Virus record (IMG/VR): IMGVR_UViG_3300032562_000004
Coordinates: 171,813 to 235,812 of that record
DNA: 64,000 nt
From: a virus
Strand: one strand, 5' to 3'
Part shown: piece by piece, positions 1-64,000 of the stretch
Numbering within the stretch: position 1 is the first letter of the stretch
Layout: every line of letters begins with the position of its first letter
Notes under the pieces: model-generated
Told to the model about the DNA's origin: nothing
Seen by the model: the letters and a program-made list of their open reading frames with translations, nothing else
The model's database searches: none
Made by a program: the position numbers and the translations under genes

Positions 1-294
1 TATTTTTTTATTAACTTGATATGGATTGGTGCTATAGTATCCAGCAATACTTCCAATAGTAATTAAAGTTACTTTTGAATCTTTTAAATCTTTTATGATA
101 TTTGCTTGTATAGTACCTGAATAGGCATTATTGAATACTATGTCCGCTGATTTCATTATAGACAAGCACTCGTCGTACTTTGTAGTTAAATCGTATCCGT
201 TACTACGACTTAACCCGATAACTTCTTCATTGGGGAATAATTCAACTATTTTGCTTCCTACTAAACCAGTATGTCCAGTGATTACTATCTTCAT
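1..294 (-). CDS. SDR-family NAD(P)-dependent sugar epimerase/reductase, cut by the window edge
   Basis: The frame opens at ATG (292-294, complement) and runs off the left edge, so only the N-terminal 98 residues are seen. Residues 6-13 (TGHTGLVG) form the glycine-rich dinucleotide-binding loop of a Rossmann fold. A YQVNK segment near residue 93 matches the SDR catalytic YxxxK, preceded by a Ser in SIAG. The family reduces or epimerises nucleotide sugars or related alcohols. It lies downstream of the terminator that ends the beta-barrel gene, so it needs its own promoter; none is obvious. The substrate cannot be told from this fragment. Confidence 0.75.
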   Translation of the reverse strand, partial: MKIVITGHTGLVGSKIVELFPNEEVIGLSRSNGYDLTTKYDECLSIMKSADIVFNNAYSGTIQANIIKDLKDSKVTLITIGSIAGYYSTNPYQVNKKI

Positions 295-308
295 TCTATA
301 TTTACCAA

Positions 309-334
309 CAAAAAAAGGACCCGAAGGCCCTTTT
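309..334 (-). terminator. Rho-independent terminator after the beta-barrel gene
   Basis: On the minus strand a 7-bp stem (AAGGGCC/GGTCCTT) closed by a TTCG tetraloop is followed by seven T. It begins about 18 bases after the stop codon at 352. Confidence 0.85.
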
Positions 335-351
335 AGTTTAACTCGTAAAAA

Positions 352-804
352 TTAGAACGAGTACTTAACACCTGCGGTTACGATGTTGCCATTGTAAGCC
401 TTAGTAATGTTATTACCTTTTTGGTAGGCATAATCAGCTACCAAATTTACATTCTTAACTACAGGATAGGCAATCCCTGCGCCAATAAATCCAGCACCAC
501 CATTACCTACGCCAGGTTTTTGTGTGTCAATAAATGCAGCTCCAGCACGAACATTAGTTTGTACGGGACCTAGTTTGATAACGTCATAACTCACAGATGC
601 TGTGTAACGATTAACATCAACAGCATTGGTAGTACTACGATCAAAAGTTCCTTGAACGCCAATTGCGCCAAATGATTGACCAACAGAAACGCCTGCGGTA
701 TCTTGTTTAGAGCCCATGTTGCGGCCACCAAAAACACCAACGTCAGTTGCGAAAGCAAAAGTAGTTGATGCTAATAATGCTACTGCTAAAATTACTTTTT
801 TCAT
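352..804 (-). CDS. Small outer-membrane beta-barrel protein with signal peptide
   Basis: The 150-residue product starts with a clear Sec signal peptide (MKKVILAVALLASTTFAFA, cleavage after about residue 19). Alternating hydrophobic strands rich in Gly, Tyr and Val follow, and it ends in ...KYSF. A C-terminal aromatic residue is the usual BAM assembly signal of outer-membrane proteins. It resembles bacterial opacity/OmpA-like porins more than any phage structural protein. A good RBS (AAGGAAC) lies 7 bases before ATG, a late-type box (ATAAATA) lies 37 bases upstream, and a terminator follows, so it is a stand-alone moron-like unit. A role in altering the host surface or blocking superinfection is inference. 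Confidence 0.75.
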   Translation of the reverse strand: MKKVILAVALLASTTFAFATDVGVFGGRNMGSKQDTAGVSVGQSFGAIGVQGTFDRSTTNAVDVNRYTASVSYDVIKLGPVQTNVRAGAAFIDTQKPGVGNGGAGFIGAGIAYPVVKNVNLVADYAYQKGNNITKAYNGNIVTAGVKYSF

Positions 805-840
805 ACTAATAGTTCCTTTATGTTTATACTACTGAACAAA

Positions 841-848
841 TATTTATT
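841..848 (-). promoter_or_regulatory. Putative late promoter of the beta-barrel gene
   Basis: The complement reads CAATAAATA, close to the T4-type late box TATAAATA. It lies 36 bases upstream of the ATG at 804, leaving a leader that contains the AAGGAAC ribosome-binding site. Confidence 0.4.
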
Positions 849-923
849 GTTTTTTTGCGTTGGCCTGCAAAAATTGCTAGGTTTTGGCATATTTTTAAGT
901 TTAATATACGCATATAATGAAGT

Positions 924-950
924 CAAAAGAATAGGGGTCGAAGCCCCTAT
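924..950 (-). terminator. Rho-independent terminator of the tmRNA gene
   Basis: A 7-bp GC-rich stem (ATAGGGG/CCCCTAT) with a CTTCGA loop is followed on the minus strand by TCTTTT. It lies directly after the end of the tmRNA coding piece. Confidence 0.85.
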
Positions 951-992
951 CTGTTATTTTCTGTTTCGACGGATAACTCCGCAAAGCAGTGA

Positions 993-1082
993 TTAAACTG
1001 CTAATGTTTGGCGTTGTGCTGTACGAGCAGAGAAACGAATTCCCTTACCTGAAACAGTTACTTCGCCTTTAGATGCGTTTGC
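993..1082 (-). other. tmRNA tag-peptide reading frame
   Basis: The resume codon GCA (1080-1082) opens the context GCAAACGC, like GCAAACGAC of many bacterial tmRNAs. The frame runs 29 codons to TAA (993-995). The tag begins ANASKGEVTV and ends QTLAV. It is about three times the common length, and is basic (four Arg and two Lys against one Glu). The end LAV replaces the usual LAA. The resume codon is inferred from this context, not measured. Confidence 0.7.
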
Positions 1083-1227
1083 ATTTAAGTTTTTCGCTTG
1101 ATTTACAGTCATCGCCTACTGTGTTGCCTCTTTCATTATCTCACCATGTCGAAACCTTGTCATCCCCACTGAAACATACTACAGCTTTTGGCCTCGCTAC
1201 CGATAACTCGGTTCGGTAATATGCTTC

Positions 1228-1290
1228 GGTGGAGATGCCGGGAATCGAACCCGGGTCCACAGCGCCTTCACTACGAAGGAATTACAACAA
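1228..1290 (-). ncRNA. ssrA: tmRNA acceptor piece
   Basis: This segment holds the TTCGATT T-loop, the 3' acceptor strand and, upstream, CGCTGTG, which can pair (with wobbles) with CATGGTG in the coding piece to form helix P2. A CCTTC/GAAGG hairpin lies just before it. The 5' boundary is set by the stop codon of the cold-shock gene at 1295. Confidence 0.75.
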
Positions 1291-1294
1291 TTCT

Positions 1295-1498
1295 TTACAG
1301 CGGAAGAATATTTGATGCTTGCTTGCCTTTAGGGCCTGCCACTACATCGAATGTTACCGCTTGATTCTCTTTTAAACTCTTAAAACCATTTGTGCTAATT
1401 GCGGAAAAATGTGCAAACAATTCCTCACCACCAGCATCGGGGGTAATAAATCCAAACCCTTTTGCATCATTAAACCACTTTACTTTACCTGTTGCCAT
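1295..1498 (-). CDS. CspA-family cold-shock protein
   Basis: The 67-residue product is a single OB-fold cold-shock domain of standard length. KGFGFI (residues 14-19) is RNP1 and ELFAHFSAI (27-35) matches RNP2. Such proteins bind single-stranded nucleic acid and melt RNA structure. A sigma70 promoter (TTGACA-N18-TATAAT, 1526-1555) gives a 30-base leader with the RBS AAGGAAG. The stop codon sits just upstream of the tmRNA acceptor piece, so the gene and tmRNA are likely co-transcribed, and an RNA chaperone would be made with a structured RNA. Phage-borne csp genes are known but not universal. Confidence 0.92.
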
Positions 1499-1525
1499 GT
1501 TACTTTACTTCCTTTATTAAAAACT

Positions 1526-1555
1526 ATTATACTACTATTTTACCTATTTTGTCAA
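1526..1555 (-). promoter_or_regulatory. Sigma70-type promoter for csp and tmRNA
   Basis: TTGACA (1550-1555, complement) and TATAAT (1526-1531, complement) are both perfect consensus, with an 18-base spacer. The start codon follows 27 bases after the 10 box. Confidence 0.85.
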
Positions 1556-1742
1556 CCAATTTGATATAAACAAGCGTAGCGTGATACTTAATATATCTAA
1601 CCACTCTAAAACTCAAATGAGCATTAGTAGGTATATTTAGTATTGATCGGTTCCGAATTGCTGGCAATGGACCACAACCTAATCTGCTCCACTCTTCTTC
1701 AGAGTAATAATACTGTTCAACTGGTTTTTTGTTCTGTTCCAT
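1527..1742 (-). CDS. Small hypothetical protein (71 aa)
   Basis: No family is recognised. The N-terminal half is polar with a YYYSEEEW segment, and the C-terminal half is basic and hydrophobic. No RBS is seen, but a late-type box (CTAAATA, 1748-1754 complement) ends five bases before the ATG, as for several other late genes here. That supports expression from a leaderless late transcript. Its end overlaps the csp promoter. The frame could still be a chance opening. Confidence 0.42.
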   Translation of the reverse strand: MEQNKKPVEQYYYSEEEWSRLGCGPLPAIRNRSILNIPTNAHLSFRVVRYIKYHATLVYIKLVDKIGKIVV

Positions 1743-1784
1743 AAATCTATTTAGTACTGGTAGGCCTTGTTACTTAAAGACATT

Positions 1785-1860
1785 TGGTGGTCCGGGTAGG
1801 ACTTGCACCCACACTCCCCGAATTATGAGTTCGACGCTTTACTTTTTAAGCTACCGGGCC
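1785..1860 (-). tRNA. tRNA with CAT anticodon (Met or lysidine-type Ile)
   Basis: A 76-base cloverleaf on the minus strand. The acceptor stem GGCCCGG/CCGGACC has one mismatch. The D-arm is GCTT/AAGC. The anticodon stem TCGAA/TTCGG holds loop CTCATAA, giving anticodon CAT. The T-arm GTGGG/CCTAC has loop TGCAAGT, and CCA is encoded at the 3' end (1785-1787). Position 1-72 is paired and the anticodon stem lacks three G-C pairs, so it is not an initiator. Elongator Met and Ile2 (needing C34 to lysidine) cannot be told apart by eye. Confidence 0.88.
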
Positions 1861-1877
1861 ATCTTTACTACATTGTA

Positions 1878-1906
1878 AGTATAACATCGTTAGCTATAAT
1901 TGTCAA
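1878..1906 (-). promoter_or_regulatory. Sigma70-type promoter of the tRNA gene
   Basis: TTGACA (1901-1906, complement), a 17-base spacer and TATACT (1878-1883, complement). The mature tRNA begins 17 bases after the 10 box. It overlaps the 3' end of the upstream coding region. Confidence 0.85.
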
Positions 1907-2258
1907 GAAATTTTTCTAGACTACCATACAAATTAGCTAATACTGCTTCTTTACTACCAAAAAAAACAATAGACTTTGGTACACCTTTAGTAGTTATAAT
2001 ATAGTAAGGCATTTGAAGTTTTCTATCAAGGTCTAGTATTGTATGCTGATTAAACTTCATAGGATCATCAATGCGATATTCATAAAATTCAAGGTCTAAT
2101 GTATCGGCTAAAGCAAACCAACCTAATTGAGTTAATCTAAGTCCGCCAGTTGGACGCAAATTATACCACCATGATACTCTAGCTGATTCTACGCTAATGC
2201 GTTGTTCTTCCGGGAGTTGATTTACTAATTGTTCTGTAAGTTTGAGTTTGTTACGCAC
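1890..2258 (-). CDS. Conserved-type hypothetical phage protein (122 aa)
   Basis: Function not recognised. The composition is that of a compact soluble protein with a tryptophan-rich central segment (SWWYNLRPTGGLRLTQLGW, about residues 29-47) and a C-terminal helix. It is the last of three tightly packed genes on the minus strand, 7 bases downstream of the 95-aa hypothetical. No signal peptide or membrane span. Confidence 0.7.
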   Translation of the reverse strand: MRNKLKLTEQLVNQLPEEQRISVESARVSWWYNLRPTGGLRLTQLGWFALADTLDLEFYEYRIDDPMKFNQHTILDLDRKLQMPYYIITTKGVPKSIVFFGSKEAVLANLYGSLEKFLDNYS

Positions 2259-2265
2259 AGTAATA

Positions 2266-2553
2266 TCAAGGATATACTTTTTCGCCTTGCTTGAGTAACA
2301 CTACGCTAAACTTATCAGTTTTGAATTGTGTGTTGAGTTTTTTGGCAAGATTGATTGCGTGACCTGGATTACTAAAACTTACTTTTTTATATTTAGGTCC
2401 AGGGTACTGAACTAATAAATTAGAAGTTTTAAGATTAACTGGTTTATTATCAAAGTAAACGGCCCATACTCCTTCCGAAGCAAGTACTTGCTCGGTTTTG
2501 TATGTTTGCTTGTTTGTAAGCTCAGCTAAAATGGTTGGCTTGGGGCGACTCAC
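2266..2553 (-). CDS. Hypothetical protein (95 aa)
   Basis: Not recognised. A small basic soluble protein with a FSNPGHAINLAKKLN segment near residues 60-74. Its ATG overlaps the stop of the upstream GIY-YIG gene (ATGA), so it is translationally coupled to it. A homing gene inserted between older neighbours usually lands between genes; the tight overlap suggests the insertion is old or was refined. Confidence 0.65.
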   Translation of the reverse strand: MSRPKPTILAELTNKQTYKTEQVLASEGVWAVYFDNKPVNLKTSNLLVQYPGPKYKKVSFSNPGHAINLAKKLNTQFKTDKFSVVLLKQGEKVYP

Positions 2554-3152
2554 TTAGAATTCCTTTTGAATAGTTCTTTTCGTGCTTCAGATATTTTTTT
2601 ACAAGTTTCTGGAGAACGCTTTTTACCTTTGTGGAGCAACGATATTTTTTGTTTGAATTCCTCACTTCGTGGAACCATTATTTGTTTAGCTCTAGCATCT
2701 TTTATTTTTTGTTTTGTTTCGTCACTATGCTTTTTTCCTAACATAGTAGGCGCTTGTTTTGCTCTAGCAGTTCGAATCTTTTCTTTACTAGACTCTGTAT
2801 GTCTATAGTTTTTACTATTTTCTCTAATTTTTTGTCTAGTGGACTCTTTTACAGTACCGTAACTACCTCCCATTAATCCATCTTCGGGTTTAATGTTAGC
2901 CCATTCTGCTGACTCGACAATTTTGTTTTCTGTAGAAAATTTTAAAGCGTATTCGACTAATGTTTCTTTATTATCGAATAGCTGACACCAAACGGTAGTA
3001 ACATCTAGACCGTGTTTATTAAGATGTGCCCGCCAGTGTACGCCAGATCCTAAATATTTGTTAGGATCCCGTATAGTTTTTCCAAAGTATTTTAGACCGG
3101 TAGTATTATGTTGCTTAATGTACAACCAGGTAGGTTTAAACGGTTTCGACAT
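2550..3152 (-). CDS. GIY-YIG-type homing endonuclease with NUMOD3 repeats
   Basis: The N-terminus reads LYIKQHNTTGLKYFGKT, a GIY-YIG variant in which LYIK and KYFGKT are the two core strands, followed by GSG and an RAHL helix. The C-terminal half has at least three basic NUMOD3-like repeats (for example HSDETKQKIKDAR and RSEEFKQKISLLHKGKKRS), which are DNA-binding modules of homing enzymes. A late-type CTAAATA box (3160-3166, complement) ends 7 bases before the ATG and there is no RBS, so the transcript is probably (near-)leaderless. It is a paralogue of the genes at 3771 and 5598. Confidence 0.85.
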   Translation of the reverse strand: MSKPFKPTWLYIKQHNTTGLKYFGKTIRDPNKYLGSGVHWRAHLNKHGLDVTTVWCQLFDNKETLVEYALKFSTENKIVESAEWANIKPEDGLMGGSYGTVKESTRQKIRENSKNYRHTESSKEKIRTARAKQAPTMLGKKHSDETKQKIKDARAKQIMVPRSEEFKQKISLLHKGKKRSPETCKKISEARKELFKRNSK

Positions 3153-3190
3153 AGTATATTATTTAGTCATAATATACCTACTTATTTCAT

Positions 3191-3403
3191 TTATTTGAAC
3201 CCACCGCCATCAATTTTAAGTTCAATAACCTGGTCCTGCTGGGGCTTTAATGCGGCTGTTTGTAGGGTTCTAAGTTCAAGTAATAGCTCGGTTAAGTCCG
3301 CGGCCATGCCTTTAGCATCTTTCATTGGCATAACAAAGTCTTTACTACCCCGAGCATCATTACCTCGAACCCGCTCAATAAATTTTTGTAAGTGTAAGCT
3401 CAA
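3191..3403 (-). CDS. Small conserved-type hypothetical protein (70 aa)
   Basis: Not assigned. The protein is mostly helical, with the segment DFVMPMKDAKGMAADLTELLLEL (residues 22-44) followed by a short strand. It starts with an ATGA-style overlap on the end of the MazG-like gene, so both are probably translated from one message. Similar small proteins occur near nucleotide-metabolism genes of T4-like marine phages (recalled, not checked). Confidence 0.7.
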   Translation of the reverse strand: MSLHLQKFIERVRGNDARGSKDFVMPMKDAKGMAADLTELLLELRTLQTAALKPQQDQVIELKIDGGGFK

Positions 3404-3774
3404 TGTTCTCTCTTTAAAAAGTTAGCTAGCTTAGGTGGTTCCCATCCCAATGGTTTAAGAATTTTACCATCTTCACGACGGCGTACTTTGCCCAGTTGAC
3501 GGTCAATTTTGGCAAAGTTAGTAGCCATTACCTCACGCCAAGCACCTTCACCATCTGCGCCCATCGAATTGATTGCTCCGATAGTAACGACAATAATATC
3601 GATTAAAGCATCAAGAGTTTCAACTTGATTTTTATTAGCAATAGCTACTTGTAGCTCGTCGTATTCTTCTGTAATCAATTTGGAGTAAAGTCTAAACTGA
3701 TCATCATTCATGCCTGAGATAGTCTGCTCGCAAGCTGTCATAAATTTTGCTGAATCCTTAAACGGGTTTGTCAT
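3400..3774 (-). CDS. MazG-like all-alpha NTP pyrophosphohydrolase
   Basis: A 124-residue helical protein with the EExxE...DxxxD layout of all-alpha NTP-PPases: EEYDEL near residue 36 and DALIDIIVVTIGA near 55-67. The family hydrolyses (d)NTPs or related alarmones to monophosphates and PPi. The start was placed at the ATG at 3774 because it overlaps the upstream stop as ATGA and follows AAGGAAAAAG; an in-frame ATG 48 bases upstream lies inside the previous gene. Phage MazG proteins are thought to balance nucleotide pools or ppGpp. Substrate unknown. Confidence 0.8.
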   Translation of the reverse strand: MTNPFKDSAKFMTACEQTISGMNDDQFRLYSKLITEEYDELQVAIANKNQVETLDALIDIIVVTIGAINSMGADGEGAWREVMATNFAKIDRQLGKVRRREDGKILKPLGWEPPKLANFLKREH

Positions 3775-4391
3775 ACTTTTTCCTTTTTCTTTAATTGTGC
3801 GTTGCGTCTTGCTTCGGACCAAGGCTTACCTTTATGCTGTGATCCATAAATCTTTTTTCTCTCTTCTTCTGTAAGAGAACTTCTATGTTGTAATGCCTTT
3901 TCTTGCATCACTACTTTTGTATCTTCTGAATGTTCTTTATCTCTAAACGGATTATTTTCCTTCATCCATTCTCTGTGTTTTTCTTTTCTTCTCTTTGCTT
4001 CTTCTTTATCCTGTTGTATCTCTTCGTAAGTCTTGCCTTTGTTTTTACCTGGCTTACCTCTGCTGGCATTGCCTATTTTAGTTTTTGCTTCTTCGGTATG
4101 ACTAAACGGACCACCATCGCCTGCTTCTGGTTTTAAGTTAGCCCACTCTGGACTATCTACTACCTGCCATAAGTCACTGTAGTACAGGCCCCAGGCTCTT
4201 ATTTCTTCATTATCTTTACACTCTTTTAATATTTCTGTATCAACATCATTGCCGTGTTTCTCGATATGAGCTGACCAACGCTTACCAGAACCTTTGTAAG
4301 TGTACGGATCTTGATTAGTCTTACCTAAATATTTTAATCCGGTTTTACGATGAGTTTTAATGTACAAGTAAATCATATTGTACTTAGTCAT
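3771..4391 (-). CDS. GIY-YIG-type homing endonuclease
   Basis: LYIKTHRKTGLKYLGKTNQDP near residues 9-29 is the same GIY-YIG variant as at 2550 and 5598, followed by YKGSGKRW and HIEKHG. A NUMOD3 module (HTEEAKTKIGNASRGKPG) lies around residues 97-114. The C-terminus is a highly charged Lys/Glu helix. It overlaps the MazG-like gene by four bases. An ATG five codons in is an alternative start. Confidence 0.82.
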   Translation of the reverse strand: MTKYNMIYLYIKTHRKTGLKYLGKTNQDPYTYKGSGKRWSAHIEKHGNDVDTEILKECKDNEEIRAWGLYYSDLWQVVDSPEWANLKPEAGDGGPFSHTEEAKTKIGNASRGKPGKNKGKTYEEIQQDKEEAKRRKEKHREWMKENNPFRDKEHSEDTKVVMQEKALQHRSSLTEEERKKIYGSQHKGKPWSEARRNAQLKKKEKV

Positions 4392-4408
4392 CGTAAAGGG
4401 TTAGTCAT

Positions 4409-4585
4409 TTATTTCTCTTGTATCTTTTTCACTTCTATACAAGCCCATCCCGATGCTGATTTAACAAGTACTCCATCATTCATTTCGCATTGGTTAGCTC
4501 TTTGTATTTGCTGATAAATCAAAAAAGGAACGGATAACAATATCAATAAAAGTATTGGCGGCCAAATTTTTTCAATTAAATTCAT
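4409..4585 (-). CDS. Small single-span membrane protein (58 aa)
   Basis: A short frame between two annotated genes. The ATG overlaps the upstream stop (ATGA) and TAA is at 4409. Residues 7-24 (IWPPILLLILLSVPFLIY) form one membrane span. The C-terminal 30 residues hold two Cys (NQCEMNDG and GWACIEV) that could form a periplasmic disulfide. The tight overlap and the sensible protein composition support it. Function unknown. Confidence 0.7.
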   Translation of the reverse strand: MNLIEKIWPPILLLILLSVPFLIYQQIQRANQCEMNDGVLVKSASGWACIEVKKIQEK

Positions 4586-5031
4586 TTAGGTAGTGCCTCT
4601 TCTTTAGTTTGAAATGGACCCTCGTAAGGGTAGCGTTGTAATACAATTAATTTAGGATCTTGCATAGCCGCCCAATGACGACCTTTCTTGACTGTGTACC
4701 AACCAGCCGCATACCAAGATTTACTTTTCTTTGTTTTAGTGTAAACTGGTAGCTTTTGTGGAACGTCCCACATAGGATTATATACACGACCTGCTGCCGG
4801 AAAGCCATGTACTATATTGGTTGTTTTCTTTTTCTCAGGTTTAATAATAGCTTCAAAAGTAACATTGATATTTCGTTCAACTAATTTAATACTTTTGTAT
4901 TGTGCTACTACTTGATTATTAATCTTAACTTGATAGCCGCCATCGCAGGCTTCAATGTTCCCTACTTTATTATTATTTTCTTGTAAAATCCAAAACTGTT
5001 TATCTATTACGGGTTTAGCTACTAGACTCAT
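4582..5031 (-). CDS. Conserved-type hypothetical protein (149 aa)
   Basis: Not recognised as an enzyme. The N-terminal half looks like a beta-rich domain (QFWILQENNNKVGNIEACDGGY). The C-terminal half is basic and aromatic (KSKSWYAAGWYTVKKGRHW, about residues 102-120). It overlaps both neighbours by four bases, so it belongs to a four-gene coupled run from 5424 down to 4409. Proteins of this look occur in many T4-like aquatic phages (recalled, not checked). Confidence 0.75.
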   Translation of the reverse strand: MSLVAKPVIDKQFWILQENNNKVGNIEACDGGYQVKINNQVVAQYKSIKLVERNINVTFEAIIKPEKKKTTNIVHGFPAAGRVYNPMWDVPQKLPVYTKTKKSKSWYAAGWYTVKKGRHWAAMQDPKLIVLQRYPYEGPFQTKEEALPK

Positions 5032-5210
5032 TTAGTCATCCTTTTTCTACATTGTTCTTTTACTGCTACAGGATAGTCGGGACTAATCTCTGCGATACCA
5101 CAATCATACTTTACTGTTACATGGCGTACATCTGCGGGCCAAAATGCTAAGGCTAATATAGTTAACAATACAGCAAATGTTACCGTAGTCCAAAACATAT
5201 CTTTAGCCAT
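5028..5210 (-). CDS. Small single-span membrane protein (60 aa)
   Basis: One hydrophobic span (FWTTVTFAVLLTILALAFW, about residues 6-24) is followed by a polar tail with two Cys. The start at ATG 5210 was chosen because it lies one base after the upstream stop; an in-frame ATG at 5228 sits inside the upstream gene. Together with the 58-aa protein at 4409 it makes a second small Cys-containing membrane protein in the same run. Confidence 0.7.
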   Translation of the reverse strand: MAKDMFWTTVTFAVLLTILALAFWPADVRHVTVKYDCGIAEISPDYPVAVKEQCRKRMTK

Positions 5211-5211
5211 A

Positions 5212-5424
5212 TTATTCTTCAACTCCAAAATGTTCTTTAATTACTCTGCCTACACCTAGAGTAATACCTTCGGCTTCTGAATTATGGTCATTGGCAACTT
5301 CGGCACATTCCTGAACAATCAACTCGGCGAACTTGGCTAAATCGTCGTGCGACATATTGCCATCGCTTAGATTATTATCAGTGATACCAGCCTGTTCAGC
5401 AAGTTGTTTAATCTTCTCGTTCAT
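5212..5424 (-). CDS. Small conserved phage protein (70 aa)
   Basis: Starts MNEKIKQLAEQAG and contains KFAELIVQECAEVA and VIKEHFGVE. This three-block pattern recurs in many unrelated phages as a small protein of unknown function. The ATG at 5424 is preferred over the more upstream ATG at 5478 because the sigma70 promoter (10 box at 5458-5463) lies downstream of the latter. The leader then carries a weak RBS (GGGAAT). Confidence 0.8.
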   Translation of the reverse strand: MNEKIKQLAEQAGITDNNLSDGNMSHDDLAKFAELIVQECAEVANDHNSEAEGITLGVGRVIKEHFGVEE

Positions 5425-5457
5425 TGCTTTAATTCCCAAATTTAATTGTATGCTACT

Positions 5458-5486
5458 ATTGTAACAGAATTTAACCATACGGTCAA
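5458..5486 (-). promoter_or_regulatory. Sigma70-type promoter for the 5424-4409 run
   Basis: TTGACC (5481-5486, complement), 17-base spacer, TACAAT (5458-5463, complement). It starts a run of coupled minus-strand genes and lies back to back with the plus-strand homing cassette. Confidence 0.75.
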
Positions 5487-5529
5487 CTATTTTGGTAACC
5501 TAATAAAATTAACGAAAGATAAATATGAA

Positions 5530-5580
5530 CTAAATAAGTGTAGTTCGCGATCCTGGCAGATCCAACTACTCTAACAGTTA
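5530..5580 (+). promoter_or_regulatory. Late-type promoter and 5' stem-loop leader, copy 1
   Basis: CTAAATA (5530-5536) is followed at once by AGTGTAGTTCGCG, an inner stem GATC/GATC with loop CTGGCA, and CCAACTACTCTAA. The outer stem GTAGTT/AACTAC pairs 5540-5545 with 5564-5569. The same leader occurs at 36963-37010 and, on the minus strand, at 31026-31072. Confidence 0.7.
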
Positions 5581-5597
5581 AAAAGGAACTATTAGCA

Positions 5598-6338
5598 ATG
5601 ACTATTTACACGCTTTACATTAAGACGCATAAGAAAACAGGACTAAAATATTTAGGTCAAACTCATTACGATCCCTATGAATACAAAGGTTCGGGGATTG
5701 ATTGGAAAAAACATATTAAACAGTATGGAGACGATATTACTACTCAAGTTATTTATTCCGGAAAAAATCGTAATGAAATGTCGTCCTTGGGCAGATATTA
5801 CAGCAACCTATACCGCATTACAACTTCTGTGGATGATTTTGGCAACAGAATTTGGGCTAACAGAACTATAGAAAACGGTGGAGGCGGATGGAACATAGGT
5901 AAAACATACTCTACAGAAGAACGAAAAAAGTTTGGGCATACTAAGCATAAGGGTTCTAAACGAACAGATAAACAAAAACAAAAAATGAAGGATAATCACG
6001 CAGATTTTTCTGGTAGCAATAATCCTAACTATGGCAAAAAAGCAAAAGATTCAACACTTACAAAAATGAGAGTCTCAAAAGTAAGAGTATGTCGCATAGT
6101 TGATCGCAAAGAAATGTCTGTAAACGAACTTACTGGCTGGATTAAGCGAGGCTGTAATCTAAAAGACAACTATCGACATGATCCTACTATCTATTCATTT
6201 ACTAACCTAATAACTAACGAAACTATTACTGCTACTAAACGAGAAATGATTGAACGATACAATCTAGATCAAAGTGCTATGAGTAGAGTATTAACCAGAA
6301 AGTTAAAATCTACTAAGGGATGGTCTTTAACTTTGTAG
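5598..6338 (+). CDS. GIY-YIG-type homing endonuclease with C-terminal DNA-binding repeats
   Basis: LYIKTHKKTGLKYLGQT (residues 6-22) is the GIY-YIG core, with YKGSGIDW and HIKQYGDD behind it. A NUMOD3-like stretch lies around residues 105-135. The C-terminal 80 residues hold two helix-turn-helix-like modules, the second typical of NUMOD1 (TNETITATKREMIERYN...MSRVLTRK). It is one of few plus-strand genes, has its own late-type promoter and stem-loop leader and a good RBS (AAGGAAC), and its last 12 bases overlap the convergent RNase H gene. This is the layout of a free-standing mobile endonuclease cassette. Confidence 0.88.
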   Translation: MTIYTLYIKTHKKTGLKYLGQTHYDPYEYKGSGIDWKKHIKQYGDDITTQVIYSGKNRNEMSSLGRYYSNLYRITTSVDDFGNRIWANRTIENGGGGWNIGKTYSTEERKKFGHTKHKGSKRTDKQKQKMKDNHADFSGSNNPNYGKKAKDSTLTKMRVSKVRVCRIVDRKEMSVNELTGWIKRGCNLKDNYRHDPTIYSFTNLITNETITATKREMIERYNLDQSAMSRVLTRKLKSTKGWSLTL

Positions 6339-7328
6339 TGATCCAGTGTAGTGCTTATTAAGCCAATCACCAAATGTTGCTGCGTTTTCGCTTACCTTTG
6401 TAAGTTCGTAACGCCCACAAAATTTAAGGAAGTGACTACCAACTTGTCCTACATCCTTGTGACTAATTTGTTCCTTAATAGTATCATCTACTACTTCTTT
6501 AACATCATCTGGTTGCGCTGTTAAATCTACTAATGCTACATTACGCTGATAATCGTCCAACACACGATGTTCTACACCATCTGGATCCGTCCAGCGTTGT
6601 AGCATCATATTGTTCCAATTATATCCCTTTTTGTCCTTGTCAGCGAATGCCTCCACAAGGCCAACCTTGTTTTTAGTGCCCTTTGTTCTGACACCGGGAA
6701 ATGCCGAAAAGACATTGTCGCTCGAATCGCCGCGCATACATTTCTCAAAAAGTAACCACTGTGGATCCGGTATTGTTTTTGGTTCTTTAGTTTTCTTGTC
6801 GATGACTGGTCTACCTTTGGCATCAAAGATTCCTTCTATAGTATGTAATTCGTCGGTAATTCCGTTATACTGCTTGACATTTTGTGCTAATAATTGAACA
6901 AAGTCAGTATCACTGCTGATAATAACGTGTTCATCTTGTGGATGTAATGCGATCCAACGAGCTATAATATCATCCCCTTCTGCTGTTGGGCAACGGATAA
7001 CACTACAGTTTGTTTTCTCTGACAAGTATTTAGTCAAGGAATCATAGGTTTCCCAGAACATCTTATCTTCTTCTTGTTCTGCTTCTGTAAGCGCAGCTCT
7101 AGATACAGCACGATTAGCCTTATATGGTTTGTAGAAGTCTTTGCGCCAACTGCGCCCTTCTAAAGCAAATACCACATGATCCGCCTCAAATCGACGAGCC
7201 ATTTTGTTAGCGGCCATTAATGTTACATGGAGGGCAAATCCTACCTTTTCCCAAGTATCACTAGCACGAAAGGCTCCATGTCTAGCACGAAAGAAAAGAT
7301 TAGCGGTATCTATAAGAACATATTTCAT
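6327..7328 (-). CDS. rnh: T4-type RNase H / 5'-3' exonuclease (FEN-1 family)
   Basis: This 333-residue protein would remove RNA primers from lagging-strand fragments. It has the FEN-1 pattern of acidic residues: VLIDTANLFF at the N-terminus, AEGDDIIARW near residue 118, SSDTDFVQLL near 139 and GDSSDNV near 205. The order and length match T4 Rnh and the T5/T4 exonuclease family. A sigma70 promoter (TTGACT-N17-TATACT, 7335-7363) ends six bases before the ATG and no RBS exists, so the mRNA should be leaderless. The 3' end overlaps the convergent homing gene. Confidence 0.9.
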   Translation of the reverse strand: MKYVLIDTANLFFRARHGAFRASDTWEKVGFALHVTLMAANKMARRFEADHVVFALEGRSWRKDFYKPYKANRAVSRAALTEAEQEEDKMFWETYDSLTKYLSEKTNCSVIRCPTAEGDDIIARWIALHPQDEHVIISSDTDFVQLLAQNVKQYNGITDELHTIEGIFDAKGRPVIDKKTKEPKTIPDPQWLLFEKCMRGDSSDNVFSAFPGVRTKGTKNKVGLVEAFADKDKKGYNWNNMMLQRWTDPDGVEHRVLDDYQRNVALVDLTAQPDDVKEVVDDTIKEQISHKDVGQVGSHFLKFCGRYELTKVSENAATFGDWLNKHYTGSLQS

Positions 7329-7334
7329 ACAAAC

Positions 7335-7363
7335 AGTATAGCAGAACTTATATTAAAAGTCAA
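7335..7363 (-). promoter_or_regulatory. Sigma70-type promoter, predicted leaderless start of RNase H
   Basis: TTGACT (7358-7363), N17, TATACT (7335-7340), then six bases (7329-7334), then ATG at 7328. Transcription starting 7 bases after the 10 box would begin on the A of ATG. All on the minus strand. Confidence 0.8.
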
Positions 7364-7902
7364 ACGAAATTGTTGGTAATAATGTAATTTAGGAGTAAAC
7401 GGTTCCAAAAAGAATGCCCGTCTTTACCAAAATGCTTAGAATTTGGGGATACCGTTTCGATATTGGCATTACGAATTTTATCTTCGTAAGTATCTGATAT
7501 AAAGCTATTGTTCCAATCGTGTTGGATGTTAAAAGATTGGCTACTGTTAAAAAATATATGTTTAATATTTTGGTTGGCTAATTCCAAATGAAATTGCCAA
7601 ATTTTTCCTTCATCTTCAGCAGTAGCAGGCCATTGGATAATAACTAAAACATCCTGCTTTTTCTCGTCTAACCATTTTTTTGTTGCGGCTATAATATCAT
7701 CGGTGGTATTATCAACATACGCTTCGCAATGAAAACTATAACGAAGGGCTAGACTTAACATCTTGCCCCAACTGATTGCTATATTATCAGGATGCGGTAG
7801 TTGGCCTAAATGAGCTATTCTTGCGTCATCGCCGGCAACAATATATTGATTTACAGCTTCGGCGGCTGTGGTGTGACTATCACCGTTTACATATAATATC
7901 AT
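7360..7902 (-). CDS. SGNH/GDSL-like hydrolase
   Basis: The N-terminus YVNGDSHT matches block I of SGNH hydrolases (the Ser of GDS). FGKDGHSFWNRLL near residue 158 carries a DxxH block V. Between them NTTDDIIAAT and VLVIIQWPA fit the flavodoxin-like fold. Such enzymes act as esterases on sugars or lipids; here it sits in a glycan-related block, so a sugar O-esterase or acetyl transfer role is inference. The stop overlaps the 5' end of the RNase H promoter. Confidence 0.6.
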   Translation of the reverse strand: MILYVNGDSHTTAAEAVNQYIVAGDDARIAHLGQLPHPDNIAISWGKMLSLALRYSFHCEAYVDNTTDDIIAATKKWLDEKKQDVLVIIQWPATAEDEGKIWQFHLELANQNIKHIFFNSSQSFNIQHDWNNSFISDTYEDKIRNANIETVSPNSKHFGKDGHSFWNRLLLNYIITNNFV

Positions 7903-8372
7903 TGTTGTTTTAAGAGTTTAAAAGTTTCAGCTTCGACTACACGTCTGCGTAAACTACTACTTGAAAACGAATGGTCACGATCGTTAAAAATACATTCGAT
8001 ACCTCGTCGATAACATTCACTCTTTCCAGTAAATTCTTTATCCTCATACTCAATACCCAATACACGAACATCCAAAGGCAGTATTAGAAGCAAATCAACT
8101 AAGTCTTGTTCTGTTTGATAAACAACAACTTCGTCTACATAGCGACAAGCGGCTAATTGTATTTGCCGTTCAACAATACTTTGTACAGGTTTGTTTTTAG
8201 TATCTCGGTCAATAGTAGGATCTGTTTGCAATCCAGCAATTAAGTAATCACAATGGTTCTTAGCTTCGGATAGCATAGCAATATGCCCAGCGTGTAGCAT
8301 ATCAAAAGTACTAAAGGTAATACCAATCTTTTTACCTTCTTCTGTAAGTCTGCGAATGTGATTAAAAATCAA
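7899..8372 (-). CDS. Cytidylyltransferase-like nucleotidyltransferase (TagD/RfaE-C type)
   Basis: TFSTFDMLHAGHIAML (about residues 20-35) carries the HxGH nucleotide-binding motif, and SSSLRRR near 137 matches the second ISSTxxR motif of the family. Length (157) fits glycerol-3-phosphate or heptose-1-phosphate nucleotidyltransferases. It would activate a sugar or polyol phosphate as a CDP or ADP derivative. It overlaps both neighbours by four bases in a coupled run. Confidence 0.8.
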   Translation of the reverse strand: MIFNHIRRLTEEGKKIGITFSTFDMLHAGHIAMLSEAKNHCDYLIAGLQTDPTIDRDTKNKPVQSIVERQIQLAACRYVDEVVVYQTEQDLVDLLLILPLDVRVLGIEYEDKEFTGKSECYRRGIECIFNDRDHSFSSSSLRRRVVEAETFKLLKQQ

Positions 8373-8734
8373 CTTACTTCACTCCTGCCATCGCCAACAT
8401 CGCGACTTTTAACTACTCGCGGCGACATTGCTTCGTATTGTTCTGCTGTTTCTAATACTACATTACGACATACTGCGGTAAACCAACGATCAATAATATC
8501 TGCGTCTGTATCTTTAGGATCCATCATATAGCCATGGCGAACCAAATCGGCAATCATTTTGTCATTCCAATCAAATTCAAATGCGCCTGAATTAATATCG
8601 TTAGGATCTATGTCCATACTTAATACTTCAAAGTATGCTTCGCCTTTTTCAGTAGCAACTTGTTTAGCTGACTTAGCTTGTTGTTGCGCTACAGCCGCAA
8701 TTGGCTTCTTTTTAAAAAAATCAAATATTCCCAT
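8369..8734 (-). CDS. Conserved-type hypothetical protein (121 aa)
   Basis: Not recognised. MGIFDFFKKKP at the N-terminus is a short amphipathic helix, followed by an Ala/Gln-rich helix and an acidic domain with a WFTAVCRNVVLETAEQYE helix. It overlaps MetK (upstream) and the cytidylyltransferase by one and four bases. Similar proteins are found in T4-like cyanophages (recalled). Function unknown. Confidence 0.7.
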   Translation of the reverse strand: MGIFDFFKKKPIAAVAQQQAKSAKQVATEKGEAYFEVLSMDIDPNDINSGAFEFDWNDKMIADLVRHGYMMDPKDTDADIIDRWFTAVCRNVVLETAEQYEAMSPRVVKSRDVGDGRSEVS

Positions 8735-9837
8735 TACTGATCCTTAAACAAATTTATTTCTTCCCATGGCAAATCTTTTTTGCCAAAGTGACCATAGTTA
8801 GTAGTCTTACTGTATATAGGTCTAAACAGCTTAAAGCGATTAATAATACCTAACGGAGTTAAATCTACATTATTATAAATCCACTCTGTTAACGCACGAC
8901 TATCACCGTCTGACTCTATATAAAAACTCATAGGTTGTGCTACCCCAATAGCATAACTAATTTGTACAGTAGCCCAGTTAGCACGACCAGCGGCAACAAT
9001 ATTCTTAGCCAAATAGCGAGCCATGTAAGCGGCGCTACGGTCTACCTTAGTAGGATCCTTGCCACTAAACGCACCACCGCCGTGTGGGCTATATCCACCG
9101 TATGTGTCTACAATAATCTTACGACCTGTTAATCCTGTGTCACCATCAGGACCACCTACTACAAAACGCCCTGTTGGGTTAATATAAAATTCTGTCTTTT
9201 CATCTACAAATTCTGTAGGTAATATATTACGAATAATATTGCCAACGTCTTTACGAACAGTTTCGATATCAACATCGGCATTATGTTGTGTAGAACAAAC
9301 TACTTTAGCAATACGAATAGGTTTGGCATCATCGCTGTATTCAAAAGTAACTTGACTCTTAGCATCTGGTCCAAGATAGTTAAGTACACCTTGTTTACGA
9401 ACTTGTGTTAACCCTTCTACAATTCTATGACTCCAGTAAATTGCCGAAGGCATAAAGTTTTCTGTTTCGTTACAAGCATATCCAAACATTAATCCTTGGT
9501 CGCCTGCGCCAAAGTTGTCTGTGCCTAACGCAATATCTGCGGACTGGCCATGTAGCAAGTTAATAATTTTAACAGTACGCCAATCAAATCCTGACTGCTC
9601 GTAACCAATATCTTTGATGACTCGACGAATAGCTGATTCTACTTCTTCTGAATGTAATACACCTTTATATTCTCCAGCAACAATTACTGTATCTGTAGTT
9701 ACCAATGTTTCACAAGCACAACGAAGACTAGTGTCTTCTTTACTCATTACTAAATCTAAAATAGCATCACTAATAGCATCTGCTACTTTGTCTGGATGTC
9801 CTTCTGATACTGATTCGCTTGTGAATAGATAGCTCAT
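8734..9837 (-). CDS. metK: S-adenosylmethionine synthetase
   Basis: Makes SAM from methionine and ATP. The 367-residue protein has the family signatures GHPDKVAD (13-20), GAGDQGLMFGY around residue 110 and GGGAFSGKDPTKVDRSAAY around residue 257, so it is full length with active-site Lys, Asp and His present. The start at ATG 9837 was chosen over an ATG seven codons upstream because it overlaps the previous stop (TAATG) and follows AAAAGGAAAT. Phage SAM could supply QueE just upstream, the sugar C-methyltransferase, and any DNA methylase elsewhere in the genome. No SAM riboswitch lies in front; the gene is embedded in an operon. Confidence 0.95.
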   Translation of the reverse strand: MSYLFTSESVSEGHPDKVADAISDAILDLVMSKEDTSLRCACETLVTTDTVIVAGEYKGVLHSEEVESAIRRVIKDIGYEQSGFDWRTVKIINLLHGQSADIALGTDNFGAGDQGLMFGYACNETENFMPSAIYWSHRIVEGLTQVRKQGVLNYLGPDAKSQVTFEYSDDAKPIRIAKVVCSTQHNADVDIETVRKDVGNIIRNILPTEFVDEKTEFYINPTGRFVVGGPDGDTGLTGRKIIVDTYGGYSPHGGGAFSGKDPTKVDRSAAYMARYLAKNIVAAGRANWATVQISYAIGVAQPMSFYIESDGDSRALTEWIYNNVDLTPLGIINRFKLFRPIYSKTTNYGHFGKKDLPWEEINLFKDQ

Positions 9838-10079
9838 TAATTTCCTTTTAATTTCCATATAAGATGTTCGGTACTGCTATGCCATTTGTATTGATACGCT
9901 GGTTCGCCTGGCCCGGACCATCCAGCTACGCCACGATAGGCATATTCTAGCCAGATTAACTTATTACTTAGCGCACATTTATGGGGTAGCCAAGAAAATT
10001 TGAGTTCCCAAAATGCCTTTCTATAAAAAGGATCGATTAAATCAGGTATAGGCATACCATGAAATCCTTGTGGATACAA
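9837..10079 (-). CDS. Small conserved phage protein (80 aa)
   Basis: Rich in Trp and Tyr. The pattern FWELKFSWLPHKCALSNKLIWLEYAYRG...GPGEPAYQ is one seen in small phage proteins of unknown function. It lies between queE (its ATG directly follows the queE stop) and metK (TAATG overlap). No domain with a known activity. Confidence 0.75.
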   Translation of the reverse strand: MYPQGFHGMPIPDLIDPFYRKAFWELKFSWLPHKCALSNKLIWLEYAYRGVAGWSGPGEPAYQYKWHSSTEHLIWKLKGN

Positions 10080-10934
10080 TCAAGTACCCCAGTCGTTTTT
10101 CCAAAGAACCACTTGAAGTCTATCACTATAGCGTAAGCCATTTGCCATAGCTAGTTCTGCTACTCGACGATTATTCAAAGTATAAACACTTTCAACCCCG
10201 CCAACTGGCATTAAGTAAATTGGGCCTTTAAACCCAGCCGCTTGATAAATTTGCGATACTGCTAGTGCTTCTTCGGCATCTTCTTCTGTAGAGATTACAA
10301 ATTTTAAATAAGTGTATCCAACTTCTTGATATTCGCAAACTACTTCAGGCTTAATAGCATCTTCACGCAATTCACCAGAGCAACTTAATTTAGCACTAAC
10401 ACTAAATGTAACTTGTTTAGGCTTGCCAACTCCATCTAATGACCAGTTAATCAAAAACTCTTTAAACTCTGGACTTAGCTTTTGAGTGCCATTCGTTTCA
10501 AAAGTAATTTCTCGTAAATTGGCCATCTTAGGATTGTTCAGCAAGTCTGGATAAGCACGTTGCCAACCTAACAAAGGTTCTCCGCCTGTGATAACCAAGT
10601 GCTCAGTGCCCCACTGACCAAATGGCAGAATCTCCATAATGCGATTAGCAATAGCATCTGACTCCATTAAAGGACTTAAATCTTTAAAGCGCGGATCCCA
10701 ACTAGCATAGCTATCACATCCTGTACTTACTAATGGCAAGTCTTCATATTTGGTAAACATATGAGCAACTTCTGCTATTTCTTCTACTTCTGTGCTAAGT
10801 TGACCTTTGGGCATACCAAATCCAGCACAGCGGAAATTACAGCCGAAAGTTCTAAGGAATATACTGGGCACTCCCATATAGCGACCTTCGCCTTGAATAC
10901 TATAAAATAGTTCTGCTACTTTTAATTTACTCAC
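10080..10934 (-). CDS. queE: 7-carboxy-7-deazaguanine synthase (radical SAM, QueE-like)
   Basis: QueE converts carboxytetrahydropterin to 7-carboxy-7-deazaguanine using a 4Fe-4S cluster and SAM. AELFYSIQGEGRYMGVPSIFLRT (7-29) and VITGGEPL are QueE hallmarks. The cluster loop is unusual: Cys32 and Cys36 fit CxxxC, but the residue three further on is Phe39. The next Cys is Cys73, in STGCDSYASW, after a 36-residue insertion. Together with FolE, QueD and DpdA in this window it fits a DNA 7-deazaguanine pathway. It overlaps the upstream zinc-ribbon-like gene by 8 bases. Confidence 0.88.
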   Translation of the reverse strand: MSKLKVAELFYSIQGEGRYMGVPSIFLRTFGCNFRCAGFGMPKGQLSTEVEEIAEVAHMFTKYEDLPLVSTGCDSYASWDPRFKDLSPLMESDAIANRIMEILPFGQWGTEHLVITGGEPLLGWQRAYPDLLNNPKMANLREITFETNGTQKLSPEFKEFLINWSLDGVGKPKQVTFSVSAKLSCSGELREDAIKPEVVCEYQEVGYTYLKFVISTEEDAEEALAVSQIYQAAGFKGPIYLMPVGGVESVYTLNNRRVAELAMANGLRYSDRLQVVLWKNDWGT

Positions 10935-11220
10935 CGAATTCCTCTCTCATCATTTGATCATGTTCATTTTCTTCTTTAGCACCTTTCCGTGCTTTTTGTT
11001 CTTGATAGCCGCGACTACCGTCTCCTTTGCCTTTTACTCTGCGCCCACACTCCGTACATTCGTGAAATCCTTGTACAAACTCTTTTCCACTATCAAATGT
11101 TATTACTTCTGTGCCTTCGATTGTGAATTTTTTGTAACACTGGTTAAAGGTACAAACCACTTTCATAGTTTCAGGATCTATAAAAGATACGTCTACTTTT
11201 TTCTTTGACAATTTACTCAT
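10927..11220 (-). CDS. Hypothetical protein with CxxC (97 aa)
   Basis: Starts MSKLSKKKVDVSF; the ATG at 11220 overlaps the upstream stop as ATGA and is preferred over an ATG four codons earlier. It holds two Cys in the middle (VVCTFNQCYK) and a CTECGRR knuckle near residue 76, a possible four-Cys zinc ribbon, followed by a highly charged tail. It overlaps queE. Function unknown. Confidence 0.7.
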   Translation of the reverse strand: MSKLSKKKVDVSFIDPETMKVVCTFNQCYKKFTIEGTEVITFDSGKEFVQGFHECTECGRRVKGKGDGSRGYQEQKARKGAKEENEHDQMMREEFGE

Positions 11221-11771
11221 TTCTTCCACCACCCTTCATAAGGAAAATTAACCCATCGAGGGTCTTCGTTTTTATTAATCTCCATACCAGCATAGTTAAT
11301 AGTTAATTCACTCTTACTTGGTAAGTTATCGATTAGTACTGCTACTCGTACATTGTTGCCCCAAACTTGTTCCCAAACTTCTGTAGCCTGCGGTAAGCAA
11401 CTTGATTGCCAATCTTGTTTAATCCAGTTTAGAGTAGCACCTGTATCATTAATATCATCAACGATAAGAATATTTTTGCGTAGCTTTTTCTTAGAATATG
11501 ATTCGTGATCTTTGCGGATTTCTAAGTTGACATACCCAAAGGCATCACTTGCCATTCCGCAATCACTTACACAATCTTGATCATCCCGTAATGATACTTT
11601 AAGTGTTTGCATTGGCACGTCTAGATATTGGGATATAAGAACAGCTGGAAGTAACCCGCCACGAGTAAGTCCTACAACATAATCGGGTTTCCAGCCGTCT
11701 TTCGTAATTTGACGTAGAATGTCTTGAGTTAAACATTCTACGTCTTTGTAAGTTAAATTAGTATGGTCCAT
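11217..11771 (-). CDS. Phosphoribosyltransferase (type I PRTase)
   Basis: The PRPP-binding motif ILIVDDINDTGAT lies near residues 94-106, preceded by YVVGLTRGGLLPAV near 31-44, a common PRTase strand and loop. Such enzymes salvage purines such as xanthine, hypoxanthine or guanine. The 184-residue form starting at ATG 11771 is preferred because a strong sigma70 promoter (11778-11806) ends six bases upstream; the alternative GTG five codons earlier would lie inside the 10 box. With no RBS, the transcript is predicted to be leaderless. Confidence 0.8.
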   Translation of the reverse strand: MDHTNLTYKDVECLTQDILRQITKDGWKPDYVVGLTRGGLLPAVLISQYLDVPMQTLKVSLRDDQDCVSDCGMASDAFGYVNLEIRKDHESYSKKKLRKNILIVDDINDTGATLNWIKQDWQSSCLPQATEVWEQVWGNNVRVAVLIDNLPSKSELTINYAGMEINKNEDPRWVNFPYEGWWKK

Positions 11772-11777
11772 ACAAGT

Positions 11778-11806
11778 ATTATACACACTTGTATTTAGGT
11801 CGTCAA
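11778..11806 (-). promoter_or_regulatory. Sigma70-type promoter with CCTAAATA in the spacer
   Basis: TTGACG (11801-11806), N17, TATAAT (11778-11783), then exactly six bases before ATG 11771. The spacer contains CCTAAATA (11792-11799), a late-type box, as also seen at 18902-18930 and 26882-26910. All on the minus strand. Confidence 0.82.
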
Positions 11807-11810
11807 GCTA

Positions 11811-12704
11811 TTACGATAAAATTTGGCGAATACCTTCTTCAAACGACATAGGATTATAGTCAGGCATAATCGAACGAAGTTTGGTAATATCAGGACGGCG
11901 ATTAGCAACAGAACCTGGCATACTTGGTAACTGTTCAAATACTGCGTCTGGATGACCTAATTCGGTAGCAATAACTTTAACAGCATCACCAATTGAAATC
12001 TCGCGGTCATTGCCCACATTAACCAATTCACGAGTAGTGTTTTCGGCAACATAGATACTAGCACGGATAGCATCTGATACATGACAGAAGCTACGAGTTT
12101 CTTGTGCGCCGATTACAGAGAAAATACCGTTTTTAATCTTGTTAATTTGGTCACCTAAGAAATGACCTTGTTTACTGTTTTCACCATATACATTAAAGTA
12201 ACGGATCATAACATAAGGTAAGTCCGAATTAGCCAAATAGTTTTCACTAGTAATCTTAGCCAAACGATAACTCCAACGAGCATTGTGTATATCTTTAATA
12301 AACACATCTGAATTCTCTGGAACTGGACTCGTAGGATCATCTGCTACAATTTCACTGCTCGAAGCATATACTAAGCTCTTAAGATTAGTACATTTACGAG
12401 CAAAATTGAAAATGTTTAAATCGCAAACAAAGTTATTTTCTAATACCTTGTTAGGCATTTTGTAAAAGTTAGTTGTACCGTTAATAGCACCATAGTGATA
12501 AATGTAATCAAAATCAGTTGGCAATAATTCATCAAACAATACTGTGTTATTTAAGTCAGCGGCAACAAACTTATCACAATCAGGAATACTTGAACTACGA
12601 CTATGATTATCTAGTGCCCATACTTCATTGCCAGCGGCTTTAAGTTGTTTACAAAATTCTGTGCCTAGCAATCCGCTAGCGCCTGTAATTAAAATTTTAG
12701 CCAT
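11811..12704 (-). CDS. NAD-dependent nucleotide-sugar epimerase/dehydratase (extended SDR)
   Basis: ITGASGLLGTEFC (residues 5-17) is the dinucleotide-binding loop; ASSSEI around residue 114 and YRLAK near 144 supply the catalytic Ser and YxxxK. RYFNVYGENSKQGHFLGDQINKI fits extended SDRs such as UDP-glucose 4-epimerase. It overlaps the upstream UDP-sugar dehydrogenase gene by 8 bases. The pair is usual in capsule or O-antigen type sugar synthesis. Exact substrate unknown. Confidence 0.88.
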   Translation of the reverse strand: MAKILITGASGLLGTEFCKQLKAAGNEVWALDNHSRSSSIPDCDKFVAADLNNTVLFDELLPTDFDYIYHYGAINGTTNFYKMPNKVLENNFVCDLNIFNFARKCTNLKSLVYASSSEIVADDPTSPVPENSDVFIKDIHNARWSYRLAKITSENYLANSDLPYVMIRYFNVYGENSKQGHFLGDQINKIKNGIFSVIGAQETRSFCHVSDAIRASIYVAENTTRELVNVGNDREISIGDAVKVIATELGHPDAVFEQLPSMPGSVANRRPDITKLRSIMPDYNPMSFEEGIRQILS

Positions 12705-13473
12705 TTACAATTTTCTCATTATCTTTAATAGTTGCTTCAATCATAGCGAAGTCAAGTCCTAAGTTCTTAACTAAGTTAGCCCACGCACTTGTATCTTTTG
12801 GCAAGCAATGTCCGCCAAAGCCACGCAAGTTTTCATTACACATCAAATATGCTGGATTAATACAATCACGCTTGGTAATAGCATTGTAAACATTATTATA
12901 ATCTGCGCCTAATGCTTTACATACTTCATAAGCAATATTAGCAAAAATAATTTGTACAGAATGATTTACATTGTTGAAGTATTTGATAACTTCTGCTTCT
13001 GCTGGCTTAACACAAGCAACATTTTGTGGCAAGTTACCATGGATAGCTTTAACAATAATATAATCTTCTTCGCGATTACTGCCAATTACTAATAAATCAT
13101 GATTGTACATAAAATCAGCTAACGCTGTTTTAGCACGAAGAAATTCTGGAACGGAGCAAATACGCAAGTTAGGGTATTGGGCAGATAGCTTATCGCAAGT
13201 ACCAGGAACACAAGTACTTTTAAGTCCTACTAAACCTTTGTAGCCAGCGTCGTTTAATTCGCCAACTACCTTTTCTACAATACTTGTATCGCAATCACCA
13301 TTTGGCGCTTGGTTAGTAGGAACACAAATGAATACACATTCTGTATCTAATACATCATTAAGTGTTGATCCTTCGTATGCTGGATCAAAGAAACTCATTT
13401 GGTGACCCAAATGATTTAATCCTTCATAAACTGCTTTGCCTACTGTGCCTTTTCCTATTAAACCAATCTTCAT
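12697..13473 (-). CDS. UDP-glucose/GDP-mannose 6-dehydrogenase-like protein, short form
   Basis: GLIGKGTVGKAVYEGL (4-19) is the NAD loop; LKSTCVPGT near 104 and the catalytic Cys223 in GFGGHCLPKD match UDP-glucose dehydrogenase. These enzymes oxidise NDP-sugars to uronic acids. At 258 residues it lacks the C-terminal sugar-binding domain of the family (usual length about 390-430). It is either a minimal version or acts on another substrate. Same operon as the epimerase and SDR. Confidence 0.85.
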   Translation of the reverse strand: MKIGLIGKGTVGKAVYEGLNHLGHQMSFFDPAYEGSTLNDVLDTECVFICVPTNQAPNGDCDTSIVEKVVGELNDAGYKGLVGLKSTCVPGTCDKLSAQYPNLRICSVPEFLRAKTALADFMYNHDLLVIGSNREEDYIIVKAIHGNLPQNVACVKPAEAEVIKYFNNVNHSVQIIFANIAYEVCKALGADYNNVYNAITKRDCINPAYLMCNENLRGFGGHCLPKDTSAWANLVKNLGLDFAMIEATIKDNEKIVNG

Positions 13474-14070
13474 TCAATTCTCCTCTGGATATTTCATATC
13501 AACTAGTTGATTACTCTGAGCTGACGCCATGCTTAATATTTCTTGTGCCACATCTTCGGGTTCTAAACATATAGCCGAAGTTTTCATATCTATCATTTTA
13601 GTGCGTGTGCGTACTGGATTAATTAATCCTAATGTAACTTCACTGCCTTTAAAATACTCACAGGCACCTTGCCATACATTATATAGTGCTGCTTTACTGG
13701 CGGCGTATAAAATGTAGTCTTTGCGTCCTGACTTATACGCACTAGATCCAACCATAATAATCTTTACAGGTTTCTTAGTACCGTTACTAATGTAATGACG
13801 AATAATGGACCAATTCGATCCAATGTTTATATCAAATGTATTTGAATGTGTTTCGTTATTAGTTTTATCGAAATGACCTACACAATTTACAATAACATCT
13901 GGATCATTACTTGATAACATTTCTTGTATTTTAATATCGCTATCTAAATAAACAAAATTTACTTGATTTTTGCTAATAGGTTTGACAATATAGCCGGCTC
14001 GAGTGAAGGCTTCACAGGTAGCTTGACCGATGCCGCCATTAGATCCAAATATAACTGCTCGTTTAATCAT
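13474..14070 (-). CDS. Classical SDR oxidoreductase
   Basis: FGSNGGIGQATCEAF (8-22) is the TGxxxGIG loop, NCVG near 62 matches the NNAG region, and Ser (VGSSAYKSG) with YAASK near 122-126 forms the catalytic set. About 200 residues is short but complete for a classical SDR. It abuts the dehydrogenase gene and overlaps the cupin gene by 8 bases. A keto-sugar reductase is the likely role by context. Confidence 0.85.
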   Translation of the reverse strand: MIKRAVIFGSNGGIGQATCEAFTRAGYIVKPISKNQVNFVYLDSDIKIQEMLSSNDPDVIVNCVGHFDKTNNETHSNTFDINIGSNWSIIRHYISNGTKKPVKIIMVGSSAYKSGRKDYILYAASKAALYNVWQGACEYFKGSEVTLGLINPVRTRTKMIDMKTSAICLEPEDVAQEILSMASAQSNQLVDMKYPEEN

Positions 14071-14476
14071 GTTTTGGTAAAATAGAATCTACACGGAATG
14101 TATCATTCTCGTAATCTTCGCCACCGCGTGGGCCTTCAGCAAAAGCAATAAACACACAGCCATCGCTACCAGCTTCCATACCGTGGATCTCATTAGGTTC
14201 GCTAATAACCATATCCCCAGGACCGGCAGTGATTCCAACGGCTGGCTCATCACTATCAACAGGCTTAGAGTAATAGTGTAAAGTACCAGCTAACACATAG
14301 GTATACTGCGTAGTAAGTTTGTGATAATGATTAGCACGAATAGCACCAGGAGCGTTAGTAATAATACAAGCATGATTCATATTTGCTTTGTAAAAAATAT
14401 CGGTAATCGAACCACGGTCGTCTGCGTGTTTGCCTAAACCTTCTTCTGTATTGTTATAAATGTTGTAATGTCTCAT
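14063..14476 (-). CDS. Cupin-fold protein (sugar isomerase-like)
   Basis: DDRGSITDIFY then GAIRANHYHKLTTQYTYVLAGTLHYY (about 44-69) is a cupin motif 1 with HxH, and GDMVISEPNEIHGMEA (about 86-101) is motif 2. It resembles WxcM-like or FdtA-like isomerases that act on dTDP-keto sugars, but could be a regulatory cupin. Four-base overlap with the C-methyltransferase gene. Confidence 0.75.
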   Translation of the reverse strand: MRHYNIYNNTEEGLGKHADDRGSITDIFYKANMNHACIITNAPGAIRANHYHKLTTQYTYVLAGTLHYYSKPVDSDEPAVGITAGPGDMVISEPNEIHGMEAGSDGCVFIAFAEGPRGGEDYENDTFRVDSILPKHD

Positions 14477-15702
14477 TGTGATATAAACCTTGTGTTAGGG
14501 TTGATGCTTAATAGAGCTTTCTTTAGTGGCTCTCCGATATTCCAGCTTAGTACTAATGCGTATGGTTTTTCGTGTTTAGCAAACTCGTCATCGCTACGAA
14601 TAGGAATACGAGTTAATGGTGTGTATTTGCCTTGTTTAAATTGACTAGCATCTGTAATACAAGTTAATACTGTTTTATCTAGTTTGTGCCAGTTTAACCA
14701 AGTATTAGCTTTGGCTGCCGCCCCAACACCAATAATAACAGCATCAGGTTCATCTGCTAAAATTTGATAAAAGTTAAGTAGCCACGCATTGCGTTGCTTT
14801 TCAAACTTGTCTTGTAATTTGGTATAGAAAGTAGTATCAAACAAACCCATAGCAGTTTCGTTTTCGATAGCACCACGAACCAAGAATGGCATTCCGTTGT
14901 TAGTAGTATGTTTAGCAATAACTCTAATACTGCCGCCATGATAATCAACTATATCAAAATCTACAATATCTAAACCAACTTGCTGTAGCAAGTTCCAAGC
15001 ACTCTTAATAGTAAAGTAAGAAATGTGTTCGTGATAAACCATATCTACGAATCGACCACTTTCAATCATACTTGCCCAGTACGGTAACTCAAATACAAAT
15101 ATACCATCTTTATCTAATAACTGTGAAACTCCCGAAGCAAAGTTAACAGGATCGTTAGCATGATTGAATACATTGTTAGCTATAATTACCGAAGCCTTGC
15201 CATGTTCTTCGGCAACTTCAACTGCTGTATCAATATTGAATAAAGCAGCTAATGAGTCGACTCCTTTTTCTTTGGCAATATCGCACATAGTTTGGGAAGA
15301 ATCGATCCCAAGTACTTTGGTATCTGTATCTTGAAATTGTTTAATTAAGTAAGCATCGTTACTACCAATCTCTACAACCAATCCCTCAGTGTTGTATTTG
15401 CTTTTGATAGTAGAAGCATATTCATCCCAGTGATCTCTGGCAGTTTTTGAATTTGACGATGTATAGCTATAACTGTATAAGTTATAACGATCTTCGGCAT
15501 CGCTAACGAATCCTAATTGGATTTGCCCTGAACTAGAATTTAAATGTAGTTGTAGTGGAAATACTGGTTCAGACATATGAAGCTGATCTTCAGCAATGAA
15601 TGTATCAGCATAAGCGTGTTGCCCGAAGTCTAAAATTTTTGTAACAAACTCGCCTGTAATTAAACAGCGATCTAAGTGGGTGCTTTCAGTTATTTTACTC
15701 AT
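14473..15702 (-). CDS. Sugar C-methyltransferase (zinc-containing, SAM-dependent)
   Basis: The architecture of NDP-sugar C-methyltransferases is present: an N-terminal CLITG...LDFGQHAYADTF block, a central SAM-binding Rossmann core (VVEIGSNDAYLI around 105-116; IIANNVFNHANDPVNF near 174) and a C-terminal domain with IIGVGAAAKANTWLNW (around 325). The N-terminal zinc site seems reduced, with one clear Cys in place of the usual set. Product: a branched deoxysugar precursor. It overlaps its neighbours by four bases and one base. Confidence 0.85.
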   Translation of the reverse strand: MSKITESTHLDRCLITGEFVTKILDFGQHAYADTFIAEDQLHMSEPVFPLQLHLNSSSGQIQLGFVSDAEDRYNLYSYSYTSSNSKTARDHWDEYASTIKSKYNTEGLVVEIGSNDAYLIKQFQDTDTKVLGIDSSQTMCDIAKEKGVDSLAALFNIDTAVEVAEEHGKASVIIANNVFNHANDPVNFASGVSQLLDKDGIFVFELPYWASMIESGRFVDMVYHEHISYFTIKSAWNLLQQVGLDIVDFDIVDYHGGSIRVIAKHTTNNGMPFLVRGAIENETAMGLFDTTFYTKLQDKFEKQRNAWLLNFYQILADEPDAVIIGVGAAAKANTWLNWHKLDKTVLTCITDASQFKQGKYTPLTRIPIRSDDEFAKHEKPYALVLSWNIGEPLKKALLSINPNTRFISQ

Positions 15703-16529
15703 TATCTTTTTACCGGAGTTTGTATCATTTGTTTATTAATATCATTCTTTTTAAGTTTTTCCCAAGGATCCTGTTGACCTAGTTTTACATTTTGCCAGAA
15801 AGAAAGGTCTTTACCTTTTGACACTAGATAAGAAGCAATCTTTTCAGCGTCAACTAATCTGCCATTGCCATATGAAGGATGATGGAAATCTTTTGGACTA
15901 CTAGGATTACCTTCTAATACCTCACGATTTTTAAATGTAAGGTCTGCGTTGCTACCAGTTAAGTCATGTCTATCGTGTGTAGCGTAAATTTCTACAATTT
16001 CCATAATGTCAAGCATATAAGCAATTTGACTTAACTCAGCATCAATCATTTGATGACGTGAGAAGAATCCAAATAAGTCATACCATTCTTTAGGAACAAT
16101 AGGGAAAATAGAATATGGATGTTCGCGATGAACATGGATTTTAAGTAGTTTGAATTCACCAGTATGATCAGTGATAATTTTATCCCAACCTGTAGTTTCC
16201 ATCAAAGCATCGTCATTCCAAACAAACAACCAATCAGCTGATGCTTGTGCGGCTAAGCCATTATAGTAACGATTTAATCCAACATAACCCATTGGTTCAA
16301 ATACCATTACAGTATAATGAATTCCTTTTTGTTCCATCCAAGGCTGGATTGATTCGGAAAAATATTTTAATCCAACTTCATCATCATTATCAAATGCTAA
16401 TAATAATTGGACCCCGTCAATATCAAGTACTCTGTTAAAAACACTAATAATACTTAATTTTAATGCTGTAGTTCTGCCTCTTGTAGGAAGCATTACCGCT
16501 ATTTTATAATCGTTTTTGGACTGGGCCAT
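15702..16529 (-). CDS. Glycosyltransferase, family 2-like (GT-A fold)
   Basis: AVMLPTRGRTTAL (11-23) and LLLAFDNDDEVGL (41-53) are the opening strands of GT-A enzymes; FVWNDDALMETTGWD (about 101-115) holds the DxD-like metal site as NDD. Length 275. A late-type AGTAAATA box (16554-16561) lies 24 bases upstream with RBS AAGGAT, so this may head the sugar operon late in infection. Acceptor unknown. Confidence 0.8.
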   Translation of the reverse strand: MAQSKNDYKIAVMLPTRGRTTALKLSIISVFNRVLDIDGVQLLLAFDNDDEVGLKYFSESIQPWMEQKGIHYTVMVFEPMGYVGLNRYYNGLAAQASADWLFVWNDDALMETTGWDKIITDHTGEFKLLKIHVHREHPYSIFPIVPKEWYDLFGFFSRHQMIDAELSQIAYMLDIMEIVEIYATHDRHDLTGSNADLTFKNREVLEGNPSSPKDFHHPSYGNGRLVDAEKIASYLVSKGKDLSFWQNVKLGQQDPWEKLKKNDINKQMIQTPVKR

Positions 16530-16553
16530 TGTTATCCTTTGTACAGTTTGTAC

Positions 16554-16561
16554 TATTTACT
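16554..16561 (-). promoter_or_regulatory. Putative late promoter of the sugar operon
   Basis: Complement AGTAAATA, one base from the late box, 24 bases before the ATG at 16529 and followed by the RBS AAGGAT. Confidence 0.35.
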
Positions 16562-16588
16562 GGATAATATAGGTACTTAATAATTTTC

Positions 16589-16873
16589 TTAATCTTTGTA
16601 GATAGTGGACCATGTAACTAACTTAGCTGACTTTTTTAAGGTAGCATCGTGTAGTTCTTTCTCAGTAAATAGTTCGTGAGCTTTGAGTAATTCAATTAAT
16701 AAAGTGACATCGCCTAATTCTTGTATCAATTCTTCGCGTTGAGTGCGCCCAGATTTGAGATTTTCTCCTTCTATCCCAAATCTGCGGCACTTGCTTATAG
16801 CTTGAATAACTTCAGCACACTCTTCTTGTAGAATGTCTAAAATTTCGTTAATTTTAGGCGAAGAGGTCTTCAT
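16589..16873 (-). CDS. MazG-like NTP pyrophosphohydrolase (second copy)
   Basis: LQEECAEVIQAISKCRRFG (15-33) and EELIQELGDVTLLIELL (47-63) are the two metal-binding helices of the MazG/dUTPase-like all-alpha fold, with EExxE and ELGD. It overlaps queD by 20 bases. It is more typical of phage MazG than the protein at 3400. Likely pool cleansing or alarmone hydrolysis. Confidence 0.85.
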   Translation of the reverse strand: MKTSSPKINEILDILQEECAEVIQAISKCRRFGIEGENLKSGRTQREELIQELGDVTLLIELLKAHELFTEKELHDATLKKSAKLVTWSTIYKD

Positions 16874-17357
16874 TCCATTCCCTGTGTCCTTCGCGATACG
16901 CCATGTTAGACATTGTTTCGCGAACTTCTACACGATAGCACCATAAGCGGTCAGCTTCGGATTGTCCCCACATATCAGGTATGTAAACTCCGTTAACATA
17001 TTTGTAAAGTTGATCAGCTAGGCCTTCACAACCTAATTTAGGAAGAATGGTTAGTTTAGCAAGATTGCGTTTTTCCATTTCTTTATAAAAGTCAAGTTCC
17101 GGATCATCTTCTGCTACTAACAATGTATGGTCAAACTGTGACTCTAATACCGATTTCAATTCTTTAAGTCCACCGTAATCGGCTGCCCAGTTGCGTACAT
17201 CTAAATCATTTGTACCAAAATAAAACTTCATACTAAATGAATAGCCATGAATTAAATTACAATGACTATCAGCTCTCCATTGACGATAAGCGCAAGGAAA
17301 TGCGTCATGATATTCTTTAGTACTTGTGTATTTGTATTGTATTGCTTGGTTTGCCAT
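16854..17357 (-). CDS. queD: QueD-like 6-carboxytetrahydropterin synthase
   Basis: T-fold enzyme that turns dihydroneopterin triphosphate into carboxytetrahydropterin. The nucleophile Cys33 lies in the usual CxxxH spacing (CNLIHGYS, 33-40); His37 and an upstream His17 are candidate zinc ligands. The third ligand position, normally the second His of HGH, is Tyr39. ADYGGLKELKSVL and FDHTLL (about 70) and VEVRET near the C-terminus match the family. At 167 residues it carries a loop before VEVRET. An extended-10 promoter lies upstream. Confidence 0.82.
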   Translation of the reverse strand: MANQAIQYKYTSTKEYHDAFPCAYRQWRADSHCNLIHGYSFSMKFYFGTNDLDVRNWAADYGGLKELKSVLESQFDHTLLVAEDDPELDFYKEMEKRNLAKLTILPKLGCEGLADQLYKYVNGVYIPDMWGQSEADRLWCYRVEVRETMSNMAYREGHREWNEDLFA

Positions 17358-17375
17358 TTATTTCTCCTATGTTAG

Positions 17376-17384
17376 ATTATAGCA
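17376..17384 (-). promoter_or_regulatory. Extended-10 promoter of queD
   Basis: TGC-TATAAT on the minus strand (10 box 17376-17381, TG at 17383-17384), without a good 35 box. The leader has the RBS AGGAG ahead of ATG 17357. Confidence 0.65.
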
Positions 17385-17434
17385 TAGGCAGCAGAATTTG
17401 TATACCGGGATGATGCTCAAAAGACCGGTTGAAA

Positions 17435-17611
17435 CTATTTATTATCAGATTCTGGTGTAGCAGCAGGAGCTACTGGCTTTTCGGTAGTACCCATCTTTTT
17501 AGCAAGGTATGGATCAACATATGGTTTGTTAACTGTTTCGTCGGCCACATTCCAACCAATGGCACTAAAGAATCCTACAATTAACCAAGTTCCTATAAGT
17601 TCAATGATCAT
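17435..17611 (-). CDS. Small membrane protein (58 aa)
   Basis: Starting at ATG 17611 the protein has one membrane span (ELIGTWLIVGFFSAIGW, 4-20) and a polar tail with VDPYLAKKMG and a Pro/Ala end. A longer form from a TTG at 17695, coupled to the folE stop, would add 28 residues with a second weakly hydrophobic stretch; neither start has a clear RBS. It sits between folE and queD. Function unknown. Confidence 0.6.
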   Translation of the reverse strand: MIIELIGTWLIVGFFSAIGWNVADETVNKPYVDPYLAKKMGTTEKPVAPAATPESDNK

Positions 17612-17695
17612 ATTTTTATTATTACGAAAAAAGATATTGTATAAATGCGACAAACATAATCCAATATATATAAATTTCGTGTAGTATCTGTTCAA

Positions 17696-18496
17696 TCATC
17701 TCGGGGCAAAGTCCTGTTGTAGTTTGATATTGTCCATAAACTCTTTCTTAGTGCCAGCATCTTCATTAAATGCTCCACGCAATACAGTAGTCTGTGTCAG
17801 ACTAGAGTGTGCCATAATACCTCTATTTTCGCAACAACCGTGAACAGCCTGTATATATACACCTACGTCTTTACTATCAGTTGCTTTCATTATTTCTTTA
17901 GCGATGTCATTACATAGTTCCTCTTGTAAAGTCCCACGGCGAGCACACCATTGAGCAATCCTTGTATACTTAGAAAGACCAATGAGCTTGTTGGCAGCGA
18001 TGATCCCGATATAGGCAACCCCACTAACTGGCTGATGATGATGACTACACATACTACGCAATTCACTGCGAACAACCAACATACCTTCATATCTATCCTC
18101 TGAATTATTTGGAAACGCTGTACAATCTGGAGCCGGCTCATATCGCCCTGCCATAATTTCGTTAAAATACATCTTAGCTAATCTTTTAGCTGTGCCTTTA
18201 CTGTTGGGATCATTTTCGCGATCAATAAGCAATGCGTCTAGTACACCTTCAAATGCTATAGTGGCATTAGCAATTAATTCATCTCTGTGCCCGACTACAT
18301 ACTCACTAATGTTATCCCCAGCCCAGAAGCGTTTCTTATCGCGTTTCATATTAAAACGGATAGCATCGGCTAAGGTTGCTTCTTCGTACCCTTTGTCGCT
18401 CATCATCATTGCGGCATCTTCGTAGCCAGGATGATACGGTGCTTCTTCTACTAATTTCTTAGCGTTTTCTCTATCTTCTGTTGTAAATGATGTCAT
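17696..18496 (-). CDS. folE: GTP cyclohydrolase I
   Basis: Makes dihydroneopterin triphosphate from GTP, the first step to 7-deazaguanines. The zinc set Cys150, His153 and Cys221 is seen in MCSHHHQPVSG (149-159) and HGCCENRG (219-226); NDPNSKGTAKRLAKMY (95-110) matches the helix that precedes the core. An N-terminal extension of about 60-70 residues before the family core is rich in charged helices. It overlaps the upstream hypothetical gene by four bases. Confidence 0.93.
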   Translation of the reverse strand: MTSFTTEDRENAKKLVEEAPYHPGYEDAAMMMSDKGYEEATLADAIRFNMKRDKKRFWAGDNISEYVVGHRDELIANATIAFEGVLDALLIDRENDPNSKGTAKRLAKMYFNEIMAGRYEPAPDCTAFPNNSEDRYEGMLVVRSELRSMCSHHHQPVSGVAYIGIIAANKLIGLSKYTRIAQWCARRGTLQEELCNDIAKEIMKATDSKDVGVYIQAVHGCCENRGIMAHSSLTQTTVLRGAFNEDAGTKKEFMDNIKLQQDFAPR

Positions 18497-18891
18497 TCGT
18501 TTTCCTCTGATAATCTGTCAATAATTTCTTGTTGCTCTTGTTCTTTCATTTGATTTATGTCTAACTTTTCAAATCTATAGCCATATCTCATTGATGGCAT
18601 AAGCGCAATCTTTTCAAACATATCCATTTGGTCAGTTGTAACGCCATAGATATAGCCTCTAACTTCTTCACTTTCTGTTTCCGCGTTAGCAAGTTTAGAA
18701 CCTCTTTTGGAAGCGCCATGTAGTGTAGAACGCCAAGCATAGTATTCTTCATCGATTGAATCAACAAACCCTTTTAATTTAGGATCATCCTTTTTAGCAA
18801 CCCATACAATGTATAAGTTGTCAGATTCATATAACAAAGTATGCTCAGTTTCGTTAGAAGTTATACGCTCAAATTGTTCTGTTAGTATCAT
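18493..18891 (-). CDS. Hypothetical protein (132 aa)
   Basis: No family recognised. N-terminal beta-rich segment (HTLLYESDNLYIVWVAKKDD), then DSIDEEYYAWRSTLHGASKRG and an acidic helical tail. It is the first gene of the folE transcript. A sigma70 promoter (18902-18930) ends ten bases before the ATG, leaving a leader of about three bases and no RBS. Confidence 0.7.
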   Translation of the reverse strand: MILTEQFERITSNETEHTLLYESDNLYIVWVAKKDDPKLKGFVDSIDEEYYAWRSTLHGASKRGSKLANAETESEEVRGYIYGVTTDQMDMFEKIALMPSMRYGYRFEKLDINQMKEQEQQEIIDRLSEENE

Positions 18892-18901
18892 ATATGCTTT
18901 T

Positions 18902-18930
18902 ATTATAAAGGTTATTTAGGTTTAAGTCAA
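18902..18930 (-). promoter_or_regulatory. Sigma70-type promoter with CCTAAATA in the spacer
   Basis: TTGACT (18925-18930), N17, TATAAT (18902-18907); the spacer carries AAACCTAAATAACC (CCTAAATA at 18913-18920), almost the same as the clamp-gene promoter. Drives the folE operon. Minus strand. Confidence 0.82.
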
Positions 18931-18933
18931 TTA

Positions 18934-19989
18934 CTATGTAATATTTTTTAACAGATTTGTAGCCGAAAAGAAGTTTTCAGAAAGATCCTTGGCTTGTTTT
19001 TCGATATATGGAATTCGAACATCATATGATTCCATATCTTCTATAATAACCTTACATAAGTCTGGACGATAAACATTATACGCTTCATAACTTTCAGTCC
19101 ATATACTAGGATATTTGAAATGATTATAATACATTTCAGTATAACTTAATCGATCCGGAACTAGGGGAATGGCTCCTAGTAATGCGCCTTCGTAACAGCT
19201 AATGCCAAGTGTTTCTTGTAAGTTAGCAGAGAACACAATCTTAGCTTCGCCCAACAATGTGTGATATTCATGTTTAGTAAGTTCTTGTTCTTGACAAACA
19301 ACGAATTCATATTGTGGTAAGTGTGTAGCCAAATCTTTAAAAATGTCTACTTGTTTTTCTGGAGCAATACGATGTGGAAATAAGATTAAGTCACGCTTTT
19401 TTAAATTCTTATAAGGAGCCAGTTCAGCTTCCATATACTCCATGGGCCATCCTGTTTGTGTTACATAAGGATTGGTACCATTATCTTCTACATCAAATAA
19501 GTTTTTAGCAAACATTTTGATATGAAAATCTGTAGCAAAGTAGTTGTGGTCGTATGAAAAGAAATAACTCTTTTCAGCGTGACGCACCCATGGCTTATCT
19601 CCAACTAAGCGTCCAAGAAAGTCTTGAGGATCATAACTGCCAGCATGCCATAAGCCATGTGTGGTTACAGGAATCTGTAACAACTCGCTCATGTATTTTA
19701 AGTTTATGATGCCAGGATGCCAAGCATCAGTAAAAATGAAATGATCACCAGGATTAACTGCTCCGGAGCAAAATAAACGGCCCATCTGCTCAACTTGATT
19801 AGCCTTGTATATATTGGTGCCACCAAAATTAAGAAAAGCACCAGGAGTAGTGGCTTTAGGAATATCCTCAGGGCCAGCGATAATTTGAACATCGTGTCCT
19901 CTCTTTCTAAGAAGGTTAGGTAAGTGAGTTTTCCACTCGCAGGTATAACGAGTGGAAACACTTTCTAGATCGACTAAAAAAACGGTCAA
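18934..19989 (-). CDS. Glycosyltransferase, GT-B fold
   Basis: LFPHRIAPEKQVDIFKDLA (about 207-225) and the C-terminal FSANLQETLGISCYEGALLGAIPLVPDRLSY block with its E-x7-E-like pattern (around 255-285) match group 1 / family 4-like transferases. N-terminal half contains LPNLLRKRGHDVQII. Length 351 is normal. It overlaps the next upstream small gene by four bases. Acceptor could be phage DNA, virion or host glycan; the sequence does not say. Confidence 0.8.
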   Translation of the reverse strand: MTVFLVDLESVSTRYTCEWKTHLPNLLRKRGHDVQIIAGPEDIPKATTPGAFLNFGGTNIYKANQVEQMGRLFCSGAVNPGDHFIFTDAWHPGIINLKYMSELLQIPVTTHGLWHAGSYDPQDFLGRLVGDKPWVRHAEKSYFFSYDHNYFATDFHIKMFAKNLFDVEDNGTNPYVTQTGWPMEYMEAELAPYKNLKKRDLILFPHRIAPEKQVDIFKDLATHLPQYEFVVCQEQELTKHEYHTLLGEAKIVFSANLQETLGISCYEGALLGAIPLVPDRLSYTEMYYNHFKYPSIWTESYEAYNVYRPDLCKVIIEDMESYDVRIPYIEKQAKDLSENFFSATNLLKNIT

Positions 19990-20207
19990 ATCGGTCTTCC
20001 TAAACGACGTGCGTCTTCAACCCACATATTCTTAGCATTTTTGCCTTGAATAAATTTGTTGTACTGTTGCCAAGCATAGCTCTTAAAGTTATACAAGTCT
20101 CCTTCGTTGAAACGATATCCGTAGTCAACGCAGAAGTCTAGAAACTTACCAAGGTCATCTTGGACTGATAGTGCGCGAGCACTGGGTTTATATTGTTGCT
20201 TACCCAT
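19986..20207 (-). CDS. Small conserved-type hypothetical protein (73 aa)
   Basis: Helical, with LGKFLDFCVDYGYRFNEGDLYNFKSYAWQQY (18-48) followed by a basic end. Good RBS (AAGGAAAC) before ATG. Similar small proteins occur in T4-like aquatic phages (recalled). Function unknown. Confidence 0.7.
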   Translation of the reverse strand: MGKQQYKPSARALSVQDDLGKFLDFCVDYGYRFNEGDLYNFKSYAWQQYNKFIQGKNAKNMWVEDARRLGRPI

Positions 20208-20216
20208 TGTGTTTCC

Positions 20217-20672
20217 TTAAAATTTAATACTATTTGTTGGGCGAGAAAGTTCATACTTTATGAGGCAACCGTTCTCACCATCTTCGGCTACTTCAATCCA
20301 TACAGCACGTTCAGGATACCTGGCGGCTATTTGTACATACAAGTCATCGGCTATCATTTCACATGACTTAAAATCGAGTTCTAAAATATCTTTACTGTAC
20401 AAACTTTCTAACCAGCGTTTAAATTGTATGAACTCCAAATCTCTATTCGAATGCCAAACATCAATCCAAACTTTAAACCAGAACACGTGCCTGTGTGGAC
20501 TAGCTAAAAAGCTAACATCATATTCGCCGGCTGTACATAAATTAGGATCTGTGGCTGCCGCTGGATAACGATGGATACCTTCTCTACGGAAAGTACACCA
20601 AATTTTACGCTCGGCATTTTCTTTAATGCGGTTAGCTTTTTCTAATAATGCTTGTTGTCGTTGTTGATCCAT
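20217..20672 (-). CDS. Possible divergent T-fold (QueD/PTPS-like) protein
   Basis: Not a confident assignment. The central block FLASPHRHVFWFKVWIDV has a His-x-His pair in the place where QueD has LHGHSF. HSNRDLEFIQFKRWLESLY resembles the MDFGDLK region, DFKSCEMIADDLYVQI resembles the PTAENLA helix, and VWIEVAED resembles the VxVxET strand. An additional His (IHRYP, near 35) could be the first zinc ligand. It would be a second T-fold enzyme near the deazaguanine genes, but could be an unrelated phage family. Confidence 0.55.
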   Translation of the reverse strand: MDQQRQQALLEKANRIKENAERKIWCTFRREGIHRYPAAATDPNLCTAGEYDVSFLASPHRHVFWFKVWIDVWHSNRDLEFIQFKRWLESLYSKDILELDFKSCEMIADDLYVQIAARYPERAVWIEVAEDGENGCLIKYELSRPTNSIKF

Positions 20673-20673
20673 T

Positions 20674-20970
20674 TTAATGTTTCCAAAGTTCCATTGCTAC
20701 AATTTTTCCGATTGTTTCTGCTACATCTGTCCCATCCGGAATAATATGGGTTGAATAATTGGTACGACTGTTTTTATCATCGTACTTGCGGAGTTGTACA
20801 ATAGTGCCACCTTGTGCTGGCATTACATTAAATGATAGTCCGTTAACATCAATCGATGGGTCGTTACCGTCTAAACAAACTTCAGTAGGATAGCAGTCAT
20901 CTCTTTCAACAGTCATATAACCAGCACCTAGCCAGTTTAATATAGCAAGTCGCCATTTTCTTGGTAACAT
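20674..20970 (-). CDS. Hypothetical protein (98 aa)
   Basis: Starts MLPRKWRLAILNWLGAGYM; ATG 20970 was chosen because it lies just after the upstream stop with RBS AAGGAAT, while an ATG 36 bases upstream lies inside the nuclease-like gene. The rest is a small beta-rich protein. Function unknown. Confidence 0.68.
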   Translation of the reverse strand: MLPRKWRLAILNWLGAGYMTVERDDCYPTEVCLDGNDPSIDVNGLSFNVMPAQGGTIVQLRKYDDKNSRTNYSTHIIPDGTDVAETIGKIVAMELWKH

Positions 20971-20971
20971 A

Positions 20972-21568
20972 TTATTCCTTATTTCCGTAATCAAAAATTG
21001 ATCCAAATGTAGATTTAGACATAGTTTTAAGTTTATCCATGTTGCTATCGGAAATTCGCCAATCTAAAGATCTTGTTTTGGTTGGATTTGTATTTTCAAA
21101 ATAACCATAAAATCCTCCTTTTTGGGAAGTGTATGCAATTTGAGGATTTTTGATTATTTGATTTCTTGCGTGTTTATAGGCTTGCTCGCATATATCTTGT
21201 ACATGAGGCTGATCAAAATCAATAAGGTCAATATCAACTATAATACTATTTTTGTCTAATGTAGCTCTTAATTGTTTTTTAATTTTTTTATGAATAGGTG
21301 TATCATACCAATTAACAATACTGATAACATCTTCTGGCAACATTGTGCCTACAGTTTGAGCACTGGTAGCATTTTCATGTCGAGTCTTGAACTCCCAGTC
21401 AAATTCTTTACAATCTACACCATTACCACGATTTATGTTAATGCCCATAGATTCAATTTTATTTTCAAAATCTCTGCCAGCATCTCCATGTTTTTCATTA
21501 GTTAGGACTGTGCCTATTAATGATTTTTTAATCATATCTAGAATGAATTTTTCTTGTGCGGTAATCAT
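20972..21568 (-). CDS. Putative PD-(D/E)XK-like endonuclease (MutH/Sau3AI-like)
   Basis: The core reads GDAGRDFENKIESMGININRGNGVDCKEFDWEFKTR in pieces: Glu in FENKIE, Asp in NGVDCKEFD and E-x-K in WEFK (about residues 58-61), a spacing like the E...D-x(n)-ExK of MutH-type nucleases. TSAQTVGTMLPEDVI follows. A nuclease for host DNA breakdown, or an anti-defence role, is inference. No methylase neighbour is present. Confidence 0.5.
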   Translation of the reverse strand: MITAQEKFILDMIKKSLIGTVLTNEKHGDAGRDFENKIESMGININRGNGVDCKEFDWEFKTRHENATSAQTVGTMLPEDVISIVNWYDTPIHKKIKKQLRATLDKNSIIVDIDLIDFDQPHVQDICEQAYKHARNQIIKNPQIAYTSQKGGFYGYFENTNPTKTRSLDWRISDSNMDKLKTMSKSTFGSIFDYGNKE

Positions 21569-22083
21569 TTGATTTCTTCATCTTGAGTATACTGATCCCA
21601 GTATGTATATTTGTCTTTGGCCATTAAATCATGTAGCTGGTGCGTCCATACTCCAGGATTACTATGACCCCATGTTGTGTCATCTAATTTAAGTGTAGCG
21701 TTATAATTAAATTGTTTAATGTAAGGCAATTTACAACTAATCATAGGAATAAATCTTGGATATTCAGAATAACCAGATTCGATAACACCTTCTGCGTGTT
21801 TAATATCAAAATCCAATGTAATCCAATACCCAGTTTCTAGCAATGGCATAATAACTTCATCCCAGGGCCGATATTCTGCCTGCGTTACTGCTTTAGGATT
21901 GAAACTTTGACTTGTGCCAAAATAGATATGTTTACAATCAGCTTCGATTGCTTTTTCGAGAATTTCTCTTACTGGCGGGGTACCGACTACAAATAATGTT
22001 TTCATACCATACGCAATAGTATGCTCGACTTCGTAGCCTGTAAAGTAAACTACATCTTGTCTTTGTTCAGTGTTTAATCCCAC
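21565..22083 (-). CDS. Hypothetical protein (172 aa)
   Basis: Not recognised. It contains KTLFVVGTPPVREILEKAIEADCKHIYFGTSQSFN, an alpha/beta segment, then an acidic region. A 12-residue stretch (KHIYFGTSQSFN) closely matches KHIFFNSSQSFN in the SGNH-like protein at 7360. It overlaps the MDR gene by 10 bases. Confidence 0.68.
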   Translation of the reverse strand: MGLNTEQRQDVVYFTGYEVEHTIAYGMKTLFVVGTPPVREILEKAIEADCKHIYFGTSQSFNPKAVTQAEYRPWDEVIMPLLETGYWITLDFDIKHAEGVIESGYSEYPRFIPMISCKLPYIKQFNYNATLKLDDTTWGHSNPGVWTHQLHDLMAKDKYTYWDQYTQDEEIK

Positions 22084-22964
22084 TTGATATAACCTCTACT
22101 GTAGCCGCTTGGACGGTCCTTACCATCCGCAAACGCCTGATCCCACTCTATGTTACGATTATAACACTTAGTCCAGAACTTGTCAACATCAAGTTGTCCA
22201 GATTGAATCCAATATACTGCTTTCTTCATATGCCAAATAAATTCTGGATTACGAGGACTAGGGAATACCATTGTACAGGCTTTCCATAATAAATTGGCAA
22301 AGTCTGTAGTTACTTTCTTTTGTGCTCCAAAAATAATTAAGGCTTGGTTAGCTAAAAAGTCTTCATCAAATACAGCAGAGCCAGAACTTAAATCGATAAC
22401 AATTTCGTATTTCTTTTCTGGAATAGTAGGAACCATAATATCGCCCCATAAGTCTTTATTACTACGACCTACTACAGTAATATCATTTTGTACCTTGTCA
22501 ATCTTAAGTGTGTTATACGCTACCCATGCTAAGAATCCGCTACCAAGAATTAGTATGTTACCGTTGCGCTTGTCAATTTCGTGTTGTGCTTGACGAATCA
22601 AATTGATACCACAAGCTACAGGTTCTATAATATATTTAGGATCAGCTTGGGGAATAACTACAAATTCATCTTTACGAACATTGTAGTAATCAGCATAAGC
22701 AGGTTCGCCGCGAGTAGCAACATAATCGCCTACTTGAACATCAACAACATTACCACCTACTTGGGTAACTTGACCAACACCTTCGTGTCCGCTCATTTCA
22801 ATAGGCAATGGACCAAATCCACCTGTCATCATATCAATGTCCGAACGGCATACTCCAGTCATTACAGCCTTGACTTCGATTTCGTTTTCGGTGTTATCTG
22901 GCTTGTCCCACGCTAGCTCACTGAACGAACCTTTGCCGTCAGTAGCTAATAATCTTACTTTCAT
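22074..22964 (-). CDS. Medium-chain (zinc-type) alcohol dehydrogenase-like oxidoreductase
   Basis: GVCRSDIDMM (37-46) supplies the catalytic Cys, MSGHEGVGQVTQVGGNV (57-73) the second zinc ligand, and VGDYVATRG the downstream strand, as in sorbitol or threonine dehydrogenases. NILILGSGFLAWVAYNTL (near 135-152) is the NAD loop. At 296 residues it is shorter than the usual 340 or more and lacks the structural zinc lobe. Next to a Gfo/Idh gene, it likely acts on a sugar. Confidence 0.82.
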   Translation of the reverse strand: MKVRLLATDGKGSFSELAWDKPDNTENEIEVKAVMTGVCRSDIDMMTGGFGPLPIEMSGHEGVGQVTQVGGNVVDVQVGDYVATRGEPAYADYYNVRKDEFVVIPQADPKYIIEPVACGINLIRQAQHEIDKRNGNILILGSGFLAWVAYNTLKIDKVQNDITVVGRSNKDLWGDIMVPTIPEKKYEIVIDLSSGSAVFDEDFLANQALIIFGAQKKVTTDFANLLWKACTMVFPSPRNPEFIWHMKKAVYWIQSGQLDVDKFWTKCYNRNIEWDQAFADGKDRPSGYSRGYIKWD

Positions 22965-23872
22965 GCTAACTCGTAAATGTCAATGTTTTCAATAGTCTTG
23001 TGAATCCATACATCTAATTCTAGTTGTAGGTCCCAAAACGCCGGTGTGTCTTTCATTTCTATAGCAGTACTAATCATACGCTTATATGCATCTTCTGGAC
23101 ATAATCCAAGTTCGAAGTAGTAATGGCTACCATCTTCAAATGTCATTAAAATACTACGGTCATCACCAGTTAATGTGCGCCAGTTAGATTCAATAATCCA
23201 ATGGCAGCCATGTGTATCCACATAACTTAATTCCACTTGATCTTCTACATCATAGATACCGTTAACATCTACACGGCCATAATCTGTTTGTGTAAGTTCA
23301 GGTAATGTCCAAAAGCGTTCAGCCGATTCTGTAAGCATATTTGCTTGGTCGTAACTAAATCCAGATAATGATTGGAATAAACTTAACAAATGCGGAAGTA
23401 AATCTCTACTGACTCCACCGTATGCTAAACTCTTAGTAGTAAACCATGTACCCGGATTAGGAACACGGTCATTGTTGTTCCAAGTTAAGTTAATGATTTT
23501 TGCTTTGTGTGCTAGTTGTGTTAGTGTAGCAATATTTTCACGATACTGATTATTCTTAACCATCATGAAGCGTGTATCAGGATAATCGTCTACAAGATTA
23601 TACCACGCTACTGCTGACTCTAGTCCTGGCTTCTCGATAAACACAATACGAGTATGATTTGCTATAGCACGAGCAATATCTTCGTGTGTAAAATTAGGAG
23701 TACAAATATGAGCAGTATCAAAACAAGCATGATCCTTGAATACTTCTTCCAATTCATAATAATCGGCGTCTTTACTTAAATCAGGATCGACTGTAACAAT
23801 CTCATGACCAAGTTCAGTTAATACTTGTTTGTATAACTGCCCAATGCCCATTCCTACAATAAGACTTTTCAT
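22961..23872 (-). CDS. Gfo/Idh/MocA-family oxidoreductase
   Basis: SLIVGMGIGQLYKQVL (3-18) is the NAD(P) loop; HICTPNFTHEDIARAI (54-69) and VFIEKPG (77-83) are the family's CTPxxxH and EKP signatures, with the catalytic Lys in EKP. These enzymes oxidise or reduce sugars and inositol. It overlaps the MDR gene and the DpdA-like gene by four bases. Confidence 0.88.
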   Translation of the reverse strand: MKSLIVGMGIGQLYKQVLTELGHEIVTVDPDLSKDADYYELEEVFKDHACFDTAHICTPNFTHEDIARAIANHTRIVFIEKPGLESAVAWYNLVDDYPDTRFMMVKNNQYRENIATLTQLAHKAKIINLTWNNNDRVPNPGTWFTTKSLAYGGVSRDLLPHLLSLFQSLSGFSYDQANMLTESAERFWTLPELTQTDYGRVDVNGIYDVEDQVELSYVDTHGCHWIIESNWRTLTGDDRSILMTFEDGSHYYFELGLCPEDAYKRMISTAIEMKDTPAFWDLQLELDVWIHKTIENIDIYELA

Positions 23873-25551
23873 GCTTCACTTTCAAGTGCGTCAAGTTTAG
23901 TTTCATCCAATCCAGAATCATCCATATGGTGTTCTTCTGGTTCCTCTGCTTCAAATAAATTACTAAACATAGTACTAGCATTAACTGTTTTCTTACCAGT
24001 AGCGCCACGAGTACCGATAATGCTTTGCCAAAACTTATCATACAAATCAATAATAGCAATAGCTGTTTCACGATCCGGAGCAGCAAATATTGCTTCTACT
24101 ACATCCTTAAAGTATACAGTATCAAAGCGTTCATCTACAAGCATATTGGGACATTTGCCCGCATCATACTCGCGATTAGCTCGTTGTACTGATTCTAAGT
24201 GTGTCCAAACATTATGTCCCATGAGTAATGCGTAAGAGAATGAATCCCAACTTGTTTTACCTTCTTTGCCTACTTTATTTTTGTCGCCTGGTTTATATAT
24301 GCAAATATCTTTAATCTGTAAGTTATTACTAACAGGACTATCGTCGAAGTGATGAATTAGTTTATCTTGTAATACAGCATCGCTAAATTTGCGTGTATCT
24401 GTGGCATACTTTTTATCGTCAACGATAGCACTCATACGATAACACCACTTCTTACGATCTTCGATATCTATTTGATGGTAGACTTGTCCATTAGCGGTTG
24501 CTAAGAATGGACTAGCACAATCAAAACTAATAGTGAAAGCAGGATTAACATACTTACGAACAGCCCGTTGAATATCAGTCAACAATAATGCCCATTCTAG
24601 TTTACTTGTACCCAAGAAGTGCATCCAATCTTGTTTACCTTCTTGTAGTAATCCATCGAACTTCAGTGCTACTAGTCTACGCAATACTAAGTCAACGTCA
24701 CACATATTCTGGCCACCCATAGCCCAACCATTAAATGCCTTATTGCCGTAAATGTTTGGATCGCAGAAGTCTTTCATCTGAGCATACCAGTCATCGGCCT
24801 GTGCGTGATTTTCACCTTGTAGTACATTTAAGAACTTACAAGCACCTGTGCGGTGTTTGATAAAATATTCGTTATTGTACTTGGTTGCTTCGACGGCCTG
24901 CTGATAAGATTCAATACCGGTAGCGGCACGACCAGCTGGACTACGCTCTACCCACGCTGGAATATCAAGTACCATACCATAGTCCATAATACCGTCCATC
25001 CAAGCTAATACTTGGCTACGCTTTTTCTGTGCCGCATCTAATTTAGCTTGATATTCTTTTACATGGTCAATCTTAGTATATTTGGTGTTGCCGTTCTTAT
25101 CATGTTTAGGTGTACCATCTGGCTTTAACGCAGGAACTTGTTCTATGCCTTTAGCTATAGCCTCAGCCATTTTAGCGGCTACTTCCGGGCCGTTAGGATC
25201 ACGCCATTCACCTTCCCACACACCTTTACCAATTTGGAATCCGCCCGAATCGCCTAGAATGAAAGTGTTAGCACGATCCCTGTTACGAATCATGTCTTCA
25301 TTCCAGTCTTGTTTGTTAAGATCCAAGTTGGCGTGTCCTGCTGAATACAAACTCCACTTATATGTAAACAAACCTTTTTGACTATTAAGCCAATTAAGCA
25401 TTTCCATATCTTGGATATTAGTAGGCATACGGGCTTGGTCAACATATTGACTGCCTCGTTGTTTTCCTATGTAAGTACCGTAGAACCCCGACAATGCTGG
25501 CAAAAAGATAGCATAGTCGGATTGTTTGGCAGTTAAATTATCTTGCGCCAT
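23869..25551 (-). CDS. dpdA: DpdA-like DNA 7-deazaguanine transglycosylase (TGT superfamily)
   Basis: The 560-residue protein has the TGT core: LGDSGGFQIG (99-108; TGT DSGGFQ), VLQGENHAQ (243-251; VQG), GWAMGGQ (275-281; AIGG), HFLGTSK (311-317; MGVG region) and SFDCASPFLATANG (342-355), in which Asp344 matches the TGT nucleophile in FDCVxPTRxARNG. The TGT zinc CxCxxC is not evident. Long insertions and the phage context with FolE, QueD and QueE fit the DpdA branch, which exchanges guanine in DNA for a 7-deazaguanine base, rather than a tRNA enzyme. The acidic C-terminal tail is extra. Confidence 0.8.
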   Translation of the reverse strand: MAQDNLTAKQSDYAIFLPALSGFYGTYIGKQRGSQYVDQARMPTNIQDMEMLNWLNSQKGLFTYKWSLYSAGHANLDLNKQDWNEDMIRNRDRANTFILGDSGGFQIGKGVWEGEWRDPNGPEVAAKMAEAIAKGIEQVPALKPDGTPKHDKNGNTKYTKIDHVKEYQAKLDAAQKKRSQVLAWMDGIMDYGMVLDIPAWVERSPAGRAATGIESYQQAVEATKYNNEYFIKHRTGACKFLNVLQGENHAQADDWYAQMKDFCDPNIYGNKAFNGWAMGGQNMCDVDLVLRRLVALKFDGLLQEGKQDWMHFLGTSKLEWALLLTDIQRAVRKYVNPAFTISFDCASPFLATANGQVYHQIDIEDRKKWCYRMSAIVDDKKYATDTRKFSDAVLQDKLIHHFDDSPVSNNLQIKDICIYKPGDKNKVGKEGKTSWDSFSYALLMGHNVWTHLESVQRANREYDAGKCPNMLVDERFDTVYFKDVVEAIFAAPDRETAIAIIDLYDKFWQSIIGTRGATGKKTVNASTMFSNLFEAEEPEEHHMDDSGLDETKLDALESEA

Positions 25552-26132
25552 TATTTAAGACCCATTTGTTTTCTTATTTCAGTCGCTGAAATAGAGTGCG
25601 TATCCTCGTCGAATACTTCGTTTTCAATTTTATAACCAACATTACGACCATAGGTAATGTTTGTAATATTAGGAACGAATACAATAATATACTGTCCTTC
25701 ATACTTTTCCTTTAAATCCGCATGGATGAAGTTTTCTACTTCTTCTTTTTTAAATGGATTAGAATCATTCCAACCTTCGCAATCACGGATCATAATACAA
25801 ACTTGACCTGTTTTAGCAATAGCACGGTCAAACAATGCTCTATGTCCGGCGTGCCATGGCTGCCAACGCCCTAGCATTTGAACAGTAGGCTTACGCCAAT
25901 CAAATCCATCTGGATGTGCGGTTGGCTTAGTATGTCTGCCCCATTTAATTTTATTCCAAACTCTTTCATGAAACCAAAATAAACATATTTTAGTTAACAC
26001 TTCGATAGAAGCGATACTACCAGCAACTACTAGTTCTCCTGTAACAAGAAAACTAACAATAAATGTGTCGATAGTACCAGTAAGGCGCCATGATAGCGCC
26101 TTAACTAAACTTCTAATATTAGTGTCAAACAT
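25551..26132 (-). CDS. DUF2061 membrane domain fused to a nucleotidylyltransferase
   Basis: Residues 1-65 (SLVKALSWRLTGTIDTF, then a membrane hairpin) match the DUF2061 pattern. From about residue 82, MLGRWQPWHAGHRALFDRAI holds the HxGH motif of nucleotidylyltransferases (NMN adenylyl-, cytidylyl- or pantetheine-P type), with SATEIRKQ as the distal ISSTxIR motif. The enzyme would be membrane-anchored. One-base overlaps with clamp and dpdA genes. Substrate unknown. Confidence 0.75.
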   Translation of the reverse strand: MFDTNIRSLVKALSWRLTGTIDTFIVSFLVTGELVVAGSIASIEVLTKICLFWFHERVWNKIKWGRHTKPTAHPDGFDWRKPTVQMLGRWQPWHAGHRALFDRAIAKTGQVCIMIRDCEGWNDSNPFKKEEVENFIHADLKEKYEGQYIIVFVPNITNITYGRNVGYKIENEVFDEDTHSISATEIRKQMGLK

Positions 26133-26854
26133 TATTTAGATTGAGCTGGTAGAATATAAGAATAAACAGCAAGTCCGGAATCAACAATAATCTGCATTGC
26201 GCCTTCATCACTAATACGCATTACTTTATCGCCATACAAGTCAAGAATGCCAATAACAGCTTTGACTGGCCAACTCCATGCTCGCTTGAGATCACCTTGT
26301 ACATCTGGTTGGAATACAAAGTTACCAGCGTGTGTTGAATGATCTCCAAAGAAGAACTTCAAATCACCGCCGTCTACTTTAACTTGGAAATTGTTTTCTT
26401 CGCTATTAGCTGTAGCTTGCATTTTCAAACGCTGAATAGCCGCTGCGCTTGGTTCAACCTCTAAGTTCCATTTAACACCTTTGAACTTAATAGTCTTAAT
26501 CTTTTCATTAGCAACTTCGGCTGCCATAAAACGATATGAATTCTTAAAGTCGCCTGCTTTGTTCACAAAGTTTAACTGATCCGGCGCATTGTCGGCTCTG
26601 CGATTAATAGCAAGTGTAGCATCTTCTTTGTACTCTTGTAAGTTCAAAAGAATTTTAAGTTTGGCTAAATTTGGCATACCAAATGTACCAATAAATTCTG
26701 CTACTGGATTGATTGTTTTACCTTCTACAACAATCGAATTATCTTCAGCTTTGCCAAAGATATTTGTTTCAGTGTCAGTTCCAACTACACGAACTTGTTC
26801 AATACTGCCCAAGTCAAAAGTATGTGAAACTAAGTCTAAAAGATGATCACGCAT
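26132..26854 (-). CDS. 45: DNA polymerase sliding clamp (T4 gp45-like)
   Basis: Ring-shaped processivity factor and, in T4, activator of late transcription. The 240-residue protein has the gp45 layout: N-terminal HTFDLGSIEQVRVVGTDTET, central LKILLNL, and C-terminal LDLYGDKVMRISDEGAMQIIVDSGLAVYSYILPA. Its promoter (26882-26910) carries the late-type box in the spacer. The leader has RBS AAAGGAAAT. Confidence 0.88.
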   Translation of the reverse strand: MRDHLLDLVSHTFDLGSIEQVRVVGTDTETNIFGKAEDNSIVVEGKTINPVAEFIGTFGMPNLAKLKILLNLQEYKEDATLAINRRADNAPDQLNFVNKAGDFKNSYRFMAAEVANEKIKTIKFKGVKWNLEVEPSAAAIQRLKMQATANSEENNFQVKVDGGDLKFFFGDHSTHAGNFVFQPDVQGDLKRAWSWPVKAVIGILDLYGDKVMRISDEGAMQIIVDSGLAVYSYILPAQSK

Positions 26855-26881
26855 TTAATATTTCCTTTAAGTAATGTTGAT

Positions 26882-26910
26882 AGTATAACAGGTTTATTTA
26901 GGTTTTACAA
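26882..26910 (-). promoter_or_regulatory. Sigma70-type promoter of the clamp gene with CCTAAATA in the spacer
   Basis: TTGTAA (26905-26910), N17, TATACT (26882-26887); spacer contains AACCTAAATAAACC (CCTAAATA at 26895-26902). Nearly identical spacer core to the folE-operon promoter at 18902-18930. Minus strand. Confidence 0.75.
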
Positions 26911-27819
26911 CTATTTTGAAACTATTTTCGCCAAAGGTTGTCCACCTTTAATCGAATCTAAAACGCCTGGCTTACGCAACTCTAGCCAAGTACTTGCTTC
27001 GTACGTATTATAAGAATACGCAATTTCATATCCTATATTAATGGCTAAATTTTTGATAAATGAACCAGGGGTATAGGATCTATGATTTTTTTCAGCTAAT
27101 CGAACAGCACTAACTCGGTCGCAATCATTAAATGTCATAATGAAAGTTCCTCCTGGTTTGAGCTTTTCGAAAACTTCTTTTAAATATTTTTGAATCATTT
27201 CAAAAGGACGATAATCCAAATAATCATAGGCCAAGCACAATCCAATTTGATTATTAGGTATTTTACTTAAAATTTCTCGATCAAAATCTTCGACAATAGT
27301 ATAAGAGCGTAGTCGATTTTGATATTGAGTACTAAAAGTGCTTAATGCTGGTAATAATAAATCATGTTTTAAATCCACAATGTATAATGGATCATGCCCT
27401 ACCATATCTTCAATAAAAGGTCCTGCGCTAGGTCTGATAATTAGTGCGGGCATACGCCAATCAGCATATAGCTTTACTCTACTACGGTATAGGTCCATGC
27501 TTATACGATTATTTGTACGGATCTTTAAGACTGTTGCGCTATCCTCGTATAATTCCCATTCAAGTACATCGGTATAAGATTTATAACTTTCTTGAAATAG
27601 TGGTGGTTCAGCATCACTAATATCTTTATCTAACTGAGTTTTTAAATTATTAAAATCGCGTTCAAACATATCAAACGCATCGTTGATATCCTGTTGTCGT
27701 TTATTAAGACTAGCGGCTAGATATGTAATTTCATTTAATGACTGATTAGCAATATCTCTGGCAGGTACCGCAGATAATTTATCTAACTGATTTTTTAAGA
27801 ATACGAGATCACTCAACAT
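26911..27819 (-). CDS. Putative SAM-dependent methyltransferase with N-terminal coiled coil
   Basis: Residues 1-75 are a heptad-rich helix. The C-terminal half shows LKPGGTFIMTFNDCDR, typical of the strand-5/6 region of class I methyltransferases, preceded by YIVDLKHDLLLPAL and LCLAYDYLDYRPFEMIQKYLKEV; no clear GxGxG loop is visible. It lies between polymerase and clamp genes. Target unknown; similar proteins are found in T4-like cyanophages (recalled). Confidence 0.6.
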   Translation of the reverse strand: MLSDLVFLKNQLDKLSAVPARDIANQSLNEITYLAASLNKRQQDINDAFDMFERDFNNLKTQLDKDISDAEPPLFQESYKSYTDVLEWELYEDSATVLKIRTNNRISMDLYRSRVKLYADWRMPALIIRPSAGPFIEDMVGHDPLYIVDLKHDLLLPALSTFSTQYQNRLRSYTIVEDFDREILSKIPNNQIGLCLAYDYLDYRPFEMIQKYLKEVFEKLKPGGTFIMTFNDCDRVSAVRLAEKNHRSYTPGSFIKNLAINIGYEIAYSYNTYEASTWLELRKPGVLDSIKGGQPLAKIVSK

Positions 27820-27821
27820 AA

Positions 27822-30482
27822 TTAGAACTCAAATAAATTTTGAAATGTATTTTCAGTATTAGTAGCACTAGCTAAGTCCCAATCTAATACACTTAATAAG
27901 TTATCAATCTTTTGGTCTACAATAGTAGCTTCCATTAAGGCATCATCAAATGGAAGTTCTTTAAACCAATCAGGCAAACGTTGCTCATCTGTAGGGTAAC
28001 CAATACTAGTCCAACCCAATGGATTTGGCTTTAACTTACATACAATAGTTTTCATGCCGTCGACTACCGCAATAGAATAATTGTCGCTATTCATACGACG
28101 TAGATTGTTCCAGTTTAGTGCCGCACGAACGTGTCCTGGCATATTAGCTTTGCCTGCTTTTTCTTCAGCCGCACCATATTTGGTCAAGTTGTTTACACGT
28201 TTAGGTGTACCCTTTTCCCAAGCTGGACGCTCAGCAAACGCATACTTAAATTCTCTAATGCGCTCAACAATTTCTTCACGACCTGTACCAGTTAATACCT
28301 TTTCCAAAATCTCACTTAAAAACTCTTGAATTATTTTAGGAGTATCCGAACGCTTTAAGTCTAAGCCCATAGCTTTAATCTTGCCTGGCTTACCGTCTAC
28401 GTCAAGGCGCTTGCCTTCTAAGTCATAAATTAATACAGCATAACGCTTCTTAGTAATAAACAAACTATTAGATGCTACTAGTTCGCGACCCGCTTTAATA
28501 AGTTCGCCAGCTTCACGAGGACAGTGGAAAGCCTGTTCCATAAATGCCGGAAATGAATCATTAACTTGATCCGCAATGCTATCATAGAGTTGAATACAAC
28601 TTTCTTTACTCCAAGACATCTTTCCAGCCGCCACATCATCTTTGATAGCTGGCCACGCTGTAAAATAGCATGAGTCAGTGTCACCATAGATAATTGCTTG
28701 TCCTAAATGGTCTTTAACCCCAAAGATACATTCGTTAATATAACTAGCCATGTGTCGAGCAATACTACGACCCGATAGTGTAGTTGACTGTCCAATACGC
28801 TTGTCAAAGAAACGACAATGTGGATTTAAAATAGCACCGTATAACGAATTTAAGTTAATCTTCTTAACTAACTGTCGCTTATCCCAGAACGCAATCATCT
28901 TAGGATCAGTAGCTTCTTTTTTCTTAGCTTGAAGTTCTTTACGTTCAGCATACCAACGCTCTAACAATCCTGGCACAACACCTTTACGCTCATATGTAAC
29001 AATAGTGCCATTAGCGGTTAGCATCCAAGGTTTGTTAGAATTAAATACCATCTCCCAAATCTCAGCCGCACTATGTACAGTACTATCGCCATCTTGCCAG
29101 TCGATTGTAATTTCAGTACCACGCTGTTGATCCATGACCGCTGTATATTCTAATGTAGCAAACATACCTTCCCACGCTGCCGCAAATGATTTGCCTTTAC
29201 CAACAATTTCATTAATGTAACGATCAGTCATAATAGGACGAAGTTGTCCTACTACAGTTTCCATTCCCATGTTCAACGCACGAATAGCAGATGGATAAAG
29301 TGAGTTAATATCCACAGCGCCGATCCATTCATGAATACCCTTTTTAGGATACGCAACATAAGCACCTGCGGCCGCTGTATCTTCTTCGTCTGTTAATCTT
29401 TGTTTACGATTAGGTACAACAAGTCCACGCTCATGTGCTTCGTTAATAATAGCTTGTTCAGTAACAGCTACGGCACCCATTGTAGTTGCTAACAATACAG
29501 TATTGGCGTGTGCGAGTTCGTTAGCTAAGTCCAAGAAGCGTAACTTCTTATCTAACTTGTCTAACAACAATGTATCTTGCCTGTTATACACAATAAACTG
29601 TTTAAAGTCTTGATTGTATAATTGATCCAATGTGCCTTCGTATTGTGTTTTACTTTCGCCTAGTTCATATTCAGAAATAGCATCCAATGAATAACTGTGT
29701 CGTTCTTCATAGGTGTACTTACGATATAATTGCATATAGTCCATGTGTACACGACCTACGATATCATAAGTTGTGCTAGTAGCACCATATCGCTCAAATT
29801 CACGCTCTTTAGGGAATTGACCCCACAAGCAGAATCTGCGTGTATCATCTTTAGACAATACTCGCTTGATACGATTTACTGTGTATGGTATATCATAGCC
29901 TTCTGAGTTCCAACCTGAAATAACATCTGCGTCATCGATTAAGTCCAGGAATGTTTTTAACATATCCTCTTCTTTTTCAAACACAATACAGTTTTCAAAG
30001 TCTTTAGCAATATCATTAGCTGTTTCGATACTCATATGCTTGGGTGGCACAACCAATGTAACTAGTTGCTCCATCCATTGTAAGTAAACAGAAATAGCTG
30101 TAATGCCGTTGAATGGATCAGTGGTAGGAGAGAATCCTTTCTCCTTGTGAAAGTCTACTTCAATGTCGAAGAATGCCGCATGGAGTTCTGGAGCATCTTT
30201 ATTTTTGTAATTTTCTTCTAAACAACGGAAGATAGGATTGATATCAGATTCATAAAGTTGTTTGCCTTTTTGAATGGCTACTTCCTTACGAAACTCTTTA
30301 CTATTACGACTAGAAAAGCGGGCAACTGGTGTGCCATAGATAGAAGTAAATTTACCTCTAGGATCGTTGTAGTAAAAGATATAATCAGCGGGGTATTCTT
30401 TATAAATTCTTTCCCCGTTGATTCGTTCTACAACATGAATTCGATCGTGTTCACGATCATATAGACAATCTACATAACTCAA
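27822..30482 (-). CDS. 43: DNA polymerase, family B (T4 gp43-like)
   Basis: Replicative polymerase, 886 residues. Exonuclease motifs: FFDIEVDF (Asp106, Glu108), GWNSEGYDIPYT (190-201) and YNRQDTLLLDKL (Asp303). Polymerase motifs: A, DINSLYPS (391-398); B, KKINLNSLYGA (540-550); C, YGDTDS (599-604). All catalytic residues are intact. The start is a TTG at 30482 with the RBS CGGAG; no in-frame ATG fits. Upstream lie an 11-codon frame ending one base before the TTG and a GTTCG/CGAAC hairpin. Confidence 0.95.
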   Translation of the reverse strand: MSYVDCLYDREHDRIHVVERINGERIYKEYPADYIFYYNDPRGKFTSIYGTPVARFSSRNSKEFRKEVAIQKGKQLYESDINPIFRCLEENYKNKDAPELHAAFFDIEVDFHKEKGFSPTTDPFNGITAISVYLQWMEQLVTLVVPPKHMSIETANDIAKDFENCIVFEKEEDMLKTFLDLIDDADVISGWNSEGYDIPYTVNRIKRVLSKDDTRRFCLWGQFPKEREFERYGATSTTYDIVGRVHMDYMQLYRKYTYEERHSYSLDAISEYELGESKTQYEGTLDQLYNQDFKQFIVYNRQDTLLLDKLDKKLRFLDLANELAHANTVLLATTMGAVAVTEQAIINEAHERGLVVPNRKQRLTDEEDTAAAGAYVAYPKKGIHEWIGAVDINSLYPSAIRALNMGMETVVGQLRPIMTDRYINEIVGKGKSFAAAWEGMFATLEYTAVMDQQRGTEITIDWQDGDSTVHSAAEIWEMVFNSNKPWMLTANGTIVTYERKGVVPGLLERWYAERKELQAKKKEATDPKMIAFWDKRQLVKKINLNSLYGAILNPHCRFFDKRIGQSTTLSGRSIARHMASYINECIFGVKDHLGQAIIYGDTDSCYFTAWPAIKDDVAAGKMSWSKESCIQLYDSIADQVNDSFPAFMEQAFHCPREAGELIKAGRELVASNSLFITKKRYAVLIYDLEGKRLDVDGKPGKIKAMGLDLKRSDTPKIIQEFLSEILEKVLTGTGREEIVERIREFKYAFAERPAWEKGTPKRVNNLTKYGAAEEKAGKANMPGHVRAALNWNNLRRMNSDNYSIAVVDGMKTIVCKLKPNPLGWTSIGYPTDEQRLPDWFKELPFDDALMEATIVDQKIDNLLSVLDWDLASATNTENTFQNLFEF

Positions 30483-30483
30483 A

Positions 30484-30534
30484 TTAATCTCCGTTTATGG
30501 CCGGTAAGCCTTGTTTCATGTTCGTTAAGCGAAC
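30484..30534 (-). promoter_or_regulatory. Possible translational control region of the polymerase gene
   Basis: A 5-bp hairpin (GTTCG-CTTAA-CGAAC, 30520-30534) precedes an 11-codon frame (ATG 30519, TAA 30484) that contains the polymerase RBS and ends one base before the TTG start. In T4 the polymerase represses its own translation through a leader hairpin; here the role is inference. Confidence 0.35.
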
Positions 30535-30558
30535 GACTCTTACTGCTAACTATAATAT

Positions 30559-30819
30559 TTATAGTGTTTTGCCCACTTGAGTTAAAATTTGTTCTAGCAA
30601 GCTATGGTCATCTTGTGTACGGCCAAATTCAGCTTTGTGAGCAATCTTAATAGCTTTTTTAAGGATAGCTGGTTTAATTTCTAATTCTTCAGCAATAGCT
30701 TTAACTGTGTCATTCAATCCACCTTGTAGTGTTTCGATTTCCATAGTAACAGCCATACCTTCATTGATAATTTGCTCTAATTTTTTAGTTTGTTCTGCTG
30801 TGAATACGCGGTCTGACAT
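30559..30819 (-). CDS. DsbA-like dsDNA-binding late-transcription protein
   Basis: 86 residues, nearly all helical. The pattern LEQIINEG...EIETLQGGLNDTVKAIAEELEIKPAILKKAIKIAHK parallels T4 DsbA (long helix, then EL-x-V..., then a basic helix), which binds DNA near late promoters. Length also fits T4 DsbA (89). A sigma70 promoter (30846-30874) and a strong RBS (AGGAGA) precede it. Sequence identity is low, so the assignment rests on pattern. Confidence 0.6.
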   Translation of the reverse strand: MSDRVFTAEQTKKLEQIINEGMAVTMEIETLQGGLNDTVKAIAEELEIKPAILKKAIKIAHKAEFGRTQDDHSLLEQILTQVGKTL

Positions 30820-30845
30820 TTAGTTCTCCTGTTAATAATGTTACA

Positions 30846-30874
30846 AGTATACAGGATATTTTGGATGAAGTCAA
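30846..30874 (-). promoter_or_regulatory. Sigma70-type promoter of the DsbA-like gene
   Basis: TTGACT (30869-30874), N17, TATACT (30846-30851), 26 bases before ATG with RBS AGGAGA in the leader. Minus strand. Confidence 0.82.
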
Positions 30875-30884
30875 ATGATAAAAG

Positions 30885-30972
30885 ACACTTTTGGCTAAAC
30901 GGTAGCGAATCGCTTTACCAAGGCAGGCTCCGCCTACACCGGCCGTTTTACAACGGTCCTAAGGGTGTTCTT
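30885..30972. other. Unexplained cloverleaf-like structured locus
   Basis: In an otherwise gene-free stretch (30820-31069), a long imperfect helix (GACACTTTTGG with CCTAAGGGTGTTC) encloses three hairpins: GGTAGCG-AAT-CGCTTTACC, AGGC-AGGCTCC-GCCT and CCGTT-TTAC-AACGG. GC content is far above the flanks. Two pairs of the outer helix are G-U as read on the plus strand and would be A-C mismatches on the minus strand, which favours a plus-strand RNA. It lacks a T-loop, anticodon arm and CCA, so it is not a tRNA. Confidence 0.5.
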
Positions 30973-31025
30973 TACATATAAGTATTTACCGAAGTACAGT
31001 TTTCAAAATGCCAACGATTCATAGC

Positions 31026-31072
31026 ATTAGAGTAGTTGGATATCCCCATATCGCGAACTACACTTTTATTTA
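31026..31072 (-). promoter_or_regulatory. Late-type promoter and 5' stem-loop leader, copy 3 (orphan)
   Basis: Complement: ATAAATA, then AAGTGTAGTTCGCG, inner stem GATAT/ATATC with loop GGGG, then CCAACTACTCTAA. Outer stem GTAGTT/AACTAC pairs 31056-31061 with 31032-31037. Unlike copies 1 and 2, no homing endonuclease follows; the downstream stretch holds only the structured locus and then the DsbA-like gene. Confidence 0.65.
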
Positions 31073-31153
31073 TCTATAGATAACAGGTGCGTAAGGATTA
31101 AGTTTATAATCCTCATCACCGTGTTGTTCTGGATAAACTGGATATTCGTTCAT
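31070..31153 (-). CDS. Very small protein (27 aa)
   Basis: A 27-codon frame ending NPYAPVIYR. Its ATG lies five bases after a late-type ATAAATA box (31159-31165) and there is no RBS, the same arrangement as several larger late genes here. Its stop overlaps the promoter of the orphan leader. Protein-like composition (acidic, Pro/Tyr-rich). Could be chance. Confidence 0.42.
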   Translation of the reverse strand: MNEYPVYPEQHGDEDYKLNPYAPVIYR

Positions 31154-31161
31154 ATTAATAT

Positions 31162-32274
31162 TTATTTAAAATCGTTATCGGACAAATAATAGTCTTCAAT
31201 ATTAAATTTATGGATAATATTGAAATCAGTATCGATACCTTCAAACATCATACGCTGTAAGAAAACAGTTCGTAAGCTAGGCTTTTTGAGTTTATTATCG
31301 AGATAGTCTTGATTTTTATCAAATTCAAATATTTCTAATTTTGCTTGTTTTTTATACTCAACCCATTTTGTGATATTCCTAGCATCTTGCGAGTTAATAC
31401 TCCAAAGTTGGAAATCAGTTGAATCATAAAAATGGTGTAAGTATGTATTCATAAATTCTTCAGAAAAGTTATGCCATAGTTTCGGAGAGCATAACACTAA
31501 TAATCTAAATCTTACTGATTGCCACTTAAAGCAAAAGTTCCACCACCAAAACCAATCAGCATTTTTTTCTATTGTTATACCGTATGTGTCAGCTGAACGA
31601 CATACTGCGTCTATTAATAATGTAGAAACTTTAGGAACTTGTATTTTGCTGTTTAAGTACGAAAATATAATATCTTTAGAAAAGCTATTATTAAAAACAT
31701 CAGCTCTTTCTAACATAAAGTTTTTTAACATATCGCTACCAAATAATTGGTCGTTATGCTCACCTGTTACTAATATAATACTTTTATCAAATAACCAAGG
31801 AATAGTTTCACTATTGATTATTTGTAATTTGCCAGCAATATAATTTCTAAAGAATTCCTGATTTTCAATTACTGCGTCATAGCTTGTTAATACTCTAATT
31901 CTATCTTTAACTTCAGCTAACGGATAATTTTCTAAAAAACTAATCAACATTCTTGTACTGTCGATGCCGCCGCTCCACATAATGCCTAATGGCTTTTGTA
32001 GTCGAATGCTAAGTTCCCATAGTTCAGCAGCTCGTTTGTTACAACAATCTCTATAAGATAAAAAATTTGATGTTAATAGCGGTAACTCGCTACCTGGATA
32101 TACTTTAGTGTTGATTGGTTGTTTAAACTGGTTAGTTCTATCTACTAACCCAACAGCATTACTAATAGTTTTGTACATTGCTTTCCAGTCAGCAACTTCT
32201 GAATATAATGGTGTCGGTAATACAGCATTAGAATTAAAATAATAAACGGATTTCATGTTTCGGCATTGCCCCAA
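31162..32274 (-). CDS. PP-loop ATPase, asparagine-synthetase-like
   Basis: MWSGGIDSTRMLISFL (about 98-113) is the SGGxDS pyrophosphate-binding loop of N-type ATP pyrophosphatases. The rest (VLTSYDAVIENQEFF, VTGEHNDQLFGSDML) parallels the synthetase domain of AsnB-type enzymes, but no glutaminase domain (N-terminal Cys) is present. A paralogue lies at 43792. Such proteins could amidate a small molecule or a base; role unknown. It overlaps the 210-aa gene by 22 bases. Confidence 0.7.
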   Translation of the reverse strand: MGQCRNMKSVYYFNSNAVLPTPLYSEVADWKAMYKTISNAVGLVDRTNQFKQPINTKVYPGSELPLLTSNFLSYRDCCNKRAAELWELSIRLQKPLGIMWSGGIDSTRMLISFLENYPLAEVKDRIRVLTSYDAVIENQEFFRNYIAGKLQIINSETIPWLFDKSIILVTGEHNDQLFGSDMLKNFMLERADVFNNSFSKDIIFSYLNSKIQVPKVSTLLIDAVCRSADTYGITIEKNADWFWWWNFCFKWQSVRFRLLVLCSPKLWHNFSEEFMNTYLHHFYDSTDFQLWSINSQDARNITKWVEYKKQAKLEIFEFDKNQDYLDNKLKKPSLRTVFLQRMMFEGIDTDFNIIHKFNIEDYYLSDNDFK

Positions 32275-32885
32275 AATTCTGTATATATTTGCATTCTTAC
32301 AATATCTAATTCTTCTTGCGTAATTGCTTGGTTAATCATATCTTTGAATTTTTCTGCTAGGGCAGTAATTCTAAATTTAGTTATATTTTCAGTCTCAATT
32401 TTCAAACTTAACTCAGCAAATACTTGTTCAACCGGACGCTCAACAATGCGAGCATACTCTTCTATCATAAGAGTATAAAATCCTTTACTAGGATCGCATT
32501 TTGTTATTTCTATATCGGCGACGGCACTAAACGCTGTCCATTTTGTTGTATCGACTCTTAATAAAGCATTTCCAGTATGGGTTTCCCATATACCAAATAA
32601 AATATGTCTGCGCTTTATAATTTCACGATTAATTAACCAAGATTCACTAACTTGAGTTGGATCAATAGGAACTAACTGTCCTGATCGCTTGTCATTTTTC
32701 CAAACATTATCATAAAATTCTGTTCGGTTTTTAAACTTTTCATAGTTATTTACAAATGGTGTAATACCACGCACAAAGCAATCAATAGAACTTGACGCTA
32801 ATGCGTTAGCTGTAACTAATCGATTGGTAGAAGTGTAAACACAAAAATTTTCGTGACTTACTACAAGGTAGTGCATATCGTACAT
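32253..32885 (-). CDS. Hypothetical protein (210 aa)
   Basis: Not recognised. HYLVVSHENFCVYTSTNRLVTA at the N-terminus is beta-rich, the C-terminal 90 residues are helical (IEEYARIVERPVEQVFAELSLKIE). It overlaps the PP-loop gene, suggesting joint function. No RBS; a weak 10 box (TATAAG) lies eight bases before ATG. Confidence 0.65.
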   Translation of the reverse strand: MYDMHYLVVSHENFCVYTSTNRLVTANALASSSIDCFVRGITPFVNNYEKFKNRTEFYDNVWKNDKRSGQLVPIDPTQVSESWLINREIIKRRHILFGIWETHTGNALLRVDTTKWTAFSAVADIEITKCDPSKGFYTLMIEEYARIVERPVEQVFAELSLKIETENITKFRITALAEKFKDMINQAITQEELDIVRMQIYTEFWGNAET

Positions 32886-32921
32886 ATGATATACTTATAC
32901 TGCTAGATTTTGTTTAAATTA

Positions 32922-35408
32922 TTATTGACCTTGGATAGACCAGTCGTAGTCTACATTAACGACAACTTTGCCTTGCTTACCATAATATGCGTATGGATCA
33001 AACTCGTCACTAGTAACTTTGATACGCTTACTACTGCCATCATCAAAATATACTGTCCAAACAAAGTATTCGCCTGGGCGCAAACTTTCATTAACTTCGT
33101 CTTTAATCAAACGCAATGCTTCTTTGCGTACTTGAATATGACCGCCGTTATCTAAGTCTACTGTATAATATCCAGGAGCGCCTTTAAATGCGCCTGGACG
33201 GATTTCTCCAATAGTGCCCATTTGTCCAGCTTCAGGACCTTTAACAATCTTAACACGATTGCCTAAGTTCTTAGCTTCACTGATAGCTTCAGCTAACATA
33301 ACATCTAGGTTTTCGATACTTTCACAATGCCATTTTCTAAGTGATAATGCTTTACGAGTTGGCTCTCCGTTGGGCTTTTTCATAGGACCCTTCATGCCAC
33401 TCATACGAGCGCAAAATGATTTGCGGCGCTTATCATCTTTACTGCCTTTTTTAATTTTACTAGGCTTTTTAGTAACAGCGGTTTGTAGTTTAGATCCAGG
33501 ATGTTCTTTGCGATAAGAGTCAACACCTTTCTTGTTTAAGCCGCCGTTTTTATTCTTGCCTGATTTCTTTTGCCAAGCGGCTGTTTCGTCTACAGCTTTC
33601 TTTTTAGCAATAGCAATAGCAGCTTGTTGTGCTGGGTTAGCGGCTTCTTCAACAGATTCATTAGGCACACAGTTACGCACTCGGCCACCATTTTTGCCCT
33701 TCTTAGTTCCTTCTTCGTGTTTGCCAGGCCAACATTTGGAAAAACCATTTGAATCTTTTTGACCTTTTTTGATTTCTGTAAATGTTTTACGAGCTGATTC
33801 ATAGATAGCAGGTTTAGTAATATTGTATCCATTACGAACAGCCCACGATAAGAAATTATCTGATTCTTCAAGTTGACCAGTTAATCCTTTGTAAGCACCT
33901 TTAACCATGTCAATTTGTTTTTGTCCAACTTGTTGCATAAATGATTTTTTAGGTTCAGCTTTCTTAGGTGCCTTAGGAGCTGTCATTTGCTTAATAGCAT
34001 ATTCTTCAGCATCCTTGCGTAACTTAGCACCTTCTTCATCAGTCATTTCACCTAATCTAGCGGCAGCCGCTTTTTTCAATTGATTAGCGTGTTTGCCGGC
34101 ACCACTTTGCATTACTGACTTAGGAGCATGGGTACTTTTTCTAAGAGGTTGCGATAAAGGATTAGAGCGAACGGTCATGTTGCCATCAATGCCCTCATCT
34201 ACTTCTTGATCATCGCCGTTAATTTCGTGTTCGTCACCTTTGTGTAAATCTGGATCAGGTTGACTCTTCATACCTTTAGCTTTAGCAATTAAATATGCTA
34301 ATTCTTTATCACCCATTGGATTGTCTAACTCTTCCAAGCCGCCAAAACCTTGCCCTGGCTTAGGAGGATTTGGATCTGTACCTTTCCAGTATCCGCCAAA
34401 CTTAGGACCATCTGGATGATGTGCGGCTGCAGCCATTGATCCTTCCTTCATGATAGGATTTAATGTAATCTTATCTGCTTTTTCTTTTTCGCCTTGGTTG
34501 TATAATTTCTTCTTCCAGTTATCGTGAAAGCGGCGAGCATCTTCATAGTAATCAAACTGTTTAACGGACTTGCCGGCTAAACAAACTTCATATGGCTCTA
34601 CTTTGTTAAAGTCTTGCCAACCTTCTACTTTAATTAATTCATCCTGGTCAGGCTCGCCTGGGGCAGAATCTTTCCATTCTTCGACTGTAGCAGGAGCTTT
34701 AGTAATACCATGTTCTTTGTTAGCTTTTTTACGCCAAGCGATATAACTACCATTATTGTTTACACCACCACCATGCTCATCTAAGTCTGCTTTGCGAGCT
34801 CGCATAGCATTATGGCCTTTGGACCACAATAAATGTTCTGGCGATCCTTTTGGATGCGGATTGCTATCATATGATTTACCTTTAATAGCGGCATGCATGC
34901 CAGCATCGTGCGGGCTTACTTTTAAACTTTCGTCTACATCGCGATTTTTGTTATTGTAGAATTTTTTAATACTACGAGCACTTGTGCGTGGCTTTGGAGC
35001 AATACGATAATCTCTGCCTGGGGCTTGTTCTTTTTTGCGACGAACTACAGCTTTAGCTTCTTCCTTGCTACCGTAAGTTCCTTCTTTAGTGCCGTCAATA
35101 AAAACTGTATATGTATAATTTGTATCTGCGTAGTCTTCTTCTAAATCAAACGCATCTAAATTACTTTGTGCTGTTCTTTCATTATGGGCCAATGTTTCTG
35201 CGCCCGGAGCTTCATCTACTTTTAGTTTGTAATAACTGTCGCGCTCTGCTTTAGCTTTAGCGTATGCGTGACGCATAGCTTCTTTATATTTAGGATCGTT
35301 TGATTCTTTAGCACGAGCTAAAAAGTCATCCATTTTAGCATTTAAGTCTTCAATACGACGTGCTTCAAGGTCGTCGATAGCCCCTTCAAATATATCAAAT
35401 AAATTCAT
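32922..35408 (-). CDS. Large modular late protein with KOW-like and basic domains (828 aa)
   Basis: Lys/Gly/Asn-rich multidomain protein. The N-terminus MNLFDIFEG resembles the short capsid-targeting peptides of T4 internal proteins. Modules: YTYTVFIDGTKEGTYGSKEEA (about 98-118) and EPYEVCLAGKSVKQFDYYEDA (a second, related strand-strand-helix unit), a His/Lys-rich SPHDAGMHAAIKG...WSKGHNAMRARK unit, a basic KDDKRRKSFCARMSGMKGP unit with two Cys seen in other phage proteins, and a KOW/SH3-like VKIVKGPEAGQMGTIGEI near 728-745. It may be packaged in the head and enter the cell with DNA. Activity unknown. Confidence 0.7.
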   Translation of the reverse strand: MNLFDIFEGAIDDLEARRIEDLNAKMDDFLARAKESNDPKYKEAMRHAYAKAKAERDSYYKLKVDEAPGAETLAHNERTAQSNLDAFDLEEDYADTNYTYTVFIDGTKEGTYGSKEEAKAVVRRKKEQAPGRDYRIAPKPRTSARSIKKFYNNKNRDVDESLKVSPHDAGMHAAIKGKSYDSNPHPKGSPEHLLWSKGHNAMRARKADLDEHGGGVNNNGSYIAWRKKANKEHGITKAPATVEEWKDSAPGEPDQDELIKVEGWQDFNKVEPYEVCLAGKSVKQFDYYEDARRFHDNWKKKLYNQGEKEKADKITLNPIMKEGSMAAAAHHPDGPKFGGYWKGTDPNPPKPGQGFGGLEELDNPMGDKELAYLIAKAKGMKSQPDPDLHKGDEHEINGDDQEVDEGIDGNMTVRSNPLSQPLRKSTHAPKSVMQSGAGKHANQLKKAAAARLGEMTDEEGAKLRKDAEEYAIKQMTAPKAPKKAEPKKSFMQQVGQKQIDMVKGAYKGLTGQLEESDNFLSWAVRNGYNITKPAIYESARKTFTEIKKGQKDSNGFSKCWPGKHEEGTKKGKNGGRVRNCVPNESVEEAANPAQQAAIAIAKKKAVDETAAWQKKSGKNKNGGLNKKGVDSYRKEHPGSKLQTAVTKKPSKIKKGSKDDKRRKSFCARMSGMKGPMKKPNGEPTRKALSLRKWHCESIENLDVMLAEAISEAKNLGNRVKIVKGPEAGQMGTIGEIRPGAFKGAPGYYTVDLDNGGHIQVRKEALRLIKDEVNESLRPGEYFVWTVYFDDGSSKRIKVTSDEFDPYAYYGKQGKVVVNVDYDWSIQGQ

Positions 35409-35409
35409 T

Positions 35410-36486
35410 CTATTTTTCTTCTATGTAATCAGCCGATTGCTCAGCGTCATGTTTGGCTTTACGACGAGCCATATACATTTCTAATGCTATTTCACATTCT
35501 TCTAAACTGCTAAAACGACTTGGTAATTCTTTGCCAGCACGTTTGATACAAAAGCCATTGCGCTCATCGCCGTGGATCTCAACTAATACAGAGCCGCCGC
35601 CACCTGAGCCAATGCCAACATCCTCGACTGGAACATTAACTGTTTTAACTGGAGCTGTTGCGCTTTCTGCGTATGTAGGATCAGTTAACCCAGCAGGCGC
35701 TTCGCCTTGTGCCGGAGTTTGATTTGGATCTTCGTCCAACTCATTTTCGTGTTCGCCGTATTCGTCGGCATCTTCATCATCGGCGTATTGATTGTATTCA
35801 ACATTAGCAGCATTAAAACTGTGTGTTCCGTGATTGTATAAATTTACAATTATAAAATTACTGCGTTGTCCAAAATCAACAATTTCGCCAGTAGCGCCGC
35901 TAAACTGTACATCGCCAATAATTTCAACTGGGTCACCAATTCGTAATTCTTGACCTTCTTCTAAACTATCAGGGATAGCTTCTTCTACATCTTGTTCTTT
36001 TTTCTTTGCTAACTCAGCACGAGTTTGTTGTGCTAACTTGTTGCCTACGCCTGTGCCTTGTTTGTTGAAGCCCGGAGGATTGCGAAACGGTTTAGCCGGA
36101 GCCGGTGTGTATGGTGCGTCGGGATCTTGATCAGCTTCGTCGACTGATTCTTTAGACTGTAGTTCTAAATCTTTTAATTCTTTTTTCTTTAAGTCTAAGT
36201 CTTGTTTTTTCTTAGTAATTAAATCTTTGTCTTGTTTGAGTGAATCTTCTGCTGATTTTAAATAATCAACTAAACTTGCTTTAACTTTTGATAGTACATC
36301 GTCTGACTTCTCTTCGGCAAACTCAACACCACCGACACCAGGAGTAAAATCCTCTTCGGCTTTTTTTAAATTATTAAAGAGTGCTGGTTTCTTCTGTTTA
36401 GATTCAGCAATATGCTCATGCTTAGGAGCTATGCGCCCCTCAAGTATGGCTAATTTTTCTACAATACTATAAAAGTTATGGTCCAT
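35410..36486 (-). CDS. Modular late protein with coiled coil and KOW-like domain (358 aa)
   Basis: A Lys-rich coiled coil spans about residues 75-112. LRIGDPVEIIGDVQFSGATGEIVDFG (about 181-206) is a KOW/SH3-like barrel start. An acidic linker (DEDADEYGEHENELDED) follows. GSVLVEIHGDERNGFCIKRAG...SLEECEIALEMYMARRK is a small C-terminal domain. It sits one base from the 828-aa gene and overlaps the Dps-like gene, so all three are co-expressed. Not a known enzyme. Confidence 0.68.
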   Translation of the reverse strand: MDHNFYSIVEKLAILEGRIAPKHEHIAESKQKKPALFNNLKKAEEDFTPGVGGVEFAEEKSDDVLSKVKASLVDYLKSAEDSLKQDKDLITKKKQDLDLKKKELKDLELQSKESVDEADQDPDAPYTPAPAKPFRNPPGFNKQGTGVGNKLAQQTRAELAKKKEQDVEEAIPDSLEEGQELRIGDPVEIIGDVQFSGATGEIVDFGQRSNFIIVNLYNHGTHSFNAANVEYNQYADDEDADEYGEHENELDEDPNQTPAQGEAPAGLTDPTYAESATAPVKTVNVPVEDVGIGSGGGGSVLVEIHGDERNGFCIKRAGKELPSRFSSLEECEIALEMYMARRKAKHDAEQSADYIEEK

Positions 36487-36926
36487 TATGCTCTAGCTTC
36501 TTTCAAAAAACTTTGTAGCATCCAGATAAACTTGTTTGTGGCAGTTAATCTTTCAGCGATAAAATTTGCGATATCTTGCTTGTTCTCTGCTGTAGCAGCC
36601 GCAAAACATTCATTAAGAAGGTTGATCATAACATGGGAATCAGCTAGTAATTCCTCAAGCATGAGTTGTGCTCTAGGCACTTTAGTTTGGTCTTGAATAC
36701 GGGATAACTCGTTATAACGAGTAAGGCTAGCAGGAGTGTATTCTCCCAGGGTGCGGATAAACTCCCCGAGCGGGTCAACGGCAGAATATGCGTCCTCATA
36801 CACTTTTTGTAGGAATTTATGATATTGATAGAAGTCTTTGCCTTCTACATTAAAATGAAAGAAATGGGCTTTTAAGTAATAAGCGAAGTCACTCGCGAGT
36901 AAAATTTTCATCAATTCAGCCAGCAT
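36486..36926 (-). CDS. dps: Dps-like ferritin
   Basis: Four-helix protein of 146 residues. YYLKAHFFHFNVEGKDFYQYHKFLQKVYEDAYSAVDPLGEFIRTLG (in pieces, about 16-61) follows the Dps pattern HxNVxGxxFxxxHxxF...D-x3-E-x3-RxLG: the two His, Asp and Glu of the inter-subunit ferroxidase centre are all present. Dps oxidises iron and shields DNA. A late promoter (36950-36956) with leader and RBS AAAGGAT drives it. A phage copy might protect packaged or newly made DNA. Confidence 0.75.
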   Translation of the reverse strand: MLAELMKILLASDFAYYLKAHFFHFNVEGKDFYQYHKFLQKVYEDAYSAVDPLGEFIRTLGEYTPASLTRYNELSRIQDQTKVPRAQLMLEELLADSHVMINLLNECFAAATAENKQDIANFIAERLTATNKFIWMLQSFLKEARA

Positions 36927-36949
36927 TTTAAATCCTTTAAATTATATAT

Positions 36950-36969
36950 TATTTAGTTAAAACTAAATA
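36950..36969. promoter_or_regulatory. Divergent late promoters forming a perfect inverted repeat
   Basis: TATTTAGTT (36950-36958), two A, AACTAAATA (36961-36969): two CTAAATA boxes point away from each other, one toward the Dps-like gene (minus), one toward the HNH cassette (plus). Confidence 0.6.
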
Positions 36970-37010
36970 GAAGTGTAGTTCGCGGATCTCGACAATCCCA
37001 ACTACTCTAA
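36963..37010 (+). promoter_or_regulatory. Late-type promoter and 5' stem-loop leader, copy 2
   Basis: CTAAATA (36963-36969), then AAGTGTAGTTCGCG, inner stem GGAT/ATCC with loop CTCGACA, then CAACTACTCTAA. Outer stem GTAGTT/AACTAC pairs 36975-36980 with 37000-37005. Inner stem sequence differs from copies 1 and 3 while pairing is kept. Confidence 0.7.
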
Positions 37011-37031
37011 CGCTTATAAGGAGCAATCAGC

Positions 37032-37613
37032 ATGAGTATTTACAGAAAAGATAGCTACCATCGTAAAATATACGAGGATCACTATGGGCCAATTCCAAAA
37101 GATTCAGAAGGTCGTAGCTACGAAATACATCATATAGACGGAAATCACGAAAATAACAACATTGATAATCTTCTCTGTGTAAGCATACAGGAACATTATA
37201 ATATACACTATTCTCAAGGAGATTTCAAGGCTTGCCTTATAATGTCTAAAAGAATGGACATTTCTCCGGAAGAAAAATCGAGGCTAGCAAAAATAACTAA
37301 CGCAGGCAAAAACAATCCAAGTTATGGGATTTATTGGTGGACTAATGGAGTTGAAGAAAAGAAATCAAAAACTCAACCGGGACCAGAATGGACTCGCGGA
37401 AGATCTGCTATATTAAAAACTCGTGTATCGTCTACTATAGTTAAAAAGGATATTCGAGCAGGGGCAAAAAATACAAGTTATGGAAAATATTGGTGGACTA
37501 ACGGAATAGATAGCATTAAATCAGATAAGTGCCCAGAGGGATATTACAGAGGGGTAGGAGAAATACAGAGAATGAAGTCAAGAAATAAGTTGGCTAAATC
37601 TTGGATTTTTTAG
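37032..37613 (+). CDS. HNH homing endonuclease
   Basis: EIHHIDGNHENNNIDNLLCV (about 36-55) is the HNH core with HH, an Asn of the ENNNIDNL loop and, further on, EHYNIHY. The C-terminal part has two YGxYWWTNG repeats (NPSYGIYWWTNGVEE and NTSYGKYWWTNGIDS), probable DNA-binding modules. Plus-strand cassette with its own late promoter, stem-loop leader and RBS AAGGAGC; the 3' end overlaps a convergent gene by 20 bases. Confidence 0.87.
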   Translation: MSIYRKDSYHRKIYEDHYGPIPKDSEGRSYEIHHIDGNHENNNIDNLLCVSIQEHYNIHYSQGDFKACLIMSKRMDISPEEKSRLAKITNAGKNNPSYGIYWWTNGVEEKKSKTQPGPEWTRGRSAILKTRVSSTIVKKDIRAGAKNTSYGKYWWTNGIDSIKSDKCPEGYYRGVGEIQRMKSRNKLAKSWIF

Positions 37614-37806
37614 TTGATTTGTATGCTTTATATTCTTTAGGAGTATTAGGAGTAAGATCGTTAGTTTCGACACCTGTAAAGAATGAGCCCTGGGGTATTC
37701 TTCGCTGTACGGCTCCTAGAGGAGTAGCCACGGGCGCAATACTTCCTGCGCTAGTACTAGCTACACTGGCGTCTTCTTTTAACCCTATAATTTCAAATAG
37801 TTTCAT
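37594..37806 (-). CDS. Small late protein with capsid-targeting-like N-terminus (70 aa)
   Basis: Begins MKLFEIIGLKED, close in type to T4 internal-protein targeting peptides and to MNLFDIFEG at 35408. The rest is low in structure (Ser/Ala/Pro/Thr) with a basic end. It overlaps the upstream gene by four bases and the convergent HNH gene at its 3' end. Function unknown. Confidence 0.65.
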   Translation of the reverse strand: MKLFEIIGLKEDASVASTSAGSIAPVATPLGAVQRRIPQGSFFTGVETNDLTPNTPKEYKAYKSTKKSKI

Positions 37807-38090
37807 TCTAAAATCCTAAATTTTAAGTTATCTATAACTGCTCCGGGCCCGTATTCTACTTTTAAACTTTTAACATTTAGTTGGGCTAAATGCGGGGCAA
37901 CTAACTCATAGCGTAACGTGTATTCACCCGGTTCGGCACTAATTTGTAAATCTTCTTCCAAAGCACTATCAGTCCAAATCCATGTACGTTCTGCAAATAA
38001 TTCGTCATTAACATACAAACGATAGATAGGACTTAATCCTTCCCAATCGCAGTCAATATTACTCAGTATACGCACAAATTTTTTGCTCAT
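37803..38090 (-). CDS. Small beta-rich late protein (95 aa)
   Basis: LSPIYRLYVNDELFAERTWIW...LQISAEPGEYTLRYELV looks like an immunoglobulin- or carbohydrate-binding-like beta sandwich, a pattern I recall from T4-like cyanophage small proteins. A late box (CTAAATA, 38095-38101) ends four bases before ATG with no RBS, so a (near-)leaderless message is likely. Probably a minor virion protein. Confidence 0.72.
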   Translation of the reverse strand: MSKKFVRILSNIDCDWEGLSPIYRLYVNDELFAERTWIWTDSALEEDLQISAEPGEYTLRYELVAPHLAQLNVKSLKVEYGPGAVIDNLKFRILE

Positions 38091-38108
38091 ACTGTATTTA
38101 GCGGAATT

Positions 38109-39914
38109 TTATTTAGGTGCGGCAACTAATCGAACATTCTGTGCGATATCGCCTCTGTAGCCGTGTGTTGATTCAGGGTCATCTGCCCCGGTATTGATAG
38201 GTTTGTTAGTTTTCATATTAAATGCGTAAACATTTAATGAACGCCCATAACGTTGTTCTAAATCTTGCCATACTCTTTGGCCGCCTGGGGATTGATATTT
38301 GTCACTAACTAGCGTAAGCCCTTGGTTTTTAACCAACCAAGCATACAAATCTGCGGCACGAATAGGAGCTTTAGGACCTCCATATATACCAAATATTTCA
38401 AATGAATGTGGTTTGTTTGTTCCGCTAATGGTCATTTGACTAACGCGAGTTTTAGGATCAAAAACGGAGTAAGCAGAATCGTTACCCTTGTCCCACTTAT
38501 ATACTTCTAACTGTCCTAAGTTCCCTACTAAGTTACCAAGTAAACGTTTTTCTTTACCTGGAGGCACTGGTTCGCCTTTGTTTACTAAACCTGACTTGTC
38601 TTGATTTTTAGTTTTGATATTGTTATGATAAATCACTTCACTTAACTCTCGTTCTTTATTTACGCGAGCCATATGCTGATCATATGTTTCTTCATCATCG
38701 TCTGACTCTAAGGGAACATAAGCTGGCATAGAAGTCATACCCATATCTCTAGCAGCCACAGCTCTGTGGTTGCCGTCAATAATCCAGCCTTCATTATCTA
38801 CTACAATAGGTTTATTTTTAATGTCTTGTGCTGTAATATCTTTAACATAATTGTAGTCAACTAAGTTGATTTGATCGTACGGACTAACTTCATCTGAATC
38901 TATATGTAAACTAGTTAGAGGTACCGTAGTGAGTTCCCATTTAGCATGATTCATTACAGCATGGTCTATAGTAAATTCATCTTTAGGATGTATTTTTTTA
39001 ACATAAGACAATATTTCTTTGTTACTTTCTTCGCTGACTGGTTCCCATGACATTGGTTTAGCACCTTTAGCGACGGGTTTAAAACCATGACGCTTATATA
39101 ACTTAGTTAATGAGGCTTGACTTACATTACCCTTAGCCCAAGGATACAATGTTAACTTAATACCCGCTTCTTGTGCTTGACGCTGTAGCTCTTTAATAGC
39201 ACGACTACCAACACCTTTGCGTTGTTCGGGCCCGGCCATGATCCAATCTATTTCTACTGTATCAGGTTTCATACTAGGTTTGAGTTTGAACGCGGCAAAT
39301 TGCTGATCTTCGCCTTCTCCCCATACCATAACTTTATCTGCTTGACCATACGGCCAATCAGGATACTGACTATATACCCTGTCAATAAATTCTTGTGCTT
39401 TATTTGATTCTACAGCTTCATTTAAATTTTTTTTTAAAAAAGTATCGGCTAACTTTTTACACAGTAATTTAATCTTGCTATTTTCTGTAATAATGATTGT
39501 AAACTTTTCTTGGGTATTATCTTGTGATGGATCACTATACCCGCAATAAGCTAATTTGATATGTTTTTCATTTAATAAATCTGTACAGCTAACGCCATAG
39601 CGATTATCGCCAGTATCTTCACAGCATGGGCTCAGTGTAGTAATTACAATACTGCCCTTTGGCAATTCTCCGTACTCTTCTTCATACTTGTCTATGGCTG
39701 CTCGTTCCGCATGGATTCTTGAATTTCCATATAGATAATTTACACCAGTGACTAATCTACCCCGAGTATCTAATACCGCGGCGGCTACCATACCATAAAA
39801 GTCTGGATTATCTTGTTGTCCTTCGATGACCATATCGCAAAGCTCAACAAGAACTGCGTCTAGTTTTTCACGACTAAACTTTAGTTTAGGTTGGATAAAA
39901 TCGTTTAAAATCAT
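38109..39914 (-). CDS. Polyvalent-type protein: deaminase, GNAT and ParB-like domains (601 aa)
   Basis: Three enzyme-like domains in one chain. Residues about 15-155: cytidine-deaminase fold with RIHAERAAIDKY (His-Ala-Glu) and LSPCCEDTGDNRYGVSCTDLL (zinc Cys). About 170-300: GNAT acetyltransferase with IMAGPEQRKGVGSRAIKEL (the RKGVGS loop) and LYKRHGF. About 318-420: ParB-like domain with PLTSLHID and PIVVDNEGWIIDGNHRAVAARDMG. The last 150 residues are a further domain (SFEIFGIYGGPKAPIRAADLYAWLV). Such fusions are typical of polyvalent proteins carried by mobile elements and injected with DNA. Targets unknown. Confidence 0.75.
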   Translation of the reverse strand: MILNDFIQPKLKFSREKLDAVLVELCDMVIEGQQDNPDFYGMVAAAVLDTRGRLVTGVNYLYGNSRIHAERAAIDKYEEEYGELPKGSIVITTLSPCCEDTGDNRYGVSCTDLLNEKHIKLAYCGYSDPSQDNTQEKFTIIITENSKIKLLCKKLADTFLKKNLNEAVESNKAQEFIDRVYSQYPDWPYGQADKVMVWGEGEDQQFAAFKLKPSMKPDTVEIDWIMAGPEQRKGVGSRAIKELQRQAQEAGIKLTLYPWAKGNVSQASLTKLYKRHGFKPVAKGAKPMSWEPVSEESNKEILSYVKKIHPKDEFTIDHAVMNHAKWELTTVPLTSLHIDSDEVSPYDQINLVDYNYVKDITAQDIKNKPIVVDNEGWIIDGNHRAVAARDMGMTSMPAYVPLESDDDEETYDQHMARVNKERELSEVIYHNNIKTKNQDKSGLVNKGEPVPPGKEKRLLGNLVGNLGQLEVYKWDKGNDSAYSVFDPKTRVSQMTISGTNKPHSFEIFGIYGGPKAPIRAADLYAWLVKNQGLTLVSDKYQSPGGQRVWQDLEQRYGRSLNVYAFNMKTNKPINTGADDPESTHGYRGDIAQNVRLVAAPK

Positions 39915-39915
39915 T

Positions 39916-41256
39916 TTAGTGGAACATTAGGAAACTGTTGATTACATCCAATCTGTTGGCAGCACGGTCTCCGTGTCCTGCTGGAAATATAACCACATTC
40001 CACTTAGGTTTAGGGCCTTCAGGGATGGTTAACATCTGATCGTATGTGATAATTGATGCTGGATCAATTTTATATCTAGTGGCCAACATTTTTTTAAATT
40101 CTTCCCATGCTTCGGGACTTTTAACCTGTGTACGACCTTTGGCATCTTTAACATATTTCCCTTTAGCATCCGTAACAAACAATGTGCGGAACAAGTCTTT
40201 GGGTAATGTTACAGCATCTTTAACTGCATTTCCTTGAGCTTTGTGTAGTTCAATTTGCTTTTCTTCACCGCGCTTACTTCCCGAACTAAAGTTAACAATA
40301 AAATTATCTGGTTTGTTGGCAGTTGCAGCCGCGGCTATTTTTGTATAAGCATAAAATTTTACATCTGGATTAGTACGAGCAACGTTAAATGCTAGATCTA
40401 AATATTCTTTACTAAAGAAATCTCCAGCATCATGCCAGCGTACAACTAATCTAATACCATGCTTGTCTGCTTTGCCTTTAAGACCTTGTATTTCTTTGTT
40501 AACCATGGCCATATATCCAGCAGGGTCATTGACTAAAAAGTTTAATGCTTGTGCGGCTGACATGCTACTAGCAGGGAACATTACATATCCACCTTTACGA
40601 GCGTAGCAAAATAATTGACATCCGCCAGCACCAGGGCAAGTAGTAATTTCTACAAAATCGCCTGTTTCCTCGTCCACAACAACACCGCTTAATGCTGGCA
40701 ATGTTAAGTCATAAACAATTTCGCCTTCTGTAGCACTCTTACTCATTTTAGCATTAGTGCCTAATAATGAACGAGGACGGGTAGTGATTTGACGGGCCAA
40801 ATCATCTAAATCCCATTCGGTACCTTCGTCATCTTTAGTAATTGCTTTGATATTGCTACCGTGTATGATTGGAGCAAATCTATCTTTCTTTGTCTTAGTA
40901 CCAGTTTTAATACGATCGGCATAGCCTTGTAACTCATCGCGACTCATTCGGCGATGTGGAGCATTTAACCCAATAGCTTCATTTGTAATTTCTTCTACAT
41001 TTAAAATTTTAGCCCCGGGGTGGTGAATCTCAACTTTATGTTGTGCGATTCGTGCGCTCTGAGCTTTGACCTTAAAATGTTTTGTGACACCGTATATATT
41101 TGCTGTAATTCTAAATTGTTTATTAAATTGGCCGGCTGCTAATAACCCACTAATGTCAGATTCTTCAACACCTTGATCTTCAATATGTAACGGAGTGACT
41201 TTAAATCCACCTAGTGTTGTTTGTGCAGATTCAAAGATAAATTCATGGGCTTTCAT
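39916..41256 (-). CDS. GP88-like protein with Cys-rich motif (446 aa)
   Basis: N-terminus MKAHEFIFESAQ resembles the T4 capsid-targeting peptide MKTYQEFIAE. Residues about 49-95 form a small strand-strand-helix unit. From about 150 a domain with TTCPGAGGCQLFCYARKGGY, VVRWHDAGDFFSKEYLDLAFNVA and VKFYAYTK fits the GP88-type family of phage and plasmid proteins, in which CPGxxxCxxxCYA recalls radical-SAM or metal-cluster loops. Its activity is not known. It overlaps the next gene by one base. Confidence 0.65.
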   Translation of the reverse strand: MKAHEFIFESAQTTLGGFKVTPLHIEDQGVEESDISGLLAAGQFNKQFRITANIYGVTKHFKVKAQSARIAQHKVEIHHPGAKILNVEEITNEAIGLNAPHRRMSRDELQGYADRIKTGTKTKKDRFAPIIHGSNIKAITKDDEGTEWDLDDLARQITTRPRSLLGTNAKMSKSATEGEIVYDLTLPALSGVVVDEETGDFVEITTCPGAGGCQLFCYARKGGYVMFPASSMSAAQALNFLVNDPAGYMAMVNKEIQGLKGKADKHGIRLVVRWHDAGDFFSKEYLDLAFNVARTNPDVKFYAYTKIAAAATANKPDNFIVNFSSGSKRGEEKQIELHKAQGNAVKDAVTLPKDLFRTLFVTDAKGKYVKDAKGRTQVKSPEAWEEFKKMLATRYKIDPASIITYDQMLTIPEGPKPKWNVVIFPAGHGDRAANRLDVINSFLMFH

Positions 41257-42731
41257 TAATACGTCCTTTTAAATAATTCTAATTCTTCCATCATCCGATG
41301 GACGATGCCATCTGGACGAAGTTCTTGTGGTTTACCTTGTGCGTCGGTGTCTAATAAAAATGCATTAGCACAACGACCAATTTCTCCTGGACGCACATCA
41401 ACAGTTAGCGCCATTAAGAAGCGTGGATCTTTTGCTTCTGCGGCTGTTGGAATATAGCCCGTAGCTTCATTTAATTCGATAGCCATAAACAATTCAGGAT
41501 GTAGTTGAGCATACTTACGCATCAATACACCAGCTTTGGCATTAGCTTCATTTTCATATGGACTGCCATCTTCTCCAGCGTCTGCTGGAACTGGTCCTAT
41601 TTCATTTTGTTTTTGATGTACAAGTTCGTGTGCTACAGTTCTTAATACATCCATAATATGACGGCCGCCTACACCAACTTCAAGTTCATTGGTTCCATCA
41701 TTGTAGCGTCCAAAAGTTTTGTTTCTTACGGACCATTGTGGGTCACGACGAATTCTTAAGTTAATTTCTTTTTTTAATTTTAAATGGGAAACACAAAAAT
41801 TAATAAAATCTTCAATAATGTCTTTGTCATTATGTTTGTCTTCGTTAGCAAACATACAAGTACTAGGATTGGTTCCGTCTGGAGTAACACCAACTTCATC
41901 TAATTGTGCTTCGTTGGTAAACTCGGAAGTAGTAGGATTAGTACCGTCTGGTGTAATGCCAACTTCTTCGATATAGTCAGGACCAAAACCATATTTTACA
42001 GGAGCTTGTGGCTTACGCTCTTTTAAACTTAACTCTTGGCTTCTTGCTTCTTTACGAGCATTATGTAACTTTTTCAATTCACCACTATTGCGTAGTAATT
42101 TGAAGGCTAAATTTTCTGGGCCAAACTCGCCGTGATTAGCTAGTCCTGTACCACGCATATTTTTAATTTTATCTAATAGAGCATTCATTTGGTCTATAGA
42201 TTTAGATTTAATTGCTTGTTTAATACGCTTACTTAAATCCTTGTATTTGCTCTTAACGCTCATATCATCGATATCAGCGTGTTTGCGTCTAGGAATTTGT
42301 ATCCATTCGTTATCTACAATACTGTAAATTCCTTGACTATGATGTTCTTCGCTTATGTCCTGTACATACAATTCAACAGGAATACCTTTAATAGTAATTT
42401 TATGTTCGTTGTTATAGATAAACTTTTTAGCATCAAAAAGTTCACGATATATTTCTTTGTTTTCGTCATTGCCTAAATCTACAATTAAATGTAAATCTAT
42501 ATCAGAATGTGGAGTATAAGAAAATGCGGCATTACTACCCGAACTTGTTATATCTTTTAAATTTAAGTTGTCGACGCCAAGTGATTCAGCAAAGTCTGAA
42601 GCAATAGCTAATAACTGCTCACGGATTTCAGGATGTAAATGTTCGCTTTTATCCCATAATAAAGGATTAAGTTTATCGTGAAATTTAACTGCGTCTGCTA
42701 AATTGAAGGATTCTAATTGTTCAATGTTCAT
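41256..42731 (-). CDS. Nucleotidyltransferase plus zinc-metallopeptidase fusion (491 aa)
   Basis: Residues about 60-190: polymerase-beta-like nucleotidyltransferase with SSGSNAAFSYTPHSDIDLHLIVD (GS and DxD). About 258-300: two tandem repeats of 23 residues built on EVGxTPDGTNPxT. About 305-400: peptidase domain with TVAHELVHQKQNEIG, the HExxH zinc site. C-terminal 90 residues unknown. Start at ATG 42731; a late box (42737-42743) ends five bases upstream and there is no RBS. Another polyvalent-type protein, perhaps injected. Confidence 0.72.
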   Translation of the reverse strand: MNIEQLESFNLADAVKFHDKLNPLLWDKSEHLHPEIREQLLAIASDFAESLGVDNLNLKDITSSGSNAAFSYTPHSDIDLHLIVDLGNDENKEIYRELFDAKKFIYNNEHKITIKGIPVELYVQDISEEHHSQGIYSIVDNEWIQIPRRKHADIDDMSVKSKYKDLSKRIKQAIKSKSIDQMNALLDKIKNMRGTGLANHGEFGPENLAFKLLRNSGELKKLHNARKEARSQELSLKERKPQAPVKYGFGPDYIEEVGITPDGTNPTTSEFTNEAQLDEVGVTPDGTNPSTCMFANEDKHNDKDIIEDFINFCVSHLKLKKEINLRIRRDPQWSVRNKTFGRYNDGTNELEVGVGGRHIMDVLRTVAHELVHQKQNEIGPVPADAGEDGSPYENEANAKAGVLMRKYAQLHPELFMAIELNEATGYIPTAAEAKDPRFLMALTVDVRPGEIGRCANAFLLDTDAQGKPQELRPDGIVHRMMEELELFKRTY

Positions 42732-42736
42732 TAATA

Positions 42737-42743
42737 TATTTAG
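42737..42743 (-). promoter_or_regulatory. Late promoter, predicted leaderless start
   Basis: CTAAATA ends five bases before ATG 42731; equivalent boxes lie 5 bases before 45558, 1742 and 31153, 4 before 38090 and 7 before 3152, 45944 and 55628. Confidence 0.6.
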
Positions 42744-42745
42744 CG

Positions 42746-42783
42746 TAAAAAACAAAAGCCGTTACAGACTTAACTGTAACGGC
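42746..42783 (-). terminator. Rho-independent terminator after the glycosyltransferase-like gene
   Basis: A perfect 10-bp stem (GCCGTTACAG/CTGTAACGGC, loop TTAAGT) followed by TTTTGTTTTTT on the minus strand, directly upstream of the next late promoter. Confidence 0.92.
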
Positions 42784-42809
42784 CTTTGCCCGTTTATAAA
42801 CTACCCAGT

Positions 42810-43745
42810 TTATTTTTTCTTTTTGCCTTTGCTTGAAGCAACTACAGTAGCTTTAGGAGCTTCTGGTGCTGCTACAGGAGCGTCAGATACAGCGGCTGCC
42901 TGTGCTTGGGCTGGTAATGACTGTGCTGGTTGCTGATTACTAATAGCCAAAGAATGTAAGTCTTTGTATAGTTGATCTTGTGTAGCATAGTCAAATACAT
43001 AGGTGCCTGTGTGCTTGAGCAATACACGCTTGTCTACCCAAACTTTACCACCTAAATCACGCCAGTTTTCGCAGAATGTCCAGTCTTCACTGTAATAACG
43101 ATTCTCGCGAACTGCTGTGTCAAAATATGTTTTCATATAAACATTTAACTCTGGTGGCAAACCAATATCAGAGTTGAAAGGCTTAACTGCTGGGTGGGCA
43201 TTTAACTTCTCAAATACGCCACGCTTCATTAAGAGGAATCCTGTGCCAGTTTTAGTAACTTCTTGTAAGCCATCTGGGCCTTCTTCGGCACCGTCAAATC
43301 CATTAACACACCACTTAACTGGTAAGGATTTCATTGGATACAAACCGCCAATAACATCTACGTCACGATTTAACATAACGAGCAAGTGCCATGGCTCCCA
43401 ACCGATGTCAGCATCGATAAACATTAAGTGTGTTGAATCTGGGTTAGAAAGGAACTTAGCAGTAAGAGTATTACGAGCACGACTAATCAATGACTCATTG
43501 GTCATAGTTTCCATAGTCCAATCAATGCCTAATTGACGGGCTGTATTTGCCCATTTAATGTAGCTCATAAATGTAGATTCAGTAAGCATACCACCATAAC
43601 AAGGCATACAAATATGTACACGGGTAGTTTTTAAGTAATCAATGTTGATTTGCACTTGGCCTGCTTGTGGAGCTGACGGTGCTTGTGCTGTTGGGGTAGC
43701 TGCTTCTGTGGTTGCATCTAGGTTAGTTTGTTGGGTTGATACCAT
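42810..43745 (-). CDS. Glycosyltransferase-like protein, GT-A fold (311 aa)
   Basis: VHICMPCYGGMLTESTF (43-59), ISRARNTLTAKFL (85-97) and HLMFIDADIGWEP (105-117) with a DAD metal site, then GFLLMKRGVFEKL, follow a family of phage GT-A-like proteins. The first 30 and last 50 residues are Ala/Pro/Gln-rich and end in KGKKKK. RBS AGAGGAA precedes ATG, and a strong terminator follows, so it is a single-gene unit. Highly expressed late transferase acting on virion or cell surface is inference. Confidence 0.78.
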   Translation of the reverse strand: MVSTQQTNLDATTEAATPTAQAPSAPQAGQVQINIDYLKTTRVHICMPCYGGMLTESTFMSYIKWANTARQLGIDWTMETMTNESLISRARNTLTAKFLSNPDSTHLMFIDADIGWEPWHLLVMLNRDVDVIGGLYPMKSLPVKWCVNGFDGAEEGPDGLQEVTKTGTGFLLMKRGVFEKLNAHPAVKPFNSDIGLPPELNVYMKTYFDTAVRENRYYSEDWTFCENWRDLGGKVWVDKRVLLKHTGTYVFDYATQDQLYKDLHSLAISNQQPAQSLPAQAQAAAVSDAPVAAPEAPKATVVASSKGKKKK

Positions 43746-43791
43746 GGGTTCCTCTTATAAATGTGTAACATATTTACACGAGTAAGGAGAC

Positions 43792-44730
43792 CTAGTAAAA
43801 TTTTCTGTCGTCTAATTGAATATAAACTTCGTTAATAGGAATAGCTATTTGATTGTTTTTTATTATAGATTTAAATCGCTTATTTGTTACATCAGGATCT
43901 AGTCCAAAATACCTAGCCATATCTTGTTGGGTAGCTATTCTAAGATCCATAATCTTTTCAAATCCATGATATTTAATTCGCGGAGTTGTGTGTGGAAAAT
44001 GTGATCTCATCATAATTGTTTTAGCAGGCACATCGATTGACCCTGATTTTAATATGTAAGGATTGTTTATTAACATCTGATTAACAGGATCTTGAAGATA
44101 TGCGCTATGTATTTCTGATGTTGTTTGATAGAAAAATACGCTGTGATTTAAACTATTTTTCCTACACCATTCTAACGGAGCAAGTGAGCCGATATCGTAG
44201 GTATCGCATACAGGATCATTATTTGGATCAACTTCATTATATATTTTTTGTTCTAACCCTAGCCCAGCACTTTTGCCACCAAAAATACCAAATCCATTCA
44301 TATCTTCTATGTGCTGTAATAGTTCAATTGTATAGTATCTAAAAACATTATTCGACACAAGATTTTGATTAAGATATTTCTTGTAGCCTTCTTTTAAAAA
44401 AGACAGCATATCAAATTCAAAAAATTTGTACTCAACCTTATTTGCTTCGCACCAACTAATAGCGTAACTTATATCGTGTGTGTTTAAATCGTCTGGAAAT
44501 TTGGCAATCAATGCCTTGAAAGGAATATTTGCGTTTTTAAATGTGCTAGCAACAACTTCACTATCAATCCCGCCAGACATACATACCCAAATATCTTTAG
44601 TGGTCGATTCTGCTATAGTGGTAGCAGCAATTTTAATTTCTTCAATCCAAGATAATGGTTTTCTAACACAAGGTGAGTACCAAATTTTGAAGGCAATAGG
44701 ATCGTAATTTATACCAAAACTTTTATACAT
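43792..44730 (-). CDS. PP-loop ATPase, asparagine-synthetase-like (second copy)
   Basis: DIWVCMSGGIDSEVVASTF (about 45-63) is the SGGxDS loop. IPFKALIAKFPDDLNTHDISYAISWCEANKVEYKFFEFD follows the nucleotide-binding order of the superfamily. FGIFGGKSAGLGLEQKIY near 155 resembles the distal loop. No amidotransferase domain and no QueC Cys cluster. Paralogue of the protein at 31162 with low identity. Function unknown. Confidence 0.7.
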   Translation of the reverse strand: MYKSFGINYDPIAFKIWYSPCVRKPLSWIEEIKIAATTIAESTTKDIWVCMSGGIDSEVVASTFKNANIPFKALIAKFPDDLNTHDISYAISWCEANKVEYKFFEFDMLSFLKEGYKKYLNQNLVSNNVFRYYTIELLQHIEDMNGFGIFGGKSAGLGLEQKIYNEVDPNNDPVCDTYDIGSLAPLEWCRKNSLNHSVFFYQTTSEIHSAYLQDPVNQMLINNPYILKSGSIDVPAKTIMMRSHFPHTTPRIKYHGFEKIMDLRIATQQDMARYFGLDPDVTNKRFKSIIKNNQIAIPINEVYIQLDDRKFY

Positions 44731-44739
44731 TATTTGTTT

Positions 44740-45558
44740 TTAATAAAATTTTCGACCAGTTTTTTCGTCGATGAAATTAGGAATTAAATCTTCTTCAAAA
44801 CTTCTATAGCAATGTGCGGCGGTGCGTTCTGCTAGAATTGTTGACTCTAATAATTTTGCTAACTTGGCTCTATGTTGTTTACTTTCATTGCGTACTACTG
44901 GCATAGGTTGATCAATTACATCGCCGTCAAGGTCAGGCTGTTGAATTACTATGTCGCGAGCTTTTTGTGCTACGCCTAATTTCTTATCAAATAATTGTTG
45001 TAGGGCAGTATCATCAGTACCATATAAGTCATGTAAGATTTGTTTACGATCCGCTTCGCTACCATTAGAATACATATTGCGTATTGCTGAAGCAGAGTCA
45101 GCATCTTTGCCTCTAACTTTAAATGTAACAGTTGGAGTAACCATTACATAAGCGTGTTTGGTCAACGGTTGAAGTTTGCCATCTTTAGGATAAGGTTGCA
45201 TATAACTTGGCTCACCGTTCTTTTTAACACCAAACTTGAAGCGTGGATTTTCGCCCATGTCTTTTTCTGATACAGCAAACACTAACGCAGTATTTTCTGG
45301 ATCTGGAATATCTTTTGTAATTTCTTGTGCTTGATAAGGATTGCGTACTTGTACAATGTGACTAGCAGGTATTCCTATTTTTGTAAGCATCTCTACTTTG
45401 TCAGCAAAACTAAAGGGATTTGTCACAGGAGCAGTTACATCAGAAGTAGCTACATACACATTTTCAGCACCAAATTTCTTAGCTAGATAATCGTAGCTAG
45501 ACTTATGACCTTTGTGGCCAGGCTGAAATCTTCCGGGATATATTACAACTGTACGCAT
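44740..45558 (-). CDS. Nucleotidylyltransferase-like protein (272 aa)
   Basis: VVIYPGRFQPGHKGHKSSYDYL (4-25) carries HxGH; SASAIRNMY near 160 is the distal motif. The fold is that of NMN adenylyltransferase or cytidylyltransferases. The C-terminal 90 residues are extra and end in ...EKTGRKFY. Late box (45564-45570) five bases before ATG with no RBS. It is the third HxGH protein of the window. Substrate unknown. Confidence 0.78.
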   Translation of the reverse strand: MRTVVIYPGRFQPGHKGHKSSYDYLAKKFGAENVYVATSDVTAPVTNPFSFADKVEMLTKIGIPASHIVQVRNPYQAQEITKDIPDPENTALVFAVSEKDMGENPRFKFGVKKNGEPSYMQPYPKDGKLQPLTKHAYVMVTPTVTFKVRGKDADSASAIRNMYSNGSEADRKQILHDLYGTDDTALQQLFDKKLGVAQKARDIVIQQPDLDGDVIDQPMPVVRNESKQHRAKLAKLLESTILAERTAAHCYRSFEEDLIPNFIDEKTGRKFY

Positions 45559-45575
45559 TCTAATATTTAGCTATA

Positions 45576-45944
45576 TTAGAATATTACGTTTGCTGAATTA
45601 ATAGTTCCGCCAGTAAAGGATGATACATTGGCTCGCAACCATACGAAATTGCCAATCATATTAATAGCTTGGGTATCTGTAGTAGCTACATTGGCATTAC
45701 CGTAAGTTTCAATTCTGAACCATTCAGCTTGCTGAGTCCAATCGTTCAAACTACCTTCTATAGTAAGAACACCAACAAAATCTGTTGTTTGAATCATAGC
45801 TGTTTGAGCAGATCCTTGTCCGCCATAGTAATTTGCGGCTGGAATAGCATTACCATAAAATTGTGTATTAGCCCCATTATAATTACCAGATGGGATTCTG
45901 TATGTAGTTGGAGGCAATAAACCTTCATTAGTAAAAGTCGTCAT
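45576..45944 (-). CDS. Small structural-type protein (122 aa)
   Basis: Gly/Asn/Thr-rich beta protein: TYRIPSGNYNGANTQFYGNAIPAANYYGGQG, FVGVLTIEGSLND and FVWLRANVSSFTGGTIN. This composition is common in minor tail or fibre-associated proteins of T4-like cyanophages. A CATAAATA box (45952-45959) ends seven bases before ATG and there is no RBS. No enzyme motif. Confidence 0.7.
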   Translation of the reverse strand: MTTFTNEGLLPPTTYRIPSGNYNGANTQFYGNAIPAANYYGGQGSAQTAMIQTTDFVGVLTIEGSLNDWTQQAEWFRIETYGNANVATTDTQAINMIGNFVWLRANVSSFTGGTINSANVIF

Positions 45945-45954
45945 AGTATATTAT

Positions 45955-46674
45955 TTATGCTGGGATGATTTCCAGCGTTTTTCTAATTATACCAGGGGAT
46001 ATAAGCTCTAGCATAACTAGCCAGCCTTCCCCATCGTGATCTATAAAGAAATAATCTTGGGTCCGCAAATAAGGGGACTTTGATAGCCATTTAGCAAAAG
46101 CCGGAGCAACTCTTATAGTATCTTGTTGATTATTAAAAAAGTTAATTAAACTGTCTTTATTAGCTTGTGTTAGTTTTACGCTTTTAAAATAACTTCTGTG
46201 GGTAAACTTAGGAACTTTTAATTTAACAGTATTTTTAGGTCTCGATATTATAGCTTCTGTATATTCCTTATTGTCAAGGAAACTCATAGCATTAAGTCTT
46301 TTAAGTAAAGACATATTGTTACTGTATATCCAACCCAAGTTAACCGATGTAACTAATTTAAAATCAGCGGTTGTTGTAAGTAGTAACTCAGCTAATTCGT
46401 GAAGATCCTCAGAAGTTTTATCAGTAATATCTTTCCAACGCCTTGTTAATATAGTTTGAGCTAGTTGAGGTTGGCCGCCGGGACGAACTAAAGTCCAACG
46501 CTGTTGTGCGACTTCTCGCCACAACTTTCTACGATCAATAATAGCATCGATATAGTTGTGGTCGAGAGTCTTCATAGCACTTACTTCATCTAAAGCAAAT
46601 GCTACGCAGTATCGATATTTGTCGTAAAAGTATCTATCTTTATCGACAGGCTTAAACGTTAGGAGATTCGCCAT
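45955..46674 (-). CDS. Conserved-type hypothetical protein (239 aa)
   Basis: Not recognised. MANLLTFKPVDKDRYFYDKYRYCVAFALDEV opens a mostly helical N-terminal half; a basic middle (PKFTHRSYFKSVKLTQANKD) and a DYFFIDHDGEGWLVMLELISPG strand segment end it. It overlaps the end of clpA by about 23 bases. Start at 46674 rather than three codons earlier is a judgement; no RBS decides it. Confidence 0.7.
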   Translation of the reverse strand: MANLLTFKPVDKDRYFYDKYRYCVAFALDEVSAMKTLDHNYIDAIIDRRKLWREVAQQRWTLVRPGGQPQLAQTILTRRWKDITDKTSEDLHELAELLLTTTADFKLVTSVNLGWIYSNNMSLLKRLNAMSFLDNKEYTEAIISRPKNTVKLKVPKFTHRSYFKSVKLTQANKDSLINFFNNQQDTIRVAPAFAKWLSKSPYLRTQDYFFIDHDGEGWLVMLELISPGIIRKTLEIIPA

Positions 46675-48931
46675 CAAGAACAATAATACCAGAATTGTCT
46701 ACAATCGCCAATGGAGCAGTTTGGATAATTGTAAAATCAATCTTATCATCGATTATGATAGCATTGACGGTGCAGTCAGATAAGCGTTCAAACAAAATCT
46801 TCTTAGACAAAGGTACACGAATCAATTCGTCAATCTTACGATTAAGTGGACGAGCACCCATCTTAGGATCATAACCTTTATCAGCTAGCATATCAATAAC
46901 TGCTTCGGATAAATTAAGTCTAATATTTTTATTGTTCAAACTAACTTGTAACTGTTCAACAAATTTAAGTACAACTTTCTTAATAGCAAGGGTATCAAGT
47001 TTCTTAAACTTACAAATTTGATCGATACGATTACGCAACTCAGGTTTGAAGAAGTCCTTCATTGCTTTATCTTCTGATCCTGTTTTTTGTAGTGCTTGAC
47101 CAAATCCAATGTTATTGTTTTCGTTATCGCGAGCACCTAAGTTACTTGTCATAATGATAATAGTATTCTTAAGGTTAACAGTTTTGCCGTTAGCACTAGT
47201 AATACGAGCTTCGTCTAACATCTGTAACATAATGTTAATAACATCAGGGTGAGCTTTTTCAATTTCATCAAACAGGATGATTGAATACGGATTCTTACTA
47301 ATATCACTGATTAACTTGCCGCCACCTACATTGCCATCTTCAAATCCTACATATCCTGGAGGCGCACCAATCAACGAACTTACAGTATGCTTTTCTTGAT
47401 ATTCTGACATATCATACTTTAATAATTGCATATCTAAGTTTGTAGCTAGTAACTTAGCAAGTTCTGTTTTACCAGTACCAGTTGGTCCTAAGAATAAGAA
47501 ACTAGCAATAGGACGATTGTCGTTGCCAATACCAGAAAAGTTAATATAAACTCGCTCAAGTACGCTGTCTACTGCTTCGTCCTGACCATATAATTTTTCT
47601 TTAATATTCGATTCAAGTTCTACAATATTAGCTGAACGCTCGTTTTGTAATCGATCCATAGGAACTTCAGTAACACGACTTAATTGTTCCATAATCATTT
47701 CTTTAGTAATAGTTACATTACCTTGATCCTTAACTCGTTCCTTAGCGCAAGCGCCGTCTAACAAGTCAATACTCTTATCTGGATTCTTACGGTCGTGTAT
47801 ATAACGACCTGATAAATCTACAGCGGCCGTGATAGCATCTGTATCAATTAATACATTGTGGAATGATTCTAAGCGTGGGCTAAGTCCAATAAGGATTTGT
47901 TCTGTAACTTCGTTAGTTGGTTCATCGATACTTACACGATGGAAACGACGCATTAACGCACGATCCTTTTCAAAGGACTCGTAGTATTCTTCCCATGTTG
48001 TACTTGCGATTACCTTAAGTTTACCTTTAGTAATAGCAGGTTTTAACATATTAGCAAAGTCAAGTGTAGATTGTGAGCTAGCGCCAGCACCTTTCATAGT
48101 GTGTGCTTCGTCTACAAACAAAATACAATTACCTTTAGTTTCTAATGCGCCAATAACTTGTTTGAACTTTTCTTCAAATTCGCCGCGATATTTAGAACCA
48201 GCTAACAATGATCCAATCTCTAATGCCCATACTTCATGAGCAATTAAGAACTTAGGAACACGATTATTAATAATCTCTTGAGCTAGGCCTTCTGCGATAG
48301 CAGTTTTACCTACCCCGGGATCTCCAACCATCAATACATTAGCTTTAAATTTACGAGCTAATACTGTAATCATTTCATCAAGTTCAGCACCGCGGCCAAT
48401 CATTGGCTCAAGGCGATCTTCTACCGCCATCTTAGTTAAGTTAACACAGTATTCAGTTAAAATTTCATCTGCTTGCGTAGTTGTAAGAACTACATCATCA
48501 TGTTTGTAGTGTGCTTGCCAGTATTCCATGAACTCTTGTTTCTTAACACCATACTTTAATAAAAAGTAATGTGCGTGTGAATTATTTTCAGCCATCATAG
48601 CAAGATACAAGTCGCCAGTATTCATTGAACGGCGCCCTGTGAACAATACTTGTGTCATTGCTCTGTTGAAGCAACGCTCGAGAGCATTTGTTTTCTTAGG
48701 CTGATTGTCTTTTTTAGTAGTAACCAAACTAGTTAAACTTTGTAAGTAAGCATCTAACTCCATATCTAATAAATCTACACTAGTCCCAAAAGATTCTAGT
48801 ACTTTATAAAATGGAGCATGGCGTATTAATACCAATAAGACGTGCTCAGTTAAAACATATTCGTGTTGACGCTCTTTAGCCAATTTAACAGCTTGGGCGA
48901 CGATTTGTTCGATTTCTTTATTGTTTTGCAT
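46652..48931 (-). CDS. clpA: ClpA-like AAA+ unfoldase
   Basis: 759 residues with a Clp N-domain (1-145), AAA D1 (Walker A GDPGVGKT 203-210, Walker B ILFVDEAH 270-277) and D2 (GPTGTGKT 482-489, IILFDEIEKAH 551-561). There is no ClpB-type middle domain between them. NIGFG (607-611) sits where ClpA and ClpX carry the IGL/IGF loop that docks on ClpP. So it should unfold proteins for the host ClpP rather than disaggregate. Sigma70 promoter and RBS AAAGGAAA upstream. Confidence 0.9.
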   Translation of the reverse strand: MQNNKEIEQIVAQAVKLAKERQHEYVLTEHVLLVLIRHAPFYKVLESFGTSVDLLDMELDAYLQSLTSLVTTKKDNQPKKTNALERCFNRAMTQVLFTGRRSMNTGDLYLAMMAENNSHAHYFLLKYGVKKQEFMEYWQAHYKHDDVVLTTTQADEILTEYCVNLTKMAVEDRLEPMIGRGAELDEMITVLARKFKANVLMVGDPGVGKTAIAEGLAQEIINNRVPKFLIAHEVWALEIGSLLAGSKYRGEFEEKFKQVIGALETKGNCILFVDEAHTMKGAGASSQSTLDFANMLKPAITKGKLKVIASTTWEEYYESFEKDRALMRRFHRVSIDEPTNEVTEQILIGLSPRLESFHNVLIDTDAITAAVDLSGRYIHDRKNPDKSIDLLDGACAKERVKDQGNVTITKEMIMEQLSRVTEVPMDRLQNERSANIVELESNIKEKLYGQDEAVDSVLERVYINFSGIGNDNRPIASFLFLGPTGTGKTELAKLLATNLDMQLLKYDMSEYQEKHTVSSLIGAPPGYVGFEDGNVGGGKLISDISKNPYSIILFDEIEKAHPDVINIMLQMLDEARITSANGKTVNLKNTIIIMTSNLGARDNENNNIGFGQALQKTGSEDKAMKDFFKPELRNRIDQICKFKKLDTLAIKKVVLKFVEQLQVSLNNKNIRLNLSEAVIDMLADKGYDPKMGARPLNRKIDELIRVPLSKKILFERLSDCTVNAIIIDDKIDFTIIQTAPLAIVDNSGIIVLDGESPNV

Positions 48932-48956
48932 GTTTTCCTTTGCTTGGTACTAGTTA

Positions 48957-48985
48957 AGTATATAGCATTACTAAACAAAATACAA
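48957..48985 (-). promoter_or_regulatory. Sigma70-type promoter of clpA
   Basis: TTGTAT (48980-48985), N17, TATACT (48957-48962), 25 bases before ATG with RBS AAAGGAAA. Minus strand. Confidence 0.72.
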
Positions 48986-48994
48986 TGATTATGG

Positions 48995-49789
48995 TTACTT
49001 CTTTTGTGCTTCTTTGATAAGATTGGTTAGTTCGTCACTTAGGCTAGATGGCATTTTGGCATGAATTCTAACTAATAAATCGCCAACAGGTCCTTGGCGT
49101 GAAGCTAGTCCTCTACCTTTCAGACGCAATAGTCCGCCTGGCTGTGTTAACGGTGGAATGGTTAAAGTTAATTGGTTACCCAAAATATCTTTTACTTCTG
49201 TTTCTCCGCCAACTAAACAATCCCAAATAGATACTTGCTGGTCCATTGTTAAGTTTAATCCTTGGCGATGCCATTTTGGATGTTGATGTATTCTAAAATT
49301 AACAATTAAATCTGTGTTACCAGGACCTATGCCAGGATATTGAATATTATCGCCATCGTTAAGTCCCAATGGGATTTCTATTTCAATTGTCATTGAGCCT
49401 TGCTGTGTACCTACAGTAACAGGCCGCTTGCCGCCTTGTGCTACATCTTGTAATGTTACCCATAAGCTCATTCTGGTATGGGTTTGTCGTTGCTGTCCTG
49501 GATGTTGATGCCCTGGATGAAACTGTGCGCCAAACATACTAAAGATATTGTTAAAATCGAACCCGCCACCATTAAATTCAAAATGTATATTTTGATTAGG
49601 ATTATCGTATTGGGCTCGTTTACTAGGATCGCTTAATGTTTCATAAGCCGACTGAACCGATTGAAATTTAGCTTTATCGCCACCTTCGCGGTCTGGATGA
49701 TACTTTGCCGCCATACGGCGATATGCTTTTTTAATATCGTCAGCAGACGCATTACGGTCTACTCCTAAGGTTTGATAGTGATCTGTCAT
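48995..49789 (-). CDS. dnaJ: DnaJ/CbpA-like co-chaperone without zinc finger
   Basis: J domain in residues 1-66 with YHPDREGGD (HPD, about 30-38) that stimulates Hsp70. A Gly/Phe/His-rich linker (about 70-105) follows. The C-terminal substrate-binding domain shows [46 protein letters not shown] and [11 protein letters not shown]. The CxxCxGxG zinc repeats are absent, as in CbpA. ATG 49789 overlaps the upstream homing gene's stop by four bases and is preferred over an ATG six codons upstream. Confidence 0.9.
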
Positions 49790-50385
49790 ATTGTAATAAA
49801 TGTGCAATTTTTTCGTATTAGATAGGGAGATAAATTTGTAGCCGCCATTGCTTCTCTAATAGAAGCATATTCAATACCATTAAGTAATAACGGTTTTGAG
49901 GCGGCGTTCTCTTTACCTGTCCTGTTGCCTTTTTGTTTTTGACTGCTCTTACGTTTTCTATCATTGGAACAAGGTATTCCATATAATGGATGATTACTAC
50001 CTTTCATTCGTTCGCTTTGTGCTGGATTCTTCTTACCGCCCCAGACACTTAGCTCACCGACGTATACACCTTTTAATGCTTTACTTCGTTTGGCTCGAAC
50101 TTCTGGAGATATATTACTTCCGCCTTCGCCGCCATCTGTTTGATTTGCTAATATGCCAGTACCGATGTCTTTGCGCCCAAACTTTTTAATAAGTTTTTTT
50201 TCGAGGTCAAACGCTTCCTCCTCAAATAAAGATTTGGCAATTATTATAATTCGATTTTTATCTGATGGTGGTTTATAAGTGCGTTTTTTTGACCATGCTC
50301 GATCACCGGACCCCTTACCTATGTAGTAAGGGGATTGCCCGTCTTTACGAAGATAAGCATAAACATAGAATTTTGGGTCAGTCAT
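49786..50385 (-). CDS. GIY-YIG homing endonuclease (distinct subfamily)
   Basis: [29 protein letters not shown] (in pieces, 5-33) is a canonical GIY-YIG start, different from the LYIK type at 2550, 3771 and 5598. [21 protein letters not shown] supplies the catalytic Glu region. NUMOD3-like [14 protein letters not shown] and a NUMOD1-like [24 protein letters not shown] end it. A sigma70-type promoter lies seven bases before ATG without RBS, so it should be leaderless. It sits directly ahead of dnaJ. Confidence 0.9.
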
Positions 50386-50392
50386 AATATTA

Positions 50393-50421
50393 ATTATACT
50401 ACAAACAACCTGCGGTGTAAA
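50393..50421 (-). promoter_or_regulatory. Sigma70-type promoter, predicted leaderless start of the GIY-YIG gene
   Basis: TTTACA (50416-50421), N17, TATAAT (50393-50398), seven bases, ATG 50385. Also serves dnaJ. Minus strand. Confidence 0.7.
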
Positions 50422-50604
50422 TTATTTCTTCTTTTTGGATTTAGGAGTAGGTTCTGGAACTACTGTGCCTTCTACTTTTTTGTGTACTTTGACATTTTTA
50501 CATACTTGTTTGCCTTTTTGTTCATGACAAACTTTTTCCATAACGCCACCTGCGTGTGCTACTGTAAATCCTAATGTTAATGCGATTACTAATATAGATT
50601 TCAT
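50422..50604 (-). CDS. Small secreted protein (60 aa)
   Basis: MKSILVIALTLGFTVAHA is a Sec signal peptide. The mature part of about 40 residues has two Cys (KVCHEQKGKQVCKN) that could pair in the periplasm and ends in KSKKKK. The start at 50604 fits the RBS AAGGAT; a longer frame upstream begins inside the holin gene. Function unknown; its place beside the holin hints at a lysis-related or periplasmic role. Confidence 0.75.
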   Translation of the reverse strand: MKSILVIALTLGFTVAHAGGVMEKVCHEQKGKQVCKNVKVHKKVEGTVVPEPTPKSKKKK

Positions 50605-50620
50605 TTTATTATCCTTATCC

Positions 50621-51304
50621 TTATAGTGCTGGGAATGACTGTGTTGGGCCACTTGGCTTACCGCTAGCTGTTATTGGCGGTGTTGAATTAAAGGTTGGAG
50701 GAGTGGCTGTTGAGCCAAATCCGCCTGACGCAGGAGCGCCGAATCCGCCCGCTGTACTACCCCCGAAACCTCCTGCTGCCGGAGCGCCAAATGTTGAAGC
50801 CCCGCTTGATGATGAACCGAATCCGCCACTTTGTTGTCCTCCAAAACCGCCCCCTGCTGGAGCGCCAAAACCGCCACTTTGTTGACCACCAAAGCCTCCG
50901 CCCATTCCGGAGTTCATACCGTTATTCATACCGTTATTCATCATGCCAGGTTGCATACCTGGTGGAATATATGTGGTTCCAGCTCCAGGACCAAAGCCTT
51001 CGGCTAACCCGCCTTGCTCTGCGCCGGCCATCTTTTCTTTAGTGCGACCATAAGCGGCAATGCCTAATACCGCACCCATAGCAATATGAAATAGCCCAGC
51101 ACCTTGTAGTGTAAGTGGCTGCCATTGACTTAAAGGTCCAACTCTTTGCATAGTTTGAACCAACGCCCACAATACAGGAAATAACATAAAGTCACAACAA
51201 CATACAGCCATATACATCCAGCCCATCATTGGACGCCATTTGGCATTCATCCAATCTTCTTTTTTCTTCTCACTTGCGCTTAGTTGATTCTCGCAGTTAG
51301 ACAT
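50621..51304 (-). CDS. Holin-like membrane protein with long FG/Gly-rich tail (227 aa)
   Basis: Residues 22-95 carry the three-span holin pattern: KWRPMMGWMYMAVCCCDFMLFPVLWALVQ, a second hydrophobic stretch, and GAGLFHIAMGAVLGIAAYGRTKEKMAG. The C-terminal half is a low-complexity tail with about ten GGFG or GFGA units (GGFGGQQS, GGFGAPA) plus Gly/Met/Asn repeats. The domain identifies it as a 3TM holin-type protein; the tail is far longer than usual. RBS AAGGAGC. Located upstream of other lysis genes' 3' end. Confidence 0.78.
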   Translation of the reverse strand: MSNCENQLSASEKKKEDWMNAKWRPMMGWMYMAVCCCDFMLFPVLWALVQTMQRVGPLSQWQPLTLQGAGLFHIAMGAVLGIAAYGRTKEKMAGAEQGGLAEGFGPGAGTTYIPPGMQPGMMNNGMNNGMNSGMGGGFGGQQSGGFGAPAGGGFGGQQSGGFGSSSSGASTFGAPAAGGFGGSTAGGFGAPASGGFGSTATPPTFNSTPPITASGKPSGPTQSFPAL

Positions 51305-51341
51305 ATTAGCTCCTTGTTATTGTTATTATTTTGTATTTATA

Positions 51342-51752
51342 TTATTGCGGTGCTACTAAAGGTGGAGCTTCTGGATCTGTTACTTGTTCTAACTGTGCCG
51401 GTGTAAGAGCTGTAGGATCTATAGCAACAGGAGCTGTAACTACTACAGGTGCTACAGGAGCAGCACGATTCATAATTTCTTCGGCTTTTCGAGCGGCAGC
51501 TTCTGCTTCGGTTGCTAATGCTTCTGCGGCAGCTTGTGCCTTAGCTACATCAGCTCGGGCACGTGCGGCGGCAGCTTGTGCGGCTTGACTAGCAGTTTGC
51601 GCGGCTTTAGCAGCTTTAACTTTAGCGGCTTGTAATGCTTGTTCAGCATGAGCAATATCTGCTTCTGCGTGTTCTGCTATTTGTTTAGCATCAATAAATG
51701 CGGCTTTTAATTTTTCTGCGGCCGCTTTTTCAATTTTTGTAAACCATCCCAT
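51342..51752 (-). CDS. Ala-rich coiled-coil protein (136 aa)
   Basis: MGWFTKIEKAAAEKLKAAFIDAK starts an unbroken Ala-rich heptad helix to about residue 98, then a Pro/Val/Thr-rich tail. RBS TAAGGAG seven bases before ATG 51752; an in-frame ATG nine codons upstream lies in the preceding gene. Possibly a structural spacer or lysis accessory protein. Unknown. Confidence 0.75.
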   Translation of the reverse strand: MGWFTKIEKAAAEKLKAAFIDAKQIAEHAEADIAHAEQALQAAKVKAAKAAQTASQAAQAAAARARADVAKAQAAAEALATEAEAAARKAEEIMNRAAPVAPVVVTAPVAIDPTALTPAQLEQVTDPEAPPLVAPQ

Positions 51753-51762
51753 GTTATTCTCC

Positions 51763-52023
51763 TTAATATACTGCGCCAATAATAGTTAATAATCCACTAA
51801 TAACTGTGTTTAGTGTTTCTTTAAACTGTAACTGACTCATTTCTTGTACAACGGCTAATTGTCGTTGTGTATCTTTTAATAGCTCTGCTAAATCTTGTGT
51901 ACTAAACTGTCCAGCTTGTGCGGCTTGGGTAGCTTGTTGAATATTCTGTGCCGCTTGAGCAAACGCAGGATCTCCACAGTTAGCTAAGTCCGATAATGCT
52001 TGATTGATTTGATCCATATTCAT
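51763..52023 (-). CDS. Small helical protein (86 aa)
   Basis: Gln/Ala-rich helices with a hydrophobic C-terminal segment (LNTVISGLLTIIGAVY, 71-86) that may insert in the membrane. Overlaps the upstream lipoprotein stop by four bases. Lies inside the lysis block. Function unknown. Confidence 0.7.
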   Translation of the reverse strand: MNMDQINQALSDLANCGDPAFAQAAQNIQQATQAAQAGQFSTQDLAELLKDTQRQLAVVQEMSQLQFKETLNTVISGLLTIIGAVY

Positions 52024-52421
52024 CGAGGTCTACTCCCTATAACGTGTTGAATTATTTCTGCTGTATTCTCAACATTAGACATTTTGAGTTTACAGAATAA
52101 CGGCGACACTGGTGTGCTTTCTGTGTATCTAGTTGCTAACCCTTGTGCTATTTCGTTTAATGACTTTGCGGCTTTATAGCCGTTGTCATTGTGTGGTAAT
52201 TCTTGACTATACTTTTCATACAATTCTGTTTTATATGCTAATGCTGTAGCATTGGATTGCGCTAGTAAAGGATTACTACATTGATTTTTATACATACTAG
52301 CATCTACACGAATTTCTGTAATTTGATGATATTCAATGTTATCAAACTTAGTCATTAACACAGCATCTACTACTGTACAACTAACTAATACAGGTAATAA
52401 TAGTGCTATAAGGCGTTTCAT
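52020..52421 (-). CDS. Predicted outer-membrane lipoprotein (133 aa)
   Basis: MKRLIALLLPVLVSC is a lipoprotein signal peptide with lipobox LVSC (Cys15). The mature part has two further Cys (QCSNPLL and LFCKLKM) and helical segments. It overlaps the spanin-like gene upstream by four bases and the small helical gene downstream. It may be an additional outer-membrane lysis factor; no known family recognised. Confidence 0.75.
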   Translation of the reverse strand: MKRLIALLLPVLVSCTVVDAVLMTKFDNIEYHQITEIRVDASMYKNQCSNPLLAQSNATALAYKTELYEKYSQELPHNDNGYKAAKSLNEIAQGLATRYTESTPVSPLFCKLKMSNVENTAEIIQHVIGSRPR

Positions 52422-52690
52422 TTAGATTCACCGTAAATGTTTTTGTTTGTGTTATACCATTGTATCCAAGTTTCAACTCGTTCCTTTAACAAATAGTATT
52501 GAGCAAAATTATCATTTGCGTTTTCAATCATATCTGTTAGTGTGCGCTTGTCTTCTGGCAATGGAGTTAAATCTGGTGGCGGTGCTAACATTTCATCACT
52601 AGCAGTAGGCCACTTTAATGTAACTGGAACAGTATTATTAGCACAACCGGCAATAGTAACCACAAATAATAGTATTAATAATTTTTTCAT
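52418..52690 (-). CDS. Probable o-spanin (Rz1-like lipoprotein)
   Basis: MKKLLILLFVVTIAGC is a signal peptide with lipobox IAGC (Cys16). The mature 75 residues include a Pro-rich part (LAPPPDLTPLPEDK) typical of Rz1-like o-spanins and an amphipathic end. It directly follows (four-base overlap) a membrane-anchored coiled-coil protein downstream of the endolysin gene, the usual i-spanin/o-spanin order. It would bridge to the outer membrane at lysis. Confidence 0.75.
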   Translation of the reverse strand: MKKLLILLFVVTIAGCANNTVPVTLKWPTASDEMLAPPPDLTPLPEDKRTLTDMIENANDNFAQYYLLKERVETWIQWYNTNKNIYGESK

Positions 52691-53166
52691 TTTGTTGGCC
52701 CTACGGTAACAAATCCATTAGTAGCTTGATTTTTAACAGCGCGATTATAAGTATCAAAAGCTATATCATTTATAGTACATTCTTTGTTTATTACTACACG
52801 ATTTTGTTCAGCTTGTTGTTTAACTCCATAAGTATGACCTTTAATTAAATTTTCATTAGCTTTAAGAGCTTGAGTAAGTTGTGCGTTGGCAGCATCACTT
52901 TTTTGTTCTAGTAATTGCATTTGCTGTTGTGCGTCTTTTAAATCTTGTTGATATATAGCTACTACACCAGAGCCACCATACATAAAAATACTAACCAACA
53001 TTACTATACCACTAACTGGTTTAAGGAATATAGCATAAGGTTTACATTCAGGAATATGTGTTAATATTCCAGATAAAAAATAAATTGCGGCGGCACCACC
53101 TGCGGCAGCTGGCCATACCCAGACTGGTATGTTACCTAACAAGTAGTGGACAGCAAAAGCATACAT
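52687..53166 (-). CDS. Probable i-spanin-like membrane protein (159 aa)
   Basis: Two to three N-terminal spans (VWVWPAAAGGAAAIYFL and SGIVMLVSIFMYGGSGVVAIY) precede a coiled coil (QQDLKDAQQQMQLLEQKSDAANAQL in pieces, about 74-100) and a short C-terminal domain with one Cys. Classical Rz has a single span, so this is an atypical i-spanin or an i-spanin fused to a holin-like hairpin. Its start overlaps the endolysin stop by one base. Confidence 0.6.
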   Translation of the reverse strand: MYAFAVHYLLGNIPVWVWPAAAGGAAAIYFLSGILTHIPECKPYAIFLKPVSGIVMLVSIFMYGGSGVVAIYQQDLKDAQQQMQLLEQKSDAANAQLTQALKANENLIKGHTYGVKQQAEQNRVVINKECTINDIAFDTYNRAVKNQATNGFVTVGPTK

Positions 53167-53777
53167 TATGAACTCAATATCTGATAAGCACGACTACAAT
53201 GTTGTTCGCGTTCAGGAAGACCTAATTCGCCGCCATTGATTTTAATACTTAACTCACGAATATTGCCAGCATCGGCATATTGATTAAGATTATTATTTTC
53301 CCAGAACCAGCAAGCTGATTGAATAGCGCCTTCGAATGTAGTAAGGAACGCAGGAACATCGTCGATATTCATTTGTAGACTGTCAGCAAATGCTTGATAG
53401 TTACTACGACCAGTAACTTGAATCAAACCGCGGCCACAAAACTTCCAACCATCGCCTGATGCTTCGTCGCCATTGCCCATACGACCAGCATAAGCACGAT
53501 TAGCAATCTTTTCTGGATTGTGTGCGTATTGGTCAGCAATGTCTGGTGTAAAGTGACTAGGCCAAACACGACATAAGCTAGCCGCCTGATAATTTAAATT
53601 TTCATGTAATGCTGTATAGCCAGCAGACTCAACATAAGTTTCACCTAAAAAGGCAGCTACCCGATTGATTGTTGTGATATCGTAATCAGGAAGAATTTTG
53701 TTTAATGCGTTACACCAGTGTTCAACATATTCGTTGCCTGGTAATATTTGTGCTAATTGATCTTGTCTTATTTCCAT
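53166..53777 (-). CDS. Endolysin, GH19 chitinase-like lysozyme
   Basis: 203 residues. FLGETYVESAGYTALHENLNYQA (44-66) matches the GH19 catalytic region, with Glu46 of GETYVES and Glu58 of HENLNY as candidate acid and base. FCGRGLIQVTGRSNYQAFA (112-130) is the typical substrate-cleft block. It hydrolyses peptidoglycan. No signal peptide, so it needs the holin. The mRNA leader can fold a hairpin that holds the RBS in its loop. Confidence 0.93.
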   Translation of the reverse strand: MEIRQDQLAQILPGNEYVEHWCNALNKILPDYDITTINRVAAFLGETYVESAGYTALHENLNYQAASLCRVWPSHFTPDIADQYAHNPEKIANRAYAGRMGNGDEASGDGWKFCGRGLIQVTGRSNYQAFADSLQMNIDDVPAFLTTFEGAIQSACWFWENNNLNQYADAGNIRELSIKINGGELGLPEREQHCSRAYQILSS

Positions 53778-53809
53778 AGTAGATGTGCTCCGTGTCTACT
53801 AATATTTAG
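53777..53809 (-). promoter_or_regulatory. Late promoter and RBS-presenting hairpin of the endolysin gene
   Basis: CTAAATA (53803-53809) is followed by TAGTAGA (53795-53801), an 11-base loop with the RBS CGGAG, and TCTACTA (53777-53783), whose last base is the A of the ATG. The 7-bp stem encloses the RBS and abuts the start codon. Confidence 0.6.
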
Positions 53810-53815
53810 TTAGAT

Positions 53816-54223
53816 TTAAGGTAAAATGTTGCTGGCTATTATACTAGCCCAACGCTCAGCATCTTGTTCTGTTACACGATAATCGTATGTTTTAGGGCTT
53901 TTAAATAAGGCATTAGTATCAGCAAATCTGCCCTCTTTAATAGTATCTACCCATATTGTAATCTCCGGGGCAAATATTTCACGCATTTCTAGTAATGGGC
54001 ATACGAAATCAGCAATAGCATATTCTGATTCACTTGCGTCACATAGTTCACGCATACGACGACTTTGACGAATTCTTCCTTCTTCGCTAAAGTCCCAATC
54101 GTTAAATTGTGCTCTAATTTCGTCAGCATTAAAATGCTGTGCGTTAATTTTTTCTACTAAGGATTTTGCTAAGGTAGTTTTTCCTGAGCCAGGAAGGCCC
54201 AGGATTAAAATACGATGTGCCAT
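53816..54223 (-). CDS. P-loop kinase, adenylylsulfate-kinase/polynucleotide-kinase-like (135 aa)
   Basis: ILGLPGSGKTTLAKSL (7-22) is Walker A, and FNADEIRAQFND (35-46) and a CPLLEMREIF lid-side segment resemble APS kinase or small-molecule kinases. Short for the family. No RBS; the ATG follows a 22-codon frame by five bases. Substrate unknown. Confidence 0.75.
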   Translation of the reverse strand: MAHRILILGLPGSGKTTLAKSLVEKINAQHFNADEIRAQFNDWDFSEEGRIRQSRRMRELCDASESEYAIADFVCPLLEMREIFAPEITIWVDTIKEGRFADTNALFKSPKTYDYRVTEQDAERWASIIASNILP

Positions 54224-54228
54224 TATTA

Positions 54229-54297
54229 TTATAATCTTTCAATAGTTACATAACTACCGTACGGCGTTGTGTTTGTGGTAAGCATCCAGGTGCTCAT
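54229..54297 (-). CDS. Possible 22-aa leader or micro-protein
   Basis: ATG at 54297 and TAA at 54229, five bases ahead of the kinase ATG. It starts MSTWMLTTNTT. A weak CTAAATG context precedes it. The position suggests coupling to the kinase gene, but the frame may be chance. Confidence 0.28.
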   Translation of the reverse strand: MSTWMLTTNTTPYGSYVTIERL

Positions 54298-54313
54298 TTA
54301 GCTTGTCCTGTTT

Positions 54314-54522
54314 TTATTCTTCTTTGACCCAACGGCAAGTTGTTTCGTCAAATGTGTAGCCATCGCCCGGTGTAGGTGCTATGAATGCGTCACGACCTGA
54401 GTCATATGTAAATCCAACGCCGGCTCTATCACTGCTACAGGCTCTTGTACAACTTTCTCGGCTCCTGTACCATGTTGTTCTATTGTGTCAGCTAATGCTC
54501 TTAATATTTCTTCAAATCTCAT
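54314..54522 (-). pseudogene. Short phage protein gene with an apparent frameshift
   Basis: The frame from ATG 54522 (directly after the upstream stop) encodes MRFEEILRALADTIEQHG...VAVIE, then goes out of register and ends at 54379. The 1 frame (equivalent to one missing base) continues with AGVGFTYDSGRDAFIAP and GYTFDETTCRWVKEE to TAA at 54314. That tail (GVGxTYD..RDAFI.P.P...W or Y.FDETTC.W) is a pattern of small cyanophage proteins. No classic slippery heptamer is visible, so a point deletion or assembly error near 54421 is more likely than programmed shifting. Confidence 0.6.
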
Positions 54523-54523
54523 T

Positions 54524-55081
54524 TTATAATATCCCCGCGGCGGCTTGTAGAGCTTTGATAGATTCATCTTGCTCGTAATATGCTTTTGTAGGCAACCCAG
54601 CTGCCACTCGCATTTCGTTTAATCCTTCATCGTGTGTTTCACGATATGCTTTTGGCGATAGTGGAACTATGCGCTCAAATTCTTCTTGAGTGTAAGGATA
54701 TTCCTTACCTTCATAAACCATTGTCCAATCTTTTGGCTCAAATTCTGTTAAGGTAGACAAATCATCTAATAACTGTTGTACATGGGAACCTGCTGTACTG
54801 CGTCTACGAATTTCAACATATACTAAGTAACGATTTGGTTTAATTTCGCCTGGACTACGGTCAGCATCAATAATAAAATCATAACCTTTTTCGAACCAAT
54901 TCATTAAATCTTTCGAAGCATTAGGGTCGCGAACAAAGAAAGAGATAACAATAATGTCATCATCCTCGCCCATCTTGCTAGTAAACTCGTCAATATGAAT
55001 AACTGGCTTTAATAAGCCTTCCATGTCTTTATATTCTAAAGTTTCAAATATAAAATTAGAGTTGAGGTTCTTGTTGTCCAT
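54524..55081 (-). CDS. Conserved-type hypothetical protein (185 aa)
   Basis: Not recognised as an enzyme. IDEFTSKMGEDDDIIVISFFVRDPNASKDLMNWFEKGYDFIIDADRSPGEI is the central domain, followed by a linker and a C-terminal helical part ending in ALQAAAGIL. Long 26-base overlap with the upstream gene. Neighbouring pairs of this kind occur in T4-like cyanophages (recalled), possibly as virion components. Confidence 0.72.
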   Translation of the reverse strand: MDNKNLNSNFIFETLEYKDMEGLLKPVIHIDEFTSKMGEDDDIIVISFFVRDPNASKDLMNWFEKGYDFIIDADRSPGEIKPNRYLVYVEIRRRSTAGSHVQQLLDDLSTLTEFEPKDWTMVYEGKEYPYTQEEFERIVPLSPKAYRETHDEGLNEMRVAAGLPTKAYYEQDESIKALQAAAGIL

Positions 55082-55628
55082 TGTCTGTATAGTTAGGTTG
55101 TGTTTGTTCTTTGTCTAAATCTTTACTGTACGCATTGTCTAAGTCTTCCAAGTCCATTTCTTCCTCTTCCAACGCAATACTTCCAGTACGGATATCACTC
55201 ATTAAATTCTTAGGCATAGTAATTTCTACTAGCCAAATCTTTTTCTCGATAATTCTAGCAATTTTAGTGCCAGGACGATAATCGGATGGATCCTCAATTT
55301 TAAGAGGAATCTTCATGTTAGTTTTTTTAAATTTTACTTCACAATCAAAAGGAAGTAATCTGCGAGCCCCGCGTGGGTCTGGCATTAAATTCTCAGGCCA
55401 CATAAAAATACAAGAAACTTTGTATTTGGAAATAGTAGGGCCTTGTACTAATTCACCAATTCCCCAGTTCTTAAATGCGTATAAATCCAAAGAATCCAAC
55501 ACACGCTCGTAGTCAAGTAAAGTTAATAAACTACCTTCACTAAGGTAGATATCTTTAATGTTGGCGGCGACCTGCCAATAGTCGGCATGATCTTTAAAGA
55601 TTTCAGAGTCAAAAGGTTTATTTGCCAT
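55056..55628 (-). CDS. Conserved-type hypothetical protein (190 aa)
   Basis: FDSEIFKDHADYWQVAANIKDIYLSEGSLLTLLDYERVLDSLDLYAFKNWGIGELVQGP (in pieces) is a helical N-terminal domain, followed by a beta-rich part with FMWPENLMPDPRGARRLLPFDCEVKFKKT and an acidic tail. I recall similar proteins in T4-like cyanophages, often near structural genes; function not known. Late box (55636-55642) ends seven bases before ATG with no RBS. Confidence 0.73.
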   Translation of the reverse strand: MANKPFDSEIFKDHADYWQVAANIKDIYLSEGSLLTLLDYERVLDSLDLYAFKNWGIGELVQGPTISKYKVSCIFMWPENLMPDPRGARRLLPFDCEVKFKKTNMKIPLKIEDPSDYRPGTKIARIIEKKIWLVEITMPKNLMSDIRTGSIALEEEEMDLEDLDNAYSKDLDKEQTQPNYTDNGQQEPQL

Positions 55629-55642
55629 AGTAATGTATTTAG

Positions 55643-55817
55643 TTAAATGGAAAGGTTAAGGTTATTTTGAAATTTAAGCGCAGAACAGCACTTTGGACTA
55701 TTACTTATGCTTGAAATATAAGATATTAACACCCATAGAATATAAAAATCATGGGTCGTAAATACTCTTGACAGCAAGGTGCTGTCGGAAGTAACTCAAC
55801 TACAAACGGAGTCTAAA
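55643..55817 (+). promoter_or_regulatory. PhoH upstream region with hairpin leader
   Basis: Contains TTGGAC-N18-TATAAG as a possible promoter (about 55693-55722), then an imperfect CCCAT/ATGGG pairing, a GTAAATA box and a perfect 7-bp hairpin GACAGCA-AGG-TGCTGTC (55770-55786). The RBS CGGAG lies just before the TTG start. Confidence 0.4.
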
Positions 55818-56552
55818 TTGAGTAGACAAAGAGCAGCAAAATCTCAAAAACGTCAAATGACACATCAAGAAAATACGATAAGGTTCGATCAGGCAAAACC
55901 AGTAAAACAGCGCCCAATTGATATAGTTCCTAGAACTAGAAATCAAGAGCGTTTAGTGCTGGCTTTACAAAGTGACGAGCAACATATCGTTGTAACAGCA
56001 GGCCCTGCGGGCACAGGCAAGACATATCTTGCCGTCCTGGCGGCAATAAAAGCCTTTAGAGAAGGAGAAGTAGATCGCATAGTACTAACTAGACCAGCAG
56101 TTTCTGTTGAAAACGAAAATCACGGATTTTTACCGGGTGACTTAAATCAAAAAATGGACCCGTGGATTAAACCAATTACAGACATACTGAGAGAGTATTA
56201 TCGTCCGCAAGACATTGCAGCGATGATCGAAGATCAGAAAATTGAAATTGCTCCGTTGTCGTTTATGCGTGGACGCACATTCAAAGACAGTTTTATTATT
56301 GCCGATGAAATGCAAAATGCCACGCCTAATCAAGTAAAAATGCTAATGACCCGTATTGGCGAAGGCAGTAAAATTGTAATCACGGGCGACGTAGAACAAG
56401 CCGATCGTAATCGCGGCAACAATGGTTTGATGGACCTTTGTTTAAGATTATCGAAAGGGGGTGTAAAGGGTATTGCTGTTTGCGATTTAGATTGTCGCGA
56501 TATACAGCGGCACAAGATCATTGATAGTGTGCTAAACCTTTACGCTGATTGA
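55818..56552 (+). CDS. phoH: PhoH-family P-loop ATPase
   Basis: VVTAGPAGTGKTYLAVLAA (about 59-77) is Walker A, RIVLTRPAVSVENENHGFLPGD matches the PhoH signature LTRPxVxxGExLGFLPG, and SFIIADEMQNATPNQ is Walker B with DEMQN. PhoH proteins are common in marine phages and act as RNA-linked ATPases. The start is set at TTG 55818 because CGGAG stands seven bases upstream; a GTG 39 bases earlier has no RBS. One of few plus-strand genes; the end overlaps the convergent HAD gene by 13 bases. Confidence 0.9.
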   Translation: MSRQRAAKSQKRQMTHQENTIRFDQAKPVKQRPIDIVPRTRNQERLVLALQSDEQHIVVTAGPAGTGKTYLAVLAAIKAFREGEVDRIVLTRPAVSVENENHGFLPGDLNQKMDPWIKPITDILREYYRPQDIAAMIEDQKIEIAPLSFMRGRTFKDSFIIADEMQNATPNQVKMLMTRIGEGSKIVITGDVEQADRNRGNNGLMDLCLRLSKGGVKGIAVCDLDCRDIQRHKIIDSVLNLYAD

Positions 56553-57151
56553 CCAGTAATTAGCTCGTAAATGTGCTTCCAGTTCTTTACGAGCGTTACT
56601 CCAGGATGGTAGTGATGCATGTTGTGGCCGTGCTCTATTAGTAGGGAATTTAATCCATACTTGTATCCGGCCTCAGCATTCTCGATTTTGTCTTCAATCC
56701 AAACTAGGCCAGTGCCTTCATATTCTTCTAAGGCCTCATCTTTGTGTGCGCCAGTATCCAGACACACGATGCGTTCAAAAGTATGCTCACCAAACAATTT
56801 ACTTAGATTCATCTCACGAAGTCTCTGAGCATTAGGATCTAGACTTAGTGAAGTAATACAGTGGAATTTATAACCGTGTTCCTCGACTAAGCGTTTTACA
56901 TAGTACATGGCATCGCGCTGGGCGGGAAGGAATCCAATGGCCGCACTTTCATTAAAAATGCGTATCAGCTTGACTACTTGTTCACGAGGTATGCCATAAC
57001 GGATAGACATATCGTAATTGAGCTTGCTACCTGGAACTTCTTCGAATCCGTGTTCTTGCATCCAGACATTAAAGGCCCATTCCCAATCTAACAAACAACC
57101 GTCAGCATCGGTTAGGATAAGTTTTTTTCTGTTTCTATATTTCGATTTCAT
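56540..57151 (-). CDS. HAD-superfamily phosphatase (203 aa)
   Basis: LILTDADGCLLDWEWAF (11-27) is HAD motif I (DxDG), CITSL near 98 motif II (Ser or Thr), and VWIEDKIENAEAGYKYG near 150 the acidic motif IV with EDK. Resembles 5'(3')-deoxyribonucleotidases. A full-consensus sigma70 promoter (TTGACA-N17-TATAAT) ends six bases before ATG and no RBS exists, the clearest leaderless case in the window. Confidence 0.82.
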   Translation of the reverse strand: MKSKYRNRKKLILTDADGCLLDWEWAFNVWMQEHGFEEVPGSKLNYDMSIRYGIPREQVVKLIRIFNESAAIGFLPAQRDAMYYVKRLVEEHGYKFHCITSLSLDPNAQRLREMNLSKLFGEHTFERIVCLDTGAHKDEALEEYEGTGLVWIEDKIENAEAGYKYGLNSLLIEHGHNMHHYHPGVTLVKNWKHIYELITGQSA

Positions 57152-57157
57152 ATTACT

Positions 57158-57186
57158 ATTATAGTATAATATGAATTGTTTGTCAA
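57158..57186 (-). promoter_or_regulatory. Consensus sigma70 promoter, predicted leaderless start of the HAD gene
   Basis: TTGACA (57181-57186), N17, TATAAT (57158-57163), six bases, ATG 57151. Both boxes are perfect consensus. Minus strand. Confidence 0.9.
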
Positions 57187-57202
57187 GTTAGTGCGTACTA
57201 AC

Positions 57203-57811
57203 TTAGACTTTGTGAGTCCCATTATACATAGGGTGATCAAACTCGGCTGACGAAATAGTGCTAAAAATATGAATTGGAAGTACTATAAGTTCAGAATCAT
57301 TAGTTTTGAAATGATGGGGAGTCATTTTTCCAAGCAAAATAACATCACCACAATTTAATTGGTACTCTTGTTGAGAATCAGCTGTACCAACAATAGATAT
57401 ACCTTGTCCCTGTACAACATAAACTACTCTTGGCGTAGCATGAATGTGATGAGCTTGTTCAGATGTATAAGGGGGAATACATAACATTTGGAATGTTGGG
57501 TCGCCTGGCCGAACTGGATTAATTAATTGTTTTGTGCTACATCCGTTGATGTAAGGTAAATCAGTTCCGCGATTAAATGTACTAGTTCTTGTTTCTGGTG
57601 TATAGCCAAAAATTTCCACACACATTTTTGTAGATAATAATGTTGTACCGTCACCTGTTTTTGATACAGCGGTATCATTGTCCAAATACCAGTAACTCGA
57701 TAGTTGATTAGTTAAAATAGTTTGCTCACCGATATACACTTTATATTGATATAAATCGCTACTCACTGATTCGTATGTAGATGGTGTGTTTGAATTAAGT
57801 ATTTGGAACAT
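57203..57811 (-). CDS. Cupin-domain protein (202 aa)
   Basis: The C-terminal half has the cupin double motif: EQAHHIHATPRVVYVVQGQG (HxH) and GDVILLGKMTPHHFKTN (GDxxxxPxxxxH-like). The N-terminal half is a beta-rich domain. ATG 57811 with GAAAGCA ahead was chosen; it overlaps the upstream gene by 17 bases, and longer in-frame starts lie deeper inside that gene. Could be a metal-binding enzyme or sugar-linked protein. Function unknown. Confidence 0.68.
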   Translation of the reverse strand: MFQILNSNTPSTYESVSSDLYQYKVYIGEQTILTNQLSSYWYLDNDTAVSKTGDGTTLLSTKMCVEIFGYTPETRTSTFNRGTDLPYINGCSTKQLINPVRPGDPTFQMLCIPPYTSEQAHHIHATPRVVYVVQGQGISIVGTADSQQEYQLNCGDVILLGKMTPHHFKTNDSELIVLPIHIFSTISSAEFDHPMYNGTHKV

Positions 57812-58082
57812 TTTTGCTTTCAGTAGGTAATGCGTGGCCATTTTCTTGTAACAATCTTTCCATAATAGCAGGATAAAATGGATAATAGTAGCCAACTATA
57901 CGCTCCCAATCTTTTGGAATAGTGCTATCACGCAACGATGCTTTAAGTACTTTGCATTCTTTAAAGTCCAAAATAACACTAGCAGTTTGCCAATCTTTAG
58001 TACGAACCCTAGTAGTTACAGTCATACCTTCGTCAATTTTACCGTTGGCTTGGTAAAAATAAGTTAACATTAAATATCTCAT
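57795..58082 (-). CDS. Conserved-type hypothetical protein beside gp44 (95 aa)
   Basis: RYLMLTYFYQANGKIDEGMTV, then VILDFKECKVLKASL and PKDWERIVGYYYPFYPAIMERLL. I recall this family downstream of the clamp-loader gene of T4-like cyanophages, in the place where T4 has gene 62. The sequence is much shorter than gp62 (187 aa) and shows no clamp-loader motif. ATG 58082 overlaps the gp44 stop (ATGA). Confidence 0.72.
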   Translation of the reverse strand: MRYLMLTYFYQANGKIDEGMTVTTRVRTKDWQTASVILDFKECKVLKASLRDSTIPKDWERIVGYYYPFYPAIMERLLQENGHALPTESKNVPNT

Positions 58083-58999
58083 AGTTGGCACAATTCAGTT
58101 AATGTAGCGGACAAGTTAATTTCTTGGTCAGCTACCATAGGAACATTTACAAGCCCATTGCGAATAATAATAATTGCTTGATCCTGTTTGTGTGTATCAG
58201 TACTCCATAAGTCTAAGTTATCATACATCCAGCGGAACATACTGTCCATATCTTCAGTACTTGCTTGACTACAAATAATCTTACGGGCTTCGTTAGTCTT
58301 GCCAGCTTTAAATAATGCTACAGCGTCTAGCTTCCAATCTTTAACTGACTGATCATTGTCGCCTGGTTTAACTAAAGTGCCGGTCATGCTATTGGGTTGT
58401 ACTAAATTTAAACATTTGCGCAAGTCTGGGTAAGTGGCACGCACATAAGAATCTAGTGTGTCTAAATCAAATTCAACTTCCTCAGTCACTAATACAGTTG
58501 CTACACGAGCAGTAAACTCTGTAATATCTGTTTTTTCAATATGAAAGCCTTGGCAACGACTATGAATCGCTGGCATAATTTTATTAGGATAGTTACAAGT
58601 TAAAATAAAACGCACAGATTCTGCGTAGTCTTCCATTAAGTTACGAAGTGCTGGTTGAACAGAGTTAATGTTCATATAATCAGCTTCGTCAATCAATACT
58701 ACTTTAAATTTGCCAAATGGCATAGTACTACAAAAGCCAATTAGCTTATCAATCCACTCAACTTTTCTGGCATCTTTAGAACCGTTAGCTGACATTACAT
58801 CATATTCATCTACACCTAGCTCGTTAATTAATAACTTAGCTAATGTAGTCTTGCCTGTGCCAGGGCTACCGCTTAATAATAAATGCGGAATACTGCCTTG
58901 TTTAATCCAAGTTGTAACTTGTTGTTTTTGACTTTCGTCGGTAAACACATACCCTTCAGTAGTGTTGGGCCTAAATTTTTCTGTCCAAAGAGCCTGCAT
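58079..58999 (-). CDS. 44: Clamp loader ATPase (T4 gp44-like)
   Basis: Loads the sliding clamp on primer ends. LWTEKFRPNTTEGYVF, Walker A SGSPGTGKTTLAKLL (43-57), Walker B VVLIDEADYM and the arginine-finger SRC (AIHSRCQGF) are all present. 306 residues fit gp44 (319). It overlaps the upstream 98-aa gene by 29 bases. Confidence 0.93.
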   Translation of the reverse strand: MQALWTEKFRPNTTEGYVFTDESQKQQVTTWIKQGSIPHLLLSGSPGTGKTTLAKLLINELGVDEYDVMSANGSKDARKVEWIDKLIGFCSTMPFGKFKVVLIDEADYMNINSVQPALRNLMEDYAESVRFILTCNYPNKIMPAIHSRCQGFHIEKTDITEFTARVATVLVTEEVEFDLDTLDSYVRATYPDLRKCLNLVQPNSMTGTLVKPGDNDQSVKDWKLDAVALFKAGKTNEARKIICSQASTEDMDSMFRWMYDNLDLWSTDTHKQDQAIIIIRNGLVNVPMVADQEINLSATLTELCQL

Positions 59000-59267
59000 C
59001 TATTTCTTCCTTATCCAATATTAATTTTACATCATATCCTGCTAATTTTACAGCCGCCAAAGTTGTTTCATCTGTGCCTTTAATGTTTTCTTTATCGTAC
59101 TTAGATACTAGTCTTTCTTCATTATACACATTTAAAGGGTCGTCGTCAACTGGTTTGGCTGGTTGTGTTTTGCCAAAGATTGAATCCCAATTATTTTGAA
59201 CTGTTTCGTTTGATACTAGATTCGGCCTGCGGCCATAGCCTTTGCCACCGTCTCCGGATAATGCCAT
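58971..59267 (-). CDS. Small hypothetical protein (98 aa)
   Basis: Begins MALSGDGGKGYGRRPNLVS and has ETVQNNWDSIFGKTQP, a pattern seen in small phage proteins near replication genes. Charged, likely partly disordered. Overlaps gp44 by 29 bases and the membrane protein by one base. Confidence 0.7.
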   Translation of the reverse strand: MALSGDGGKGYGRRPNLVSNETVQNNWDSIFGKTQPAKPVDDDPLNVYNEERLVSKYDKENIKGTDETTLAAVKLAGYDVKLILDKEEIDAGSLDRKI

Positions 59268-59479
59268 TATACCAACTCTTCAGCAATACCTAATAATTCA
59301 GCAAACACCAATAGGTATCCAGCTGACTGAATGTAAGGATTCATTTCTAACCAACCACCACCAGCAAGTGCTAGTCCAGCTATAATTCGTAATGCGCTTT
59401 TAGCTAAACTAATTCTTAAATGTTTGGCGGCATTTGGATGTTTTTCTATTTGTGTTGCGTTAGGTCTAGTTAATCCCAT
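59267..59479 (-). CDS. Small two-span membrane protein (70 aa)
   Basis: A polar N-terminus of about 25 residues is followed by two hydrophobic segments (SALRIIAGLALAGGGWL and SAGYLLVFAELLGIAEEL). RBS AAAGGAAA before ATG. Function unknown. Confidence 0.72.
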   Translation of the reverse strand: MGLTRPNATQIEKHPNAAKHLRISLAKSALRIIAGLALAGGGWLEMNPYIQSAGYLLVFAELLGIAEELV

Positions 59480-59480
59480 A

Positions 59481-59666
59481 TTATTTTCCTTTAAAAAAAT
59501 GAAGTATATTATAAAATCTAGTTTTATAATGGGTGAACAGGGGTTTTAATATTGCTGGATGGTACGGACAGCGTCCTTGCCGATAATCACACTCAGGAGT
59601 GTATTCGTGTCCGCAAGTTGAACAATCTATCTTTTTAGTAGTTGAATTAATCTTTCTTGATCCCAT
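59481..59666 (-). CDS. Small zinc-ribbon-like protein (61 aa)
   Basis: DCSTCGHEYTPECDYRQGRCPYHP (in pieces, 14-37) has four Cys and a His spaced as a zinc knuckle. A good RBS (GGAGAAG) precedes ATG 59666, which lies inside the upstream gene, so the two frames overlap by 40 bases. Function unknown. Confidence 0.72.
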   Translation of the reverse strand: MGSRKINSTTKKIDCSTCGHEYTPECDYRQGRCPYHPAILKPLFTHYKTRFYNILHFFKGK

Positions 59667-59848
59667 ATTTCTTCTCCAGCAAATTTTGGTAATGAAACAA
59701 ACGCATCATCTAAATATCGTTTGAGCATATATAAATCTCTTTTACAATTCATTTGAGTAAATCCATCATTCATTGGAGAACTGATTTCACTAATCGATTC
59801 TCTTATTGCTTGATAAGCTGGATTTAAGTTGGGCTGTTTAAAACCCAT
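59627..59848 (-). CDS. Small helical protein (73 aa)
   Basis: MNDGFTQMNCKRDLYMLKRYLDDAFVSLPKFAGEEIWDQERLIQLL suggests a helical dimer-like protein. It shares one base with the co-chaperonin stop and overlaps the zinc-ribbon gene by 40 bases. Not recognised. Confidence 0.68.
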   Translation of the reverse strand: MGFKQPNLNPAYQAIRESISEISSPMNDGFTQMNCKRDLYMLKRYLDDAFVSLPKFAGEEIWDQERLIQLLKR

Positions 59849-60243
59849 TAGCTTGGCATTTCTTGTTTTTCAATATGTACAGCAGTTGAAATACCTTCCA
59901 ATGTTGGGCACTCAACATCGTCGGATACAAGTAGTATATCCTTAGGATCAATCTTACGAACAGTTTGTTCGCCGTTTTCATCTTCTATTTCTAAACCGCG
60001 AGTCCAACGACCGTGTGCTACAAGAATCCACTGTCCTACTTTGACTGTAGTTTGTTTTGGTCCTACCGCATATACCTTACCCCAGCGTGGACGAATGCCA
60101 TGGCCCTTACCATTGTCGTTTGGAATCCAAATACCACCTTGAGTAATACGCACATCAAAAGCCATGTCATGTACAATCACATGATCTTTCACAGCTTTAA
60201 ACTGTTCTCTTTTTATTTTATGCGGTTCAAACTGATGTTTCAT
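59848..60243 (-). CDS. GroES-like co-chaperonin
   Basis: Beta-barrel protein of 131 residues with the GroES order: VKDHVIVHDMAFDVRITQGGIWIPNDNGKGHGIRPRWGKVYAVGP (mobile loop near GGIWIPND), VKVGQWILVAHGRWTRGLEI and DILLVSDD. It would cap host GroEL to fold phage proteins, as T4 gp31 does. Slightly longer than GroES at both ends. Confidence 0.82.
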   Translation of the reverse strand: MKHQFEPHKIKREQFKAVKDHVIVHDMAFDVRITQGGIWIPNDNGKGHGIRPRWGKVYAVGPKQTTVKVGQWILVAHGRWTRGLEIEDENGEQTVRKIDPKDILLVSDDVECPTLEGISTAVHIEKQEMPS

Positions 60244-60717
60244 TTAAATCTTTCTTACAGGTTTATCTTGTTGTTGTTGACGAGCTGTTTTTTCTAACTC
60301 TTGCTTAACTGTTTTAGCACGAGCGATAGCTCCTGCCAACCCACCTTGATCGTCTGTTGTGGTTTCTGTAATACTTGCTGGTGTCGAATCTGCTACCGGC
60401 AATGGATCAGCTTGTGGGGCTATAGGAGCTGATGCTACAACTGGCTGGCCTGTTGCCATAGCTGGCGCTTGTACTGGAGCTTCTGTTGAATGTTGATGGT
60501 TAGTTTGTACTGGGCCATCTGATACATTAGTTTGGCGCTGAATGCGTCTTTGTAATTGTTGATTTCTAGAATCGATAATATTACCTTGAGCATCGATTCT
60601 GTCGCCGCGAGCATTTACGCCCATATTGCCAACAGCTCTAACATTTTCATTTTGTAAACGCATAGATCCAATGTCTACTTGTTTGCCTCTCGCTGTTTTA
60701 TATACTTTAGTTGTCAT
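60244..60717 (-). CDS. Hypothetical protein with disordered centre (157 aa)
   Basis: Begins TKVYKTARGKQVDIGSMRLQNENVRAVGNMGVNARGD, a motif I recall from T4-like marine phage proteins of unknown role. A Pro/Ala/Gln-rich middle and a Lys-rich end follow. The co-chaperonin ATG abuts its stop. Possibly a virion or scaffold-related factor. Confidence 0.72.
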   Translation of the reverse strand: MTTKVYKTARGKQVDIGSMRLQNENVRAVGNMGVNARGDRIDAQGNIIDSRNQQLQRRIQRQTNVSDGPVQTNHQHSTEAPVQAPAMATGQPVVASAPIAPQADPLPVADSTPASITETTTDDQGGLAGAIARAKTVKQELEKTARQQQQDKPVRKI

Positions 60718-60743
60718 AATATTCTCCTGAATTCTTACTGTAT

Positions 60744-61262
60744 TTAACGCAAAAATTCGCCGATGTTTAATTTATAGTGCATAGAATCTATTTTATGTAC
60801 TCCCATTTTATATAATATAAAACTGGATACTGAACTTCCACGCCCTACACCCCAAATTACACGATTTTCTTTCATAATATCCACGAGGTACTTTAAAAAT
60901 TTGAGCAAATCAAATAAATTACGCTCTTGATATAATAATAGTTCTTCCCCGCATCGTTGTAATTCGGCTTCATTGTTACATAAATCTAGGATATACTGAG
61001 CTATATCCATATCTTTATATGCTTGTGGCACGTGCCAATTTTGTTGTTTTTCGTAATCCCATGCTGGGACAGTTTTATTGCCTTCGATAGTCCAAGGTAA
61101 AAAAGTATTTGGAAATCTTTCAACGAATTTAATTATCTTTTCAATATCAACTGTATTATCTACAATCATACCTTTGAATGAATCTAGTTTACGGCCTTGC
61201 ATTAACAGATCAACTACATCTGTTTCATTAAAAATCATTTCGCCGTAATTATTCTGTTTCAT
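60744..61262 (-). CDS. DnaE-palm-like fragment protein (172 aa)
   Basis: The C-terminus VIWGVGRGSSVSSFILYKMGVHKIDSMHYKLNIGEFL matches the family C polymerase (DnaE) block GPGRGSxxGSLVxYxLGIxxxDPxxYxLxFERFL. The protein stops at that point, just before the catalytic Asp residues, and the N-terminal 110 residues do not show a PHP domain. It is therefore not a polymerase. A role in binding the replisome or a nucleic acid is inference. It overlaps the next gene upstream by 14 bases. Confidence 0.65.
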   Translation of the reverse strand: MKQNNYGEMIFNETDVVDLLMQGRKLDSFKGMIVDNTVDIEKIIKFVERFPNTFLPWTIEGNKTVPAWDYEKQQNWHVPQAYKDMDIAQYILDLCNNEAELQRCGEELLLYQERNLFDLLKFLKYLVDIMKENRVIWGVGRGSSVSSFILYKMGVHKIDSMHYKLNIGEFLR

Positions 61263-61878
61263 CTAATCTTTTAAAATCAGCATAAACTACTGTGTTACCA
61301 TATTCATCGTCTTCTTCTGGCTTTTCAGTTATATCTTCTATATCTGGCCATTGTAAGTCTAAATCACGCCAAACACTTCCTTGATGTATTGTAACAACTT
61401 TATCAACATCAATCAAGTCTCCTTCGCAATGTACTAAATCAGCAGAGTCCCACCAAGTAGGAGATTCCAAACTGTCGATGTTTTCATTATCGCCATGTAT
61501 ATAAATTACACCATCGCCAATTACACTACTAATTTCAACTTCGCCTAGTACAATACGGTCTTCCATAATAGCTGATAACTTTTGGAATAACATTATTCCC
61601 ACTAATTGATCTACTGGATCGCCCGGAAATGTAACAACACGCAAGCCAGCATCCGCATACTTTTTACATTGTTCTTCGTGCTCGGCACTAATAAACATTG
61701 AGCTATCTAGTATATTATACACGAAATACTTAATACGGTCAAATGCTACATTATTAGCAGCACCGTCTGGTGTATTAGTCATCATGTATAACTTGGCCAC
61801 ATAGTTGTTCATTTGCATTTGACCATTATAATAAATGCCGGCGGTAAAATTAAGGGGGTATTGTATTCTTACGTTCAT
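61249..61878 (-). CDS. Conserved-type hypothetical protein (209 aa)
   Basis: NNYVAKLYMMTNTPDGAANNVAFDRIKYFVYNILDSSMFI, then CKKYADAGLRVVTFPGDPVDQLVGIMLFQKLSAIMEDRIVLGEVEISSVIGDGV, and an acidic C-terminus. Alpha/beta; not recognised. It sits in a coupled run with the DnaE-like fragment and the 74-aa protein. Confidence 0.72.
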   Translation of the reverse strand: MNVRIQYPLNFTAGIYYNGQMQMNNYVAKLYMMTNTPDGAANNVAFDRIKYFVYNILDSSMFISAEHEEQCKKYADAGLRVVTFPGDPVDQLVGIMLFQKLSAIMEDRIVLGEVEISSVIGDGVIYIHGDNENIDSLESPTWWDSADLVHCEGDLIDVDKVVTIHQGSVWRDLDLQWPDIEDITEKPEEDDEYGNTVVYADFKRLDETE

Positions 61879-62099
61879 GAGATGTCAATCATTCCATCAA
61901 AGTCTGTGCCTGATTGTGCGGCCTTCATTTTACTTTGATATTTGTTTTGATAAGTTTCTAGTGCCATACGAATTTGGTTACACAAATCGTGATTCCCTAA
62001 ACGATAAGCAATACTAAGTTTTTTGTTTAATTCGGCAATCTTACCAGAGAGTTCGTCAGTAGTAAGATTATCAATACTAGGTAATAGTGGATGTTCCAT
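61875..62099 (-). CDS. Small helical protein (74 aa)
   Basis: Helix-rich (LSGKIAELNKKLSIAYRLGNHDLCNQIRMALETYQNKY). It heads a minus-strand run, and the sigma70 promoter (TTGACA-N17-TACAAT) ends six bases before ATG with no RBS, so the transcript should be leaderless. Function unknown. Confidence 0.72.
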   Translation of the reverse strand: MEHPLLPSIDNLTTDELSGKIAELNKKLSIAYRLGNHDLCNQIRMALETYQNKYQSKMKAAQSGTDFDGMIDIS

Positions 62100-62105
62100 A
62101 TACTA

Positions 62106-62134
62106 ATTGTATAGGAAAAATATGGTTATGTCAA
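62106..62134 (-). promoter_or_regulatory. Sigma70-type promoter, predicted leaderless start
   Basis: TTGACA (62129-62134), N17, TACAAT (62106-62111), six bases, ATG 62099. Minus strand. Confidence 0.82.
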
Positions 62135-62141
62135 TAGCTTT

Positions 62142-63041
62142 TTAGCTAAATGAAACGCCGTTGTTACCAATACAATACCAACTGCCATTGCCAAATTGTA
62201 ATGTACAAGCTGAGCCTGTAGAACTTAATGTAACATTACCAGTATTGCCTAAATTCCATCCAGCACTAGTAACAGCTACAACCATAGAGCCTGCCGCTAC
62301 ATTGGCTGCCACTAAAGTTTTAATTTGTCCAGAAACTCCATTTGGAAGTGTAGCTGTTTCAGCTGAACCTGTAGTAATATAACTTGTAGTTACTGCTAAA
62401 TTAGATACCGCACTAGCTGCTAATGATTCACTGGAATTATTAAATGGCTGTAATTCTTGATTAGTTTGATTAATCGAAATAGTAGCACCGTTAGATGATG
62501 TACTAAATGTAAATGAGTATACACCAGATGCCGCAAAAGTTATTACATTGGTACTAGGATTTAATCCTTGAATACCAGTAGTGTTAACACTAACTGCTGT
62601 AGGTAATGTTACAGTATGTGCCGCACTAGCTACAGTAATTTGAACTGTAACAACACCTTGTTGTCCTGCTATAGGCCAATTACTAAATCCTAAACTTACT
62701 GATCCACTAGTAGTAAAAGATTGGAAATGTCCTGCGGAGTAATCAATAGTAACTACATTTGATACTGGGACTAACCCAGAAACTGCTACAAATGCAAAGT
62801 CAGATACAAGAGCATTAGTTAATGGGGAATTCAACATATTGTTTTGAACAGAAAGATTTGCTCCGCCTGTTAACTGAGAATTTACAATGGATTTATTTTG
62901 TAAATCGGTAATTTCTTGTGCCGCATAGTTAAAATTCGTAGAAGTATTCGTGAAGTTATCACGAAAACCTTGCGAGTTGTTATCTTGACCGGCTACTGGG
63001 TAAGCGCCGTTAATGTTATTTGGGTTAATCTGACTTGTCAT
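62142..63041 (-). CDS. Tail-fibre or neck-type structural protein (299 aa)
   Basis: NPNNINGAYPVAGQDNNSQGFRDNFTNTSTNFNYAAQEITDLQNK (in pieces, 6-50) is a conserved opening of fibre-like proteins in T4-like cyanophages. The remainder is Ser/Thr/Val-rich beta repeats, with a C-terminal LQFGNGSWYCIGNNGVSFS end. RBS AAGGAT and a late promoter (CTAAATA, 63066-63072) lie upstream. Probably a virion fibre component. Confidence 0.75.
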   Translation of the reverse strand: MTSQINPNNINGAYPVAGQDNNSQGFRDNFTNTSTNFNYAAQEITDLQNKSIVNSQLTGGANLSVQNNMLNSPLTNALVSDFAFVAVSGLVPVSNVVTIDYSAGHFQSFTTSGSVSLGFSNWPIAGQQGVVTVQITVASAAHTVTLPTAVSVNTTGIQGLNPSTNVITFAASGVYSFTFSTSSNGATISINQTNQELQPFNNSSESLAASAVSNLAVTTSYITTGSAETATLPNGVSGQIKTLVAANVAAGSMVVAVTSAGWNLGNTGNVTLSSTGSACTLQFGNGSWYCIGNNGVSFS

Positions 63042-63065
63042 TCTTAGTATCCTTGAATATGCTAT

Positions 63066-63072
63066 TATTTAG
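63066..63072 (-). promoter_or_regulatory. Late promoter of the fibre-like gene
   Basis: CTAAATA on the minus strand, 24 bases before ATG 63041, with RBS AAGGAT in the leader. Confidence 0.6.
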
Positions 63073-63094
63073 CTAATTTGATAACTGTTTAAAA

Positions 63095-64000
63095 TTAGTA
63101 ATTAAAACTTGCTCTAGGGTAAGTTTGTCCCGTTACGGGCCTTGGACCTACTACATACCCTGGAAAAACAGGGCCTTGAGTTGATTGGCTAAACAACGCG
63201 GCAATAGCTGTTCCAATTGGGCTACCTAATCCAGTACATGCATCCCAGCCAGGAGTTGCGCTATATCCAGTAGATAAATTAGATGCGTTATCGCCTACAG
63301 TTATATCGTTAAATGCTTGGTGATTATTATAAAATAATGTATTCAATAATCCACCTTGTCTTCCGTAAAGTTGTATTAATCTAGCAATCATGCCAGCATA
63401 TAATGGACAACAAGCACTGGTTCCACCATACTGACTAAATGTATTGCCAGTGCCCCAATAAAATTGATATCCTGTATTTGGATCAGAATTGCCGGCAACA
63501 TCAGGTACTCCGCGTACTGTTAAAGGAGATACTGTTCCAGCCGGATATAATTTTGTTGTTAACCCCACTTGAAACGCTGGCTTGGCGTTATAAACACTTT
63601 TGCCACCGCCCGAAGGAGTCCAAGTTACTTCGCTAGTAATTGTAGTTCCGCTTATTTGAAGTGTTGTTCCGCCGCAACCTAATACATAAGGACTGGACGC
63701 TGGAAATAGTACTTCGGGAGACGAACTTGCCCAAGTTGAACCTTCGTCACCTGATGCTACACATACTGGGATACCAATAACTACTGCTTGAGCTAGTACT
63801 GCATTCATAGAAGCTATAGAGCCCGAAGACCAATAAGTTGTTTCGCCTGCGCCCCAACTTATAGTAAGAACACAAGGGTTATTAACAGTATCGTGTATTG
63901 CTGTATTAATTGGGTCGTACCAATCAGGTCCTGGTACAGGACTACTATCACCGCCACCATATCCAAAATACATGGCTATTGTAGCATTTGGAGCTACTCC
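63095..64000 (-). CDS. Sedolisin-type (S53) serine peptidase, N-terminus beyond the window
   Basis: The frame is open to the right edge. Seen: VAPNATIAMYFGYGGG at the edge, PVCVASGDEGS (oxyanion Asp region, SGDxG), FSQYGGTSACCPLYAGM with the catalytic Ser in GTSA, and the C-terminal calcium site DITVGDNASNL...ATPGWDACTGLGSPIG. These are the kumamolisin/sedolisin signatures. The catalytic Glu-Asp pair would lie upstream of the part shown. After the peptidase a 30-residue tail ends ...PRASFNY. As it is next to a fibre gene, a virion-attached protease is possible. Confidence 0.88.
   Translation of the reverse strand, partial: GVAPNATIAMYFGYGGGDSSPVPGPDWYDPINTAIHDTVNNPCVLTISWGAGETTYWSSGSIASMNAVLAQAVVIGIPVCVASGDEGSTWASSSPEVLFPASSPYVLGCGGTTLQISGTTITSEVTWTPSGGGKSVYNAKPAFQVGLTTKLYPAGTVSPLTVRGVPDVAGNSDPNTGYQFYWGTGNTFSQYGGTSACCPLYAGMIARLIQLYGRQGGLLNTLFYNNHQAFNDITVGDNASNLSTGYSATPGWDACTGLGSPIGTAIAALFSQSTQGPVFPGYVVGPRPVTGQTYPRASFNY

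Follow-up and report, generated by a model that had tools for sequence, protein, structure and literature searches.

We analysed a window of 64,000 nt, taken from a viral parent record of 235,812 bases. A stem-loop element occurs three times in this window, at positions 5537-5572 and 36972-37008 on the plus strand and 31029-31064 on the minus strand, where shuffled sequences give an expectation of 0. A first-pass annotation, made from the letters of the window, had placed three copies at these sites. It also described a fixed outer stem, with inner stems that vary yet still pair, and this description holds for all three. Each copy follows a late-type box, with a gap of 0 bases (copy 1) or 2 bases (copies 2 and 3), again as annotated. 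Note that TAAATA sits shortly upstream of many genes in the window. Nuclease genes of the GIY-YIG type (NUMOD3) and HNH_3 type follow copies 1 and 2, as proposed, and copy 3 has no nuclease gene.

At copy 1, the forward TAAATA box (5531-5536, plus strand) reads toward the nuclease gene, with a second box at 5520-5525. The gene encodes 246 amino acids and spans 5598-6338 on the plus strand. A further late-type box, on the opposite strand, lies within nuclease codons 2-4 (5603-5608, minus strand; TATTTA on the plus strand). A structured antisense RNA is predicted at 5537-5596, on the minus strand, where our covariance model R1, built from 72 copies, gives a match of 59.0 bits. This minus-strand RNA would form hairpin P1' (5540-5569) and hairpin P2' (about 5571-5595), the latter holding the complement of the Shine-Dalgarno sequence. 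Fold energies are -18.5 kcal/mol for the minus strand (z -3.1) and -11.8 for the plus strand (z -1.0).

Copy 2 has the same layout. Its forward late-type box (36964-36969, plus strand) points toward the HNH_3 gene, which encodes 193 amino acids (37032-37613, plus strand). The opposite-strand box is at 37037-37042 (minus strand; TATTTA on the plus strand), and a 5-nt spacer (37032-37036) leads from it to the predicted RNA start at 37031. The predicted antisense RNA spans 36972-37031 on the minus strand (R1 match 70.3 bits). Between a ferritin-like gene and this cassette, at 36950-36969, late boxes stand back to back and a few bases apart (CTAAATAAT on the minus strand, ACTAAATAG on the plus strand). 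At copy 3, the late-type box is at 31067-31072 (minus strand) and the element at 31010-31064 (plus strand; 44.0 bits with R1). Here, P1' is intact, the P2' pairs are broken and the opposite-strand box is gone. Fused to the element is a 16-codon remnant of a nuclease-type gene (30972-31022, minus strand), reading MNRWHFENC, which resembles the C-terminus (RWHFENC) of the gene after the element on contig L028. Judged from its sequence, copy 3 is a decayed cassette, holding the remnant of a deleted nuclease-type gene.

The first-pass annotation had proposed a search for further copies in relatives, and very many were found using the covariance model and a scan of IMG/VR. Recent duplication of a longer block, raised there as an alternative, does not account for the copies: their similarity extends no further than the two late boxes. 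With R1, the parent record contains 7 copies: the 3 in the window and 4 more that have diverged. Two of the latter, at 48031-48097 and 151967-152031 of the parent record, have the stem GTAGGT/ACCTAC, carry TATATA in place of TATTTA, and share a CAGCTCATGTCAAGTATATA start. Scanning IMG/VR for the outer stem identified at least 120 contigs for one sequence class, nearly all with a single anatomy. Typically, the TAAATA box is followed after 0-4 nt (mostly 2) by hairpin 1, hairpin 2 with the Shine-Dalgarno sequence, TCAGC, the start codon, and TATTTA. The highest load was 12 copies, in one record of 333 kb. Among isolates, Rhizobium phage RHph_I1_18 (MN988519.1, at about 80290-80384) has the element with its full anatomy and a TTG start. 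No element was found at homing endonuclease gene homologues of eight further phages, T4-like or similar, or of cyanophages and phages of Vibrio and Burkholderia. In one Vibrio relative, the leader is not present. Likewise, the tested phages of enterics, Vibrio, Aeromonas, cyanobacteria and others are without it. In GTDB genomes, we found 7 pattern matches, 0 with the element anatomy, and hence nothing to suggest that bacteria or prophages serve as a reservoir.

Nearly all copies precede GIY-YIG, HNH or other nuclease genes. Of the 148 copies with enough downstream sequence, 137 precede an open frame that is 110 codons or longer or runs off the contig, and the frame is short or broken in 11. 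Pfam matches for 83 downstream proteins include NUMOD3 (23), HNH (11), HNH_3 (9) and HNH_5 (6), together with GIY-YIG/SegE and DUF559-type domains. By these families, the cassettes are of the homing-endonuclease type, with homing itself a prediction. The two copies that lack a nuclease frame altogether (window copy 3/L007, and L102) have lost both P2 and the box. Identical inner hairpins occur beside unrelated nucleases and hence the module has been exchanged between genes. Elsewhere, the element heads other nuclease types: DUF7487 with a TnsA-like N-terminus, and DUF559/PvuRts1I-like (L018:12183-13073 and L110:7351-8193). In same-direction cassettes (39 of 103), several upstream TAA stop codons appear inside the TAAATA box. 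Cassette insertion may target gene ends that carry a late box. Between different copies, some inner hairpins, such as GGAATTGGCGTTCC and GGAACGCCAATTCC, are exact reverse complements of each other, as though an inversion of the loop had taken place.

We aligned 72 diverse copies and scored pairing in the antisense reading. Standard pairs account for 94.4% of cells, and 15 of 19 pairs have changed on both sides. The observed paired fraction, number of changed cells and score were not reached in any of 500 shuffles, and pairing in slid controls is 36-52%. Compensatory types are present at all 6 outer P1 pairs, and the only unpaired class is A.C. A relaxed search recovered other outer stems, each with its complement, including GTGGTT, GTCGTT, GTGAGT, GTAGTC, GTAGAT, GTAAGT and GTCTGT. 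P2 is more variable than P1. Two arms of P2' are CTAA and TCAG, conserved words that had seemed unpaired. These are joined through a pair that is A.C in the sense strand and G.U in the antisense strand, in 207 of 210 copies. Two candidate pairings were set aside. The supposed outermost P1 pair, columns 42-43 with 82-83, was moved to P2', which better fits compensatory C-G to U-A changes. A closing helix, TAAATA/TATTTA, lengthened by its flanking bases, showed no covariation there.

Counting mismatches can indicate which strand carries a fold. If the selected RNA were the mRNA, G.U pairs would be tolerated and A.C pairs would not. We made this comparison for the mRNA strand of 210 non-redundant copies which, being related, are not independent events. 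Non-Watson-Crick pairs comprise about 167 A.C and 2 G.U, where each A.C is a G.U on the opposite strand. Hence, the fold has been selected on the opposite strand. The bias (A.C:G.U) recurs in each informative helix: 6:0 in outer P1, 86:1 at the R-Y pair, 8:0 at inner pairs 1-2 and 67:1 in P2, the last from a count that penalised both types alike. It vanishes near the hairpin loop. In the scan of the viral collection, the R-Y pair takes the A.C form in at least 120 contigs and the G.U form in 1. Conditional pairing follows the antisense wobble rule: an A at base 84 is found with C or T (81 and 73 copies), and a G with C only (10 and 0). A more cautious count, restricted to contexts seen in both states, leaves about 18:1 context switches. 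Furthermore, the antisense strand folds lower in 127 of 140 copies (mean z of -2.0 versus -1.0). We conclude that the selected structure is probably encoded opposite the nuclease mRNA, and not in it. Both the two-hairpin fold and its strand are well supported.

These results alter the interpretation of the element. The first-pass annotation envisaged a functional RNA that travels with mobile nuclease genes, and the element is indeed structured, covarying and associated with unrelated nucleases. That it is a folded 5' leader of the nuclease mRNA is not supported, since the wobble is on the opposite strand and almost every gene has an opposite-strand box within its opening codons. The motif was also taken to be the 5' end of the message. 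With a T4-type late box, transcription starts about 6 nt past the last base of the box (PMC2988020), so the message would instead begin inside the motif. For the proximal box of copy 1, a T4-type sense start would cut the outer stem.

TATTTA, which is TAAATA on the opposite strand, occurs just past the start codon, and does so in each of the three reading frames (133/34/29; classes MTIY, MYL and MIF). This rules out a protein-level reason for its presence. The spacing between box and CAGC is 5 nt in most copies. Among 14 listed copies with no start codon between CAGC and the box, 10 keep the 5 nt, and their start codon is mostly upstream of CAGC. Note that entropy is similar for three spacings around the start codon, with the box-CAGC spacing no lower than its neighbours. 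Hence, the argument for the box rests on the frames and the shifted-start copies. In T4, the late box is 8 bp long and extends from -13 to -6, about one helical turn before the RNA start (PMC2988020). With this geometry, the 5-nt spacer puts the predicted +1 on GCUG, one base before P2' begins. The box is retained in 48 of 50 contexts where the upstream gene has the same direction and 67 of 71 where it is opposite. We reject service to a divergent neighbour as its sole reason, because it is equally kept in both. Three diverged copies in the parent record carry TATATA instead. Some distant copies, from relatives in Variovorax phage V45v66 and Pseudoalteromonas phage vB_Psh_XG4, retain the hairpins, adjoining a nuclease gene, and lack the backward TAAATA box. 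The box may therefore be lost, replaced or later in origin. Its features are those of a putative late promoter inside the nuclease gene.

On balance, we lean towards a model in which the nuclease gene of each cassette has a late antisense RNA gene nested in it, whose product limits nuclease translation; we infer promoter activity, the 3' end, mRNA pairing and repression. The backward phage late promoter, in the first nuclease codons, would drive an RNA of roughly 60-70 nt starting at the conserved GCUG. The transcript would fold as two nearly abutting hairpins, P2' of about 8 bp and P1' of 6 bp plus one R-Y pair plus 4-5 bp, with the complement of the Shine-Dalgarno sequence presented in the P2' loop. 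Its 3' end would be close to the late promoter that reads forward into the nuclease gene. No intrinsic terminator, and no good U-tract, was found past P1' in the window. Complementarity of the predicted RNA extends over the entire nuclease leader and its ribosome-binding site; the most likely action of the RNA is hence to pair with the mRNA and limit translation, late in infection. The predicted span covers the Shine-Dalgarno sequence, with the start codon just outside in most copies. G.U pairs would fold the antisense RNA and the matching A.C positions would leave the mRNA less tightly folded, an arrangement suited to antisense regulation. Points against the model are the missing U-tract, the absence of the backward box in some copies, and a P1 primary sequence conserved beyond the need of a purely cis-acting antisense RNA. 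All copies share P1 and GCUG, so that the RNAs of any of up to 12 cassettes per genome might pair with all leaders, forming a shared trans-acting brake that checks nuclease load by dose. This extension is speculative and we regard it as doubtful. If true, the RNA, rather than any single nuclease, would be the conserved core of the mobile family.

There are precedents for this kind of control. In IS10, the antisense RNA-OUT limits transposase by blocking ribosome binding (PMC5006887). Like RNA-OUT of IS10/Tn10, the predicted RNA is short and folded, would arise from a putative backward promoter inside a mobile nuclease gene, covers the translation start region and would end near the forward promoter. 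Unlike RNA-OUT, to which it has no sequence relation, it has two hairpins, phage late-type boxes rather than host promoters, and several unrelated nuclease families as partners. A further difference lies in the predicted start of the RNA, at the start codon or just 5' of it, which leaves the Shine-Dalgarno sequence covered and the AUG, in most copies, uncovered. Plasmid and toxin antisense RNAs of the CopA/RNAI type have two or more hairpins and are more structured than their targets, with G.U in the antisense becoming A.C in the target. The element resembles these in its more structured antisense strand. It differs in lacking incompatibility-like loop diversification within genomes: such groups were sought, and 2 identical hairpin pairs were seen against 2.3 expected, with no orthogonality. 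The leaders of T4 gene e, soc and I-TevI, and of Aeh1 mobE, also place a late box beside a stem-loop at a homing endonuclease translation start (PMC3014915). However, their structure is in the mRNA, whereas wobble in our element reflects opposite-strand selection, and the tested relatives of T4-type homing endonuclease genes are without it. No family in Rfam 15, including that for RNA-OUT, matches the element, and we found no paper on such an RNA in the open-access literature. We class it as a new RNA family with a known type of regulation, closest in its predicted action to RNA-OUT and outside the RNA-OUT sequence family.

Other explanations must be weighed. A folded leader in the nuclease mRNA could delay translation, if UAAAUA in read-through transcripts paired with UAUUUA past the start codon and late transcripts lacked the 5' arm, as in the logic of T4 gene e and I-TevI. 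The late box and the conserved hexamer are exact complements, the sense strand can also form hairpin 1, and T4 e, I-TevI, mobE and segB are precedents (PMC3014915). However, the 6-bp A-U helix is invariant, with no covariation in the bases beside it. Almost all of the wobble falls on the strand opposite to that expected of a sense RNA, and outer P1, up to AGT, would be upstream of the sense start. We consider this explanation unlikely. Slightly less likely still is that the antisense RNA is real but serves mainly as leader of the cassette's neighbour gene, or acts in trans on other targets. The upstream neighbour does face away in 71 of 121 contexts, and many copies, up to 12 per genome, have P1 sequence in common. 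Against this, the box is equally kept beside same-direction neighbours, the gene next to copy 2 is served by a separate late box, 29 nt from the start of that gene, and copies without a nuclease frame (copy 3/L007, and L102) lost P2 and the box.

T4-like phages expose single-stranded DNA. The fold could then be a DNA hairpin on the opposite strand, used in replication, priming or recombination of the cassette; G.T pairs would yield an identical strand bias, and the two hairpins nearly abut. The distance from the late box to the first base that pairs is that of T4, which favours transcription instead, and the element decays along with the gene. We judge a role as DNA improbable. Finally, the same inner hairpins beside unrelated nucleases show that modules are exchanged, as they would be for a mere promoter-leader module, copied among nuclease genes by recombination and with no RNA function. 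This is very hard to sustain: compensatory types at 6 of 6 outer pairs, with A.C the sole unpaired class, require selection on pairing.

We return to the nested antisense RNA, probably a brake built into each nuclease cassette. Few mobile genes of large phages are as common as free-standing homing endonucleases. To our knowledge, the ways in which a phage limits the harm of carrying many such enzymes have been described mostly for a few T4 cases. A covarying antisense RNA common to unrelated nuclease families would, if confirmed, be a general answer to nuclease load, and would link phage gene drives to the antisense control of transposons. Model R1 offers a handle, combining sequence and structure, to find and annotate these cassettes. 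Similarly, counting A.C against G.U can assign a conserved fold to its strand.

Two other RNAs were apparent. The freshwater-2 family (RF02980) is, like the element, known from metagenomes as a phage leader RNA near a late-type box, and the two share contig L082; they differ in sequence, structure and gene context. On that contig, freshwater-2 (3490-3567, minus strand) comes right after a TAAATA box, ahead of a Shine-Dalgarno sequence and ATG. It may be a late leader in the same phages as the element. In the window itself, positions 1024-1330 (minus strand) match a permuted, betaproteobacterial-type tmRNA with 118 bits, in a phage record, and a tRNA-Met is nearby at 1785-1860.

Follow-up and report, generated by a model that had tools for sequence, protein, structure and literature searches.

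The DNA that we analysed, hereafter the window, is a 64,000-nucleotide stretch comprising bases 171,813-235,812 of a linear virus record of 235,812 bp. Its minus strand encodes a 560-aa protein, read from an ATG start, amid genes for DNA replication, 7-deazaguanine synthesis and sugar transfer (Table 1). A first-pass annotation had described this open reading frame (ORF) as related to tRNA-guanine transglycosylase (TGT), with DSGGFQ and FDCxxP signatures, and had placed FolE, QueD and QueE nearby; both motifs are present exactly as claimed (DSGGFQ at D101-Q106, FDCASP at F343-P348), and the three neighbours match PF01227, PF01242 and phrog_2076, respectively. Further sugar genes occur in the window, encoding an epimerase, a UDP-glucose dehydrogenase, an SDR and a C-methyltransferase.

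Table 1. Genes of the dpdA region, with positions in the window and the basis of each assignment
Feature	Position	Strand	Evidence
QueE, 7-carboxy-7-deazaguanine synthase, radical SAM	10080..10934	-	phrog_2076 E 4.2e-55; TIGR03365 below cut-off
HGPRT-like phosphoribosyltransferase (PRTase), candidate for guanine salvage	11217..11786	-	PF00156 E 3.1e-13; PDB matches
QueD / PTPS family	16854..17357	-	PF01242 E 3.2e-13
FolE, GTP cyclohydrolase I	17696..18496	-	PF01227 E 1.6e-39
Putative GT-B/GT4-like glycosyltransferase (GT); its orthologues include PA5oct gp167 and, in ACP17, the gene that overlaps dpdA2	18934..19989	-	hhalign, PF00534
Conserved ORF between dpdA and GT	20217..20672	-	131 loci including the window; PA5oct 52% identity
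Predicted DpdA-like DNA guanine transglycosylase, new branch	23869..25551	-	AF2 with Foldseek/VIA-align, hhalign, conservation
Sliding clamp with a PCNA fold, adjoining dpdA on its upstream side	26132..26854	-	AF2 pLDDT 91.6; Foldseek E 2.7e-11
DNA polymerase B (polB), C-terminus ENTFQNLFEF, clamp-binding-like	27822..30482	-	PF00136 E 5.4e-36
Small conserved ORF upstream of polB	30559..30819	-	150 loci including the window

Fold and family of the DpdA-like protein

Because searches of Pfam, PHROGs, NCBIfam and PADLOC return nothing for the 560-aa protein, its TGT identity hung on motifs until its structure was predicted. An AlphaFold2 model based on an alignment of 32 relatives (mean pLDDT 88.1, pTM 0.84) reveals a TGT fold: the best 42 Foldseek matches in the PDB are all TGTs (top E 7.9e-7), as are 50 of 50 rows in a second look with VIA-align, headed by 2ash (Z 20.4, 298 residues, rmsd 4.1). 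This structural search settled what a profile search of PDB sequences, yielding two chance matches only (mite allergen), had failed to find. Every one of the 32 aligned relatives keeps residues D101, D196, D344 and H446; together with the occurrence of relatives on at least 513 viral contigs, this argues that the ORF is not a chance one. Two of these residues, the Asp of DSGG (D101) and the Asp of FD (D344), belong to the TGT active site, and by analogy with their catalytic role in TGT we propose them as candidate catalytic residues.

The branch is widespread among viruses. Relatives are encoded by 513 of 516 pattern-matching stretches of viral contigs and, with a broader profile, by 597 of 599 stretches among the matches listed; scans with the single proteins of Vibrio 2.275.O and PA5oct as queries added no viral contigs to this set. 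Named phages with this branch comprise 11 records of the PA5oct group, which are Pseudomonas jumbo phages, along with Sinorhizobium Phosso and Vibrio 2.275.O.

Could the protein simply act on tRNA, as a tRNA-guanine transglycosylase modifying that of the host or of the phage? Its best structural matches are tRNA TGTs, with which (2ash, 1iq8) it shares the fold, the DSGG and FDC motifs and an HN motif. Yet no tRNA-TGT family model in Pfam or NCBIfam matches it, and the CxCxxC...H cluster of the tRNA-TGT zinc site is not conserved, only C417 (30/32) and H446 (32/32) being kept; the gene also lies in a DNA-replication operon and its product carries a clamp-type tail, described below. We consider a tRNA substrate highly improbable. 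Sequence relationships and the model instead make guanine exchange in DNA by this protein very likely, and the first-pass proposal of a DpdA-type transglycosylase gains support from the TGT fold, the distant profile homology to DpdA2, the replisome context and the lack of a tRNA-TGT model match.

Which DpdA the protein most resembles is suggested by profile comparison. DpdA2, represented by Vibrio phage nt-1 YP_008125322 and relatives, is likewise TGT-related and encoded beside FolE, QueD and QueE, according to Hutinet 2019 (PMC6884629). Aligned by hhalign to seven DpdA2 proteins, our profile scores E 9e-7 (probability 91, 189 columns, identity ~18-19%), and the DSGGxQ, LQG-like, HxLG and ISYD motifs of DpdA2 fall opposite those of the new branch, as DSGG(F/L)Q, LQG, HxLG and IS(F/Y)D. 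The likeness does not reach BLAST level, however (BLASTP against nt-1 finds nothing significant), and the new-branch protein is ~100 residues longer. The DpdA1 of Enterobacteria phage 9g, for which the same chemistry is proposed, differs further: it has 317 aa and shows no significant match (BLASTP E 2.3; hhalign probability 0.3, E 0.19). The DpdA profile (A1) matched nothing in 9g, nt-1, pf16, BUCT-ZZ01, ACP17, X1 or Moby, nor in CP220, phi38:1, phiST or HVTV-1, the phages taken to stand for types DpdA3 and DpdA4. By comparison with DpdA1 and DpdA2, the protein represents a new DpdA branch outside both, with distant ties to DpdA2.

The sliding clamp and the C-terminal tail of DpdA

The gene order polB, clamp ORF, dpdA recurs across the branch. 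The clamp itself was identified by structural search, the best 50 Foldseek rows for its model being PCNA sliding clamps, after a profile search of PDB sequences had missed it, returning chance matches only and neither gp45 nor PCNA. The clamp ORF is found in 160 of the 164 dpdA loci with at least 1.2 kb of upstream sequence, and sits immediately upstream of dpdA in 136 of the 162 loci that hold it. In Phosso, the 240-aa gene upstream of dpdA occupies the clamp-like position with a sequence unlike a clamp, so that clamp adjacency fails there. The dpdA gene of 9g likewise lies beside sliding clamp and polymerase genes, and annotated clamps occur at or near dpdA in slur01, R7M, RHEph26 and Ssp-JY38 as well as in 9g.

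The DpdA of the window ends in a disordered tail (residues 516-550) in which F529-x-x-L532-F533 is embedded in TMFSNLFE. Among 138 unique C-complete DpdAs, 111 carry the pattern [FYLIVM]xx[LF]F in their last 60 residues, whereas the controls gave 20 of 418 for the remaining ORFs of these loci and 12% for shuffled tails; a looser core is present in 123 of the 138, as against 73 of the 418 and 33% of shuffled tails. While 27 of the 138 lack the strict pattern, the 15 tails without even the looser core mostly have MF, IF, VF or HF at the equivalent place.

The tails of DpdA and polymerase were also compared pair by pair. From 130 DpdA-polymerase pairs we dropped six whose polymerases fall outside the LF/FF pattern, including those of PA5oct (a split gene) and of two loci, L132 and L138, ending in SLFDF/TLFDF plus extra residues. 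All five FF-ending polymerases are paired with an FF DpdA, as against 4 of 119 LF-ending polymerases (Fisher p 6e-7, a statistic that ignores relatedness). In PA5oct itself, the polymerase has HFDSLFGW and DpdA SFNSLFDV.

Similar tails, such as QxxLF and SLxxLF, appear in DpdA1 and in a good part of DpdA2. A check of DpdA1 that covered 11 of 226 records found that, of nine non-mycobacterial proteins, seven end exactly in LF and one in FF, with 9g ending in LFDE; the two mycobacteriophage DpdAs (Typha, CRB2) have no LF/FF end. Four of seven DpdA2 tails are SLxxLF-like (SLDDLFG, SLEELFG, TLDELFE, SLDSFFD), and those of nt-1, KVP40 and pf16 show no clean clamp-type motif. The bacterial clamp-binding consensus is QLxLF. 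In T4 (PMC7892883, PMC9690074), polymerase, ligase, gp33 and gp55 carry motifs of this kind that serve as docking sites for the trimeric clamp gp45; there (as in gp43, gp55 and gp33) a short hydrophobic C-terminal motif follows a flexible linker. The DpdA motif differs in being carried by a base-exchange enzyme and in often lying 20-40 residues before the end. These short motifs lead us to predict, with good confidence, that DpdA is tethered to the clamp during base exchange; none of the papers listed by a literature search, to which subscription papers contributed little, reports DpdA with a sliding clamp.

Synthesis genes and the question of QueC

We surveyed 26 dpdA-bearing records, many of them fragments, for the genes of 7-deazaguanine synthesis. 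FolE, QueD and a strong QueE occur together in 12; counted singly, FolE is in 20, QueD in 16 and QueE in 19 at E<=1e-38 or 23 at E<=1e-3, four of the latter being weak radical-SAM matches only.

QueC is another matter. As the first-pass annotation had noted, it is absent from the window, where both the PF06508 search and a motif scan are negative, and the same holds for the entire 235,812-bp record. Among 28 records, QueC exceeds the curated cut-off in four: Vibrio 2.275.O, a member of the same DpdA branch with a full QueC and also QueF, and three contigs, G001, G003 and G007. The partial matches in G001 and G003 are a single orthologous 208-aa QueC-like ORF. That of G007 is a PP-loop protein in which no QueC Cys cluster was seen; two further PP-loop ORFs, L097 and L098, whose translations we inspected by eye, and their homologue at 43792-44730 of the window were also set aside, having no QueC Cys motif. 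PA5oct and Phosso have no QueC over the cut-off. In a second set of 15 records, three exceed it (nt-1, pf16 and Moby, which like KVP40 are DpdA2 phages carrying QueC), while ACP17, BUCT-ZZ01 and nine large contigs have none and X1 has a partial match below it. The QueC of these DpdA2 phages is one difference from the window, as is the Gat-QueC of 9g, which makes dG+. The earlier suggestion that a missing QueC points to a base of the 7-carboxy-7-deazaguanine (CDG) type is strengthened by the absence of above-threshold QueC from PA5oct, Phosso, ACP17, BUCT-ZZ01 and X1, and we think it fairly probable that the base is made without a phage QueC.

The first-pass annotation had also allowed that QueC might lie elsewhere in the genome. 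The record has none. The 60-kb contig G001 is 99.99-100% identical to the record across its initial ~39.5 kb, beyond which the two part, leaving room for strain variation or incomplete assembly; its divergent QueC-like ORF sits past the point of departure. The ORF retains SGGxDS and a Cys cluster, with a spacer of 9 residues instead of 8; its translation, read by eye, contains none of YxQxHxxE, VPxRN and YPDC, which PMC13329287 gives as canonical QueC motifs. The base might instead be preQ0 or a later derivative, with the pathway completed by a host QueC or by a QueC-like gene that the phage has lost or the assembly lacks. Such a reading draws on G001, which has more than 39 kb in common with the record, on its orthologue in G003, on the QueC and QueF of Vibrio 2.275.O and on the prospect that hosts may supply preQ0. 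Set against it are the missing motifs of the QueC-like ORF, its presence in just 2 of 48 records searched and the lack of QueC in PA5oct, Phosso, ACP17 and BUCT-ZZ01, and we judge a preQ0-derived base unlikely.

The linked putative glycosyltransferase, the phosphoribosyltransferase and a proposed pathway

Downstream of dpdA, a gene for a putative GT4-like glycosyltransferase accompanies a large share of loci. As GT alignment A7 contains four proteins with no more than 22-29% identity to that of the window, we recounted by BLAST at E<1e-15, finding an orthologue in 105 of 169 dpdA loci, the window included, and on the dpdA strand in 105 of 105. It is present in 73 of the 81 loci with at least 5 kb downstream and missing from eight, among them Vibrio 2.275.O, where a weak Amidoligase_2 match (E 1.8e-4, just under cut-off) adjoins dpdA in its place. 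In PA5oct the GT (gp167) and dpdA (gp168) genes share one base. In Pfam, 6 of 17 family members reach Glycos_transf_1 (PF00534) with E<=0.01, the strongest scoring 9.4e-6; wherever bit scores were given, they fall short of the curated cut-off. The window's protein matches weakly (E 0.01). A reading of this ORF as a primase was discarded, since its translation and the Pfam matches of its relatives indicate a glycosyltransferase.

The association extends beyond the new branch. In Acidovorax phage ACP17, a gene of the same GT family (hhalign E 4.6e-67 to the window's protein, 39% identity, 335 columns) overlaps dpdA2 by 4 bp. A search of 50,697 phage records, ~309 of which are DpdA records (overlaps not removed), returned 20 GT matches, 16 of them in DpdA phages: ACP17 twice, Phosso, 11 of the PA5oct group, X1 and BUCT-ZZ01. 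The remainder are Erwinia Ep032 and, from Xanthomonas, three PhiXhv phages (24.6%); in PhiXhv-12 the neighbourhood contains sugar genes, and none of the genes annotated up to 9 kb from the match is a Que gene. QueC exceeds the cut-off in none of the five GT-bearing isolate lineages (PA5oct, Phosso, ACP17, BUCT-ZZ01, X1), while nt-1, pf16, Moby and Vibrio 2.275.O all have QueC and no GT match; G001, with the window's GT region plus the QueC-like ORF, is a counterexample.

This linkage suggests a CDG-type base as the substrate that the GT would tailor, and a glycosylated phage base seems to us a real prospect, slightly short of an even one. T4 DNA glucosyltransferases act on hydroxymethylcytosine, offering a precedent for a phage GT whose proposed substrate is a modified base, although here the target would be a CDG-type base, the family is GT4-like and the role is predicted. 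Among the papers listed by a literature search centred on those outside subscription, none reports 7-deazaguanine with a glycosyltransferase. A somewhat less probable course is that DpdA inserts plain CDG or a decarboxylated 7-deazaguanine with no sugar, the GT acting elsewhere, for example on capsid or surface glycans. Both dCDG and dDG were reportedly seen in phage DNA by Cui in 2023, and the sugar genes of the window listed above could belong to a glycan pathway of their own; this reading has to contend with the overlap of a GT orthologue with an unrelated dpdA2 in ACP17 and the concentration of the family in DpdA phages.

The HGPRT-like PRTase, whose PDB matches are purine, HG and putative PRTases, is present in 46 of 169 dpdA loci; among the 47 loci with QueE it occurs in 32, on the QueE strand in all 32. 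Base exchange frees guanine, making salvage by this enzyme plausible, and we tentatively favour that role, at less than even confidence, with use on CDG as an alternative. It appears in 23 phage records: 11 of the PA5oct group, BUCT-ZZ01, five Cellulophaga phages (presumably 7-deazaguanine phages), four Flavobacterium and two Brevundimonas phages. Its occurrence in the last two groups, in which a DpdA may be lacking, may count against a salvage link.

From the fold, homology, gene linkage, motif enrichment and QueC absence observed computationally, we infer the following reactions and interactions. Phage FolE, QueD and QueE would make CDG, and the new-branch DpdA would swap guanine in phage DNA for CDG or a derivative through a covalent Asp mechanism, with D344 as nucleophile and D101 as acid/base by analogy with TGT. 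The flexible tail would dock on the PCNA-like clamp via its polymerase-like motif, so that exchange follows the replication fork. The GT4-like enzyme would probably glycosylate the CDG-type base, either in DNA or while still free and not yet inserted, and the HGPRT-like enzyme would probably return displaced guanine to GMP; the modified base may then shield phage DNA from host nucleases. We regard this scheme of CDG exchange, clamp docking, sugar addition and guanine salvage as probable overall. Its most specific form, a glycosylated CDG-derived base, a clamp-riding DpdA, guanine recycling by the PRTase and clamp tethering general to DpdA phages with their own clamp, is rather doubtful.

Beyond the first-pass annotation, the analysis adds the clamp-binding-like tail, the linked GT, the PRTase and the position outside DpdA1 and DpdA2; relative to earlier knowledge, it offers a new branch of DpdA, a candidate rule of clamp tethering that would span DpdA types, and the prediction of a glycosylated base. 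Clamp riding, if true, would account for the access of DpdA to guanines throughout the genome and would limit exchange to newly made phage DNA, and glycosyl-deazaguanine would be a class of base modification that can be sought in cultured PA5oct and ACP17. In the PA5oct group, therapy-relevant Pseudomonas jumbo phages, proteins labelled 'hypothetical' or 'structural' acquire putative names: DpdA, the clamp gp170 and the glycosyltransferase gp167.

Genes around dpdA and its precursor genes

Directly upstream of dpdA, the window carries a fusion of a DUF2061 membrane domain to a nucleotidyltransferase-like domain, an arrangement found at just 12 loci, the window counted. Homology to the window's PCNA-fold clamp ORF extends to gp170 of the Pseudomonas jumbo phage PA5oct, annotated as a 'structural protein' by ESI-MS/MS. 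Near the radical-SAM enzyme QueE lies a complete S-adenosylmethionine synthetase, found in none of the other dpdA neighbourhoods examined, and the nucleotide-sugar genes between QueE and QueD could serve in sugar supply or have a role in surface glycans.

Features in the window and at related loci
Feature	Stretch	Coordinates	Remark
tmRNA, permuted type	window	902-1319	ARAGORN call
S-adenosylmethionine synthetase	window	8734-9858	complete
Nucleotide-sugar run	window	11811-16529	epimerase, UDP-glucose dehydrogenase, SDR, C-methyltransferase, GT-like
DUF2061/nucleotidyltransferase-like fusion	window	25551-26132	
gp170	L011 (PA5oct)	18912-19658	
Amidoligase_2-like ORF	L093 (Vibrio 2.275.O)	16723-17835	immediately after dpdA
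QueC-like ORF	L104 (G001)	9491-10117	208 aa
QueC-like ORF	L096 (G003)	1096-1722	208 aa
Distant DpdA-like gene	L130 (Azospirillum picis contig)	9962-11371	bacterial

Candidate genes at related loci

The Amidoligase_2-like ORF of Vibrio 2.275.O sits where PA5oct has its glycosyltransferase and could encode a further tailoring enzyme. The QueC-like ORF, which lacks most canonical QueC motifs, occurs on two contigs that also encode the window-type dpdA. Near-identity between one of these, G001, and our record (G000) ends at a cluster of small repeated paralogues (L010 ~5021 in the record, L104 ~7522 in G001), and the divergence beyond it may reflect either strain variation or assembly branching.

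The Azospirillum picis gene shares 23% identity in its best segment; its neighbours, identified by eye, include a dynamin-like GTPase, a WYL-type regulator, recombinases, a reverse transcriptase and a DNA polymerase A-like ORF, possibly marking a mobile or defence island.

A tmRNA call

The tmRNA called in the window would have an atypical tag of 29 aa and could be a false positive.
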